Of a DNA stretch of 64,000 bases, positions 1 through 64,000 are shown one piece after another; the first letter of the stretch is position 1, and each line of letters starts with the position of its first letter. Below the pieces are notes generated by a model. The model searched no databases, was not told where the DNA came from, and saw nothing but the letters and a program-made list of their open reading frames with translations. This stretch comes from Bidens hawaiensis (Eukaryota; Streptophyta; Magnoliopsida; Asterales; Asteraceae): assembly GCA_021521415.1 (NCBI GenBank), contig JAIQDT010001135.1, positions 239,501-303,500 on the forward strand, given 5' to 3'. A program made the position numbers and the translations under genes.

Positions 1-1377
1 ACTTCCCGTATCCGAAGACACATATTACTACCTTAACCTTGTATAAATATCCATAGGAGGATCGTCACGTAATATTTATTAAAAGAACCATTACCATTAC
101 CCTACCATATATAATTTCCATAGGAGGAACACTATACTATCCATAAAAGGAACACTATACCTTCCATAAAAGGAACACTATACTTTATTATTTAATATCC
201 ATGTAAGGAGCTAGTCACTTCCCTTGACGATACGTGCAATATCCGAAGATCGTTCACGTACCGTCAAGCAATCATTCATATATTTCACATTATCCATATA
301 AGGCATACACTTATCTCTTAGGATAAGTGTATTAACAAACATATTGAGTATGCACACAGCCCCGAAAACGTAACACATAAATGGGGCTAGAAACTCACCT
401 GAATTCTGCTTCTTTTTCTGATAGCTGTAAATCCCTTCTCTAACTGAGCTCGGCTGACTGTACAAGTTACACGTATCAATACTCGTCTGATCTAATCTGG
501 TGGCCTAGTATTAGCTTACTTTAACTTATCGCTTTATAATTTATTTTCTAATCAAACTTGGCTTTAGGCGAAGTTAACCCTCGGGCGAACTTAGCTCTAG
601 GCGAAGTTAACCTTCGGCGAACTTAACTTTACAGCGAAGTTGCCATCAGGCGAACTTGGCATCAGGCGAAGTTGTCATCAGGCGAACTTGGCTTCAGGCG
701 AAGTTGAACCTTAGGCGAACTTAACTTTACAGCGAAGTTGCCATCAGGCGAACTTAGCTTGCAGGCGAAGTTCATCAGGCGAACTTAGCTTGCAGGCGAA
801 GTTCATCGCGTTGAAGGCGAAGTTGCCCAGATGAAGGCGAAGTTGCCCAGACGGCCGCTGTTCGGTTTCTTTCAGCATTTTGAGCGATTTTAACACCCTT
901 GCTATGGTTCAATATCACCCACTACGCTTCCCGACCATTTTTGGTCGCTTATACACTAAAAAGCTTGGATCTTTAAACCTCAAAGATCAAGAATCATACC
1001 TTTTTGAGCTTGTTTGGATGTCGTTTAACTTGTTAACACAACTAATCGCTCTCTCTCGGACCTGCCCGATTCTTCCCTTGGCTCAGCCGGTTCCGGCGAA
1101 GTTAGTGGGTATGTGTGTGTTAGGGAGTTTGGTGAAATATGAAAGATATTTTGGGGTTTATGGGATATTTATATCCCTGAAATCCCATGGACCTAAGGCC
1201 CATTCTTATTTAACCCATCTCTATTAATCCAAATCCATAACCAACGTCCATTACCTGACACTAGCCCGACCCATACCAACTCCTATTCTTTTATTTATTT
1301 CCTGATAACCCGAGTAAATTTTCCCTCTATTATTAAGTAATATAATTAATATTATCTTGAAATTTCGGGATGTTACA
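1..1377 (-). repeat. 3' LTR of gag-only element (partial)
   Basis: It matches 5870-7247 almost base for base and ends on the plus strand at GATGTTACA. It contains the GCGAAGTT/GCGAACTT array (about 550-856) and the CCATAAAAGGAACACTAT repeats (about 119-186). Short open frames inside it recur identically in the other LTR and have no recognisable protein content. Confidence 0.88.
546..856. repeat. Alternating GCGAAGTT/GCGAACTT minisatellite in LTR
   Basis: A short core recurs roughly every 18-22 bp, and its last part alternates between GGCGAAGTT and GGCGAACTT with variable linkers. Equivalent arrays occur at about 4020-4290 (solo LTR) and 6425-6715 (5' LTR), with different unit numbers. Confidence 0.8.
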
Positions 1378-1391
1378 AGTCTTCCCTCCTT
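1378..1391 (-). promoter_or_regulatory. Polypurine tract of gag-only element
   Basis: On the minus strand AAGGAGGGAAGACT lies directly before the 3' LTR start TGTAACATCCC. This is the expected position and composition of a plus-strand primer. Confidence 0.65.
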
Positions 1392-2755
1392 AAAGAGGTT
1401 TCGTCCCCGAAACCTAACTTATTCCCTATAAAAGGAAAACTTCTTATATTTACACGCTTTATTGAATCGCTTTCGTTTTCTGAGTTACCCTTCTTACTTC
1501 CGACTTTGCAGTTATCGAATGGTGGTCACGTGTATTAGCTATTTAAGGTAGCTTGTCCATGAGGCCCTCAATGTACCAAGTCTCGTTTCGATCTTTAAGA
1601 GGCTTTGTCTTATATCATATTAATGCTAAAGCCTAAGTCGACACTCTATCACAACACGTCAATTTATCATGACTAACATGCATTCAGACAATTCGTACCA
1701 TAATTAATAAACACCAGTCTAAATTTCAACATAAAACAACACGCATCGAGTCATCAATAAGTTACACATAGATTTAATACTTATGGCTAGCATCTAGCCT
1801 TCTTGTATGGCTTCTCTAAGCATACGGAGGAATCTGTTAAACCTCAAGCACTCTTCTCTCTTTCATGTCCTCCCTTTGGCTTCTTGCAATCCCTTGCTAG
1901 GTGCCCACGTCCTCCACAGTTGTGACACCTATGGTAATCATTACATTCCCAAGAGGAATGTCCTACTCTTCCACACCTGTAGCAAACACCTAATCCCTTT
2001 CTGCACTCTCCGGGGTGTCTCTTCCCACATTTTTCACAAGCAGTGAACCCCTCTTGCCTTGCCTTCTTTTTGCGTGGATCCACCTCATTGGCTTCCCCTG
2101 GTTCTGGGGTTAGGTTCTTTTTCTTCGGTTCCATCTTCTCCCCTTCACAGTTGGCAAGGTCCTCATAAATCATCTCGGCCAATTCCACGGCCGAGTCAAA
2201 TGTTGCGGGCTTACTAGACTTAACCAAAGTGCGAACATTCCGTGGAAGTCCCCTTACGTAACACTTGATCCTTTTAGCTTCGGTGTTCACCATGTCAGGT
2301 ACCAACCTACACATGCGGTTGAATTCAGTAGTATACTCCCGTTGTGTCATCCCTCCCGCCTTCAAATTCAGAAACTTCATCTCCACTCTTTCAACTTCTG
2401 TATCAGCGCAGAACCTCTTCATCACCATGTCCTTTAGGTCATTCCAACTCATCGCCTTGATCTCTTCACGGGTCTTCCTCTGCTCCACACTCTCCCACCA
2501 ATACATAGCCTCATCTTCAAAAGATTGAGTGGCATAACCGACAGCTTGGTCAGGACGGCACTCGCTAATGCGGATAACCTTATCCATGGCGGTTATCCAC
2601 TGAAGAGTAGCGATTGCGTCTGCTAAACCAGTCAGCTTAGGCGGGTCACAACCTTTGAAGGACTTATAGTTGCAACCGCCTCGGCCCCTCTTCCTATCAT
2701 CATCTTTCACATACTTTACCTCACTCGAGTCACCCCTTTCCCTCTCGTCATCCTT

Positions 2756-4854
2756 TGTAAGGCCCCGAACCCGGTAGCCCTACTTTAGCGTCGGATTTAC
2801 TCATAAACACAGTCCTTCAAAATCAGAGTTTATTAAAACTTTTCGCGGAATATAAAACATCAATCATTTGTTACAAAACATTAAATCCTTTCTTTGATAC
2901 CATAACACAAAACTTATATTCAAAACATCTTTACTTCTTTCTTCAGATGCCAGCCGTTCAATCCATGCCATGCATCATCCTCTTGCTAGCTCTGTAATGG
3001 ACTCACCTGCGTGCATACTAAAAGTCAGCTACGCTGAGTGAGTTCTAGTTAATCAGGCAACATACAATCTATTCTCATATATTACTTCCCGTATCCGAAG
3101 ACACATATTACTACCTTAACCTTGTATAAATATCCATAGGAGGATCGTCACGTAATATCTATTAAAAGAACCATTACCATTACCCTACCATATATATACT
3201 TTCCATAGGAGGAACACTATACTATCCATAGAAGGAGCACTCTACTATCCATAAAAGGAACACTATACCTTCCATAAAAGGAACACTATACTATCCATAA
3301 AAGGAACACTATACCTTCCATAAAAGGAACACTATACTTTATTATTTAATATCCATGTAAGGAGCTAGTCACTTCCCTTGACGATACGTGCAATATCCGA
3401 AGATCGTTCACGTACCATAAAGCAATCATTCATATATTTCACATTATCCATATAAGGCATACACATAAAATTATATCCTTTCGTTCATACTTTCTTACTT
3501 TCTTTAGTATTATCTTACTTTCATATCTTACGTTATAAAGAGCATTACGCCCTACGTTCCTCGAGTATTACTAGGGCTCGGTACCCTCTTCGTAACCATA
3601 CAACCATACGTTATCATTTCTTTCTTCTATTATCTCTATCATGTTCATACACATAAACATACATAGCATACTTACCTTATTCTTAGCGCTGCAACCTAAC
3701 AGTACGTGCAATATCCGAAGATCGTTCACGTACCATCAAGCAATCATTCATATATTTCACATTATCCATATAAGGCATACACTTATCTCTTAGGATAAGT
3801 GTATTGACAAACATATTGAGTATGCACACAGCCCCGAAAACGTAACACATAAATGGGGCTAGAAACTCACCTGGACTCTGCTTCTTCCTCTGGTAGCTGT
3901 AAATCCCTTCTTTAACTGAGCTCGGCTAACTGTACAAGTTACACGTATCAATACTCGCCTGACCTAATCTGGTGGCCTAGTATTAGCTTACTTTAACTTA
4001 TCGCTTTTAATTTATTTTCTAAACGAACTTCACTTCAGGCGAAGTTAAACCTTAGGCGAACTTGGCTTCAGGCGAAGTTATCCTTAGGCGAACTTGGCTT
4101 CAGGCGAAGTTAAACCTTAGGCGAACTTGGCTTCAGGCGAAGTTATCCTTAGGCGAACTTGGCAGTAGGCGAAGTTATCCTTAGGCGAACTTGGCCGTAG
4201 GCGAAGTTATCCTTAGGCGAAGTTACGCTTGAAGGCGAAGTTACGCTTGAAGGCGAAGTTCATCAGGCGAACTTAATCTTGCAGGCGAAGTTATCGCGCT
4301 GCAGATCTGTTTGCCCATAAGTCCTTCGTTTCTTAGCCAAATAACTCGATTTTGGTACCCACGGCATCGTATGATCGGCGCCTACAAATCCCAACCATCA
4401 AATCGGCCTAAAATCGACGTTTTAGGGGTCCGATTTGGGCAGTTTGGGTTTCGGGTCCGGTTAACCCATCCAATCCTAACCATTTTCAGTAATATTAGCT
4501 TTGTTGGATTTGTTCTTACCTTACCAACTCAGATCTATCAACAAAATCTCGGGTCTCGACTTCGAATCTTGATCGGTTAGAATGTGTGTTTTGAGTGTGT
4601 GAAGAAATAGATGTAAATGAAGATATTTTTGGGGTGTTAGGGTATTTATATCCCTGAGATCCCATGGACCTAAGGCCCATTCTCATTTAACCCATCCTAA
4701 TTAATCCAAGTCCACAACCCACATCCATTACCCAACACTAGCCCGACCCATACCAACTCCTATTCTTTTATTTATTTCCTGATAACCCGAGTAAACTTTC
4801 CCTCTATTATTAAGTAATATAATTAATATTACCTTGAAATTTCGGGATGTTACA
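2756..4854 (-). repeat. Solo LTR inside gag, perfect TSD TCCTT
   Basis: It starts TGTAAGGCCCCG and ends GGGATGTTACA, as do the flanking LTRs, and is bounded by TCCTT at 2751-2755 and 4855-4859. It has no internal domain, so it is best explained as a solo LTR left by LTR-LTR recombination. At 2099 bp it is longer than the 1705-bp neighbour. It has more CCATAAAAGGAACACTATA units (about 3195-3340), a different GCGAAGTT array (about 4020-4290), and a roughly 90-bp segment duplicated at about 3383-3472 and 3700-3785 with about 230 bp of new sequence between. Confidence 0.85.
3195..3345. repeat. Minisatellite, unit about 19-20 bp, in solo LTR
   Basis: The unit CCATAAAAGGAACACTATA is repeated head to tail with small changes; shorter arrays lie at about 119-186 and 5989-6055 in the other LTRs. 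Confidence 0.75.
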
Positions 4855-5527
4855 TCCTTTCTATTATTACCACCTGCCCCTTCAACGGTTCGTTCACGGC
4901 TTCCAGCAGATCCTTCGGGATTCAGGTTCTTCACAGCAGCAACTACAGCTTGAACAATGGCTGCTTGAACTGCAGGGCTAAGTTGAACTTCTTCGTTGTT
5001 GTTCTGGTCTCCTCCAGCGGCGCTCCCTTCATCTTCGGTGTGGGAAGTTTCTTCTACCGAGGGTTGCCGGACAAGACGAGGCCTGCTACGACGTCCAGTG
5101 CGACCCCCAGTTCCCACAACTTCTCCAGCTCCAGCCATCAGTATTCTTAAAGGGACAACACAAACATCATCACTCAAGGAACTATTAGTACAAGGATAGC
5201 AAGGCTAACAGGTAATAACAGTGGCCAGCTGTGACTAGCTGATCACGTTGCTTTCCGTGTCCTATTCGCTTTCCTTTATGAGTCTATTTGTGCTGGTTCT
5301 ACTTAAGCAGTTAGTCAAATCAAACAATCAATTACTTCTATCCTTATCGTTCACGTATCTTTTCTTTCTCATTAACATATATCATTTAATCATACACCTT
5401 ACCTTTACTGATTTTTGCTTGAGCGACACATGGCATTCTTGAACTGGCATCTTCTTTCTTTTCTTACTTAAATCCCATTCTCTGTTCGAGTCTAAGCATG
5501 TAGGATGCTTAAATCTCTCGAACTTAT

Positions 5528-5539
5528 GCTCTGATACCA
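5528..5539 (-). promoter_or_regulatory. Primer-binding site, initiator tRNA-Met type
   Basis: The minus strand reads TGGTATCAGAGC, the complement of the plant initiator tRNA-Met 3' end, a few bases inside the 5' LTR boundary at 5543. It fixes the element's orientation. Confidence 0.85.
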
Positions 5540-5542
5540 ACT

Positions 5543-7247
5543 TGTAAGGCCCCGAACCCGGTAGCCCTACTTTAGCGTCGGATTTACTCATAAACACAGT
5601 CCTTCAAATCAGAGTTTATTAAAACTTTTCGCGGAATATAAAACATCAATCATTTGTTACAAAACATTAAATCTTTTCTTTGATACCATAACACAAAACT
5701 TTATATTCAAAACATCTTTACTTCTTTCTTCAGATGCCAGCCGTTCAATCCATGCCATGCGTCATCCTCTTGCTAGCTCTGTAATCGGCTCACCTGCGTG
5801 CATACTAAAAGTCAGCTACGCTGAGTGAGTTCTAGTTAATCAGGTATCATACAATTTATTCCCATATATTACTTCCCGTATCCGAAGACACATATTACTA
5901 CCTTAACCTTGTATAAATATCCATAGGAGGATCGTCACGTAATATTTATTAAAAGAACCATTACCATTACCCTACCATATATAATTTCCATAGGAGGAAC
6001 ACTATACTATCCATAAAAGGAACACTATACCTTCCATAAAAGGAACACTATACTTTATTATTTAATATCCATGTAAGGAGCTAGTCACTTCCCTTGACGA
6101 TACGTGCAATATCCGAAGATCGTTCACGTACCGTCAAGCAATCATTCATATATTTCACATTATCCATATAAGGCATACACTTATCTCTTAGGATAAGTGT
6201 ATTAACAAACATATTGAGTATGCACACAGCCCCGAAAACGTAACACATAAATGGGGCTAGAAACTCACCTGAATTCTGCTTCTTTTTCTGATAGCTGTAA
6301 ATCCCTTCTCTAACTGAGCTCGGCTGACTGTACAAGTTACACGTATCAATACTCGTCTGATCTAATCTGGTGGCCTAGTATTAGCTTACTTTAACTTATC
6401 GCTTTATAATTTATTTTCTAATCAAACTTGGCTTTAGGCGAAGTTAACCCTCGGACGAACTTAGCTCTAGGCGAAGTTAACCTTAGGCGAACTTAACTTT
6501 ACAGCGAAGTTGCCATCAGGCGAACTTGGCTTCAGGCGAAGTTGTCATCAGGCGAACTTGGCTTCAGGCGAAGTTGAACCTTAGGCGAACTTAACTTTAC
6601 AGCGAAGTTGCCATCAGGCGAACTTAGCTTGCAGGCGAAGTTCATCAGGCGAACTTAGATTGCAGGCGAAGTTCATCGCGTTGAAGGCGAAGTTGCCCAG
6701 ATGAAGGCGAAGTTGCCCAGACGGCCGCTGTTCGGTTTCTTTCAGCATTTTGAGCAATTTTAACACCCTTGCTATGGTTCAATATCACCCACTACGCTTC
6801 CCGACCATTTTTGGTCGCTTATACACTAAAAAGCTTGGATCTTTAAACCTTAAAGATCAAGAATCATACCTTTTTGAGCTTGTTTGGATGTCGTTTAACT
6901 TGTTAACACAACTAATCGCTCTCTCTCGGACCTGCCCGATTCTTCCCTTGGCTCAGCCGGTTCCGGCGAAGTTAGTGGGTATGTGTGTGTTAGGGAGTTT
7001 GGTGAAATATGAAAGATATTTTGGGGTTTATGGGATATTTATATCCCTGAAATCCCATGGACCTAAGGCCCATTCTTATTTAACCCATCTCTATTAATCC
7101 AAATCCATAACCAACGTCCATTACCCGACACTAGCCCGACCCATACCAACTCCTATTCTTTTATTTATTTCCTGATAACCCGAGTAAACTTTCCCTCTAT
7201 TATTAAGTAATATAATTAATATTATCTTGAAATTTCGGGATGTTACA
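5543..7247 (-). repeat. 5' LTR of gag-only element
   Basis: A complete 1705-bp LTR with TG...CA ends. On the minus strand a TATAAATA box occurs at 7043-7036, about 200 bp from the LTR 5' end, a plausible core promoter. The LTR carries the GCGAAGTT/GCGAACTT array (about 6425-6715) and short CCATAAAAGGAACACTAT repeats (about 5989-6055). Confidence 0.87.
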
Positions 7248-8232
7248 GTGATTTTTATTATTCTTGTTATTTTTTTTTGTAAAGAACGTTTTACAAAACT
7301 AAAATAAAGTTATTTCCCAAACATTTTTCCTTTACTATGGAGCATATTGAATTTATACACATTTTATGTTTAGTAATGGTGTAGATGAAATCGGGCCAAG
7401 TTTAATATACTGAGTTTGACTAGTTTCTCAAGTCTAATTTGTATTAATATAATAATTTATGTTCTATAATATGAAGTTCAAAGTGTAATATATATATATA
7501 TATAGAGTTTGGATCAAATAAAAATTATATTAACGTGCTAATTGTGAGAATCAAATAGTGGAATTATATATACACTAAGTGTAACTATTTAATTACATCG
7601 TAATGTAATTTTAATTACACTACACTATAATTACACTGTGCTATATATATAATTGCAGCACTTCATTCTTATAATTAGCATGCTAATTTAATTTTTACGG
7701 TAACTTTCCCATATATATGTGTGTGTGTGTATATAAGTAATTATTTGTGTATATATATAAAATGTAGTTATACTAATAAATGATAAACTAGATGGGTTTG
7801 AAACAAGATCAAGCTTGAAAAATATTGCAAGCCATTGTCGAGTTTTAGACATAAATCTCGGAACATGAATACAAAGAATTAAAGAAACACTTACACTACT
7901 AGCTAATAGCCACTTTTATATCTTATGAGGTGTCGGTGTCTCACAAAATAACATTTTTATTGTAGCGAGGTGATATGTTCTTTAGGTATAAAAGTAATTA
8001 TTTGATTATCCCATGTTAAGGCTTTTGAAGTTAATTGCTAACCATCATTATAGGTAAGTTAAAAGATAATGGTCTAGTATCTCTATCACGGGTATTCTCT
8101 CTTTTATGGGTATTATTCAATGCACCCCCCTTCCCTCCGATCACATCACTCTATCAAACAAATTAACATATACGATAACATTCTTTGCCTTGTTAAAATG
8201 TATGCCATCACATTTAATGCTATATGTATATG

Positions 8233-8432
8233 CAAGAGGCGTAGGCAGCTTTAGGAGAACGACTGAACCAATACAAGTTTTCGTTTTAGTGTTATATAGT
8301 TGTGTGTTTTGACAGCGTATAGAAATTTCAACATCGAATCCGTAGAAATCCAAATTTAAGTGATAAACAATCGGTCATCAGTCCCTTGAAATTTTCCGAA
8401 CTTATAGGAAAAAGTTTTTAGCTACGCCACTG
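8233..8432. mobile_element. hAT-type MITE with perfect 8-bp TSD
   Basis: The 200-bp element is flanked by TGTATATG at 8225-8232 and 8433-8440. The right end on the minus strand reads CAGTGGCGTAGCTAAAAA, and the left end CAAGAGGCGTAGGCAGC is an imperfect match. The 8-bp TSD and CA-starting inverted ends are hallmarks of non-autonomous hAT elements. It has no coding capacity. Confidence 0.7.
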
Positions 8433-8986
8433 TGTATATGAGCATATACCATTGTACATTCACTTTCCCATGTGCTCGTTAAGTCGTTAAATATATCAAA
8501 TCAACGTATATAGGGAATTGAATAGTAAAATACGAGCTGTTACTTTATGATTATGATACTCTTAATATATGTAGAAAAGTAACTTGTAGAAAGTGATGGA
8601 TGGATGGATTTAATAGTTTGTACTTTAGGAGAAAGGTGAAATTAGTGTTGTTCGTGTGTCAACGTTAGAATAAAGAAATGGTTCATGAATGTTATATATT
8701 GGTGGTGACTGACACTTTGATCATCTGTTGATATATTGGTGGGGTATCTATGTATCTATCACCATCACTTTAGCCTTTCGTACATGCTGACATTGAAACG
8801 ACCAAACCAGGACTTGTCCTTACCCCAACACAAACATTATCATCGTCTTAATTTCCCACCATTCACCATCACAATCCTAAAAACATTTCAATTTAGGTGG
8901 TTACTTTTAGCAAATATACTAAACAAAATATCTTTGTTGAGATGTTATCTGAGTACAAACTTGCATATATATACAAAGTTAATCAT

Positions 8987-9098
8987 ATGGTTACATAACC
9001 ATATGATGTATTACAGTGATATGCAGATGCTATCTTAATCGTATAAACACTTGTATCATTTTTTTTCACTGTAATACATCATATGGTTATGTAACCAT
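8987..9098. repeat. Perfect 33-bp inverted repeat, 46-bp loop
   Basis: The arm at 8987-9019 is the exact reverse complement of 9066-9098, with a 46-base loop. The arms include ATAACCATATGATG. It could be a small fold-back element or a transcribed hairpin in the probable KNOX intron; no flanking TSD was recognised. Confidence 0.85.
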
Positions 9099-9508
9099 TT
9101 ACCTCACCTTTTTAACTCACATCATATATTTTGTTTCTGAAACTCATATTCGTGGTTAGTAAACATGCATGTGTCACTTATATGTTATATCGGTTTATTT
9201 ACGTATTTATCTAGATCAAAGATACATGGCTTTAGCAAGTGAGAGTGAGATAGAAGTGTACAATAAAAGTAACATAATACGTTAGGGTGTTATCTATACT
9301 ATTACAATACAGATTATTGCGACTGTCGTTTGTTGTCGAAAATTAGGTGTAAATGGTCATTTGCGACTGAAAATGAGTCACAGACCCACGTCACATAGAT
9401 TTATAAATATATATTTGTGTCAGTTTCGTTGAATTACTCATTTGTCAGTATTGTAAAAAATATCGAACTAAGTATTTGATGTGATATTAAATTGACATCT
9501 TTGTTCAG

Positions 9509-10772
9509 ATGAAGATGGCATATCATCAGATGAAGAAGTTAGTAGAGGCGAGACTGATATGAACCAGGAACTAAAGGATACGTTGTTGCGTAAATTTGGA
9601 GGCCGTATAAGCTCCCTAAAGAACGAATTTACTAAGAAGAAGAAGAAAGGAAAGCTCCCAAAGGAGGCAAGGCAAACGTTACTTGATTGGTGGACTTCAC
9701 ATTATAAATGGCCTTATCCTACTGTAAGTATTTACATACAGTCTCTATTTGTGTTTATCGCATCGTCTCTTTGGATGGTCTTATATGACAATATACATTT
9801 GTCACTATATAGATTCTTCCTATTTCAATAAATTGAATAGACCGAAACTTTCAGCAATTTGCAAAATTTATAACCATTTATTAAATATTTTATATAAATT
9901 TAATAACATTAGTAATTTGTTACCCTACTTTTTATTTTATAGTTTTAATCTTTATTATTTATTAATGATGCTTTTCCCCCCATAATCCCACTAACTAATT
10001 ACCTGTTACTTGTTAAACACTACTTATGAAGTTAAGATACATTTAATTAGCAAAACAAAAAGTTAATTAGTAGCTCAAACTGAAATAGGCTTGTTCAATT
10101 GACACATCTTAGGTTATAATAATTGAAATGATAGGGATTACAAGCTAACCTGAACTTGGCCCTGAACCTAACTAACAAACCTGAATCTCACGTGTATGAT
10201 AGATATTAAGTGATATTTGGCCTGATTACTAGAAACATACATCTCCGTTTACATGAACGATCTATGTACTTTTTCCGACTTTATTTGTCTTTTGGTAATG
10301 GAATATCACTAGTTCGCTAATTTTTAATTTTTATATTTCTGGTTTTCTTATATAATAGAATTATGCTTTTTTTTAGAATGGCAAGTCACAAAGACAAGTA
10401 CGTATATATTTAGAATTTCAATGGTTAACTTTTAACAAACTAACGGGCATACACATACCTGACATGCAATCACTCGAATGGTATGGACACTGTTTTGCAA
10501 TCGGGCGAGAATTACCAATTCCCGTCCCATTGACTTCTAGCTTAAATCTAACCAGCATAATCGCATTATATTGACTATGATGAAATAATTGATAAATGAA
10601 TATGCAGGAAGGTGATAAGATATCGTTAGCGGAAATAACTGGATTAGATCCGAAGCAAATCAACAACTGGTTTATAAATCAACGGAAGCGGCACTGGAAA
10701 CCATCAGAAAGCTTGCAGTTAGCCATGTTGGGTGGTCTTCCTGTTCCTCACCAGTATATTTATGATGATTAA
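9509..10772 (+). CDS. Class I KNOX homeodomain protein, last two exons
   Basis: Exon 9509-9723 starts after an acceptor (TTGTTCAG), has a short acidic linker, then the ELK domain ([20 protein letters not shown]) and the first part of a TALE homeodomain (basic [13 protein letters not shown], then [12 protein letters not shown]), ending at the donor GTAAGT. Exon 10608-10772 starts after ATATGCAG, in phase 0, and continues with [21 protein letters not shown] and [10 protein letters not shown], which is homeodomain helix 3, followed by a short tail ending in IYDD. Splitting the homeodomain just after WPYPT is the known intron position of KNOX genes. These proteins are nuclear transcription factors that keep meristems undifferentiated and pair with BELL proteins. 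The KNOX1 and KNOX2 exons are not visible; they should lie beyond the retrotransposon, upstream of the window. No lesion is seen in the two exons, but a truncated copy cannot be excluded. Confidence 0.85.
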
Positions 10773-11133
10773 ACAACATATATATGTATACCTATATATA
10801 TATACATATATACACATATATACATTACATGCATTCATGCATGCATGTATATTCTCAACTAAACAACTTATATTCATAAACTACAATAACTTAATAATTA
10901 TATGCCGAACTACTGCCTTCAACCTATACTTACTTAACTGTGTTAGAGTGACTTGTTATCTTGTTAAAAGTCTGATGAACTCATTTTCGAATTGTGTAAA
11001 ATTGTTAATGTGGATAATCATTATACATATAACATCTGAAGTCACATCATTTTACTTTTAAGTAAATGAACTTCTTGTATTGTACATATGTATAGAAAAG
11101 TATGTAAATTTACAAGGATCATTAGTGTGTTAA
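10773..11133. other. Spacer between convergent KNOX and CRK1 ends
   Basis: AT-rich spacer with a TATATACA-like microsatellite near 10785-10830. The two gene ends converge here, so it must contain both 3' untranslated regions; no other feature is visible. Confidence 0.6.
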
Positions 11134-11759
11134 TTACCTAGGGGAGAATTGATAATGGGAAACCGTAGCAACCGAAAGTGAATCATCATAGTCATGATAC
11201 CGTCGTATCTTTTCTTTTAACTCGTTTATGTCATCATCACCGATAAACGGAGGATTTGAGGGTGTAGGTAAGGATTCATCATCTTTTACTAGCATTTTTA
11301 GTACCATTGATATTGATGGTCTTAAAGATGGAGCTTGTTGGGTGCACAAGAGTCCTACATGTACCACTTTCATGGCTTGTGTTTTGAAATTGAGGTTAGG
11401 GTGTGTGTGGAACATTAGATTTGGATCAAGGATTTCTTCAACTATACCTTGTTGAAAATGTCTCCATACCTGATTTTATTACAAATAATTACATAAGATT
11501 AAAATAAGAAAAGAATAAAAAATTGCATTTTATGGATGGCTTATTTTGGAAAAATTTGGAACCTGGGTTATGTTTTATTTTTAACGGGTCAACATGGGCT
11601 GAGCGGGTACAAGTCACCCAAAACGTAGTTTAAACACTTACTAGCTTCTCTAACAATTTTTATCATTTAAAAGAGATTACACAGTTTCTTTTTTGTTTTT
11701 TTTATTTTTATTTTTTTTATCTTATCTTATCTGACAAGCTAATTATTTGTAAAGTTTGA

Positions 11760-14700
11760 GAAAAGACGGGACTAAAAAGTGTTTGTGGTTCGGCTCAACC
11801 GCTCAACCAACCAACTTGGTCCGCTATGAAAAATACCTTTTTGACCCATTACACTATTAGTTTGGTTACATTCAAAGCCTAGTTTGGTTGATATTCCCCA
11901 AATCCTTCTTTCTTTTTTCTTCCCCTCCATGGCTTCCTCTTCTTCAACTGATCCTCTCCCCATGAATGTCTTTACTCATATGCTTGCAATCAAGCTTTCA
12001 CCGTCCAACTACTTATATTGGAAGGATCAAATGGTGCCTCTCCTTTCTTATCAACATCTTCTTCATCATGTTGATGGCACTCGCACCGCTCCTTCTCTGA
12101 CTGTTATGAAAGACACTAAATCAGTCGAGAATCCGGAATTTATTGCATGGACCGAAGCCGATCAACGCACGGTCATTCTTATCAATGCCTCTCTCACCGA
12201 AGAGGCAATCGCTGTCACCGTTGGTTTACGGACTGCTCGTGAAATATGGACCGCTTTTGAGGTCGCGTATAGCAATTCATCTATTGAACGTGTCCAAAAT
12301 CTTCGGGATCAACTCCGATTGACTCAAAAAAATGACCGGACCGTCTCCGATTATGGCCGCTCGTTCAAAGCCATATGTGATCAACTCCATGCAATCGGTC
12401 AACCCGTTGATCCTATAGAACAAGTTCATTGTTTTCTCTATGGATTGGGTTCCTCCTTCGAAAGCTTCTCGACCTCGGTTCGTGCCGTTCGCCCTCTACC
12501 ATCATTTCCGGACCTCCTTGCTCGTGCAGAAGGTCACGAACTGTTCATGAAAGCCATTCATGCTACTGCCCCTCCATCGGTTGCCTTTGCGGCACAACAC
12601 CCTAACCGTGGTCACTCATATCCTTCTGCAAACCGTGGACACTCAAACTATCGGAACCGTGCTCCATCAGGTTCCAATAACCGTGCCCATGGAAACTCTA
12701 ACAATCGTAATCGCCGAACCCCACCATGCCAGTTGTGTCGTACCCATGGACATCATACTACAACTTGTCCTAAACTTCCATCTTTTGCAAGCTCAGTCAC
12801 TACTCCAACTCAAGACCAATTAGCCCATGCATTTCATGCACAATGTCATGTCAACACACACATGCCAGATTGGTGTGTTGACTTGGGTGCCTCGGATCAC
12901 ATGACCGGGTCTCCAAACGTTGTTTCCAACCCTTCCCCTCCTCAAGGTAATGAAAAGGTTTATTTTGGTAATGTTCAATCCCTTTCAGTTTCTCATACTG
13001 GTAACACCAAACTTTTTGGCTCCCTTTATTTAAATAATGTTTTAGTTGTTCCTCATCTCACCAAAAACTTACTATCCGTAAGCAAATTAACCGAAGATAA
13101 TGGTGTCGATGTATTGTTCTCTCATCCTTATTTTTACATTCAGGATCGTCAAAGCAAACAGGTTCTAGCTCGGGGTTGCCGTGAAGACGGCTTATATGTC
13201 TTAAACACCACACATGAAGCCTTCGTTACTTCATCTTATTGTCCTAAAGCCTCGTTTGAAGTTTGGCATTCCCATCTTGGGCATGTCTCTTTTGATATTA
13301 TTAATATGTTAAGAAAATTTGGATATTTGTCGTTAACTTCAGTTTTACCTAAGCCGGGGCTATGTTCCCCGTGCCAATTAGCCAAAGCAAAAAGGCTCCC
13401 TTTTGTCAATAATAATAAGTGTGCTTCCGCACCATTAGACATAATACATTGTGATTTATGGGGTGCTTCACCGGTTAAGTCGGTTGGAGGTTTTTTATAT
13501 TATGCCGCGTTTGTGGATGATTTTTCCCGATTTACATGGCTTTACCCGTTACGAGCCAAGTCCGAATTTTATGATGCTCTATCCATCTTTCTTCCGTTTG
13601 TTCAAACACAATTTTCATGTAAGGTTAAAACATTCCAAAGTGACGGGGGAACCGAATTTATAAATAATAGGGTTCGAGAATTGTTTGATAAAAATGGTAC
13701 ATTACATCGTTCATCGTGCCCCTATACCCCACAACAAAATGGCCGTGTCGAAAGAAAGCATAGACATATTGTTGAAACCGGATTAGCTATGTTGTTTAAT
13801 GCCAAATTGCCACCGGTATACTGGGTCGATGCTTTTTCAACGGGGGTGTATATTATTAATCGGTTGCCTACCCTGGTTCTCAATAGCAAGTCACCCTTTG
13901 AATTATTATACAATTGTACGCCCACTTATGCCTCTTTCCGCGCCTTTGGTTGTCGAGTATACCCACTTTTACGTGACTATGCCCCGAATAAGCTTGCTCC
14001 TCGAAGTATACCTTGCATATTCCTTGGATATAGCCCAAGTTTAAAGGGTATAGGTGCTTGGACCCAGTCACCTCTCGCGTCTATGTCACCCGACATGCTA
14101 AGTTCGATGAAACCTACTTCCCTGCAGATACCTCCTCCACTGCTACACCTATTACAACTCTTGAAATATCCACATTGCTTGATATTTCAACTCCTACCCC
14201 ATCTCCACAACAAATTCCTCCACCAAAACCCACCCATTACAACTCCCCATGCCACCTTTGCATGGATGCACTTCCCATGCAACAAGGCTGTAGAGTCCAT
14301 GCACCAACTGCACCTCCATCTCATGAGCCTTCAACCTCAACTCCATCCTCCCCACCATCTGAATCTCCAACTCCTTCCGCGCCGCAAGTCACTTTTCCGC
14401 CACCCACTCCCCCGCCACAAGTCACTTCTCCGCCACCCACTCTCCCGCCACCTCCTCCCATTTCCTCCCATCCCATGGTAACACGTGCTAAGTCCGGCAT
14501 ATTCAGAACACGTCATCGTGCCGACTTATCTCACACTCATAATCTTCCTCTTCACCATGCTCTATTTACCACCACTGACCCTAAGACCTTTAAAACCGCT
14601 TCCAAAGATGGCAAATGGGTGCAACCTATGCATCATGAACTTTCTGCTCTCCATCGAAACAACACTTGGACGTTAGTTCCACGTCCTCCTGATCGTAACA

Positions 14701-16290
14701 TCATTGGATCTAAATGGCTCTATCGAACCAAGATTCACTCTGATGGTACAATTGAGGGTTATAAAGCTCGCCTTGTGGCCCAAGGCTATAGCCAAATTCT
14801 GGGTCTTGATTATTCTCACACCTTCAGTCCTGTTGTCAAAGCAACTATGGTTCGGACCTTTTTGACATTAGCCGTAATTAACCAATGGAGACTTCATCAG
14901 TTATATGTAAACAATGCATTCCTTCACGGTCATTTAATGGAATGCGTTTACATGGAGCAACTTCCGGGATTTATCGACCCTAGATTTCCAAACCATGTTT
15001 GCAAATTAAACAAGGCCTTATATGGCCTCAAGCAAGCCCCCGGGCGTGGTTTCATCGTTTAAGTGCGTTTCTTCTACAAAACGGTTTCGTTTGTAGTTGT
15101 GCCGATACGTCTCTTTTTGTGTTTAAAAGAGATTCATGCATCATGTATCTCCTTGTTTATGTTGATCTCATATTAACCGGAAACCAACCTTCTGTTCTTA
15201 CCAAATTCATCACTTGCCTAAACAAAGAGTTCACTATTAAGGATTCGGGGAAACTCAACTACTTTCTTGGGCTTGAAGTTACCTATACCACCAATGGTCT
15301 ATTTGTAAATCAATCAAAATATGCTAATGACATTCTCACTCGTGCCAAGATGTTGGATGCCAAACCGGCCCCAACACCTCTTAGCATAAATGTTTCTTTT
15401 GTTTCTACTGGTGATCTATTTCCAGATGAAACTCATTATCGTTCCATTGTGGGTGCCCTACAATACCTGACCATCACCCGTCCAGACATATCCTATGCTG
15501 TCAAACAAGTCAGTCAGTTTTTACATGCACCTACCATTGCTCACTATCAGGAGGTTAAACGGATTCTCCGCTAACTTATGGGAACCTTAGCATTTGGCTT
15601 GCGTTATACCCGGCTTTCTCACACTTCCCTTCTTGGCTACTCTGACGCTGACTGGGCAAGATGCATCGAGACCCGTCGCTCAACTTATGGTTACTCTATT
15701 TTCTTGGGAGGTAATCTAATCTCATGGAGTGCAAAGAAACAACCGACCGTTGCTCGCTCTAGCTGTGAATCTGAATATCGTGCTATGGCAAATACGGCTG
15801 CAGAAATTGTCTGGATAACCCACTTGTTGAATGAACTTCATGCTTTACCACCTGATCGTCCAACTATCCTCTGTGACAATCGCAGTGCTTTATTTCTTTC
15901 ACAAAACCCGGTCTCACATAAAAGGGGAAAACACATTGATCTTGATTACCATTTTATACGCGAGCTTGTGACTTCTGGAAAGTTATACACGAAGTTTGTC
16001 CCGACCAAGCTTCAGGTGGCAGATATATTCACCAAGAGTCTTCCTACTACTCAATTTCAACAATTTCGTCATTTACTTCACATCGGTCCGCCACCGCTCA
16101 GCTTGAAGGGGGGTATTAGATAACTTAAAAGTCTTTATTTATTACTTCATTACAATTGTATAACTTTAGTCTCTTTGGTTTCTTTTGTTGTACTATATAT
16201 TGTTGTATGTACTCTCATTGTAATCACAAAAAACATATAGTTTTACAAAGGCCCTTGCACCTCAAATCTTGAAAAAAACAAAATTAAAAG
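11760..16290 (+). mobile_element. Decayed Ty1/copia element in the last CRK1 intron
   Basis: Gag-pol runs from 11929 to 16123 and ends at a purine tract, AAGGGGGG (about 16106-16113), followed by TATTAGATAACTT, which would be a degenerate 3' LTR start. No matching 5' LTR or primer site could be found between 11470 and 11928, so the element is 5' truncated or its LTRs have decayed. Outer boundaries are therefore approximate. It sits antisense to CRK1. Confidence 0.75.
11929..16123 (+). pseudogene. Ty1/copia gag-pol polyprotein, multiply inactivated
   Basis: Order is copia-like: gag with a CCHC knuckle (CQLCRTHGHHTTTC), protease, integrase (zinc part WHSHLGH...CSPC; then the catalytic core with DLWG, SDGGTEF and PQQNGRVERKH), reverse transcriptase, RNase H (YSDADWARC, SCESEYRAM, LCDN). 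Lesions seen directly: the protease active site reads DLG where D-S/T-G is expected (codon near 12880). A 1-bp loss near 14048 shifts the frame before MDPVTSRVYV. Another 1-bp loss in a C-run near 15040 shifts it at the KQAP motif. The YVDD catalytic box reads YVD-L at 15158-15169, one Asp codon missing. A TAA lies at 15572-15574 in place of a Tyr codon. The frames used are 11929-about 14048, about 14050-15040 and about 15040-16123. Confidence 0.9.
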
Positions 16291-16469
16291 TTGCAACATG
16301 TAATAATGGTTGAGTTTATTGTTTTGCACCTTAAGGACCATTTTAACCAGAACCTAGTTTGACCAATTATCGACCTGACCCACCCGTATTGCAAGGATAA
16401 ATGCAACAAATATAAACCATCAAAATTCCTTTGAAAACCATAATTAAACAAATGAAGTTTGATACTTAC
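16124..16469. other. Probable copia 3' LTR remnant and CRK1 intron
   Basis: AT-rich sequence following the copia purine tract up to the CRK1 exon 6 donor. It includes an LTR-like TTGTTGTACTATATATTG segment and ordinary intron sequence. The LTR right boundary cannot be placed. Confidence 0.45.
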
Positions 16470-19400
16470 AATTGATACTAAGTTTTCTGAGTATTCTGAG
16501 TTTTTACTTCTGTTGTTCTGTATTCCAGTAACTACCTCCAGCAACAATATGCCGTAGCTGTAGACATCCGCCTTTTCGGTTAGCTGACCAAGGGCTAAAT
16601 ACTCTGGAGCCATATATCCACTGAAATATAAAAGAATGTAAACTGTATGAAAGGACTATTATTTTTACAGCATAATACCTTTAGGTTTGGTAATGATTAC
16701 AATATGGATATTAATATATTCTAATGCCATGATATTAGAGCAATCAAAATTCCGGGTACTTACAGTGTTCCTGCAATGGCAGTGCTGATGTGACTCTTAT
16801 CATCTTGAAAAGATCTCGCCAAACCAAAATCCGCTATTTTGGGACGAAACCTCAAGTCTAATAAGATATTAGAAGCTTTAATATCCCTGTGAATAATCCG
16901 GCTTTTGGTATTTTCATGAAGGTAGATAAGACCTTCACTTGTGCCAATAATAATCTCAAATCTCTTTTCCCAATTTAGTTCCTTACCTTTTATTGCATCT
17001 GTAATAAAATAAAAGCTTGATTTTATTAACTTCATGAAATCAAAATTCTTGATGAAAAGATATGGTTTGAACTTTGAAGCATGAATTCAGCAGTAGGCAT
17101 ACAAGTGGCAAAATGAGCACGACACATAGATCGGGTAGCATATAAAAATGAGCAGTTGTTAAAACGGGTAACTTTTGATACCCGTCAAAAGGGGCCGGGT
17201 TAGATTGATAAACAAACACTTTTGTATTATAAAAATTGGTGAAACAAACATGATTTGAAAAATTACATGCTTTCTAGAGTATAATATTTTGAATAAAATG
17301 GTTTAAGAGGTATTATGCATTAAAAATACGTACACTAAGCATTTAAGAGGTTTTACATATTTTACACTTTTACCCCTATTTAACATGAATGGAGGTTAAA
17401 CATAACCCAAATCGATCCAATCATGGACCCAAAAAAATGCCACCTTAAAACGTGTTTTTGTTATTATATTTTAACTTGTGTCTTTACCAAATATGAAGCG
17501 ATCGAGGCTCATGTTGGGTAGATACTCATATACAAGAAAACTTTCTGGGCCCGAACAGCTGCATCCTAATAGTCTGACCAGGTTTTTATGTTCAAGACTA
17601 TTAATCATGCTAACTTCATTATAAAAATCTTCTGCTCTGAATTTATTGTTGAAAAAAAAGCCTCTTCACTGCAATCTCTCTTCCATCCGGAAGAACTCCC
17701 TATATATTTTCAACAAATTGTTTAATATTAGTACTTGACAGCCGAAAATGATATAAGAACAGCTAACTTCCTTGTCTTGATATATATAATGTGTCATAAG
17801 ATACTTCCTCTGATGAGGTTTCAATATGTTATATGTCAAAATATATTTATTTTTTTAATTTTAACTCAAGGGCAGTCTCATCATTCGGAATGTTTTTCGT
17901 CGGCATTGATATTAATATGATCCCTAAAGAGTTCAATAAAAAAAAAAAAAACTGATAATGCATAATGTGTCACAGGGTACTTACTACCTTGTATACGGAC
18001 CCGAATCCTCCTTCCCCAAGCTTATTAGAATCATCCCAAGAGCTTGTTGTTTTCTCAATAGTTGAGTACTTGAAGTTCAAGCTACTATCACTAAGAATCT
18101 TTGTTAGTTTCTTAGTGTCATATGAACCTGAATATAATATGCGAAAAAACGGATATCAGAAGATTACTTATACAATATTGCATTTCATTTATGTAGTAAA
18201 AGTGACAATTTTGACCCATTTGCATACGAATTGTCATTCAGGTTATGCATTAGTCAAACAGGGTCGAAAGTCACCCAAACTGTATTTTTATGAAATAATA
18301 TAAAATTTTGGTAAGCATATTTGACATACCATTACATTTTAAAAAATAATAAGGTTATACAAAAAGTGTTTTAGGACAAACCACTGACCGGTTTGACTCT
18401 TACTACTTTTGACCCATACCCGTCACCAACCCGCGGCCTGATTAACCCATTTCCACCTTAAAGCATGGATGGTTTTAGTCACAAAAGCTAGTCACAAGAT
18501 CATCAAAGCATGGTATATATGCACCTGTTCTCTTTTTTTCTACCCATCTCCGTCTTCGTATATACAAAGCAATCAACAATGCAACTGCAAGAATCACAAT
18601 GGAACTAACAACTGCTGTTATAACAACTATCATCCTCCCCGAAAAACCTATCAATATAAATTCATACATAATCACAAACATAAGAAAGATTTTAATGATA
18701 ACTCAAACAGGGCAAAAAGTCCGCATAACAAACCCAACGAGACAAAAAGATCATCTTATAATGACTCAAATATATAAAAAAAGTACAGTGACTAAAACAT
18801 GACAAAAGTGGATATATATAAATAAGTCTGCAAAACAAACCAAACGATTTTAACCTTAGCGGTCACCAATTTACATAATGACCATGATAGCACGTTGCTT
18901 AAAACTTTAATAACGAAATTTAAAACAAAAATAATTCTAGTACCATGATGGGACAATAGTGAACACACATTGTTATTCTATGACATTTTCCCATTATTAA
19001 ACCGTAAAAAGAACTCATCGTTACCCTTGTTTTTCCTTCGGCTTGGCTCAGGATTGAGAAAATCAGTATCTGAATACCTCATAAAACATCCAGTCATCAA
19101 GGCACGCCCTTCGGACCAAGGCAAGCATTGCAGCACAGATACAGATGCAGCCTCCAAACAAATCCTACAAGAATTTGCATTCAAAGTCTTCCAACAATTC
19201 GCCAACACATAAGCCGACTCATTAACCGTCCCAGAAACCATCACTTCTTCTCTAGCAAAATAGTCAACATTAATCAACGCGTCCCTAACAGCAGTTAACA
19301 CAGCCTGTTTAACCGAATCTCTAAACACACTCTTCTTCCTTGTGGTATTCCCACAAATAAACGTGTCCCCGGGTCCCACATACTCGTCATAAAAACTATA

Positions 19401-19784
19401 GTTTTGAAATCTCATAAAACAACCGTCTTGATAAACAGTAGCACCGGTATAAAGAAAGCAATGCGAAGTATCATAATGCGCTGCGTCATAGCACAAGAAG
19501 CAGTCGGTTGTGGAAAGATCACCGTAGCATTGAGCAAGTCCATAAGTAGCATCTGGACCCGAGCCGGTACTCGCGGTTGCAAACAATGAAGATTGCATTT
19601 GGTTGCCAAGTTTTTCAGTTGTTTGGATGAAGTTTGAGCTGTATTGTGTTGGATTGTTTTCTTTCTGATTGTTACATGATATTTTAATGATTTGGTTTCT
19701 AGGAGCACCCTCTAAATCATCTATCATAAGTAGGATTATGATAATATTCATAAAAACAGATGATGTCTCTATTGATCTCTTCAT

Positions 19785-21504
19785 GTTTATTAAAGTAGCT
19801 TGACTATAATAATATCTTGTCTTCCTCTTCTATGCAACTTGAATCAGTGCTTTTTCTGGTAGTAGAAGCAAATTATACAAAAATAAAAAATAAATTTAAA
19901 ACATTTGCTCACATTAATCGTAACGTTAATGGATTCGCAAATTCAACCTACAAATTAGGGGTGTGCATGAAACTGAAAAACCCGATAAAAAAAACCGAAA
20001 AAACAAGACAAAAACAAAAACTGACTGTTTGGTTTTATTTTTTGTAAGAAAAAAACGAACTTTCAGTTTGGTTTTGGTTTTGTTTGTAATTAAAGCCGAA
20101 CCAAACTTACAGATTTCTTAACTTTTATTTTAAATTTAAGTTAATTATAATAATTTAATATACAGTTTAAACCAAATTATTTTAGCCAAAATATATAATA
20201 ATCAAATAAATTTTTAACTAACAAAAATATTTAGGCTTAAAGTCATTTTTATGCCCAATTCAGCTCAAAATTCAAGTGAAATGGCCGGCAAAACCCAAAA
20301 AAAACAATAAAAAAAAATGAAACCGAACAGTGTCAAAAAAACTCAAAACCAAATTGAATCGAGCCATGCACACTCCTATTGCATATACATGTTTACAACT
20401 AACACATAGTCTATTCGTATTTACAACTAACACATAGTCGTGAATCGATATTCGATACATGGTTTTGCTCATCAGCAATTATTCCACCTAATTTTCAAAA
20501 CAAATTTAGCAGAAACAAAATAAGAAAACATGAATGATTGCAACGAACAAATCGATTCAAGTAAATGATCAGCACAAAAATTGGAAGAATGATTCGAATC
20601 TTACCATTTGTTGCATGATAATTTGGAGCCAATTATTGGGTTTTGGATGAGAGAACAATGGGCAGATATGAATTTTGATTTTAATTGGAAGGCAACATAT
20701 GATAACATAGCAATTAGCATGCATGTGCGATAGTTGAAGGGTCCACTCAAAGGTTGCTGATGCTGACGATACTCACCTTGTGTGGGACCCACCAACACGT
20801 TTGTTTGCCAAAACTGTAACGTATTTTAGCCATAACCGTAACGAACGATAGTACTTTTAATCATATGTTGTTGTCATGTTCGTTATCCTGTTGTGCTATC
20901 TTTATTATTATTTTCTAGAAACTAGAAATTTCACTTTCTTAATTATATATATTTTGTTTATCATGGTTTTATTCATTCATTCGATTTTGTTATGCAATCA
21001 TATTACCGGCCCCAATCATGCGCATGTCTTAATCATATTCATGTTCATGACGGATGTTTACGTATGCATGAGTTCATGTTAAAACATATTCATTGACGGA
21101 TTCAAGAGATTCTTTCCACATGTGTTGAAAACATCTGTTTTCGGATGTCTAGCACATAACTTTAGATCTTTCGGTTTGTCTCTGGTAAGACATAATCACA
21201 TAATATAGCAGTGACGGCACCTGAAATTCTCAATTGGATTACTATATTTATTCCCCTTTACATGAAAAAAATATATGCTACATGAGAGAGCGTGTGTGTG
21301 TTTATATCATGTACGAAGGATAGAAATACAAAGAAAATACACAAATATTGAAATAAATAAAACGACAAAAATAATATAACGTACGCTAATAAAATGAAAT
21401 AAAAACTTGATTTTTTTATAACTAATCAAATAAACTAATAAAACTCAAAAAAATTAAATACCTAGTACTTAGTAGATCACATCTCATCCTCTAGAACGAG
21501 ACTT
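19785..21504. other. Intergenic region upstream of CRK1
   Basis: AT-rich DNA that should contain the CRK1 promoter; no gene is recognisable. It includes a MITE-like unit at 19957-20377. Short open frames here have no recognisable content. Confidence 0.55.
19957..20377. mobile_element. MITE-like unit with AGGGGTGTGCATG ends
   Basis: The left end AGGGGTGTGCATG and right end CATGCACACTCCT are inverted repeats with one mismatch. The interior is rich in AAACCGAA/TTTCGGTTT motifs, a common style of non-autonomous plant repeat. No convincing TSD was found. Related AAACCGAAA-rich sequence occurs in the duplicated segments near 22160-22540 and 24780-25155. Confidence 0.5.
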
Positions 21505-22646
21505 TATCGCATGTCTCCGGACTCCGGTTATAGCCATACTTGTATGTAAGGATAATATTGTCTTTTCATATCAAACATAAAAAACGTGTGGTATATATGT
21601 ATTCGAACTTGAACCCAAGTCATATAACCACTTTAAACGCATTCCATTCTTGTATTGACATGGGTATCATTGTTAAAAAAGTTGATGGAGTTTTGATTTT
21701 GAAATCATCTTTCATTTTTTGCCACTTGTGCAAGTGTGCAACATATATTTGATATAAAGAGAGTAACAAAAAAATTAACCAATTCATAATTTATAAGGGG
21801 AAGGTCCTAGTTAATCAACGATAAGTATACAACGAAGTTAGTAGTCTTCGATTTTTTTTAAAATTTCACCAAAATATACATGTTTAACCATTTCTTTACA
21901 AGATTTCGCAATCGACTAAAAGAAGCCAAGCCAGCTAAGACGGCATCCTTTTTAATTTTAGTCTCTTGCAAAGGGCTAAAAACCGGAGTTGTATGGTAAA
22001 CTTAGCATGTTTGAGACACGTGCTGAGTAATGGTTTGTCAAGGTGTGCACCTCTTTGACTCTCTATAACTATAGTGTCCAAAAGTTCCGGCTAAAATTAG
22101 CATCCTTAGCTAGATTGCCTCTCTGATGCGATCGAATAGATTTAGAATTCATATTTTTTCAATAGGGGTTTCGAAACCGAAAAACAGAAAAATCCAAACC
22201 TAGACAAACGACCGAAACAAAAACCTTCGGTTTGGTTTTATGTTTTTGTAAAAACCGAACCAGACCGAATTTCTAGATTTCCATTTTATTTTTTATTTTG
22301 AGCTATGTATATGAATTAGACAAACATGTAACTTAAATATTTTTAGCTAAATGTATACCTAAGTTTAATATTTTGAGCCAGCTTTTCTTCAACCCAAAAT
22401 TTTCAAGCCCATATAGCAAAAACCAAAAAAATCAAAGACAGACCGAAATCTAACGATTTCAAATATCAAAAAACCAAAGCTTTAGTTGTTAGTTTAGCTT
22501 TAGCTATAAACCAACCCAAACTAAATCATGCACGCCTTTTATATTTCAGATACAACCGATAACGTTATCCTAAAACGTCGCAATACGCCAAATGTAAGAA
22601 TGACATCATCATTGGACTCCATGGCCAGGTGAGTAGTCACCTATTG

Positions 22647-22680
<34 letters not shown>

Positions 22681-22949
22681 CTTCACTTGTTTCTAACTTC
22701 AATAGTTATTAAACTATACATGTTACTTTACTTGTTATCATCACATATGTCAATGTCAAATACCATTATTATTTGCAGGTTATTGGCTTTGACTTTTCAA
22801 GACCACTAGACATTGTTTCATCTCGCCAAAAATCACAATCGAAATCCTGCTATCGTAACCTCAAGTGAGCATTGATCGGTATATATACCTTTTGTTCCAG
22901 TGGTAATTGAGTAATAATTTAAGCCTTTTACTTATGAATGGTTATGTTT
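21505..22949 (+). repeat. 1.45-kb direct duplication, copy A
   Basis: It matches 24109-25565 over its whole length with scattered substitutions. Copy A has an ATT microsatellite (about 22637-22677) that is much shorter in copy B, and lacks a roughly 30-bp stretch present in copy B near 24298-24328. It contains one MENG-like exon (22779-22864) with intact-looking acceptor and donor. It ends exactly where the copia fragment begins. Confidence 0.85.
22779..22864 (+). pseudogene. Duplicated MENG-like exon in copy A
   Basis: It corresponds to 25391-25479 with a few substitutions and a 3-bp difference. It is preceded by TTATTTGCAG and followed by GTGAGC. It is stranded from the rest of the gene by the copia fragment and is presumably non-functional. 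Confidence 0.65.
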
Positions 22950-24108
22950 TGAAGAATTCTGTAAAGGTTTTGATTATTTTCTTCTCAAGAGAAAATACCC
23001 AAAAGAAAGGGTACAAATACAAGAACAAAACAATAAATAAGGAAACTATCATTTTCTATATTCCTCCGCAAGTTGGAGCATGAAGATCACAAATGCCCAA
23101 CTTGTCGAGTAGAAACCGCAACTGTCGAGCACCAAGAGCTTTTGTGAACAAGTCTGCAATATGTTCCTTAGTATCAATGTGTAACGCCTCAATCTCTTTT
23201 GACTCAACGCGTTCTCTGACGAAGTAGCAATCTATTTCAACATGCTTCGTGCGTTCGTGAAACACCGGATTGTTTGCTATGTGTTTGACAGCTAGATTAT
23301 CACAAAATAATTGTGTTGGAACGGTCTGGGTGACATCCAAATGTTTCAAGAGCCATCGAACCCATAAAACTTCACTAACTGTTGATGCCATAGCCCGATA
23401 TTCAACTTCAGCGGAAGACCTAGATACAACAGATTGTCTTTTCGATTTCCAAAAAATAGGAGCCCCTCCTAGAAGTAAAACATAACCAGTTCGTGATTGC
23501 CTTGTATCTTGACACCCAAGCCAATCAGAATCAGTATACCCAATGAGGTTTACCCCACCACCTTTTGGTAGTAAAATACCTTGACCAGGAGTGGACTTCA
23601 AGTATCTGAGAACTCTTATAGCTGCTTCCATATGATTCTGTCGATGATCGGTAACGAACTGACTAAGAACATTAACAGAATAAGTAATGTCGGGTCTAGT
23701 GGCTTGTAAATAGAGAAGTCGACCCACTAATCTTCTATATTTGCTAGTATCAACAGCCACTTCTTCATCATCCCTAGCAAGTTTGGTGTTATGCTCCATA
23801 GGAAAAGCATTTGGTTTACAACCTAATATACCACTATCTTCCAAAATGTCCGTTACATACTTTTTTTGACTAAGGACAAGACCATCTTTCGTCCGTGCTA
23901 CTTCGATTCCTAGAAAATATTTTAGGACACCAAGGTCTTTGATACTAAACTTTCTATCAAAAAAACTCTTTGTTTCTTCAATTTTCTTTGCGTTGTTACC
24001 CATTATGATAACATCGTCTACATAAATAAGAGCCGCCACAAATATACTTGTTGTTTTAAATATAAAAAGTGAGTGATCAGGTTTAGATTGTTCAAAGCCA
24101 AACTCTTG
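22950..24108 (-). pseudogene. Ty1/copia pol fragment (RT C-terminus, RNase H) with 3' LTR stub
   Basis: On the minus strand an uninterrupted frame runs from about 24100 to 23056. It begins inside reverse transcriptase just upstream of an intact YVDD box, passes KYFLGIEVARTKDG and continues through RNase H (GYTDSDWLG, SSAEVEYRAM, LFCDN, HVEIDCYFVRE). After the stop comes a purine stretch (GCGGAGGAATATAGAA) and about 100 bp ending CTTTACA, probably a short decayed LTR. Gag, protease and integrase are absent. It differs from the copia copy at 11929-16123 and is a separate lineage or insertion. It lies exactly between the two 1.45-kb direct repeats. Confidence 0.88.
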
Positions 24109-25565
24109 TATCGCATGCCTCCGGTTATAGCCATACTTGTATGTAAGGGTAATATTGTCTTTTCATATCAAACATAAAAAACGTATGGTATATATGTATT
24201 CGAACTTGAACCCAAGTCATATAACCACTTTAAATGCATTCCATTCTTGTATTGACATGGGTATCATTGTTAAAAAAGTCGATGGAGTTTTGATTTTGTA
24301 TAACAATTTGCAATTCATTGAATAGTAAATCATCTTTTATTTTTGGCCACTTGTGCAAGTGTGCAACATATATTTGATATAAAGAGAGTAACAAAAAAAT
24401 TAACCAATTCATAATTTATAAGGGGAAGGTCCTAGTTAATCAACGATAAGTATACAACGAAGTTAGTAGTCTTCGATTTTTTTTAAAATTTCACCAAAAT
24501 ATACATGTTTAACCATTTCTTTACAAGATTTCGCAGTCGACTAAAAGAAGCCAAGCCAGCTAAGACGGCATCCTTTTTAATTTTAGTCTCTTGCAAAGGG
24601 CTAAAAACCGGAGTTGTATGGTAAACTTAGCATGTTTGAGACACGTGCTGAGTAATGGTTTGTCAAGGTGTGCACCTCTTTGACTCTTTATAACTATAGT
24701 GTCCAAAAGTTCTGGCTAAAATTAGCATCCTTAGCTAGATTGCCTCTCTGATGCGATCGAATAGATTTAGAATTTATATTTTTCAATAGGGGTTTCGAAA
24801 CCGAAAAACAGAAAAATCCAAACCTAAACAAATGACCGAAACAAAAACCTTCGGTTTGGTTTTATGTTTTTGTAAAAACCGAACCAGACCGAATTTCTAG
24901 ATTTCCATTTTATTTTTTATTTTGAGCTATGTATAAGAATTAGACAAACATGTAACTTAAATATTTTTAGCTAAATGTATACCTAAGTTTAATATTTTGG
25001 GCTAGCTTTTTTTCAACTCAAAATTTTCAAGCCCATATAGCAAAAACTAAAAAAATCAAAGACAAACCGAAATCTGACGATTTCAAATATCAAAAAACCA
25101 AAGCTTTAGTTGTTAGTTTAGCTTTAGCTATAAACCAACCCAAACTAAATCATGCGCGCCTTTTGTATTTCAGATACAACCGATAACGTTATCCCAAAGC
25201 GTCGCAATACGCAAATGTAAGAATGACACCATCATTGGACTCCATGGCCAGGTGAGTAGTCGTCACCTATATATTGTTATTATTTTTATTCACTTCACTT
25301 GTTTCTAACTTCATTAGTTATTAAACTATGCATGTTACTTTTCTTGTTATCATCACATATGTCAATGTCAAAGACCATTATTATTTGCAGGTTATTGGCT
25401 TTGACTTTTCAAGACAACAACTAGGCATTGCTTCATCTCGCCAAAAATCACAATCGAAAGCCTGCTATCATAACCTCAAGTGAGCATTGATCGGTATATT
25501 TACCTTTTGTTCCAGTGGTAATTGAGTAAATAATTTAAGCCTTTTACTTATGAATGGTTATGTTT
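24109..25565 (+). repeat. 1.45-kb direct duplication, copy B
   Basis: The partner of 21505-22949. It begins exactly where the copia fragment ends and contains the MENG-like exon at 25391-25479, which connects to the rest of the MENG remnants downstream. Confidence 0.85.
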
Positions 25566-26401
25566 CATAGGGGACGGGTCAAATGAGTCATGCATAAAAC
25601 CTACAAAATAATTTTATCTAAAAATTTTGAATTTTATTTTAGTATTGAAATAATACAAATTCAGCCATATATGACAAACTTATTATTAATAGAAAGAAAA
25701 AAACATGTTGGTAAAAAGTGTTTCGGGTCAACTCAAGTCAGTGGTGATTATGTTATGGTTTGTAGGTGGGTGGAAGGTGATGAACTTGATTTGCCATTTT
25801 CTGACTGTTACTTTGATGCAATTACTATGGCTACGGGTTAAGAAATGTAATTGACAAATGCAAGGCACTAAAGGAGGTATATCGAGTTTTAAAACCAGGA
25901 TAAGTATTCAGGTTTGGTTTATGTTGTGCGTTGTAAATTTCATTTTGTGAGCGTCACGTGAAGTTTATGAGTTTGAGGTAGAGTTGGATGATAGACAATG
26001 TAGTTGTGCCTGTAGCAGCCGGTTATGGTCTTTCAGAGGAATATCGATATCTAAAGACCTCAATTCAAGACTTCTATGCAGGTTCGTTAATTTTATCCGA
26101 TATGTGTTTATATATAATGAAACAGAACAATGATGATAACATGTCACCAGTAGGCATGATTTGGCCTTCAATTTCCATAAGTCAGAATATTATTAATTTG
26201 ATGAGCTAGAGATCCTAAGATACTGCTATATTTACAGTGTGATACTGTTAAGTTTTATATGACTAATATACTCACTCCAGTGCTTGCAAATAATATATAG
26301 GCGAGGAGTTAGAGCGTCTTGCTTTACAAACAGGATTTTCAAGTGCTAAACATTTTGAAGTCGGGGGAGGACTCATGGGCAATTTGGTTGCTACACGATA
26401 A
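25391..26401 (+). pseudogene. MENG: MENG-like demethylphylloquinone methyltransferase, partial
   Basis: Exon blocks by homology: 25391-25479 (VIGFDFS...CYHNLK), 25766-about 25899 (WVEGDELDLPFSD then ALKEVYRVLKPG), about 25980-26081 (WMIDNVVVPVAAGYGLSEEY), 26301-26401 (GEELERLALQTGFSSAKHFE to the stop). This is the C-terminal half of the chloroplast UbiE/COQ5-family enzyme that methylates demethylphylloquinone in vitamin K1 synthesis. Lesions: a 1-bp loss near 25830 shifts the frame just before the LRNVID motif; the donor after KPG reads ATAAGT instead of GTAAGT; the block before WMIDN contains a stop. The N-terminal half with the SAM-binding glycine motif was not found. The first exon also exists at 22779-22864 in duplication copy A. 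Confidence 0.75.
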
Positions 26402-27074
26402 AAAGCCCCAAATAATACTCTGTATGAGGATTTTTAGGTATATGCAAATATTGCCTTTCATCACCAAAGGTTACAAACAAAATAATTTGGTTCTAAAACT
26501 TTACTTATGCATGGTACGTCATTCATGAACAATTGCGTGTCTCGTGTTATATATATGTTTCCTTGTTTTTTTTGGTCTATCTTCTTTAGTTATTTAGAGA
26601 TGTAGAATAATTAGAGCCGGAACTACAAGGAAAATGTAGGCCAGTATCGTTTATTCAATTAGGATCATAGGAATGAACAATATGAGTATGCACACATTAT
26701 GTGCAGGGACTCTTGATAGGAACAAAAACAAGAAAACACACAATACACTTGTACGTGCGCTAATATTAATACACTTATGCACGCTAATATTAACACAGTA
26801 TATTCTTACGTAAATGTGCAGATGATTACAAATATATATAGGGTGTGAATGGTTGGCTACAAACCAACGGACACAATACTTAGTTAAATAACTAGCTTTC
26901 TAACAGTAACTACCCTTAACTAACTTAACTACCAATACTTAGGATAATTACAATAATACAATTAATAACACAAAACTTAGGACAAATCTTGATTAATCTT
27001 TCCAACAAAAATAGCTTCATGCGAACAAATTTGTAAAGAAAGAGAACTTGAAATCTTGTATTAGTTGACTTGTG
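26402..27074. other. Spacer between MENG remnant and CRK2
   Basis: AT-rich spacer with a short imperfect repeat (GCTAATATTAA near 26759 and 26790). No gene is recognised. Confidence 0.5.
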
Positions 27075-30000
27075 TTACCTCGGGTAGAAACTACTGTGAG
27101 AAACTGTAGCAACTGAACTAGAGTCATCACCATTACAGTTATCCAATAACCTTTGTTTGATGTTGTTAAGTTCCATGGTGAATTCGTTTACAAACGGGGG
27201 ATTAGAAGGGGCGGGCAGAGGGTCATCATCTTTTGCTAACATTTTTAGTGCTGCTGACATGGATGGTCTTAAAGATGGATCTTCTTGGGTGCACAAAAGT
27301 GCTACATGTACCACTTTAATGACATCTTTTTGGAAATTTATGTTGGGATAAATGTGCATCATTAGATTCGGGTCAAGTATCTCCTCCACTGTACCTTGCT
27401 CGAAATGCTTCCATGCCTGCTCATCCACAAATAACACAGTGGAAATACTTTTACCCACTCAGGAGTTGAATCACAAAGCTTGTGATTGATTGTATTCATA
27501 ATTGGGTTACATATGCCTCTATATATAGTGTTAAATATTGCTCATGAACATCCTCTAGAGTCTAGACTATGATAATGAAATATAAAAAAAACATAACTTG
27601 CTTGATACTCGGCCCCACAAGGTGCATGTCAAAACAAGTAACTTTATAAATGGGTCGAAATAGGACAGGGTGGGTGGGTTGACCCCGAGCACTTACTGTA
27701 GACGGTAAACTGTCGGTATATTCTTTATCTTTGCTTTTGTTGCTTTCTATTCCAGTGACTACCTCTAGAATTAGAATACCGAAGCTATAGACGTCTGCCT
27801 TTTCGGTTAACTGACCATGGGTGATGTATTCTGGAGCCATATATCCACTGATAATATCAAAATAAAAAAGAAAAGGTTAGTAGACTATATATATAAGTAA
27901 ATTTATAATTAAAATATATTTGCATTATTATTCTATATAAAAAAGGGATACTTACAGTGTTCCTGCAATACCCGTGCTGATGTGGCTTTTATCATCTTGA
28001 AAAGACCTGGCCAACCCAAAATCAGCTATTTTGGGGCGAAGCCTCGAGTCTGATAAGATGTTAGGAGCTTTAATATCCCTGTGAATAATCCGGTGGTTGG
28101 TATCCTCATGAAGGTAAACCAGACCTTCTGCTATACCAATAATGATCTTAACCCTCTTCTCCCAATCTATCTCCCTTCCTTTTATTTCATATGTACAATT
28201 TCATAATTACTTCTCAAATCATCAGGAAACCGGGCCAAACTAGTCAAACGGGTCAAACATCATGCTCACTAATTCATAATACATATTCATCAGCTTTGGA
28301 ATTATTGAGGGGCCAGATAATAGGCTCATATTGGTTCCGGTTCATACGGGTCATTTCAGTTATGGGTTGGAGCGGGTGACCCGTTTGAGATAGAACATAA
28401 TTCATACAGACAGTTCATAACCAAATTAATAGATAGTGTATTAATATTTTACAACTTACCAAAAATGAAGAGGTCAAGACTCTTGTTGGGCAAATATTCA
28501 TATATAAGAATGCTTTCGGGTCCTGAACAACTGCATCCTAATAGCCTAACCAGATTTTCGTGTTCAACACTGCTAATAATATTAACTTCATTATAGAAAT
28601 CTGCTATTCTGAATTTGTTGTTGAAGAAATGCCTCTTCACAGCTATTTCTCGTCCATCTTTAAGAACACCCTGGTAGAAATTTCATCATTCCAATTACTT
28701 ATATAAAAACTAAACCATTCTTGTCTGACAAAGTATCAAAAGACTTCATAGACAATCTTAAAGGTAGGTAGCAATTTCGACCCATTTGATTTCGTTAAGT
28801 ATTATCTCTAATGGGTCAAACGGGTCAAAAGTTTACTGAAATGTACCTTTAATGCGTAAAACGTCCTAAGTAAGTAACTAAAAGTTATATTAGATCATAT
28901 TTGACCCTCTAATCAGATATAAAAAAGAACAAAAGTAGTAAACTCAATACTTTTTCCTAACTATACAAACAATAATCTCTTATTATAGTGAAATTTTTAA
29001 CATTTTTGTTACTTGAATGACCTAAACGGAACAATTTAAAAGTTCTTGACTTTTTTTCAAAACATTTATAAAAAAACTTCACAACAGAATAATATTAAAA
29101 CTTGAGTTTTTTTGAACTTGCAAAAACGTTTGAATGACTTTAGTGTAGAAGTTGGTTACTGCTAGATGGAATATTCGTTATAAAAAATCCAAACTCCCCC
29201 CCCCCCCCAAACACACGCACACACACTTGATGACGTGTTGTAGTATAAGTAACAATCTTGTACACAGTCCCGAATCCTCCTTGCCCAAGCTTATTAGACT
29301 CATCCCAGTATCTTGTAGCTTTTTCGACAGTGGAGTATTTGAAGCTCAAGCTACTATCATTGAGAATCTTTGCCAGTTTCCCAGCATCATAAGATCCTGG
29401 TAATTGAAAGCAATATTTAGTTTGTTTCACAGAAAAGAACATGTTTTTTTGCTATTACAAACGTTATAAAACAGAAACAACTTATACCTTTTCTCTTTTG
29501 TTGTATATATCTGTGTTTCCTGATGTATAAAACAATCATCAAAGCAACTGTAATAACCACCAAAGTACTAACAACCGAAGCCACCAAAGCTATTATCCTC
29601 ACTGCCAAAAACAAAACAAGTATCACAAAAGCGCTATATGATTTTAGTATAATTGTGGTTACCTTTATTGCTAGACTCCTTGTGACCGATCCAGGATTGA
29701 GAAAATTGGTATCCGAGTACCTCATGAAACACCCAGTGTTCAACACGCGACCCTCAGACCATGGTAAACATTTCTTTATCGACACCGATGCATTCTCCAA
29801 ACACGCCCTACAAGAACTCGGGCTCAAAGTCTTCCAACACTCTGCCAACACATAAACCCTCGAATCATCATGACCCGGCATTTCTTCCCTAGCAAAGTAG
29901 TCATTGTTTCTTAATGCACCCGATACAGCGTTGGCTAGAACTCGACTTGTTAACTCTTGAAACAATGTACTCTTTCTTGTTGTATTCCCACAAACCGTAG

Positions 30001-30413
30001 TGTCATTCGGGCTCGTGTACTCTTCAAAGAAGTTATAAGTTTGGAGTCGTAAAAAGCAAGCAACCGTCAAGATAAATGCGGCCCCCATTGCGAGGGTAGC
30101 AAATGGGAAAAGAAGTACGAATTTGGGCATAGCATAAGATGCAGTCTTGTGAAGAGAGATCACTGTAGCATTCGGCTAGAGCGTAGTTTTTGTCTGGACC
30201 CGTGCCCACGGCTGCTGTTACGTTATGTGAAGCTTGAATTCGGGTGCCAATTATGTCTGTTATATGGACAAAATATTGAACGAATTTTTCTCGGTTCTCA
30301 GCGAATGTGTCATCACAATGAAATTTGATTATTTCCGATCTAGCATTCCCATAGGATTTAGATACTAGTACGAGCAACACGATCAAAAATATAGTTGTAT
30401 TTGCGGATTTCAT
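27075..30413 (-). pseudogene. CRK2: cysteine-rich receptor-like kinase, frameshift and splice-site losses
   Basis: Exons by homology: 30413-29663, 29601-29488, 29396-29257, 28670-28460, about 28190-27956, 27847-27697, 27416-27075. Exon 1 encodes a signal peptide (MKSANTTIFLIVLLVLVSKS) and two Gnk2 domains (CYSDLSSQDCILC; CWKTLSPSSCRAC). Then come a transmembrane helix, glycine loop (LGQGGFGTVYK), ATP lysine (EIAVKR), catalytic loop [16 protein letters not shown] and the C-lobe. Lesions: a 4-bp tandem duplication (GCAAGCAA at 30056-30063) shifts the frame between the two Gnk2 domains. The donor after VYK reads ATTGTT instead of GT. The acceptor before the IKGREIDW block reads CAT instead of CAG. 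Each alone could be bypassed; together they argue for a pseudogene. Same strand and domain order as CRK1 and CRK3, so a tandem duplicate. Confidence 0.83.
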
Positions 30414-30932
30414 CTTCTATTATATCACACCCGTTGAAGGGTTGATTGAGACGGGTATAGAATCGTGTTTTTTAAAATTACCGCCTACCTAGTAACCAAT
30501 GTAAGATTCCACGTTAATTGTGACCGCTCACTATGTAATATGTATGTAGTTATTACTCGAAAACCTATCAAAATGAAAGTAGAAATAGTATAAAGCGTAA
30601 GAAGCATTCAGGATGTGATACGTGTATCACGGTGAGTTTTAGGGCGATGATGTTTTTATGTATTGGAATACACATGGTTTTATATGCGCAATTTGTCATA
30701 AATTAAATAAGGCGTACCGTTATAATTAGTTTAGACGCACCAATAGTTTTGGATACATTTTTGTAATCATGGTTCCTTTCAATATTGATGTTTATAAAAT
30801 ATAGCAATACTATGATTAAATTAAATAATAATTTTAGATTATATGATACAATTTAACAAAAAATAATTGAGTTTATGAAAGTTATAATTTATTAAAAACT
30901 TGATAAAGCTATAAGTCAGTTTAAATGTGATA
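30414..30932. other. Upstream region of CRK2
   Basis: AT-rich non-coding DNA that should hold the former CRK2 promoter; no further feature is recognised. Confidence 0.5.
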
Positions 30933-31969
30933 GAGTAAAATGTCATATGGACCCTCCACTTTTCCCAATTATTGTCAATTACATCCAAATCACTAACTCC
31001 GTTAAATTGAATCGTTAACTCAGGGGTAGAAATATCTTTTCACTCTTTCTTTATTAAATGAGTACAGTGCCAAAATTGTCCTTGAAGTTTGGTCACATTT
31101 GCTAATTTCGTCCAAAAATATTTTTTTTCGCAATTAGACCCTCGATGTTTCCCAACTGTTGCTAATTTCGTCCAATTTGTTAGCTCGGTCTAAATTTAAT
31201 GTTAACTCAGGGGTGTTACTGTCATTTTACATATTTGTTTACATTGTTATTATTATTACACTAAGCTAAAGCCCTTATATGACTAAAAATAAAGAATAAT
31301 AAACAAACGGATAATATATTGGATTCAAACATAGGAATCGTGAAATGTTGTATATGTTAGGGATGAGCAAAATTGGTACCGGTACCGATTTGGTACCGTC
31401 AGTACCAAGGTTTTGAGTTTTCAGGACCGGGTACGATACGGTATTTCCCGAATTTTGCCTCAAATACCGGTACCGTCCCGGGTACCAAACATTTGCGATT
31501 TTCGGGATCGAGATTTTTGGTACTGGTACCGGTCGGTACCGGTACGGTACTGGGCTCATCCCTAATATATGTCATCAAACAAACACAAAATAACATTAAT
31601 GTAAACAAATATGTAAACTGACAGTAATACCCATAAGTTAACGTTGAATTTAGACCGAGTTAACAATTTGGATGAAATTGGCAACGGTTGAGAAAAATCG
31701 AGGGTCTACTTGCGAAAAAAATATTTTTGGACGAAATTCGGAAATATGACCAAACCTCAGGGACGATTTTGGCACTTTACTCATATAATAAAGAAATAGT
31801 GAAAAGACATGTCTACCCCTGACTTAACAATTAAATTTAACGAGGTTAGTGATTTGGATTTAATTAGCAAGACTTGAGAAACATGGAGGGTTCATATGCA
31901 AAAAGTAAACTTTTTAAACTAAATTCGCATTATTTGTCAAACCACATAGACAAAAATGACACTTTAATC
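30933..31969. mobile_element. Mutator-like non-autonomous element with long inverted arms, 9-bp TSD
   Basis: It is flanked by AATGTGATA at 30924-30932 and 31970-31978, a 9-bp TSD typical of Mutator-like elements. The ends read GAGTAAAATGTCAT and, on the minus strand, GATTAAAGTGTCAT. Long imperfect inverted arms of about 300 bp (about 30945-31250 and 31615-31930) share segments such as CCAAATCACTAAC and TCAGGGGTAGA. The right arm is longer near its tip, so the left arm has a deletion. There is no transposase frame. A hAT MITE (31358-31564) is nested in the loop. Confidence 0.8.
31358..31564. mobile_element. hAT MITE nested in the Mutator-like element, rich in GGTACC
   Basis: The ends TAGGGATGAGC and GCTCATCCCTA are perfect inverted repeats, flanked by an 8-bp TSD with one mismatch (GTATATGT at 31350-31357, ATATATGT at 31565-31572). 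The interior is full of GGTACCGG-type palindromes. No coding capacity. Confidence 0.78.
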
Positions 31970-31978
31970 AATGTGATA

Positions 31979-33592
31979 AGATAGATGAATCATGAGAGGT
32001 CAATATTGTTCTGTTGGTGGTTTTCAAAGAAGTTTCCTAGTAAAAAAGGCAAAACTAGAAACATAACTCAAGTGGCCTTCTTCTAGTACAATATTGTACT
32101 TTTGTAATTATAACGAACCACCATATTCTTCTAGTAAATTGATGTATTTATTAATAAAAAAGGAATAAAATAGAACGGTGAGAAGTAATACGAGCCTATA
32201 ACCAAATACGAGATATCTCTGAGAGATTTGTAATTATATAAGGATTAATAAGACTATTAGAGACAACTCTATGATGCGATTGACCCGTTGATGAGGCCAC
32301 TCCTATGTAGTTTGTCATTTGTTATCTCGAATATGAATGATCAAAATTTTCGGGTGCTTTTGAAATAAAAGTCCGTGTTTCTTAAAATTTAAAGAACTGA
32401 ATAATGTATGAGGATCAAGTTTTGTTTAGGATTTGAATATGCATCCTTTGATGCATTCGTGTGTATAATCCACCTAGTAATGAGGTGCAGAGAACCAAAA
32501 AAGTAAAAAACTATGGATAAAAAAACCATTATATACAGGTTACAAATTAAGTATAAACCTTGCAACTCAATGGTATGTTAAGCACATAGTTCATAGTTAA
32601 TCATCATTCAAAACTATTTAACTTTTATGAACGACGATGGGCGTTCAAGACGTCTACCTTCGGACACCATTCGAGTGTCTTACCATTAGGCCATCTTGTG
32701 AGTTGTGATGGTTCAAAATTATTTTAATAAGTTCGATAATTATCAACGTCGTAATCCTTAATCCTGGTTAAAAGAAATAAAAAAGTTCTAGATTGGAGTT
32801 CATACCTTTTTCCTACATTTGAATCTAGCTCCAAGTGATGGATGGAATGTTCATTTTGTCTTCACCAGTTGGAAGGTAGTCTAGATTTATATAGAATTTG
32901 GCAATTTGCAATTTTGCATGTAAAGTCTTGGTCAATGGACGTATAGGAATTTCATTTATTTAGTTTTTATTATTGTTTAATTTAATAAATATATAGTTTA
33001 CTTAATACGTGTTATATTTAAAATACAGGTCTGAGTTTTTAAATAAAACTTTTTTCCTATGGATTTCACATTACCATTTCTTAAGTAACTTAGTCACTCT
33101 CTAAGCCTCATTTTTAAATCTTTTGAGTCGAAGAAATATACGAGGCCTTCGTGACCTCAACTCCCACTATTTGCTAGCGATAAAGGGAGTTAGATACGTC
33201 TTAATATTGATATGAAACGGCACCTGATAAAATCATAGGGGATTATGTCAAGGAATTCATTCACCAAGAAAACATCTTTTAGTGTCTTCTATTCTTGATT
33301 TGTATCAAGTATTAACCACATAGGCTAAGAAAGTTGATTTGCAGCTTTAAATGTGTTATTAAGTATGTCATTTTGTTGATTAAAACATGGATTCCCAAGG
33401 TTATAGAATATGCTCTAATTATGTTTTTTTCGGATGTGTTGGTATTCTTACCCCATATGCTACGTACCCTTGAATTCAAATGGCCTTTTGAATAGAAGTG
33501 CCATATAATTTGACATCTTGACCTTCGAATGGCCGTTTAATAAATCTTAAAATGGCCGTTTTGAAAATAAACGGTGTAAGATTAGATTAAGG
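31979..33592. other. AT-rich intergenic DNA
   Basis: No gene, RNA gene or recognisable element is seen. A tRNA-like stretch near 32640-32700 was considered and rejected. Confidence 0.45.
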
Positions 33593-33600
33593 ATGGCATG

Positions 33601-34156
33601 CAATGTTTTACAAACCGGTATTTTACTCGTACCAGATTTAGTTGAAAAATGGTATAACCGGTTGAATCCTAATGTATCGGGAGGTTCAACCAGGTTGAGT
33701 AATTTACCTTGTAAGTCCTTATAAATGCAAGTTCAACTCAATAATAACCCAAAAGTACTTTAATGAATATCAAACTTACGCATGAGCAATGGCTGAGTAC
33801 TCGAGTTAGATAGAAAGTTTGTATTTTGTATACAAAATTAGGCAATTATAAAAGATGTAATGCAAATAAACCAATATAGGATTTGCATAATACAAAATTG
33901 GTTGATTAACGAATCTTCGTTTACCATGTTTACTCATTTCAATTTTATCCGCTATGTTAAATGTCATTTTAAAAAAACATGGGCCGCAAAAAATATCAAA
34001 AATCTCTTGGATTTAAAACCGGTATTTTTAACAAAACCGACAGTACGATGTTCTAGCAAACCGCTCAAAAATAACGGGTTCTAAATACTGGTTGCCTTAC
34101 GAAAATCTGGTATAACCGATTCAACCGACCGGTACGTACCGGTTTTTAAAACATTG
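33601..34156. mobile_element. hAT-type MITE, 556 bp, CAATGTTTTA ends
   Basis: The left end CAATGTTTTACAAACCGGTA and the right end on the minus strand CAATGTTTTAAAAACCGGTA differ at one base. The 8-bp TSD has one mismatch (ATGGCATG at 33593-33600, ATAGCATG at 34157-34164). The interior repeats AACCGG/GGTATAACCGG motifs; no transposase. Confidence 0.75.
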
Positions 34157-34164
34157 ATAGCATG

Positions 34165-34635
34165 TAGACATGCCGTGTAGAAAAATTACAAATTTGAAAT
34201 AGTCAATGTAAGCGTTAAATGCAATTCTGAAATATGAAGTATTCATAGGCATTTAATTTCTGGGTCCAAGGAAAATGAAACGCACAAACGTATGAAAAAA
34301 TTCTGGTTATGTGGTGGAAAAGTTCAATAACCATCAATGTTGTTGGTCCTAATAGTATTAGATTTTTCTATATTTCAATTTTTTTTTAACTTTTCTGACT
34401 TCACGGGGTCTATCTAGAATCGAATTTTTTAAAGAGCCTGAAAAAAATTAAATTGAAAAACAGGACCCAAGGATGTTTTGTGTTGGTCTTGGTGGGCCCG
34501 AAAGGGGCGCCAGCCGCCAGCCCTTACCCAACTTCCACTCGCTCGCACAATGGCGTTAGTCCGTTCCTCCCTCTTTCCTCCATCTATATGAGTGACGTAG
34601 TCAGGATTTTATTTAATGGGTTCGCTAATATTTGG
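34165..34635. other. Intergenic DNA ending in a hAT-like end
   Basis: No gene recognised. Near 34590-34635 the sequence GTGACGTAGTCAGGATTTTA...GGGTTCGCTA resembles the start of the hAT element at 53712, so the palindromic LTR element probably landed in an old hAT relic. Confidence 0.4.
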
Positions 34636-34640
34636 TGTTC

Positions 34641-35635
34641 TGAAGAAACACTAACCGGACCCCGGGCAGATTACTGGTAACCTGGGGGTTAGATAGATGT
34701 TTCCCACGAGGGGTTAGACCCTTTGAAGATGGTTCTTCTGATAACCTGCAAAACAGACACCGTGAGCTCGTCACTGAGAAGGGGGGGGGGTTCCTCCTTG
34801 TGACCACCCTCCGGCGTGAGAATCAGACTAGATTGCTCTTTAAATATAAAAGTATATTAAGAGATTGCTAGAGCAGATATCAGGTATAATATGATGATAA
34901 TGTGATATGATATGATAAGATAAGATGAGATGGTCATACCATTTGTGGTATTTATAGCCGAAGGTAGGTTTCCAAGGAGGTATGGCCGGCTGCAACAGTG
35001 TTCCTGTTCACCAACAGTAGCCTACGCACGTGCCCTGCTGTTAGTTGGTGGGTAGGTAGCGGCTGATAGCGACCAGGCCTGCTGTATACTATTCCTTTTC
35101 CACCAACTGCCGGCTACGCACGTGGTATGACAGGAGTTGGTGAGTAGGCAGCGGCTAATAGTGACATACAGTGTAGGAGCATGCTGCTCGCCATACTGTT
35201 GTCTATAAGCTGTCGTATCTTTAGTCAGATCTTTTTCCCATGCCTCGTCAGGTACAGTACAGAAGATCTTCCCGTATCGTACGGACTGGCTTATTTGGGC
35301 GGGAGTATTCCCCCTCCCGCCCTTGTGCGGGATTGTTCCCGGCTTCGCTCATTCCTTCAGGTGACACTGAACGATTGAGAGCTAAGTGCCTTGTGCGTGT
35401 AGCCTTGCTGCGCGGGTGGCCTTCCCTAATGGCTTGTATCCGAGGCTGCGGGTACAGGCGGAGTCCTTCACCATTGGGAGGCATTTCCTGCGGGACCAGC
35501 TTGCGTACTGCGCGTAAGGACGTCACGTCTCTGAGCATGGTTGGTCCTGCGGATCCAGTTGGTTTCTGCGCAGACGTCCTTGTTTAAGGTGAGTCTTGCG
35601 GGTCCAACTGGGCTCTGCTGGGACCTACCTCTTCA
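34641..35635 (-). repeat. LTR A of palindromic element
   Basis: 995 bp. On the minus strand it runs from TGAAGAGGTAGG to GTGTTTCTTCA. It shares diagnostic bases with LTR C (CCCGGGCAG, TTAGATAGATG) that differ in LTR B. Confidence 0.9.
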
Positions 35636-35638
35636 AAA

Positions 35639-36635
35639 TGAAGAAACACTAACCGGACCCCGGACAGATTACTGGTAACCTGGGGGTTGGATAGCTGTTT
35701 CCCACGAGGGGTTAGACCCTTTGAAGATGGTTCTTCTGATAACCTGCAAAACAGACACCGTGAGCTCGTCACTGAGAAGGGGGGGGGGGGTTCCTCCTTG
35801 TGACCACCCTCCGGCGTGAGAATCAGACTAGATTGCTCTTTAAATATAAAAGTATATTAAGAGATTGCTAGAGCAGATATCAGGTATAATATGATGATAA
35901 TGTGATATGATATGATAAGATAAGATGAGATGGTCATACCATTTGTGGTATTTATAGCCGAAGGTAGGTTTCCAAGGAGGTATGGCCGGCTGCAACAGTG
36001 TTCCTGTTCACCAACAGTAGCCTACGCACGTGCCCTGCTGGTAGTTGGTGGGTAGGTAGCGGCTGATAGCGACCAGGCCTGCTGTATACTATTCCTTTTC
36101 CACCAACTGCCGGCTACGCACGTGGTATGACAGGAGTTGGTGAGTAGGCAGCGGCTAATAGTGACATACAGTGTAGGAGCATGCTGCTCGCCATACTGTT
36201 GTCTATAAGCTGTCGTATCTTTAGTCAGATCTTTTTCCCATGCCTCGTCAGGTACAGTACAGAAGATCTTCCCGTATCGTACGGACTGGCTTATTTGGGC
36301 GGGAGTATTCCCCCTCCCGCCCTTGTGCGGGATTGTTCCCGGCTTCGCTCATTCCTTCAGGTGACACTGAACGATTGAGAGCTAAGTGCCTTGTGCGTGT
36401 AGCCTTGCTGCGCGGGTGGCCTTCCCTAATGGCTTGTATCCGAGGCTGCGGGTACAGGCGGAGTCCTTCACCATTGGGAGGCATTTCCTGCGGGACCAGC
36501 TTGCGTACTGCGCGTAAGGACGTCACGTCTCTGAGCATGGTTGGTCCTGCGGATCCAGTTGGTTTCTGCGCAGACGTCCTTGTTTAAGGTGAGTCTTGCG
36601 GGTCCAACTGGGCTCTGCTGGGACCTACCTCTTCA
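35639..36635 (-). repeat. LTR B of palindromic element
   Basis: 997 bp in tandem with LTR A, separated by only AAA (35636-35638). It adjoins the polypurine tract at 36636-36649 and is therefore the 3' LTR of the left half. Confidence 0.9.
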
Positions 36636-37004
36636 AGTCCCCCCAGTCCAATGTTCTTCTCATGCGTGTTTAATAAAGTGAGGTGAACTTTTGGACTTAA
36701 GCAAAGGGTTTTGAAAAGGGTTTTTTAAGGTTTTCCCGTGGAAGTCCTTGTCACTTGCAGAAATTCCCGAGTTTCCTGCTTGGTCTTTGGGTATGATGCG
36801 GGTAGGTCTGTAACCTCCTCGCAAGTCAGGAGCGTTGAGTCCCACTTGTGTGGACTCTCCATGAGGTTTTGGTAGTTTTGAACATAGTGATCAATTATGT
36901 TAAAACCACCAATTCCATGCTGAAGCTTCAAACAACGTAGTTCTCGACGTTCCCGCTATGCGGGGATGTTATTTCCGCTTCCGCAAGCATTGCCCAGAAG
37001 ATCC

Positions 37005-37470
37005 TTCTTGGTTTCAATTCCCAGCGGAGCGCTAGGTATGTGAAGGGTTTTGCCTTAACACTGTACCAGCGCTCGTCTTACGGTTACTTTACTTCCAAGG
37101 TATTCCTGGCGTCAATTCCCTGCGGGTGCTAGGTATGTGAAGGGTTTTGCCTTTACACTGTACCCGCACCCGTCTTATAGTTACTTGGTTGCCGAGGAAT
37201 ATTTGGCTTCAATTCCCTGCGGGTGCTAGGCATGTGAAGGGTTTTGCCTTTACACTGTACCCGCATCCGTCTTACGGTTACTTGTTCGCCAAAATTTACT
37301 TGGCTTCAATTCCCTGCGGGTGCTAGGTACGTGAGTGGTTTTGCCTTTACACTGTACCCGCATCCGTCTTACGGTTACTTGTTTGCCAAGGTTTTACTTG
37401 GCTTCAATTCCCTGCGGGTGCTAGGTGCGTGAAGGGTTTTGCCTTTACACTGTACCCGCATCCGTCTTAC
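37005..37470. repeat. 98-bp tandem repeats, left arm
   Basis: About 4.7 units containing TCAATTCCCTGCGGGTGCTA and CTGTACCCGCATCCGTCTTA. The first units are divergent (CCAGCGGAGCGCTAGG). Open frames in it are repeat artefacts. Confidence 0.88.
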
Positions 37471-37580
37471 TGACAACCCGTATTAAGGGTTTGAAGATCT
37501 GCGTGACCGAGCGCAGTCTCCGATCGTGGAAGCGGGAGTTCTTCTACGTTTCTGCCCGCGCCATCCCTATTGCCATGAAG
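37469..37580 (+). pseudogene. 112-bp scrap of the antisense Tat gene at the palindrome centre
   Basis: It matches 44511-44624 with very few changes and encodes the KGLKICVTERSLRSW region of that protein. Its edges join 98-bp repeats on both sides with only one or two shared bases, so the joints look like microhomology junctions. Confidence 0.85.
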
Positions 37581-38076
37581 TAAAATCTTGGCAAACAAGT
37601 AACCGTAAGACGGATGCGGGTACAGTGTAAAGGCAAAACCCTTCACGCACCTAGCACCCGCAGGGAATTGAAGCCAAGTAAAACCTTGGCAAACAAGTAA
37701 CCGTAAGACGGATGCGGGTACAGTGTAAAGGCAAAACCCTTCACGCACCTAGCACCCGCAGGGAATTGAAGCCAAGCAAAACCTTGGCAAACAAGTAACC
37801 GTAAGACGGATGCGGGTACAGTGTAAAGGCAAAACCCTTCACATGCCTAGCACCCGCAGGGAATTGAAGCCAAATATTCCTCGGCAACCAAGTAACTATA
37901 AGACGGGTGCGGGTACAGTGTAAAGGCAAAACCCTTCACATACCTAGCACCCGCAGGGAATTGACGCCAGGAATACCTTGGAAGTAAAGTAACCGTAAGA
38001 CGAGCGCTGGTACAGTGTTAAGGCAAAACCCTTCACATACCTAGCGCTCCGCTGGGAATTGAAACCAAGAAGGATC
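37581..38076. repeat. 98-bp tandem repeats, right arm (inverted)
   Basis: Reverse complement of the 37005-37470 array, about five units, with a slightly different set of unit variants. Confidence 0.88.
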
Positions 38077-38440
38077 TTCTGGGCAATGCTTGCGGAAGCG
38101 GAAATAACATCCCCGCATAGCGGGAACGTCGAGAACTACGTTGTTTGAAGCTCCAGCATGGAATTGGTGGTTTTAACATAATTGATCACTATGTTCAAAA
38201 CTACCAAAACCTCATGGAGAGTCCACACAAGTGGGACTCAACGCTCCTGACTTGCGAGGAGGTTACAGACCTACCCGCATCATACCCAAAGACCAAGCAG
38301 GAAACTCGGGAATTTCTGCAAGTGACAAGGACTTCCGCAGGAAAACCTTAAAAAACCCTTTTCAAAACCCTTTGCTTAAGTCCAAAAGTTCACCTCACTT
38401 TATTAAACACGCATGAGAAGAACATTGGACTGGGGGGACT

Positions 38441-39435
38441 TGAAGAGGTAGGTCCCAGCAGAGCCCAGTTGGACCCGCAAGACTCACCTTAAACAAGGAC
38501 GTCTGCGCAGAAACCAACTGGATCCGCAGGACCAACCATGCTCAGAGACGTGACGTCCTTACGCGCAGTACGCAAGCTGGTCCCGCAGGAAATGCCTCCC
38601 AATGGTGAAGGACTCCGCCTGTACCCGCAGCCTCGGATACAAGCCATTAGGGAAGGCCACCCGCGCAGCAAGGCTACACGCACAAGGCACTTAGCTCTCA
38701 ATCGTTCAGTGTCACCTGAAGGAATGAGCGAAGCCGGGAACAATCCCGCACAAGGGCGGGAGGGGGAATACTCCCGCCCAAATAAGCCAGTCCGTACGAT
38801 ACGGGAAGATCTTCTGTACTGTACCTGACGAGGTATGGGAAAAAGATCTGACTAAAGATACGACAGCTTATAGACAACAGTATGGCGAGCAGCATGCTCC
38901 TACACTGTATGTCACTATTAGCCGCTGCCTACTCACCAACTCCTGTCATACCACGTGCGTAGCCGGCAGTTGGTGGAAAAGGAATAGTATACAGCAGGCC
39001 TGGTCGCTATCAGCCGCTACCTACCCACCAACTACCAGCAGGGCACGTGCGTAGGCTACTGTTGGTGAACAGGAACACTGTTGCAGCCGGCCATACCTCC
39101 TTGGAAACCTACCTTCGGCTATAAATACCACAAATGGTATGACCATCTCATCTTATCTTATCATATCATATCACATTATCATCATATTATACCTGATATC
39201 TGCTCTAGCAATCTCTTAATATACTTTTATATTTAAAGAGCAATCTAGTCTGATTCTCACGCCGGAGGGTGGTCACAAGGAGGAACCCCCCCCCTTTCTC
39301 AGTGACGAGCTCACGGTGTCTGTTTTGCAGGTTATCAGAAGAACCATCTTCAAAGGGTCTAACCCCTCGTGGGAAACATCTATCTAACCCCCAGGTTACC
39401 AGTAATCTGCCCGGGGTCCGGTTAGTGTTTCTTCA
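38441..39435 (+). repeat. LTR C of palindromic element
   Basis: 995 bp in plus orientation, directly after GGACTGGGGGGACT (38427-38440). It has TATAAATA at 39120-39127 and two CACGTG motifs upstream (38952-38957 and 39054-39059). Confidence 0.9.
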
Positions 39436-39440
39436 TGTTC

Positions 39441-40140
39441 GAATGTCAAGTAGCGGCCCAGCCATTTTAGTTGCCCAAAACGAACAAAAAATTTGAGGCC
39501 TTTTAGAAAAAAAATGGTTTTGTAATTTTCATTTTTTTAATTCATTCTACTTCACTTTTTATAAAATAAATAAGTTACATATAAAAACAAATTCATTTTC
39601 ATTTCTCTTTAGATTTGTTTCTTAAAAGAAACCAACCAAAATATAAATTCATTGAAACACAACATTAAGGTAACTTGATTTGACGATATTCGACATTTTC
39701 GATATACGCATTTACAATTATAATGTTCATACATCATCATCCTAGTTTTGAGAGAAATAGACGTTGTATTTTGGTCTTCTATAGTCAGAAACAATTTTTG
39801 CTGCAATTGAAAACTATTGTGTATAATAATCGTTAAAAAAACATGAAGTGCTATATATTATTAAATCAATCCTTAGACAACTGCGCAATCGGAATTCAGA
39901 AAAATTAGGTTTTTTTCTTTAATTTTGGATTATAGGCACTACTATATCCATCTCTTAGGGTAAGATAAAAAGAAAAGAAAGAGAAAAAAAAATTATTCAG
40001 TGATGGGATTCGATGGATAAGATTAAAAGAAAAGAAAATGAAAAAATGTAAGTGGAGATGGGATTCAATACCAAGTACTCCCTAATACAAGTATGAAATT
40101 TTACCACTACACTAGAGTAATCCAACTATATAGTTGATTC

Positions 40141-40189
<49 letters not shown>

Positions 40190-40660
40190 TTGGGGCCTAA
40201 AAAACTTGGAGGCCCAAAGCTGCCCTACGAATGTGTGAAGGTGATTTAGTTATGTACAAATGATTCTGAGAGTGATTTGATCGCTTGTTTTAGGTTTCGA
40301 ATAAACCTAAACTATATTACTCAAAAAGTTAGAATATAATACTAGAATTGAAATAATACAAGTTTATAATCATATTTGACACACTAATTATTTAAGCATA
40401 ATCTGTTTGCTTTGCCACCTCTAAAGCCATAAATATTTTTTACAAAATATCCGAGGTTCATGTCGCTTATATCACCATCCGTCTTTCTTTTATTAGTGGT
40501 TCTACCATCATTTCTTCTGTAACAAGAAACAAACCTCACCTTGGCTTCTTTACATGCCCTATAAAAAGGATTCACAAAATGAAAATGATATATTACAGAT
40601 TAAAATAGGACCTAATATATCCCAATATATTTCAGCTAAATATTTCCTATTTAACTTGTG
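39441..40660. other. AT-rich intergenic DNA before CRK3
   Basis: It contains an (AT)n microsatellite at about 40145-40183 and purine-rich AAAGAAAAGAAA stretches near 39965-40045. No gene is recognised. Confidence 0.5.
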
Positions 40661-41675
40661 TTACCTCAGGTAGAAATGACTCTGAGAAACTGTGGCAACT
40701 GAGCTAGAATCACCTCCATCGCGGTTATTTGGTAAGCTTTGTGTAATGTCGTTAAGTTCTATGGTTAATTCGTTAACAAAAGGGGTATTAGAAGGGGCGG
40801 GTAACGGGTCCTCGTTTGTTGCTAACATTTTTAGTGTTGCTGACATGGATGGTCTTAAAGATGGAACTTCTTGAGTGCAAAGAAGTGCTATATGTACCAC
40901 TTTAATAATATCTTTTTGGAAATTTGTGTTCGGGTAAATGTGCATCATTAAATTTGAGTCAAGTATGTCCACCAAGGTGCCTTGGTTGAAATGATTCCAT
41001 GCCTATTAATCAACAAATAAATAAATTTTAAAGATGCTCACATTTGCTCAATCACAAAAGAATTGCAGTTATATGTGTGTGAAGATGGACGTGTTGAGTA
41101 ACTAGTTTATCATATAATACTTTAAATAAAATGATGTGAAAGATTTTATGTATAAATACTACACTTCACGCGACTTTCAACCCGGTCCCCTATGCTCTGT
41201 CCCAAAATAATGGTCTACTAGACTGGAAAAAAGAAAAACAGTTGTCGTGTGAGGTGAAGAGTATATACTTACAGTAGACAATAAGTTGTCTGTATATTCG
41301 GTGATTCTGCTTCGATTGCTTTCCATTCCGGTAACCATCTCCAAAATTAAAATACCAAAGCTATAAACATCTGCCTTTTCGGTTAATTGACCGTGGATTA
41401 GATATTCCGGAGCCATATATCCACTGGTATAATCCAAATAATAAAAATAAAAATAAAAGTCGTAGACCATATAAATGAACTTTTTTTATATCCAAAATAA
41501 CTTGAACGAAAGCTAATTAACCAAGAAGGTAGTTACAGTGTTCCTGCAATGGCGGTGCTAATGTGGCTTTTGTCATCTTGAAAAGACCGTGCCAACCCAT
41601 AATCAGCTATTTTGGGACGAAACCTATGGTCTAATAAGATATTAGCAGCTTTAATATCTCTGTGAACAATCCATC

Positions 41676-42662
41676 TGAAGAAACACTAACCGGACCCCGG
41701 ACAGATTACTGGTAACCTGGGGTTAGATAGATGTTTCCCACGAGGGGTTAGAACCTTGGAAGATGGTTCTTCTGATAACCTGCAAAACAGACACCGTGAG
41801 CTCGTCACTGAGAAGGGGGGGTTCCTCCTTGTGACAACCCTCCGGCGTGAGAATCAGACTAGATTGCTCTTTAAATATAAAAGTATATTAAGAGATTGCT
41901 AGAGCAGATATCAGGTATAATATGATGATAATGTGATAAGATATGATAGGATGAGATGGTCATACCATTTGTGGTATTTATAGCCGAAGGTAGGTTTCCA
42001 AGGAGGTATGGACGGCTGCAACAGTGTTCCTGTTCCACCAACAGTAGCCTACGCACGTGCCCTGCTGGTAGTTGGTGGGTAGGTAGCGGCTGATAGCGAC
42101 CAGGCCTGCTGTATACTATTCCTTTTCTACCAACTGCCGGCTACGCACGTGGTATGACAATAGTTGGTGAGTAGGCAGCGGCTAATAGTGACATACAGTG
42201 TAGGAGCATGCTGCTCGCCATACTGTTGTCCATAAGCTGTCGTATCTTTAGTCAGATCTTTTTCCCATACCTCGTCAGGTACAGTACAGAAGATCTTCCC
42301 GTATCGTACGGACTGGCTTATTTGGGCGGGAGTATTCCCCCTCCCGCCCTTATGCGGGATTGTTCCCGGCTTCGCTCATTCCTTCAGGTGACACTGAATG
42401 ATTGAGAGCTAAGTGCCTTGTGCGTGTAGCCTTGCTGCGCGGGTGGCCTTCCCTAATGGCTTGTATCCGAGGCTGCGGGGACAGGCGGAGTCCTTCACCA
42501 TTGGGAGGCATTTCCTGCGGGACCAGCTTGCGTACTGCGGGTAAGGACGTCACGTCTCTGAGCATGGTTGGTCCTGCGGATCTAGTTGGTTTCTGCGCAG
42601 ACGTCCCTGTTTAAGGTGAGTCTTGCGGGTCCAACTGGGCTCTGCTGGGACCTACCTCTTCA
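41676..42662 (-). repeat. 3' LTR of the Tat-like element
   Basis: 987 bp, same family as LTRs A, B and C of the palindromic element. On the minus strand it starts TGAAGAGGTAGG directly after the polypurine tract. Confidence 0.92.
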
Positions 42663-42676
42663 AGTCCCCCCAGTCC
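42663..42676 (-). promoter_or_regulatory. Polypurine tract of the Tat-like element
   Basis: The minus strand reads GGACTGGGGGGACT immediately before the 3' LTR. The same tract lies beside LTR B and LTR C. Confidence 0.75.
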
Positions 42677-43044
42677 AATGTTCTTCTCATGCGTGTTTAA
42701 TAAAGTGAGGTGAACTTTTGGACTTAAGCAAAGGGTTTTGAAAAGGGTTTTTTAAGGTTTTCCATGGGGATTCTTCCCGCGGAAGTCCTTGTCACTTGCA
42801 GAAATTCCCGAGTTTCCTGCTTGGTCTTTGGGTATGATGCGGGTAGGTCTGTAACCTCCTCGCAAGTCAGGAGCGTTGAGTCCCCCCTTGTGTAGACTCC
42901 ATGAGGTTTTGGTAGTTTTGGACATAGTGATCAATTATGTTAAAACCACCAATTCCATCCTGGAGCTTCAAACAACGTAGTTCTCGACATTCCCGCTATG
43001 CGGGGATGTTATTTCCGTTTCCGCAAGCATTGCCCAGAAGATCC

Positions 43045-43630
43045 TTCTTGGTTTCAATTCCCAGCGGAGCGCTAGGTATGTGAAGGGTTTTGCCTTAACA
43101 CTGTACCAGCGCTCGTCTTACGGTTACTTTACTTCCAAGGTATTCCTGGCGTCAATTCCCTGCGGGTGCTAGGTATGTGAAGGGTTTTGCCTTTACACTG
43201 TACCCGCACCCGTCTTATAGTTACTTGGTTGCCGAGGAATATTTGGCTTCAATTCCCTGCGGGTGCTAGGTATGTGAAGGGTTTTGCCTTTACACTGTAC
43301 CCGCATCCGTCTTACGGTTACTTGTTTGCCAAGGTTTTGCTTGGCTTCAATTCCCTGCGGGTGCTAGGTGCGTGAAGGGTTTTGCCTTTACACTGTACCC
43401 GCATCCGTCTTACGGTTACTTGTTTGCCAAGGTTTTACTTGGCTTCAATTCCCTGCGGGTGCTAGGTGCGTGAAGGGTTTTGCCTTTACACTGTACCCGC
43501 ATCCGTCTTACGGTTACTTGTTTGCCAAGATTTTACTTGGCTTCAATTCCCTGCGGGTGCTAGGTGCGTGAAGGGTTTTGCCTTTACACTGTACCCGCAT
43601 CCGTCTTACGGTTACTTGTTTTGCCAAGCT
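43045..43630. repeat. 98-bp tandem repeats in the 3' region of the Tat-like element
   Basis: Six units with TCAATTCC starts at 43053, 43152, 43249, 43347, 43445 and 43543; the last four are spaced exactly 98 bp. The first units are divergent and the last ones nearly identical, as expected for recent local expansion. Confidence 0.9.
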
Positions 43631-43903
43631 AAGGGGTTATTTTCCCGCTTACTTTTTAATATTTTTAAATTTTGAATTTTAAAATTTGAAAGGTTGGTGG
43701 AAAGATAGGAACAGTTCAAACCTCTGAAATGTCGTGCGACGGTTTCTCCTGACTGTGTCAGGACGTGCAGGAAGTTATGGTGACGTGACATTATATGGTC
43801 ATTCCAGACGCTTTTTCAGGCGCGTGGGCGCGATTTTTCGGGTGCGTGGCCGCGAAATTACTGGCACACGTCCTTTCAACAGCTGTTTCCAGCTTGCTTT
43901 TTG

Positions 43904-43987
43904 CCACGTGTCATAGTTTCATTGCACCTTCGATTTCTCTCTCCTCCGCATTAAATTCACCGCATTAATTGCGATTACTATATAAAG
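43904..43987 (+). promoter_or_regulatory. Probable promoter of the antisense gene: G-box and TATA box
   Basis: A G-box CCACGTGTCA lies at 43904-43913 and a TATA box TATATAAAG at 43979-43987, about 120 bp before the first ATG (44109). The pyrimidine-rich stretch CACCCTTCTCTTCTTCTTCT just downstream is typical of a plant 5' leader. The promoter lies inside the retrotransposon and points against it. Confidence 0.6.
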
Positions 43988-44108
43988 GGGGAGAGGGTTC
44001 TTTGTAATCCACACTTTCACCCTTCTCTTCTTCTTCTTGGCGATTTCCGACAAATACTCCCCTTTTCAGGCAAGCATTTTCCCGAAATCGTTTTCTTCTC
44101 TCTGCAAT

Positions 44109-47100
44109 ATGTCTTCCCATGATGCTGAAGCTGTAGCCGACGATAGGAGTACTGCTGGCGAGTGCCAGTGTGCTCTACCTGTCGATCAGTACCAGTATGT
44201 CGTCAGGAAATTCATGCTTGAGTCTCTTGAGCCTGAGTTTCCTGAACCCCACCAGACTGTGTACGATGCCCCTAGTGGCAAGATCGGGGTATATGCTGCA
44301 TTCTTTGTTTATGGGAACCTTAGGTTCCCATTGACAAAGTTTGTGTACCGTGTCTTGGAGAGGCACGGTGTGCACCTGACCGAGGCGCATCCGATGGCGA
44401 TTGCCAAGATCCGGCACTTCGAATGGGTGTGCCGGATTCTGGGTATTGAGCCCTATGTGGACCGCCTGATGACCTTCTATACTTGGAGGTGCATCCAGGG
44501 GTGGTACACCCTGACAACCCGTATTAAGGGTTTGAAGATCTGCGTGACCGAGCGCAGTCTCCGATCGTGGAAGCGGGAGTTCTTCTACATTTCTGCCCGC
44601 GCCATCCCCATTGCCATGAAGTTTAAGAACGGACAAGCGCTTCCGAGCCTTCACGCTTCCAGCTACCAGGAGGCGGAATTGTTCGCGAAGATATCCCGGG
44701 TCCAATCTCCGGTTTACCGGTTTGCGGAGTCCGGGATGGTGATGCTGGGGATGAGCCGGGTATGGAAGGATGCGTCCCGGTTTCCCATCCTTCTCGAATA
44801 CGGTTTGAACTCTATTCCTTATGGTATGTCTTGTCTTTCTTGCTGATTTGAGTTTGTCTTCTAACTGTTTTTTTTCTCAGAGGGGAACGATTTGGAGTCG
44901 CTCCTGCACCCGCGGGAAGCTGACGGTCCCGTGCGGGTGGGCACTCGTGCTCTAGATGAGAACGAGTTGCCCATCCTGGAGCAAACGGCGGATCGGTTTG
45001 TGGAGGTCTATCCGCTGGGCCACGAGATCCTGAGCCAACGGCGGCCAGGTAAGGCGATACTCTATCCTCAACCCCTCAATGCTGTACCCGCTGCTGGAAT
45101 TCCTGACACCCTGTCTTCTGAGGAATCCGCAGATGGTCCTCCGCTGGTGCGGAAGAGGAAGGCTGCCGGCGGGAAAGGGAAGGAGAAGGTGGCCTCCACA
45201 GCTGATCCGGTGCTCCTATCTGACACCGAGTCAGGTAGTGAAGAGGTGGCGGGGAACCCCGGTGGTGAGAAGACCACTGTTCCGGAGGCTACGACTGTTA
45301 CCTCCGGAGAACCATTGACGACGACGGTGACCGGTATCAAGAGACCGGCTCCATCGGGCTCGTCCCCGCCCGTCCGTACGTTCAGGCTCAAGAAAACCCG
45401 TAAGTACAAACATCCTTGTTTTTGTAGATTTATCATACTTCATAAATTTATTGTTAACACTTATCTTCTTGTGCAGGCGTGGATGTTGACGCATTCCAGG
45501 GTGGAGCGCAGAGGAGTACCTCTCCGCCGATGACGGTAGGCTCGGTCAGCCTACCTGAGGCGACGACCCAGGCGCCTGCGCCTGCTTCCGCTGGATCAGT
45601 TGCTCAGTCACTTGAGCCGACTGTTCCAGCCGAGATGACGTCACCGCCAGTGGTAAGTGCGATTTTTACAGCATCTTTCACCGAGCCGGCGGTTACGATT
45701 GCTGCGGATTCTGCGGCAGCGACTGCGGCGGCTGCCACCATGCCCCCGCCACCGGCACCGACGGCCGGCCCATCAGGTACGCATGGGAGTACTCGCCAAT
45801 CTTTGCCACCTTCCCATCTGCCTGACCTTTTGGATGGGTTTCCTTTGGGTTCAGGTGATGGGTTCGGCGGCTATCGGCCTGTTATAGACCCTACAGGTGC
45901 GTAGGGTTCCTTTGCCCTTTCTCACTTATTTTTTATCATCTTTTTCCTAACTGCTTTTTTTGTTTTTTGCAGTGTCGGATTCCAATGACGTGTATGTTCC
46001 GCGATGGAACATACGCCGAGGAACAACCCTTCGTACCCCTGTGGAGTGCGTGGAATGGGCTCGCCACGCTGCTCCCCATGGTGCGTTGAGGGAAGCCATG
46101 GCTAGCTACCAGGAGGGTAGGCTAACCAATGAGCTTCGGGTTCTCCAGGCCCGGATGCAGCCGCGCGTCGAGCTGCTTTGTCGTGAAAACGACAAGTTAA
46201 AAGCAGCTCGCGCCAAGGAAGTATCCCAAGCGCGGGCTCTTCGGGAGGAGAACCAAAAGTTGGCCGCAGCTGCTGCGGAGAAGGAGAAGGCCTTCAAGGC
46301 CCTCGAGGTTGAGGTTCAAGCGCGACTCGAGGCCCGCTCCATGGCTGCCCAAGCTGTTAACGAACAGCTTCGACTGGCTAAGGAGACTGCGAGGAACGCA
46401 ACCGAGAGGGCCACCAAGGCTGAAGCCGTTGCTGAGCCTTTATGCGTGGAGAACGAGGAGCTCAAGGCTAAATTGGAGGCTCTCCAACGTGCTCATGATG
46501 CCTTGGCGATGGAAGATGCCAAGAAGCTCCAAGAGATCCTGGACCAGAGGGGCGTGCTTGACCACACCGAGCGGAAGCTTAAGGGCGTTGAAGAGGCTGC
46601 TGCGAAGGAAGTGCTACTTGCCAACCTCAACAAAAGCGAAGCTGAACGCGCCCGCACCCAAGCTCAGGCCGCCCTCCAAGAAGCTCTGGTTGCCAAGGAA
46701 TGGCTTCTTCGAGAAGCGTTGCCTCAGGTATGTTTAGCTTTACGTCTTCACGCTTTCCTTTGTACATAGAAAAGGTGACTTGACACTTGTATATTTTCCT
46801 TTGTAGGTTGTGCATCGGGTCTTCTCAGAGACATCCTACGACGATGCTATGAGCGCAGCCCTCAACGCTTCTCACGAGGATGGGGAACGGGCCGGCTTCC
46901 TGCTTGGTCTAGGGTTCGTTGAGAAAGGCTTCCCGCCTTCCAACTTCCCTTTGTACAATGTTGATACTGAAGCCATATATGACCAAGCAGTAAATCAATA
47001 CGCCGCCTTCCCGCATCCAGTGGTGGAGAAGGTGAACCAAGTAGCTGCTGCTGATGATGGGTTAGCTATCCTAAAAGCCTTCCTCGAACCGCCCCGTTCT

Positions 47101-47142
47101 TCTGATGGAGTGGGTCCAAGTGGAAGCGGCCCTGAAGCTTGA
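44109..47142 (+). CDS. Antisense five-exon gene of the Tat-like element (Transposase_28-like, coiled coil)
   Basis: Exons 44109-44823, 44881-45399, 45477-45896, 45973-46727 and 46807-47142 have GT-AG borders and phases that join into 914 residues without a stop. The N-terminal 240 residues resemble the plant family annotated as putative gypsy-type transposon (Transposase_28, PF04195), with FVYRVLERHGVHL and RIKGLKICVTERSLRSW. The middle is low-complexity, rich in Ser, Pro, Ala, Thr and basic RKRKAAGGKGKEK. Exon 4 is a long predicted coiled coil (RENDKLKAARAKEVSQ, LREENQKLAAAAAEKEK). The C-terminus is globular (AGFLLGLGFVEKGFPP). Tat elements are known to carry such extra ORFs, some antisense; their function is unknown. 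The family match is from memory of its style; introns are inferred from sequence only. Confidence 0.75.
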
Positions 47143-47369
47143 TCCTGAAGATCCCTTCCCGTTGCTAGGATAGTCTTGTACAGATGTATTTATTTTCTTT
47201 TCGTAGGCGGGTAGTTACCCGGCCATTCTTGTAATAATCCGTTTGTGAAATATTAATCTTTTTGCGCATAAGATTGTTATTTCCTTCTTTGGGTTTCTTG
47301 CTTTATAAACTTATGACTTGCATACTTAGTTTAAATTAGCAATTTTTCAAGTGTAGAATAAGTTAACCT

Positions 47370-47950
47370 GTTGAACGTGGTTGATAATGGGTTAAAGTTT
47401 TGCTTCCTCTTTCATGATTGTGCGGGTAGAACCGTCACTTGCACTTAGTAAGATGGCTAAACTTTAACCTTCATCTGACCTGCGTGTAGGTTTTCCTCAT
47501 CTTTTGAGGATAAGTGAACCTTTGAACGTGGTTGATAATGGGTGTGAAGTTTTGCTTCCTCTTTCGTGATTGTGCGGGTAGAACCGTCACTTGCACTTAG
47601 TAGGATGGCAAAACTTTACCCATATCTGACCTGCGTGTAGGTTTTCCTCATCCTTTGAGGATAAGTTAACCTTTGAACGTGGTTGATAATAGGTGTGAAG
47701 TTTTGCTTCCTCTTTCGTGATTGTGCGGGTAGGACCGTCACTTGCACTTAGTTTGGCAAAACTTTACCCATATCTGACCTGCGTGTAGGTTTTCCTCATC
47801 CTTTTAAGAATTTTGTTTTGAACCGTTCGACGCGCGGTTGTCAATAGGTAGTGTTCAGTTTCCTTTCATGATTCATGCGGATAGACCGGCACTTTCATTT
47901 AATGGGATAATTGAACTCTTCCCCTTCAACTGACCTGCGTGAAGGTTTGT
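47370..47950. repeat. 151-bp tandem repeats downstream of the antisense gene
   Basis: Units start TGAACGTGGTTGATAAT at 47372, 47523 and 47674, a period of 151 bp, with a divergent fourth unit near 47820. Shared blocks include TTGTGCGGGTAGAACCGTCA and GACCTGCGTGTAGG. Confidence 0.85.
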
Positions 47951-48310
47951 CACGTTATTGGGTTTGTGCGGGTAGGATCGCCTTCCCACGCAACGACTTC
48001 ACGTAATGTGAATGCCGTTACCAGTGTTCAGAAAAGTATAAATGTAAAATCATCAGCTTCGATGTTCTAAAGAGAATCATTTCCATTAGAAGTGGCTCTT
48101 GGCCTTTTCTTTACAAATTGGAATTGATTTACATGCAAACTGTGTAAATAAGCTCCCTTCCATATTGTTGGGATGGGAGTGCCATCGAGCCGATACGCAC
48201 CTGGCTCGGGATCTCGTTCTTTACGCAGCATGTAGTCTCGACATTGAAGCTGGAATTTTTATTCATGTTTTCCTCAGCTGGGGTTCTACACGCACCCGCC
48301 TGTTCAGCCT

Positions 48311-49765
48311 TTATTGCGCCACGAGGTGCGCGAGCGTCCCATCTCTGACAAATGCTTCGACCATGTCTTTTACGTCTATGCATTCTTCAGTGTTGTGGCC
48401 TTTTGTCTTGTGAAAGTCACAGTATTTGCTCCGATCAGCATCGTGACGATGTCGGATTATTGGAGGCTTTGGCCACGGGAGCTCTTCAGTGGCGAATATC
48501 TCAGTGACGCTTTTGGTGAGTGGCGTCCATCTGGAGTTTCGGTGCGGCTGTACATTATCCTTTCCGCCCAATCGATGTTGCAAGCCGGATGAGGTGTCAA
48601 AGTTTACCCTTGACTGCCAAATGCCTAGCTTCCGCTTTTTATTTAATCGGGCGGTGAGGACGTTGTCTTCTCTCGTCTTCTGAGTGTAGAGGTTTGTGCT
48701 CTGGGGGAGATCTCTACCCAGTTGCTTCTCCGTTTCCGCATAGCGTTTTGCTGCTGTCATGATGGCATCCCATGTGGATGGCATGCCATCTTTACCCGTT
48801 AGGGTGCGGATGAGCTCTGGGTCATGCGCGCCCTGGATGAAGGCAGCGCGAACAAGATCTTCGCTGATATTGCCCAAACTTAGCTTCTTTGAGTTGAAGC
48901 GAGTGATGAAGTTTGGCAGAGATTCATCTTCTTCTCGTATGCATTTGAGGATTGTCCATTGCTCCTCGGTATACTTCCGTTGCTGGCTGAAGTGTTGGCT
49001 AAACTTCTGCTGGAAGTCTGCCCAGTCGTAGATGTGGTTGACCGGTAGACGATCAAACCAAGCTCTAGCAGCCCCAACAAGCGTCATTTGGAACATGTAG
49101 CACCACGTGGGTTCCGTCCAATTGCTGACGGTTGCCCCCGCTATGAACCTGTTCAAATGATCGTCTGGATCAGATATACCGTCATATGTGCCTATGTTAG
49201 GCATTTGTTTGGCACTCTTTGGGGCGATTGCTTCCGCAATGTCCCTTGCAAACTTGGACGTTCCTGCATTTGCAACGTTTGGTCTGAACGTTTTGGAGAA
49301 GTCTCGTGGACTTCCACCTGTGCTTTTTGGTTTGAAGGCTTGTCCAAAATGCCTTTTCGGTTGGGATTCCATTTCCTTACGCTTCCCTTTTGCCCTATGG
49401 CGAGGGTTCGCGTCGGAGTCGGATTCCTCCGAGTCATCCTCCCAGTATTCGAATTCGTCGGCCTGTTGTACGGAACGCAAGCGTTCGTTCAACTCGGCCT
49501 GGAATTCCTTTTGTCGTGCCTCCGCCCATGCCTTGACTTCATCGAGAGTTTGGCGGGGGAGTCTTCGTTTCTCAACCTGGGTATCAGTGGATCCCAGTAG
49601 GCGATCATTTACTGCACTTGCCCCAGCATGAGTAACTGGGGTAGTGTTCGTAAAATTTACTTCACTTGCCCCGGCTTGGGTAACCGGGGTAGTGTTTGTA
49701 AAAACTGTGTTACCGGTATTCCCCCCAGTAGCTGGGGTTGTGGTTACCGGAATTTCTCTAACCAT
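48311..49765 (-). CDS. Gag protein of the Tat-like element
   Basis: A 484-residue frame starting 66 bp inside the 5' LTR, close to the primer site. The N-terminus has two copies of a TNTTPVT-AGAS repeat and then a charged coiled stretch (LDEVKAWAEARQKEFQAELN). The core carries the Retrotrans_gag signature of the Tat lineage (IGTYDGISDPDDHLNRFIAG, MTLVGAARAWFDRLP, ITRFNSKKL, AFIQGAHDPEL). The C-terminus has the C/H cluster YCDFHKTKGHNTEEC. It stops at LAHLVAQ, where coding-competent relatives continue to protease; no pol follows in any frame. Gag would form the particle that packages the RNA. No internal stop, so it may be expressed. Confidence 0.88.
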   Translation of the reverse strand: MVREIPVTTTPATGGNTGNTVFTNTTPVTQAGASEVNFTNTTPVTHAGASAVNDRLLGSTDTQVEKRRLPRQTLDEVKAWAEARQKEFQAELNERLRSVQQADEFEYWEDDSEESDSDANPRHRAKGKRKEMESQPKRHFGQAFKPKSTGGSPRDFSKTFRPNVANAGTSKFARDIAEAIAPKSAKQMPNIGTYDGISDPDDHLNRFIAGATVSNWTEPTWCYMFQMTLVGAARAWFDRLPVNHIYDWADFQQKFSQHFSQQRKYTEEQWTILKCIREEDESLPNFITRFNSKKLSLGNISEDLVRAAFIQGAHDPELIRTLTGKDGMPSTWDAIMTAAKRYAETEKQLGRDLPQSTNLYTQKTREDNVLTARLNKKRKLGIWQSRVNFDTSSGLQHRLGGKDNVQPHRNSRWTPLTKSVTEIFATEELPWPKPPIIRHRHDADRSKYCDFHKTKGHNTEECIDVKDMVEAFVRDGTLAHLVAQ

Positions 49766-49818
49766 CTTTGTAGAAGTTTGAAAAAACTGGAGAAAAATGT
49801 AGTTCTAGCTTTATGCAC

Positions 49819-49829
49819 GGATGGCGCCA
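49819..49829 (-). promoter_or_regulatory. Primer-binding site of the Tat-like element
   Basis: The minus strand next to the 5' LTR end (...TTTCTTCA) reads T then TGGCGCCATCC. TGGCGCC pairs with tRNAs ending GGCGCCA, such as tRNA-Asp; the following bases do not clearly extend that match. The same 11 bases occur at 61275 in the element at 60181. Confidence 0.65.
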
Positions 49830-49830
49830 A

Positions 49831-50818
49831 TGAAGAAACACTAACCGGACCCCGGACAGATTACTGGTAACCTGGGGGTTAGATAGATGTTTCCCACGAG
49901 GGGTTAGACCCTTGGAAGATGGTTCTTCTGATAACCTGCAAAACAGACACCGTGAGCTCGTCACTGAGAAGGGGGGGTTCCTCCTTGTGACCACCCTCCG
50001 GCGTGAGAATCAGACTAGATTGCTCTTTAAATATAAAAGTATATTAAGAGATTGCTAGAGCAGATATCAGGTATAATATGATGATAATGTGATAAGATAT
50101 GATAGGATGAGATGGTCATACCATTTGTGGTATTTATAGCCGAAGGTAGGTTTCCAAGGAGGTATGGCCGGCTGCAACAGTGTTCCTGTTCCACCAACAG
50201 TAGCCTACGCACGTGCCCTGCTGGTAGTTGGTGGGTAGGTAGCGGCTGATTGCGACCAGGCCTGCTGTATACTATTCCTTTTCTACCAACTGCCGGCTAC
50301 GCACGTGGTATGACAATAGTTGGTGAGTAGGCGGCGGCTAATAGTGACATACAGTGTAGGAGCATGCTGCTCGCCATACTGTTGTCCATAAGCTGTCGTA
50401 TCTTTAGTCAGATCTTTTTCCCATACCTCGTCAGGTACAGTACAGAAGATCTTCCCGTATCGTACGGACTGGCTTATTTGGGCGGGAGTATTCCCCCTCC
50501 CGCCCTTATGCGGGATTGTTCCCGGCTTCGCTCATTCCTTCAGGTGACACTGAATGATTGAGAGCTAAGTGCCTTGTGCGTGTAGCCTTGCTGCGCGGGT
50601 GGCCTTCCCTAATGGCTTGTATCCGAGGCTGCGGGGACAGGCGGAGTCCTTCACCATTGGGAGGCATTTCCTGCGGGACCAGCTTGCGTACTGCGGGTAA
50701 GGACGTCACGTCTCTGAGCATGGTTGGTCCTGCGGATCCAGTTGGTTTCTGCGCAGACGTCCCTGTTTAAGGTGAGTCTTGCGGGTCCAACTGGGCTCTG
50801 CTGGGACCTACCTCTTCA
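49831..50818 (-). repeat. 5' LTR of the Tat-like element
   Basis: 988 bp, nearly identical to 41676-42662. It contains TATAAATA on the minus strand and two upstream CACGTG motifs. Confidence 0.92.
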
Positions 50819-51168
50819 CCATCGTTTGGTATTCTCATAAAGGTAGACGAGGCTTTCTCCTATACCAATAATAATCTCAACTCTCTTCTCCCACCCTATT
50901 TCTCTTCCTAGTAATTCATCTGACAAAATAATAATTGTTACCTTTCAGATTAGACATGCTAATTGGTCAAATAGGTAAAAACAACAAAAAGGTCCCTTGT
51001 AGGAATATGAGATAAGATAAATTTATCAAATGGTTCGAATCAGTTGCTTTTGAATCATTGATGGGTCGGGTTGAGCAATAGGTCATATGGGTTCGGACTC
51101 ATACAGGTCATTTTAATTATGGGTTGCACTGATATTTTTTTTTATTTGGAAATGATTAAAATTACGTC

Positions 51169-51204
<36 letters not shown>

Positions 51205-53952
51205 CAACTAATGAATAGATAAAACAATTACGCAAGTTGTTTGCATCAGAAATGGAGGCTGGGCAACTTTCAACCTATTAGAGGCATTACCCTCTCAGTT
51301 GCGTTTTTTAACATGACCTGAATGAGATAAAACATAACAAAAATCGACCAACTTTATAAATAAACGAATTGAAATCGAACTTACCAAAAATGTAGAAGTC
51401 AAGGCTCTTGTTGGGCATGTATTCATATATAAGAATAGTTTTGGATCCTAAACAACTGCATCCTAATAACCTAAGAAGATTTGGATGCTCAACACTGCTA
51501 GATAATTTAACTTCATTAAAGAAATCTGCTACTTTAAATTTATAGCTGATAAAAAGTCTCTTTACAGCTATTTCTCGTTCATCATTAAGAGCCCCTTAAG
51601 AGAAATTTCATAGACTCATAGTTCACGTTAGCTGTCTTCACATGCTTAGTTATGAATGGGTAGATATAGTTTTATATAAATGGGATTAATAAAAGTCAAC
51701 ACAACTAAAAAGAATTACAACATGCCAACCCAACACAATTAGACTTGTATAAAAAACTCAAACCTTGTACACGGTCCCGAATCCTCCTTGTCCGATCTTA
51801 TTAGAATCATCCCAGTGTTCGGTAGCATTTTCAACAGTGGAGTATTTGAAGTACAAGCCACTATCATTAAGAATCTTTACTAGTTTGCGAGTATCATAAG
51901 AACCTAGAAATTATAAGCAGTCAGTAGTTTGCTTCATAGATTTCGCAAAACATGTTTTTTTAATCAAATATTGTGGGTATACCTCTTCTTTTGTGTTGAA
52001 TATGTTTGTGTTTCTTGATATATAAGATGATCATCAAAGCAACTGTAATTACCACCACAGTAGTGGCGACTGAAGCCGCGATTGTTACTATCCTCGCTGC
52101 CAACAACGATATCAATTTCTTCATCGCGTAAATAAGATTTTTATTGGAAAGTTTTTTCTTACCCGTGCTTATGTTACTTATTCTGTTTATTATCCTTTTG
52201 ATGACATTGTTTATAACTTAGGTAGGGATGTAAAGTGACGGAACTTAAACATTTATATTGAGGGGTCAAAAATTTTAAAAATAAATATTAAGTTCTTACA
52301 CATAAAACAACCAACTATTTTACCTATTAAAGACCATAAATTAAAAAAAAATAATAATAACCAATTCTTACATATATAGTATATCTACATATACGTTACA
52401 CATTTTTAAAAAGTAAATTTAAAATTGCATTTAGTAAAGTCAGATAGGTTATAAAAATGATTCACATAATAAACATAAAAAATAATTTAAAAGAAAGAAG
52501 CATTTAAAGAAGGAAGTAGAACACTAGTACCTATATATTGTGAAAAACAAAAGTACATCAGTTTTTCTTTTTAAAATGACTAAACGACGTCCATTTTAAT
52601 AATAAAATTACAGAATGTTAGATATTTTAATTCAAATTAAGGTTACACAGCTTATCATCTTCTTCCCTCATATTATGAACGCACCATGCGAGAGCTTCGT
52701 TGGAAAAAAAGTTAAGAAAAAAGTTATGGCTATTTCTAAGCCCAAAAACCAAATGGGCCACAACCCCTACTCGCCCCTAAAAAGTTCTATCCTTGGCGGA
52801 TGTTCATCGTCCGCTTAGGCTGATTATATATTTGGTGGGATTTTAGGTGGAACCGTTAACTACGAACCGACCAAGTTGTCTAGTGATTAAAAAGACTTTA
52901 TAAATTTTCAAATCTATAATATATATATATATAAACGAAACCTTTAAAAGCTCTCTAGTTGCTTCTTAAATTCTCTTAAGCCACCAGATTACTTTATTTG
53001 TAAATAAATGTTTATCATGCATTTGATCTGAATTCATAGATATGGGTCTCACTAAACCCAGAGAGCTCTTAAACGGGTAAATTAAAAATTAATCTTTCCA
53101 AATATTTGATATGAAAATCCTATAAAATAGAGATATACTAAAAATTAATATCTAATTTTTTATAAGATATTATTTATAATTAAGAAACAATTTTATAGTA
53201 AAAAAATAAGCGAGTCATGGGTCACCAAACCCAGATAGCTTTTAAACGGGTTGTAACATATCATTTATTTATGAAACTCTTTCATCATCAAACCCTAAGT
53301 ATATTATTAATTTCCTTACAATAAAGAAAATTAAAATCCAAAAAATAAATATTAAAAAACAAAAAATATAAAACAACCCTCGTAATATGGGGGATAAAAC
53401 CTAGTAAATAAATAAATAGTAGTTACCTTTATTGCTAGATCGTCCTTTGACCGGTAAAGGATTGAGAAAATTGGTATCCGAATACCTCATGAAACACCCC
53501 ATGTTCAACACGCGACCCTCAGACCATGGTGAACATTTCTTTAACGACATCGATGCGTTCTCCAAGCACGCCCTACAAGAACTCGGGCTCAAAGTCTTCC
53601 GACATTCCACCAACACATAAACCGAATCATTAGTACCCGACACCAACAATTCTACCCTACCAAAGTAATCATTATTTCTCAACGCACCCGATACAGCATT
53701 GACCTCTCAACCAGTGACGGATTTAGAATTTTTTTTTATCTGGTTCGCTATTTTAAGATGCTCTAAATATATAAGAACGCGTATAAAAAAATTGGGTCGG
53801 GTTGACGATTCGGATTGGTTTAACGGTTCGGGTCAAGAAAGATTAATCATATAATAAAAAACGATATAATAACTAAAAAACATCATCATTAGAAACTAAA
53901 AAAACACGGGACTTAAAAACGATAATCTTTCGAAATAAAAAAAAAACTAACC

Positions 53953-54515
53953 TTATAGTTGTTCTTTACGAGTTTTCATCTTTTGAAAGCGTTGCATTAC
54001 ATCTTCGATCGAAACTTGTAGTAAAAACTCTCTTTCAATGTAGCAAATGCAAGAATCATTCATGTACCCGTCACCCATCCTATTACGTAGTTCCGTCTTC
54101 ACATGCTTCATTGAAGAAAAACTTCTTTCAACACTAGCCGTTGCAACCGGTAGAACTAGTGACAATTTTATTAAACGATAAACCAACGGATAATCAATGT
54201 GTTTTCTTGTTTCCACCATCATTTTTGCAAGATCACTTACCCCTTTAAGATTGTCAAACCTCGAATCTTCTTTCACATTAGCAATGTAGTGGCCAAGTTA
54301 GCAAAATCTCGTTGCGGGAAATTATGCCCAATAGGTTGACATGGCCCTCTTAGCAAATATGTTCTTCTAATTTCATCTTTTTGATTAGGATGATATGATG
54401 AAATCGGCTTTCGATCTGAAGGATCCCATGGAAGATCATCCAATTCGACTCTTGCCAGATTATTACTACTAGATGGTGAAGGGTCTCGTGGCCTTCTCGA
54501 TAAAAAACGGTCCAT
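53953..54515 (-). pseudogene. hAT transposase fragments, copy 1
   Basis: The first frame, 54515-54273, encodes an N-terminal part with a TTF-type zinc-finger start (LDDLPWDPSDRKPISSYHPN, RGPCQP). The second, 54276-53953, is the C-terminal hAT dimerisation region (YRLIKLSLVLPVATASVERS, RNRMGD). The central catalytic and RNase H-like part is missing and the two join out of frame, so it is an internal-deletion derivative that cannot encode active transposase. Confidence 0.85.
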
Positions 54516-54988
54516 AATCTATCAAATTTAAGTTCTGTAAAAGCAAAAATAAAATTCAAAGCCCTAAAAAACTAACATCTTTTTTGAACACTCAATCATC
54601 AAAAGTCTCATTCTAACGAACTACAAAAGGGGCGGGATTCGGGAACGCACCTGAACGCGGAGGCCGGACTGCCGGAGGGTATCGGACTATCGGTGAGACG
54701 GCGACGGCGAGTTTCTGGTGTGACTGTGTGACTGTGAGTGTCGGAGTCAGTGACGGATTTAGAATTTTTTTTTATCTGGTTCGCTATTTTAAGATGCTCT
54801 AAATATATAAGAACGCGTATAAAAAAATTGGGTCGGGTTGACGATTCGGATTGGTTTAACGGTTCGGGTCAAGAAAGATTAATCATATAATAAAAAACGA
54901 TATAATAACTAAAAAACATCATCATTAGAAACTAAAAAAACACGGGACTTAAAAACGATAATCTTTCGAAATAAAAAAAAAACTAACC

Positions 54989-55551
54989 TTATAGTTGTTC
55001 TTTACGAGTTTTCATCTTTTGAAAGCGTTGCATTACATCTTCGATCGAAACTTGTAGTAAAAACTCTCTTTCAATGTAGCAAATGCAAGAATCATTCATG
55101 TACCCGTCACCCATCCTATTACGTAGTTCCGTCTTCACATGCTTCATTGAAGAAAAACTTCTTTCAACACTAGCCGTTGCAACCGGTAGAACTAGTGACA
55201 ATTTTATTAAACGATAAACCAACGGATAATCAATGTGTTTTCTTGTTTCCACCATCATTTTTGCAAGATCACTTACCCCTTTAAGATTGTCAAACCTCGA
55301 ATCTTCTTTCACATTAGCAATGTAGTGGCCAAGTTAGCAAAATCTCGTTGCGGGAAATTATGCCCAATAGGTTGACATGGCCCTCTTAGCAAATATGTTC
55401 TTCTAATTTCATCTTTTTGATTAGGATGATATGATGAAATCGGCTTTCGATCTGAAGGATCCCATGGAAGATCATCCAATTCGACTCTTGCCAGATTATT
55501 ACTACTAGATGGTGAAGGGTCTCGTGGCCTTCTCGATAAAAAACGGTCCAT
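54989..55551 (-). pseudogene. hAT transposase fragments, copy 2
   Basis: Identical by translation to copy 1 (frames 55551-55309 and 55312-54989), at an offset of exactly 1036 bp. Confidence 0.85.
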
Positions 55552-56781
55552 AATCTATCAAATTTAAGTTCTGTAAAAGCAAAAATAAAATTCAAAGCCC
55601 TAAAAAACTAACATCTTTTTTGAACACTCAATCATCAAAAGTCTCATTCTAACGAACTACAAAAGGGGCGGGATTCGGGAACGCACCTGAACGCGGAGGC
55701 CGGACTGCCGGAGGGTATCGGACTATCGGTGAGACGGCGACGGCGAGTTTCTGGTGTGACTGTGTGACTCCGACTCGGAGTCGTCACCGTCGGCGAACGC
55801 GGAGGCCGGAGGATGTGTATTGTGGATTTAGGGTTTTTAATTTGTGGGAGCTACAGATGGAATTGGAGATTTGGAGGTGGTCGGCGTCTGTCTGTGTGAC
55901 TGTGAGGTGGTCGGCGTCTCGGCGAGTTTCTTTCTCTACGGTAGAGGTGGACAGACAGACAGTGAGGGAAATTGGGGGTGTTTAGGGTTTTTAAGAAAGG
56001 TTTATAAGGGTAATAGAGCACAAAAGAAAAAGGCAAAAAAAAATAAGGTTGTGTCTTGTGTGAGACTCGAACCCGGGTCTGCACTCAAACACAATGCACG
56101 CCTTGCCACTAAGCCAGTATATGTTTTATGTATATATTTGAAACGAATTATATATATGGTTCAGCCCAGAAACACATGGTTCGCTAAAAAAGTCGCTATT
56201 AAATGCTCCACTACGGTTCGAAAAACACCTGGTTCGCTTGACCCGGTACTCACATGAATAAATCCGTCCCTGCTCTCAACGCACCCGATACAGCATTGAC
56301 CACTGCCTGACTTGTTGACTCTTGAAACAACACACCTTTTTTTGTTGTATTCCCGCAAACCATATCATCTTTCGGGTTCGCATACTCCTCGAAGAAGTTA
56401 TAATGTTGGAGGCGCATAAAGCACCCGTCAAGATAAATCCACCCCCCCGCTTTGGGGGTAGCTTGCGGGAAAAGAAGTACGTATTTGGGCATAACATATG
56501 ATGCAATCTTGTGAAGAGAGATCACCGTAGCATTCCGCTAGAGCGTAGATTGAGTTGGGGCCAGTGCCCACAGTTGCTGTCGCGTTATGTGAAGTTTGAA
56601 TTTGGCTCGTAATCATATTCATTGTACGAATAAAATTCTTGAGGAATGTTGTTTGGTCAGTCTCTGAGGTGTTATCACACTGCATTTTGATTATTTCGGG
56701 TCTGGCGTCGCCGTTTGATTTGGATACTTGTATGATCAAAACAACGATGAAAATTATAGCTGTATGTGTTGATTTCTTCAT

Positions 56782-58579
56782 CTTCTAGTCATGAAAACTG
56801 AAATAACATAAAACCAGTTTTGAGCAGTACGTGTAATATGTTCAGTTTTGGGAGATATACATACATTCATATATATATAGGCATATAATTGAGTGACAAG
56901 AGAAAATGATACATGAGATTGAGATTGAGATTGAGATTGAGATTGAGATTGAGAGAGAGATATTTAGAATTGTACTTATCGAATGGCTTTTTATAGAGAG
57001 GGAGATTCATTATTTTTTTCGGAACGAATTTCTTTTTTATGTTTAGGCCACCGTATGCTTTAATTTGAGGAGTTCCGTTGCTCTATTCTGGTTGGACTAC
57101 GTTGTCTTAACTGGGCACACAGTGACTTAAGAGTTCAGAGTTTGGCTTGGCATTTCCCCGGGAAACCATACCACTGGTTACCACTTGACAGTCGTTGTAA
57201 CGCCACAATAGCAGAACTCTTTGGCGTAACACACAGTGGGACAAAAACCCGAGTGGACTTAGGATTCGAACTGACAACCTCTCAAGGCCTAGCCAATATT
57301 TCATTATCAATGTCCATCCAAAGTGACCCAAGTGTGGATCGAACTTACGTTTTTACAGGAGAACCCCAACCTTCCTTTGTATCCACGTACTCCATATTAT
57401 ATGAACGAACATAAACAAACACAGACAAAAATAAACAAGCATAAACGAACATAAATGAACGAAGGGACGAAACATTTGTTCATGTTCATTCATTTAATTA
57501 AATGAACACCAGTTTTTTGCTCATGTTCGTTTGTTTATTAAATATACGAACATAAATGAACTTACCATTGAATTGTTCACGAATAGTTCACTGGATGATC
57601 GGTTCATTGCAAGCCTAGGAATAAATAGATATATGCATGCATTGTTTAAAATGTGATAAGGGTCTAACAGTCTCTCTTTTCTCTCCTACCACATTCAATT
57701 ATCTTTCATGTAGAATGTAATATGGTTGCGTGATCAGGGCGAATCTACGTAGTGATTAGGGGGTTCATGGGAACCCCCGAGTTTTGAAATAACAGTGTAA
57801 CGTTATATAGAGAAAAACTGAGTGGATCACCTTATAAAATAGGAGTGAACTGCTTAAAATACCAAGCAAGTGGCGTTGTGGATAAGGTATGAGTTTAATA
57901 AACTTAAGTCTCGAGTTTGATTGTTGTATTCATCAATTTCATTTTGAAACTTTTTTTTGCATATGTTTAGCAGTTCAGTGTTTGATGACCTAGTGAAAGT
58001 TGTACTTTACGTTTTATTATTAATAACATAATCAACTAAAATAATGAACAATTTTGGAATAACCAAAAACAATTTGATAATAAGGTGGGAAACTTTAAAC
58101 GGAAGAAAAGAATAATTGATTGGAAGCAAACCCATGTAGTAAAATACAATATGATGAAATGATATAATATATAGTATAAAAGTATATATGCAAGAGATGA
58201 GCCAGCATAAAAAAAATTAAAAAGGAAAAAAAAACCTCGAAATTTTATTTGAATCGAATTCGAATAAATGAGACTTGAAAAACTCAAAATTAGATTTGAT
58301 TCAAACTAGTAATCATATATGAATTCATATTTTCAATTATACATTTTATTGTTATTTTTATTTTACACATACACACAAATTAATAAATAAATAAGTTCAC
58401 ATATATACTTATTTGTACGGCTTAAGTGCAACTGTACTTGGAAGACTCTGAAAGGTTTACTATCCACATGCAACCCACCTTACTCGAGACCCACACTACG
58501 TATATTCTAACATTTTAATATTATTTTCTAATAACGAATTTCATAATCTTGAATTGATATCTTTAATAATATTTAGAAA
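56782..58579. other. Intergenic region upstream of CRK3
   Basis: It contains a TTGAGA microsatellite (about 56915-56957). Near 57737 CAGGGCGAATCTACG and a GGGGGTTCATGGGAACCCCC palindrome look like a hAT end whose partner was not found. Near 57870-57930 there is a tRNA-promoter-like pattern (GTGGCGTTGTGGATAAGG ... TCGAGTTTGAT) suggesting a SINE-like remnant. No gene is supported. Confidence 0.45.
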
Positions 58580-58900
58580 CGGAAATAGGACAGTGAGCTA
58601 TAATCATCACCATTAAATACTTGAGTAACTTTTGAGTGACGTTATAAAATTTCATGGTTCCTTCATCTATAAAAGCGGGTTAGAGGGTGCAGGTAAAGGT
58701 TCATCATTTACGGCTAACATTTTTAGTGCTGCGGGCAAGGATGGTCTAAAAGATAGAGCTTACGGGTTGCAAAGTAGTGCCACGTGTACCACTTTTATGA
58801 GCTCTTTCTGAAACTTTATGTTGGGAAGAATATGCATCATTAGGTTTGGAACTTTGAATCAAATATTCCCTCCACTCTACCTTGTTTGAAATGCTTCTGT
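58580..58900 (-). pseudogene. CRK last-exon relic
   Basis: On the minus strand the fragment reads KHFKQGRVEGIFDS at its start, with conserved pieces of the CRK C-lobe (KVVHVALLC, LKMLAV, EPLPAPSNP) in shifting frames. A TAA follows CNP. No other exon of this copy is seen. A solo LTR sits at its upstream edge (58901), within the first codons of the exon. Confidence 0.75.
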
Positions 58901-59700
58901 TGTTGGGTTTCAGTGGCGATCAGTTAAAATTTTGTTTATTAAAACTGGTTTAATAAACGTAGCAAATAATAATTAATCTCATTAATTAATAATTATACGC
59001 AGCGGAAAGTCTACAATCAATCAGCACCGAAACTAAACCCAACAGGATTCGGTTACCAACAATACGAGTACAGGTCAAACAATAAATATATAATTAAAAC
59101 TTAAGAATATATTTAAGTTTACCTCGGTTAATAATTAACCGGTTGAGACACCGAAGGATAACGAACTAAGCTAGGTGACACAACGAGACAAGCGACCAAC
59201 GGTGGTGGTGCACGACGACAACCCGACAGCGGTGGTGGGGTCCGAACAGCAGTTGGAGGCAGCGGCGGCTTGTGGCGGTGGACAGCAGCGGCTGGGCAGG
59301 TGTCTGGCGGCGGGGGGTGTCCGGTGGCAGTGACTGGACGGGCGGCAACGGTGAACAATCATCGGCGATGAGTCGGCGGTGATGGTGTTGACCGGCGGCT
59401 AGGGTATAGGAGGAAGGAGGTATGGACTTATCTTAAGATTAGTGTTAAGGTTATAAAATATCATATATTTATATAACCCCTTAATTAGGTTTAACCAATC
59501 TAATTAGTTATAAACCCAATGGGCCAATAAGTCCATCTCTTGCTCCAAGACCCGTTCCATGTAATTTTATCTCGTTAAAACGTCTATCCCGGTTAACTAA
59601 CTTAAGCGAGTTTATTGCTCGTTACCTCACGGTGTAACTCTCACGGGTCATAACCCGGTTGGCCGTATTGACTTACCCGAACCGGCCCATAATTCCAACA
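58901..59700 (-). repeat. Probable solo LTR in CRK relic
   Basis: 800 bp, on the minus strand starting TGTTGGAATTATGGGCCGG and ending CCCAACA. Flanked by TCTGT (58896-58900) and TCTAT (59701-59705), a 5-bp TSD with one mismatch. Removing it rejoins the CRK exon edge to a normal CRK intron start. It contains a GC-rich GGTGGTGG/CGGCGG tract (59195-59400) unlike its surroundings. TGTTGG ends suggest a copia-type LTR. Confidence 0.65.
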
Positions 59701-59705
59701 TCTAT

Positions 59706-60180
59706 GTCTGTTTGTTTATCCACAAATAACACACAAGAATTGAATCAAAATGGACCAGGTCGGGTAAATTTTAACTCATAAGCGCTTTACAAATAATACA
59801 TAATCCAAACCAATCCATTAATGAATAAACATGTAAAAATTGACAAAGGCTGTAAACGAGTCAAACAAATGGGGATGAACACTTGAAAGGAATGGGTTTG
59901 CTAGTTGTGTTTGTTTGTTAGGAAATAAATGTGTGTGTGTTCATTATGTTTGTTCCTTAACATTCAAAATGATAATAAATGAGTGTAAAAAATAAACGAA
60001 AATAACCATAGAAAATAAAAGTGTTGATTCACTTGCTACTCGAATATCAAGGTTTGGTTCTGAAGCTTGATTGGACTTATGCACGATGGGCCAACTAGTA
60101 TTGCTAATAATTAATTCAAATGTATATGCAAATGAAGGTAGATGAACACACATAAATGAACGTTTACAAATGTAAATAAG
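59706..60180. other. Remnant CRK intron and spacer
   Basis: Begins with CRK-intron-like sequence (TTTATCCACAAATAACACA, compare 27421). No further exon is found before the next LTR. Confidence 0.5.
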
Positions 60181-60299
60181 TGAAGAGGTATGTACCCGTC
60201 TCAACACCGAGCAAGGCGGGTCAACCCACAAGATAAACACATTATGAAGGCACAAAGCCAAAACCTATGCGCATGGCACATACAAAACATGCTCAGGCA

Positions 60300-60535
60300 T
60301 CATATGCCCAGGCACACATATGCGCGCGGCGCATATCACATGTTCGTGCATATCACATCTGCCCAGGCACACATATGCTCGCGCATCACATATGCGCGCG
60401 GCGCATATCACATGCTCGTGCATATCACATCTGCCCAGGCACACATATGCTCGCGCATCACATATGCGCGCGGCGCACCAGCGCGCGGCGCATATCACAT
60501 GCTCGTGCATATCACATCTGCGCATGAAATATCTG
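60300..60535. repeat. GC-rich minisatellite in LTR
   Basis: Roughly three copies of a 75-80-bp block built from CATATGCGCGCGGCGCATAT, CATGCTCGTGCATATCACAT and CTGCCCAGGCACACATATGC. The blocks are rich in short palindromes. Open frames in it are repeat artefacts. Confidence 0.8.
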
Positions 60536-60753
60536 CGCGTGAGAATAAAGAGAAGACCTCGCGCATCCTCAGGAGGGGCGCATATCACACGTGCACATAA
60601 TCAACCTCGTCCTTATCCAAATCAGGATTAGGGCAACCTTGATTGTGCACGTCAGACAACCTTCCAGAAGGCATCTTTTTAAGGAATAAGGATATGCTGA
60701 TGTTGACAGCTGCTAAATGAAAGGTGGACAGCTCAGCATGACTCATGGGTTAC

Positions 60754-60882
60754 CACGTGATCATAACCAATGAAAAAGCACCAGGTGTCTCCAGGGACAC
60801 GTGGCGCAAATCGATTGGAGGAGGCCAACAAAACCCTAATTTGGTCTCAGCTCAATCAGTGGAAACCCTAGCACTATAAATA
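60754..60882 (+). promoter_or_regulatory. LTR promoter: two G-boxes and TATA
   Basis: CACGTG at 60754-60759 and 60798-60803, AACCAATGA near 60766, and TATAAATA at 60875-60882. Spacing resembles LTR C (38952, 39054, TATA 39120). Confidence 0.65.
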
Positions 60883-61274
60883 CATCATAACGTACACAGT
60901 TACGGACCAGACATTGATTCACATTGAAGCATAATTCAATTATATTCACTGACAGGCAACCCTAGTCAGTTACTTTCTCATACACAGAGAGACAATCACA
61001 TAATCATACAGAGTAACATACAGTATTCAGCTATTAAGCAATACTCTCCCAATTCCCTTACTCACACATTATTATCTTCTCCTACACATACTTATTCTCA
61101 CGCCGGAGGGTTACCCCAAAGAGGACCCCTCTGTCCCTTTCTGAGGGGTAAGTAACGGCGCTGTTCATTTTGTAGGTGGAAGAACACAGATCCAGAAGAA
61201 CCATTGGTGAAATAGTATAATCACACCCGAGGAAAGTAGATCTGCTACCAGTGAGTAGATCCACGTTTCTTCAT

Positions 61275-61285
61275 TGGCGCCATCC
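61275..61285 (+). promoter_or_regulatory. Primer-binding site of the Tat element
   Basis: TGGCGCCATCC begins one base after the LTR end, as in the element at 41676-50818. The first seven bases fit tRNAs ending GGCGCCA. Confidence 0.65.
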
Positions 61286-61342
61286 ACTGTTACAAACGGC
61301 AATCAGATCTCATCAGATCTACATAAAAAAAAATCAATCACC

Positions 61343-64000
61343 ATGGTTTCTGGCGTTCGTAACGTTGATCAAGCTCTGGAGGATATTGAACGTGAGGGTG
61401 TTAACGACGGACAGCAGGTTCTGAGGGTTCCGCGTGATTCTACGCGTACCACCAGCAACCGTCCCTTCGTCACAACCCCTCACGGCCAGACTGAAACTCC
61501 TCCAGACGATCTCACGTTACAAAATATGGCCGGCGCGAAACTGAAAGGACCAATGGGTCCAGAAGAAGAAACAAATGATCCGAATGAATGGCTCATAAAC
61601 GAGCAGCGGCGTCTACTGGAAAAGTACAATGAAATGGTCAAATAGAAAAAGCTAGCCGACCAAACACAAAGGCAAGCGTTTGATAAGCAGACTACAAAAA
61701 GGCCGCGCGCGCCGGAAGAAGGACATTCTGTTCACACTGCACACACTGAGTTCAGTGATGAAGAAGTGCATAGCATGAGGAAGACGCGGGATACTCATGC
61801 AGGAGGCTCACAGCTCCGCGCGCCTGTGAACATGGCGCCTGGAGCCAGAGCCGATCTGGATCTGCACATGCCGTACAGCCCACCAGTCAGAGGGCAAGTG
61901 GACGTAACCACACCCTACAGACCAGCCATCTTGGTGAAACACTCAAAGTTCACTGCGCGCATCGCGCAGGCTCCCATCCAGCACAAGACCAAGATGCCGA
62001 GTGGTTTGGGTAAATATGACGGCACAACAGATCCAGACGATTTCTTGCAAGGTTTTTACAACACGGGAAACCTAGAGAGCTGGACGATGCCAACATGGTG
62101 TCATATGTTTGCTCGCTGCCTAACGGGCGCGGCGCGGGTATGGTTCGAGAGCTTGCCGACTGGGCAAATTGATGGGTTCGAGGAACTATTAGAAAAGTTC
62201 CAAGCCCACTTCGTATAGCAGCGCAGGCACACGCGCGATCCTGATGACATCATGCACTGCGTACGCAGGAATGATGAAACGATTGAAGATTACATCACTC
62301 GGTTCAATCAGGAGTCTCTGGCAATCGGAGGTATAACCGAGCAACTCCTGCGCGTGGCCTTTATACAAGGCGCGCGCAGTGATCAATTACGACGAGCTCT
62401 CGTAAGCAAAGATGGCATGCCCACCACGTGGGCCAAGTTAATGGAGGCATCGCGAGTTTTCGCGAGAAATGAAAAACAGATTGCCCAAGATAGGGCAAGA
62501 GAAAGAGCGCATCAGGCTGAATCACCGCGCAGCAAAGAGAAGAGGGCCAAACAGAACTCTGTATGGTCCAGGTTGCAGCCAACAAGTTTTTCTTCCGCAG
62601 AAAAGCAAGCGCAACCAAGCTCACCCCAGCCCCAAAAAGATGTTCGTAATCGCGGGGAGGGTGACAAGAGGGAGGGCGGCAGAGATCCTAGCAGACCTCT
62701 GCCAAGAATATGGACTCCCCTCACTAAAACACCTTCACAGGTGTTAAGTACTGAGAATGTCCAATTCAAGCCCCCCAAGCAACTACACTACAAGGGACCG
62801 CAAAACAGTGGCAAATATTGTAAATTTCACAGGTCCCCGGGCCACAACACCGACGCATGCCATCATTTAAAGGATGCGATCGAGAAGGATGTAAAATCAG
62901 GCAGGCTGGCTCACTTGGTGAAAAACCAAAGAATAGAAGATGAGCAACCGGAAGGAGCCTCTGCCAGCAAGAAATACAAAAGAATCTGTGTGGCTGAGGG
63001 GGGACGACAAGGGCAGACGTCAAAAAAGAGAAGCGCGCAAATCCACGGAGATTGGCGCGAGCAGCAAGTCATCTTCCCAAGAATCAGGGGAGGCCCTTCA
63101 ATAAGCAGTCCTCTCGTCATCACCACACACATTGCTCATTACGAAGTGTCAAAGGTCCTGGTGGACACTGGAAGCGAATCTGACATTATGTATGAGCAAT
63201 GTTTCAGAAAGTTAGACCCGGCAGACCAAGCGCGGCTCGAAATTGTGAACGCACCAATCTGTGGTGTTTCAAATGAAATCATCCATCCCCTAGGCCAGAT
63301 TCAGTTTGAACTAACTATGGGGGATGATGAGCACAAGCGAGCCGAAGTTGTCAACTTCTTGGTCTTGCCCACCACATCATGCCACAATATGATCCTGGGT
63401 AGGGGAACGATTGCCCAATTTAATGCTGTACCGTCGCCAGCGCACGGCGCATTGGGGTTCCCTACACCAACAGGCGTAACATTTGTTTACCGCGATCATT
63501 TGTGCGCAGTGACAAGTACGCCGCGGGAAGGGAGAATGAAACTTCCAATGGCGGACAATGCGCCAGAGAAGTGGATTTTAAACTCAAAATTCCCAGAGCA
63601 AACGGTCACAATTGGCGCTACCATTTCAGACGAAACGAGATTGAGAATGAAAAGGTTGCTCACAAAATACACGTCGGTTTTCGCGTGGCAACACTCCGAT
63701 ATGACGGGGGTCCCGCGAGACTTGGCGCAACATTCTCTTAACACGTTCAAGTCGGTGGAGCCAATTGCTCAGAAAAAGAGAATCATGGGGGATGAAAAGG
63801 CGAAGGCCATGAATGAGCAAGTGGAGGACCTGTTGCGCGCAAACATCATCCGCCCGATCCGATACCAGACGTGGGTAGCCAATCCTGTGATGGTAAAGAA
63901 AAGCAACGGGTCATGGAGGATGTGTATTGACTTCAAGGACCTCAACAAAGCATGTCCGAAAGACTGTTACCCCCTCCCAAACATCGACGCAAAGGTGGAC
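61343..64000 (+). pseudogene. Tat gag-pol polyprotein with two in-frame TAG codons, partial
   Basis: One reading frame runs from ATG 61343 to the window edge, broken only by TAG at 61643-61645 and 62216-62218. Gag: core GKYDGTTDPDDFLQGFYNTG, LTGAARVWFESLPTG, ITRFNQESLAIGG, then the C/H cluster YCKFHRSPGHNTDAC near 62820. Protease: active site LVDTGSESDIMYEQ (63158 on). Reverse transcriptase start: VKKSNGSWRMCIDFKDLNKA and KDCYPLPNIDAK at the very end. Both stops fall where relatives have glutamine-rich positions and could be CAG to TAG changes. If translated with two stops the element would be defective; read-through or a sequence variant cannot be excluded. RNase H and integrase should follow outside the window. 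Confidence 0.82.

Follow-up and report, generated by a model that had tools for sequence, protein, structure and literature searches.

Does an intact, multi-exon frame that runs against the direction of a young, gag-only LTR retrotransposon represent a working gene, and, if so, why has the element kept it? This question is raised by a locus in a 64,000-nucleotide stretch of the Bidens hawaiensis genome (hereafter the window; contig JAIQDT010001135.1, positions 239,501 to 303,500). Antisense Transposase_28 (TRP28) ORFs are a known mark of Retand elements (Vicient 2025, PMC11963269), being present in all but two of 63 clusters (97% of the recently active Retand clusters; PMC11963269), and in an older survey 23% of Retand elements carried the domain (PMC6317226). 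A 2020 review calls for antisense and spliced transcripts to be examined (PMC7264820). The available portions of the literature searched, which excludes Gomez-Orte 2013 and Steinbauerova 2011, do not mention any antisense TRP28 gene with introns.

Results

The original prediction joined five exons with consensus splice sites into a single 914-residue frame, and that structure was recovered: all four introns are GT-AG, and the joined exons (Table 1) total 2,745 nt, that is, 914 codons plus the stop. Because 30 GT/AG combinations give an open frame in the window copy, the exon model is not fixed by a single copy. Single-frame length was rejected as evidence for a gene: the longest plus-strand frame in 44000-47300 has 281 codons, which lies within the range of a first-order Markov control (mean 132, maximum 338 codons in 500 sequences), so that ORF length is weak evidence alone.

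Table 1. Features of the antisense gene and of the LTR element that contains it, in window coordinates
Feature	Position	Strand	Basis or remark
TATATAAA box of antisense gene	43979..43986	+	TATATAA in 29/30 copies
Exon 1, Transposase_28-like domain; residues 1-238 and one further base	44109..44823	+	Frame joining, Pfam
Intron 1, 57 nt, phase 1	44824..44880	+	Other TRP28 families have a donor-like motif at the equivalent place, in the same phase
Exon 2, linker with NLS-like RKRK	44881..45399	+	In-frame 84-nt GTAAGG...GCAG segment, 45049-45132, may act as an optional intron
Intron 2, 77 nt, phase 1	45400..45476	+	Donor AT in 2/30 copies
Exon 3, low-complexity Ala/Pro/Thr linker	45477..45896	+	Least constrained; omega ~0.5, not significant
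Intron 3, 76 nt, phase 1	45897..45972	+	Frame joining, copy comparison
Exon 4, with VYVPRWNI motif and a long, charged, probably coiled-coil helix	45973..46727	+	Frame joining, composition
Intron 4, 79 nt, phase 0	46728..46806	+	Frame joining, copy comparison
Exon 5, C-terminal domain	46807..47142	+	Most constrained; omega ~0.09
Target-site duplication CCATC, left copy	41671..41675	.	Flanks host element
Target-site duplication CCATC, right copy	50819..50823	.	Flanks host element
3' LTR of host element	41676..42662	-	99.29% identical to 49831-50818
5' LTR of host element	49831..50818	-	LTR pair comparison
Polypurine tract region	42663..42682	-	Element sense ...GGACTGGGGGGACT
Primer binding site	49819..49830	-	Element sense TTGGCGCCATCC
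Tandem array, 5.9 copies of 98-bp unit	43047..43628	.	Between 3' LTR and antisense gene promoter
Tandem array, 3 copies of 151-bp unit	47358..47804	.	Between antisense gene and gag
gag, 497-codon stop-to-stop frame	48311..49804	-	PF03732 match

The model was evaluated across 30 copies, namely the window copy and the 29 that ranked next among 40 listed (40 scored from 9,457 candidates); these were chosen for high score and are hence biased toward young, intact copies. Relative to the window copy, splice dinucleotides are altered in 2 of 464 cells in the other 29 copies, both at the intron-2 donor, versus 630 of 5,945 intron-interior cells (10.6%). The exons (2,745 bases) contain 13 distinct indel events, the introns (289 bases) 43, the upstream region (371 bases) 15, and the downstream region (195 bases) 9. 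Per kilobase, this corresponds to 4.7 in the exons, 149 in the introns, 40 upstream, and 46 downstream, with 148 in the leader, and the exons are depleted about 9-10 fold relative to the plainer flanks. Lengths that are multiples of three account for 4 of the 13 exon events, the two widespread ones (in 27 and 13 copies) being 3 nt each, and eight of the nine frame-breaking events are each confined to a single copy. Shared-variant columns make up 5.2% of the exons, 35% of intron 2, 7.6-10.5% of introns 1, 3, and 4, and 8.2% of the downstream region. The TATA box is conserved next to a strongly varying leader. The introns and leader may be indel-prone through their composition.

The variants themselves follow the codons. 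Those found in at least 2 of the 30 copies comprise 49 nonsynonymous (N) changes, 78 synonymous (S) changes, and 1 stop, giving an omega of 0.33 to which none of 300 context-matched placements was equally low; the singletons comprise 212 N, 143 S, and 12 stops (omega 0.76). Read in the wrong frames, the shared variants give omegas of 2.94 and 1.62 for the two sense shifts and 1.91 and 1.97 for two antisense frames. The mirror frame on the other strand gives 0.35, because third positions are common to both frames, yet it contains 18 stops in the window copy. Pairwise dN/dS drops as divergence grows, from 0.52 (21 pairs) through 0.36 (135), 0.31 (228), and 0.28 (49) to 0.22 (2 pairs) in rising classes of dS. 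By tree parsimony, the internal branches carry 55 N, 84 S, and no stops and the terminal branches 250 N, 231 S, and 14 stops (1.08 N per S), compared with a no-selection expectation of ~2.31 N per S. The shared-variant omega is 0.22 in both exon 1 and the coiled coil and 0.09 in the C-terminal exon. The whole frame is intact in 15 of the 30 copies, and, together with the constraint on shared variants, this is the opposite of the neutral decay that had been named as the finding that would speak against the prediction that selection keeps the frame; on the other side, half of the copies have lost the frame. Given these contrasts in splice sites, indels, and omega across the copies, the four introns very probably exist, and selection very probably acted on the protein while the element spread; that the antisense frame is a spliced gene under selection we consider highly likely.

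Singletons and terminal branches also fall below the neutral expectation, so sampling bias or recombination may contribute. The copies are mosaic, with two leader types and variable upstream divergence, and the selection could be attributable in part to recombining donors.

A Transposase_28-like N terminus, as originally proposed, is supported by profile search: PF04195 matches residues 66-125, where exon 1 alone scores 26.0 bits and the full protein 23.0 bits, just short of the curated cut-off of 26.2 bits. Eight genomic stretches that do reach this cut-off are homologous to the protein (E ~1e-12 to 1e-24). Composition and periodicity fit the proposed long coiled coil, with 3 Pro and 3 Gly among the 207 residues of 596-802 and a heptad-like periodicity reached by 14 of 1000 shuffles. 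The exon 5 domain has no Pfam match at E 0.1 and weakly resembles other TRP28-type proteins. AlphaFold models were of low confidence and uninformative (pLDDT 33 for exon 1 and 51 for exon 5), and a sequence search of exon 1 against solved structures returned a single, meaningless match at E 0.99. Searches of a protein database returned one match to the 914 residues, an unnamed Helianthus protein of similar make-up, none to residues 24-238, and one to a related TRP28 exon.

The gene was predicted to run antisense inside a young, gag-only element, and it does. The host element spans 41676-50818 on the minus strand, with its LTRs, target-site duplication, primer binding site (PBS), and polypurine tract (PPT) all present, and it is young, its LTRs being 99.3% identical. 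Within the ORF list, gag is its only long sense ORF, and the window gag stops at the point where the frame of a neighboring Tat-type element continues toward pol. Over five copies compared with the window, which are not independent, gag has accumulated 32 N and 34 S variants and 1 stop (omega ~0.27 by plain site counts), and gag appears to be under constraint too.

The neighboring element carries a pol with matches to RT, RT_RNaseH, RVT_3, and rve; a second RNase H is a mark of Tat elements, and the element is called Tat-type from its domains. It holds a homologous antisense gene, exon-split in appearance, and its gag is 40% and 35% identical to that of the window over 105 and 235 residues. 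As no pol was found in the window family, the placement of this family in Tat/Retand is based on gag, the antisense ORF, and LTR features; its antisense TRP28-type ORF lies between the coding region and the 3' LTR, as in Retand/Tat. The two elements have identical first 10 and last 9 LTR bases, an identical 12-nt PBS, and a PPT matching at 17 of 20 positions, and their LTR interiors are dissimilar. The neighbor is only a candidate pol partner, as every local Tat element may have this PBS, this PPT, and these LTR ends.

A donor-like motif in phase 1 lies 46 nt past a conserved Trp in the neighbor and in the stretches L003/L004 and L007/L008, each pair being near-copies, so that three other families and not five were compared; the intron-1 donor of the window lies 61 nt past this Trp, also in phase 1. 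The place of intron 1 thus appears to be common to other families, the reverse of the absence of shared intron positions that had been named as evidence against the gene. Both L003 and L004 have a second donor-like motif close by. Intron 3 is not claimed to be common with the neighbor, in which an acceptor lies near the matching motif but in a different phase.

The family is large: one 35-mer taken from exon 4 has 4,349 exact matches. A set of 59 antisense-gene starts was picked by eye from two best-match lists, mostly on contigs also in the gag list; 52 of the 59 have a gag end 4.0-4.9 kb away, and with C4375 and C357, where gag is also at the usual distance, the count is 54. The other five are C3340, C867, C9926, C2121, and C3868. 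Three starts with gag 13.5-14.4 kb away were considered as pol-bearing members, which was rejected for L048 and L049, where another Ty3/gypsy element is nested inside the antisense gene; the third is C3868. In L048 the nested polyprotein, with a single RNase H region and without an RVT_3 match, differs from the neighboring Tat-type pol. None of the best 150 of 26,214 candidate gag frames exceeds 577 aa, 15 of the 150 exceeding 500 aa. Stops are present in 5 of the best 150 exon-1 matches (24,900 candidates) and in 2 of the best 150 gag matches. A gag without RT or integrase is the fixed structure of the family in 54 of the 59 starts and among the best 150 gag matches, and no pol-bearing member was seen among the best-listed copies, the gag matches, and the 59 starts, although a rare one is still conceivable. 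A semi-autonomous family composed of gag and the antisense gene is strongly favored.

Discussion

Collectively, these data are best explained by an antisense accessory gene belonging to a gag-only, semi-autonomous Tat/Retand-type family, a reading to which we assign a probability of roughly 0.6. Comparison of the copies shows, at the level of sequence, a five-exon gene with a conserved TATA box that lies opposite to the element RNA and has evolved as a spliced coding gene during multiplication. According to this explanation, the host would transcribe the gene from the gene's own promoter and splice it, and the NLS-like motif and long coiled coil suggest that the product is a nuclear protein. 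The antisense orientation would allow the introns to survive, because the genomic RNA carries them reverse-complemented and they would not be spliced before reverse transcription. The element would borrow its reverse transcriptase and integrase, the source being a Tat element that carries pol and has matching PBS, LTR ends, and PPT. It would itself provide Gag and the antisense protein because both would favor the RNA or DNA of their own source element. The protein would serve as a DNA- or chromatin-associated factor in the element's own transcription, in the preintegration complex, or in integration; such a nuclear DNA or chromatin role is proposed tentatively, at slightly less than even odds, and a self-preferring action is put forward with somewhat more reserve. 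The argument for self-preference presupposes that a freely shared protein would be lost. More doubtful is the broader proposal that Tat/Retand elements harbor an ancient intron-bearing gene able to persist only as antisense to genomic RNA, whose protein, like Gag, would be unborrowable through recognition of the DNA, RNA, or particles of its own family. The antisense gene is not peculiar to pol-less elements, antisense TRP28 ORFs being usual in Retand elements (PMC11963269) and a homologous gene being present in the pol-bearing neighbor.

The retention of the gene could also be accounted for if the protein were a public good acting in trans for all Tat elements, with elements carrying gag and the antisense gene and those carrying pol forming a mutualistic pair. 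The PBS, LTR ends, and PPT held in common with a pol-bearing Tat-type element fit such an arrangement, for which the mutualism proposed for RLG_Quinta and RLG_Cereba of wheat provides a precedent (PMC11302176). However, a parasite lineage should lose the gene unless partner supply limits both, and here the gene is kept, which makes this account unlikely. Somewhat less probable still is that selection acted in a pol-bearing ancestor or in recombining donors, the pol-less copies carrying the gene as an unneeded passenger. The mosaic copies and the homologous antisense gene of the pol-bearing neighbor speak for this scenario, but constraint also marks the variants that the compared copies share or that fall on internal branches, both leader types (L042 and L043, taken from the L029 and L036 copies, respectively, versus L040, L041, and L044) are found in copies with LTR, gag, and antisense gene and with pol absent between, and the best-listed samples contained no pol-bearing member.

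Two further possibilities concern the nature of the sequence itself. Roles for antisense RNA and dsRNA have been proposed for such regions (PMC7264820), and the conserved entity might be a siRNA precursor or antisense regulator and not a protein. An RNA-only role does not predict constraint that tracks codon positions (49 N:78 S among shared variants) or internal branches free of stops, and the splice dinucleotides are held as well, so this option is very improbable. Capture of a host gene as a transduced passenger, which the multi-exon structure and consensus introns would resemble, is more improbable yet: homologs in the neighboring Tat-type element and in other stretches carry a donor-like motif at the corresponding place, in the same phase, the Helianthus protein is the sole database match of the 914 residues, TRP28 similarity outside transposable elements is not known according to the text available of PMC11963269, and neither the protein search nor the homologs in the genome gave it support.

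The copies in the genome partly answer whether antisense TRP28 ORFs are working genes, in that drift affects the introns and not the splice sites or exons, and that the protein evolves under constraint in a family where pol was not found. Surveys of single-frame ORFs would fragment spliced genes of this kind. With thousands of copies and only gag and the antisense gene retained, the family amounts to a natural deletion experiment on what an element must encode for itself, and the marks of selection make the long-unknown purpose of such genes testable; if the self-recognition reading is true, the genes kept would reveal which retrotransposition functions are self-acting and which are shared.

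The window gene resembles the TRP28 ORFs of Retand elements in its antisense Transposase_28 ORF by the 3' LTR, its tandem repeats, and its long 3' region (PMC11963269). In contrast, that survey worked from single frames given by ORF Finder and does not use the word intron in its available text, whereas the window gene is modeled as five exons and has measured selection; its elements were mined by RT, so that gag-only elements could not appear there. What appears to be added to this picture is a multi-intron structure backed by selection, an intron-1 place common across families, and the persistence of the gene alongside gag in a family where pol is unseen. Gene23 of maize Grande (Gomez-Orte 2013, cited in PMC7264820) is likewise an antisense accessory gene in the 3' internal region, with its own promoter and a protein reported to be nuclear (PMC7264820), both of which are only predicted for the window gene; unlike the window element, Grande has pol, being an RT query in PMC11963269. 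Among wheat elements, RLG_Quinta with its partner RLG_Cereba and the semi-autonomous RLG_Sabrina offer parallels as non-autonomous, GAG-encoding elements, and those of the Quinta type have PBS, LTR termini, and PPT in common with a pol-bearing partner; Quinta, however, is centromeric, and an antisense spliced gene goes unmentioned in the text available (PMC11302176). Ogre is also a plant LTR retrotransposon with an intron, but its intron interrupts gag-pol on the sense strand, and a subset of transcripts has it spliced out (PMC6317226), while those of the window are in the antisense gene and invisible to the genomic RNA. By analogy only, HTLV-1 HBZ, as described in PMC11963269, is an additional antisense retroelement gene with a nuclear protein product.

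Structure of the Antisense Gene and Its Host Element

The window copy has introns of 57, 77, 76, and 79 nt in phases 1, 1, 1, and 0. Because 30 splice-site combinations leave its frame open, the five-exon model is not settled by this one copy. A TATATAAA box lies 130 bp upstream of the ATG, and the Pfam Transposase_28 match in exon 1 scores 26.0 bits against a cut-off of 26.2. An in-frame 84-nt segment, GTAAGG...GCAG (45049-45132), is a possible optional intron; it lies near the place of an apparent intron in the antisense gene of the pol-bearing neighbour.

The host element, an LTR retrotransposon on the minus strand, is flanked on both sides by CCATC. If sites change at 1.3e-8 per year, its LTR identity corresponds to an age of about 0.3 million years.

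Features of the host element and the neighbouring element
Feature	Position	Strand	Remarks
Antisense gene	44109-47142	+	five exons, four GT-AG introns, 914 codons plus stop
5' LTR	49831-50818	-	99.29% identical to 3' LTR
PBS (TTGGCGCCATCC)	beside 5' LTR	-	
gag	49804-48311	-	497 codons stop to stop; Pfam Retrotrans_gag in sense ORF
Non-coding stretch	between gag and antisense gene		contains 151-bp repeat
98-bp tandem array	between antisense gene and PPT		
PPT	between 98-bp array and 3' LTR	-	
3' LTR	41676-42662	-	99.29% identical to 5' LTR
Neighbour element	60181-72867 (extended window coordinates)		LTRs 98.1% identical; TSD ATAAG
Neighbour, part inside window	60181-64000		also L047

Two further arrangements of the gag-only family were observed. 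At 34641-39435 lies a near-palindromic insertion with arms 99.0% identical. It consists of two LTRs separated by a handful of additional bases, then PPT, 3' internal repeats, and an exon-1 piece (112 bp of the antisense gene, 37470-37581), followed by an inverted copy out to an LTR. The TSD TGTTC borders it at either end, its flanks are unrelated, and the same LTR end forms both outer ends; an integrated snap-back reverse transcript seems likelier than a fold-back in the assembly. On contig G000:C4356, at ~12-35 kb, gag and the antisense gene occur three times at a spacing of 8,478-8,479 bp, suggesting that the element is arrayed there in tandem.

Splice Sites and Reading Frame Across Copies

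The original prediction of an intact, spliced 914-codon antisense gene is borne out by comparison of 30 full-length copies from the host's own 3.47-Gb genome, namely the window copy and 29 others picked as best-scoring. We put the probability of a spliced gene under selection at roughly 0.88; the argument rests on the retained splice sites and on dN/dS. The family is large: an exact 35-mer of exon 4, invariant across the 30 compared copies, occurs 4,349 times genome-wide (2,149 + 2,200), and its reversed control 0 times.

Only 2 of 464 splice-dinucleotide cells are altered, both at the intron-2 donor, in two copies; in the intron interiors of the same copies, 630 of 5,945 cells differ by substitution or gap. 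All eight dinucleotides are intact in 28 of the 30 copies, the whole frame in 15, and both in 13. The exons are the quietest class on every measure. Divergence from the window copy is 2.2% in exons; 4.7, 7.9, 7.3, and 3.8% in introns 1-4; and 4.4% upstream (leaving out L017, a copy rearranged there), 9.1% in the leader, and 2.8% downstream. Exons carry 4.7 distinct indel events per kb, compared with 149 for introns (88.6-197 for the individual introns), 40 for upstream DNA, 148 for the leader, and 46 for downstream DNA, so that exons are depleted ~9-10 fold relative to the plain flanks and ~30 fold relative to introns, to which latter figure composition may add. Only 4 of 13 exon indel events are divisible by three. 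The two widespread events, present in 27 and 13 copies, each have a length of 3 nt, whereas 8 of the 10 found in single copies break the frame. Changes that break the frame do arise, but none was seen in more than two of the 30 copies.

Among copies L009-L038, the leader (44001-44108) is of two strongly different types above near-identical coding regions, which points to subfamilies having recombined.

Selection on the Antisense Frame

That the frame has been kept by selection, as had been proposed, likewise holds: the splice sites are retained and ω (the nonsynonymous to synonymous rate ratio) is low for shared variants. Variants present in at least 2 of the 30 copies comprise 49 nonsynonymous (N) and 78 synonymous (S) changes and 1 stop (ω 0.33, a value as low in 0 of 300 context-matched placements), and singletons 212:143:12 (ω 0.76). 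Mapped onto a tree, changes number 55 N, 84 S, and 0 stops for internal branches and 250 N, 231 S, and 14 stops for terminal ones, against ~2.31 N per S expected without selection. The terminal ratio is thus also under the neutral one, which may reflect bias in a sample of high-scoring copies or change that these branches acquired before insertion. Pairwise dN/dS falls with divergence, from 0.52 (21 pairs) through 0.36 (135), 0.31 (228), and 0.28 (49) to 0.22 (2), the picture expected of elements selected during replication and decaying after insertion.

For shared variants, ω in the wrong frames is 2.94 and 1.62 for the two sense shifts, and 1.91 and 1.97 for two antisense frames. The opposite-strand mirror frame has a low value, 0.35, because it has third positions in common with the gene frame, yet in the window copy 18 stops interrupt it. 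The C-terminal exon is the most constrained part (ω 0.09). Exon 1 and the coiled coil, at 0.22 apiece, are also strongly constrained, residues 239-411 stand at 0.40, and the Ala/Pro/Thr linker is constrained least (0.51, P 0.095). For gag, five copies give ω ~0.27, with one stop.

Relatives of the Antisense Protein

Exon 1 is homologous to eight other TRP28 stretches in the genome (L001-L008; tblastn against those loci, E ~1e-12 to 1e-24). A phase-1 donor-like motif lies 46 nt past a conserved Trp in the neighbour and in the near-copy pairs L003/L004 and L007/L008, and 61 nt past it in the window copy; the same scan found none in L001 and no comparable match in L002, L005, or L006. Because motif, phase, and rough place are common to several TRP28 families, intron 1 probably predates them. 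Exon 4 begins with a VY..W motif that is also present in the neighbour and in L005, L007, and L008, and the C-terminal domain shows weak similarity in relatives (two-sequence E 0.05 to 8e-6). The sole protein-database match is an unnamed Helianthus protein of 24% identity and similar make-up, without a Pfam match.

A Family Without Visible pol and a Candidate Supplier

Among six copies followed on the gag side, five have full-length gag with 5' LTR sequence beyond (partial in L043), the frame being open in L041, L042, and L044 and broken in L040 and L043; the sixth, L039, is missing most of gag. From 59 antisense-gene starts, chosen by eye, the gag end lies 4.0-4.9 kb away in 52 (individual follow-up adds two more of the 59) and 13.5-14.4 kb away in three. 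Pol-bearing members at the longer spacing were rejected for two of these three, L048 and L049, where a nested Ty3/gypsy element of another kind is present. In both it sits inside the antisense gene, the insertion points being ~0.5 kb apart in gene coordinates. No open gag frame exceeding 577 residues occurs among the 150 matches listed, and no pol-bearing family member was seen among the copies compared and matches listed, beyond which such a member may exist.

Some ~9.4 kb to the right of the host element starts a pol-bearing element of the Tat type, which gave matches to RT, RNase H, RVT_3, and integrase. Its homologous antisense gene is broken up by stops into exon-like frames. The neighbour agrees exactly with the gag-only family in the first ten bases of the LTR, in its last nine, and in twelve bases of the PBS, and the PPT matches at 17 of 20 positions; the rest of the LTRs is dissimilar. 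Because these ends agree and its gag is related (35-40% identical), this neighbour is a candidate supplier of pol.

Discussion

Our comparisons show, at the level of sequence, an antisense, intron-bearing, protein-coding gene selected during multiplication of a family in which no pol was visible. This supports the original interpretation in part, as regards selection; the helper or regulatory role is a proposed one. Since pol was discarded while gag and the antisense gene were kept, the most economical interpretation is that these elements can borrow pol, whereas the other two cannot be borrowed. Splicing is directional, and introns facing against the genomic RNA escape removal; the introns would be tolerated because the antisense gene faces that way. 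The host would transcribe the gene from its own TATA promoter and splice the transcript, and the protein would enter the nucleus via an NLS-like motif (RKRK at residue 329; KKRK- or KRK-type motifs were seen by eye in relatives), multimerise through its coiled coil, and act on its own element's transcription, particle, or integration. For maize Grande, PMC7264820 reports an antisense protein that is nuclear and is expressed from a promoter of its own; the same article calls for study of antisense and spliced transcripts.

Antisense TRP28 ORFs characterise Retand elements according to PMC11963269, which mined elements by RT and left the function of these ORFs open; a term search found no "intron" in that article. 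Gag-only partners of pol-bearing elements are described in PMC11302176. As far as the literature was searched, three features are apparently new, although Gomez-Orte 2013 and Steinbauerova 2011 may report part of them: the multi-intron structure backed by copy comparison; the likely antiquity of its first intron; and a family that keeps gag and the antisense gene without pol.

Other Repeats in the Window

Two 1,022-bp tandem copies (53712-54733 and 54748-55769) are 100% identical and contain an ORF that resembles a transposase C-terminus, which we take to be hAT-like. Direct repeats at 1-1377 and 5871-7247, 99.4% identical and ~5.9 kb apart, enclose a gag-like ORF on the minus strand, noted by eye, with short tandem units inside; the region is probably another LTR element.
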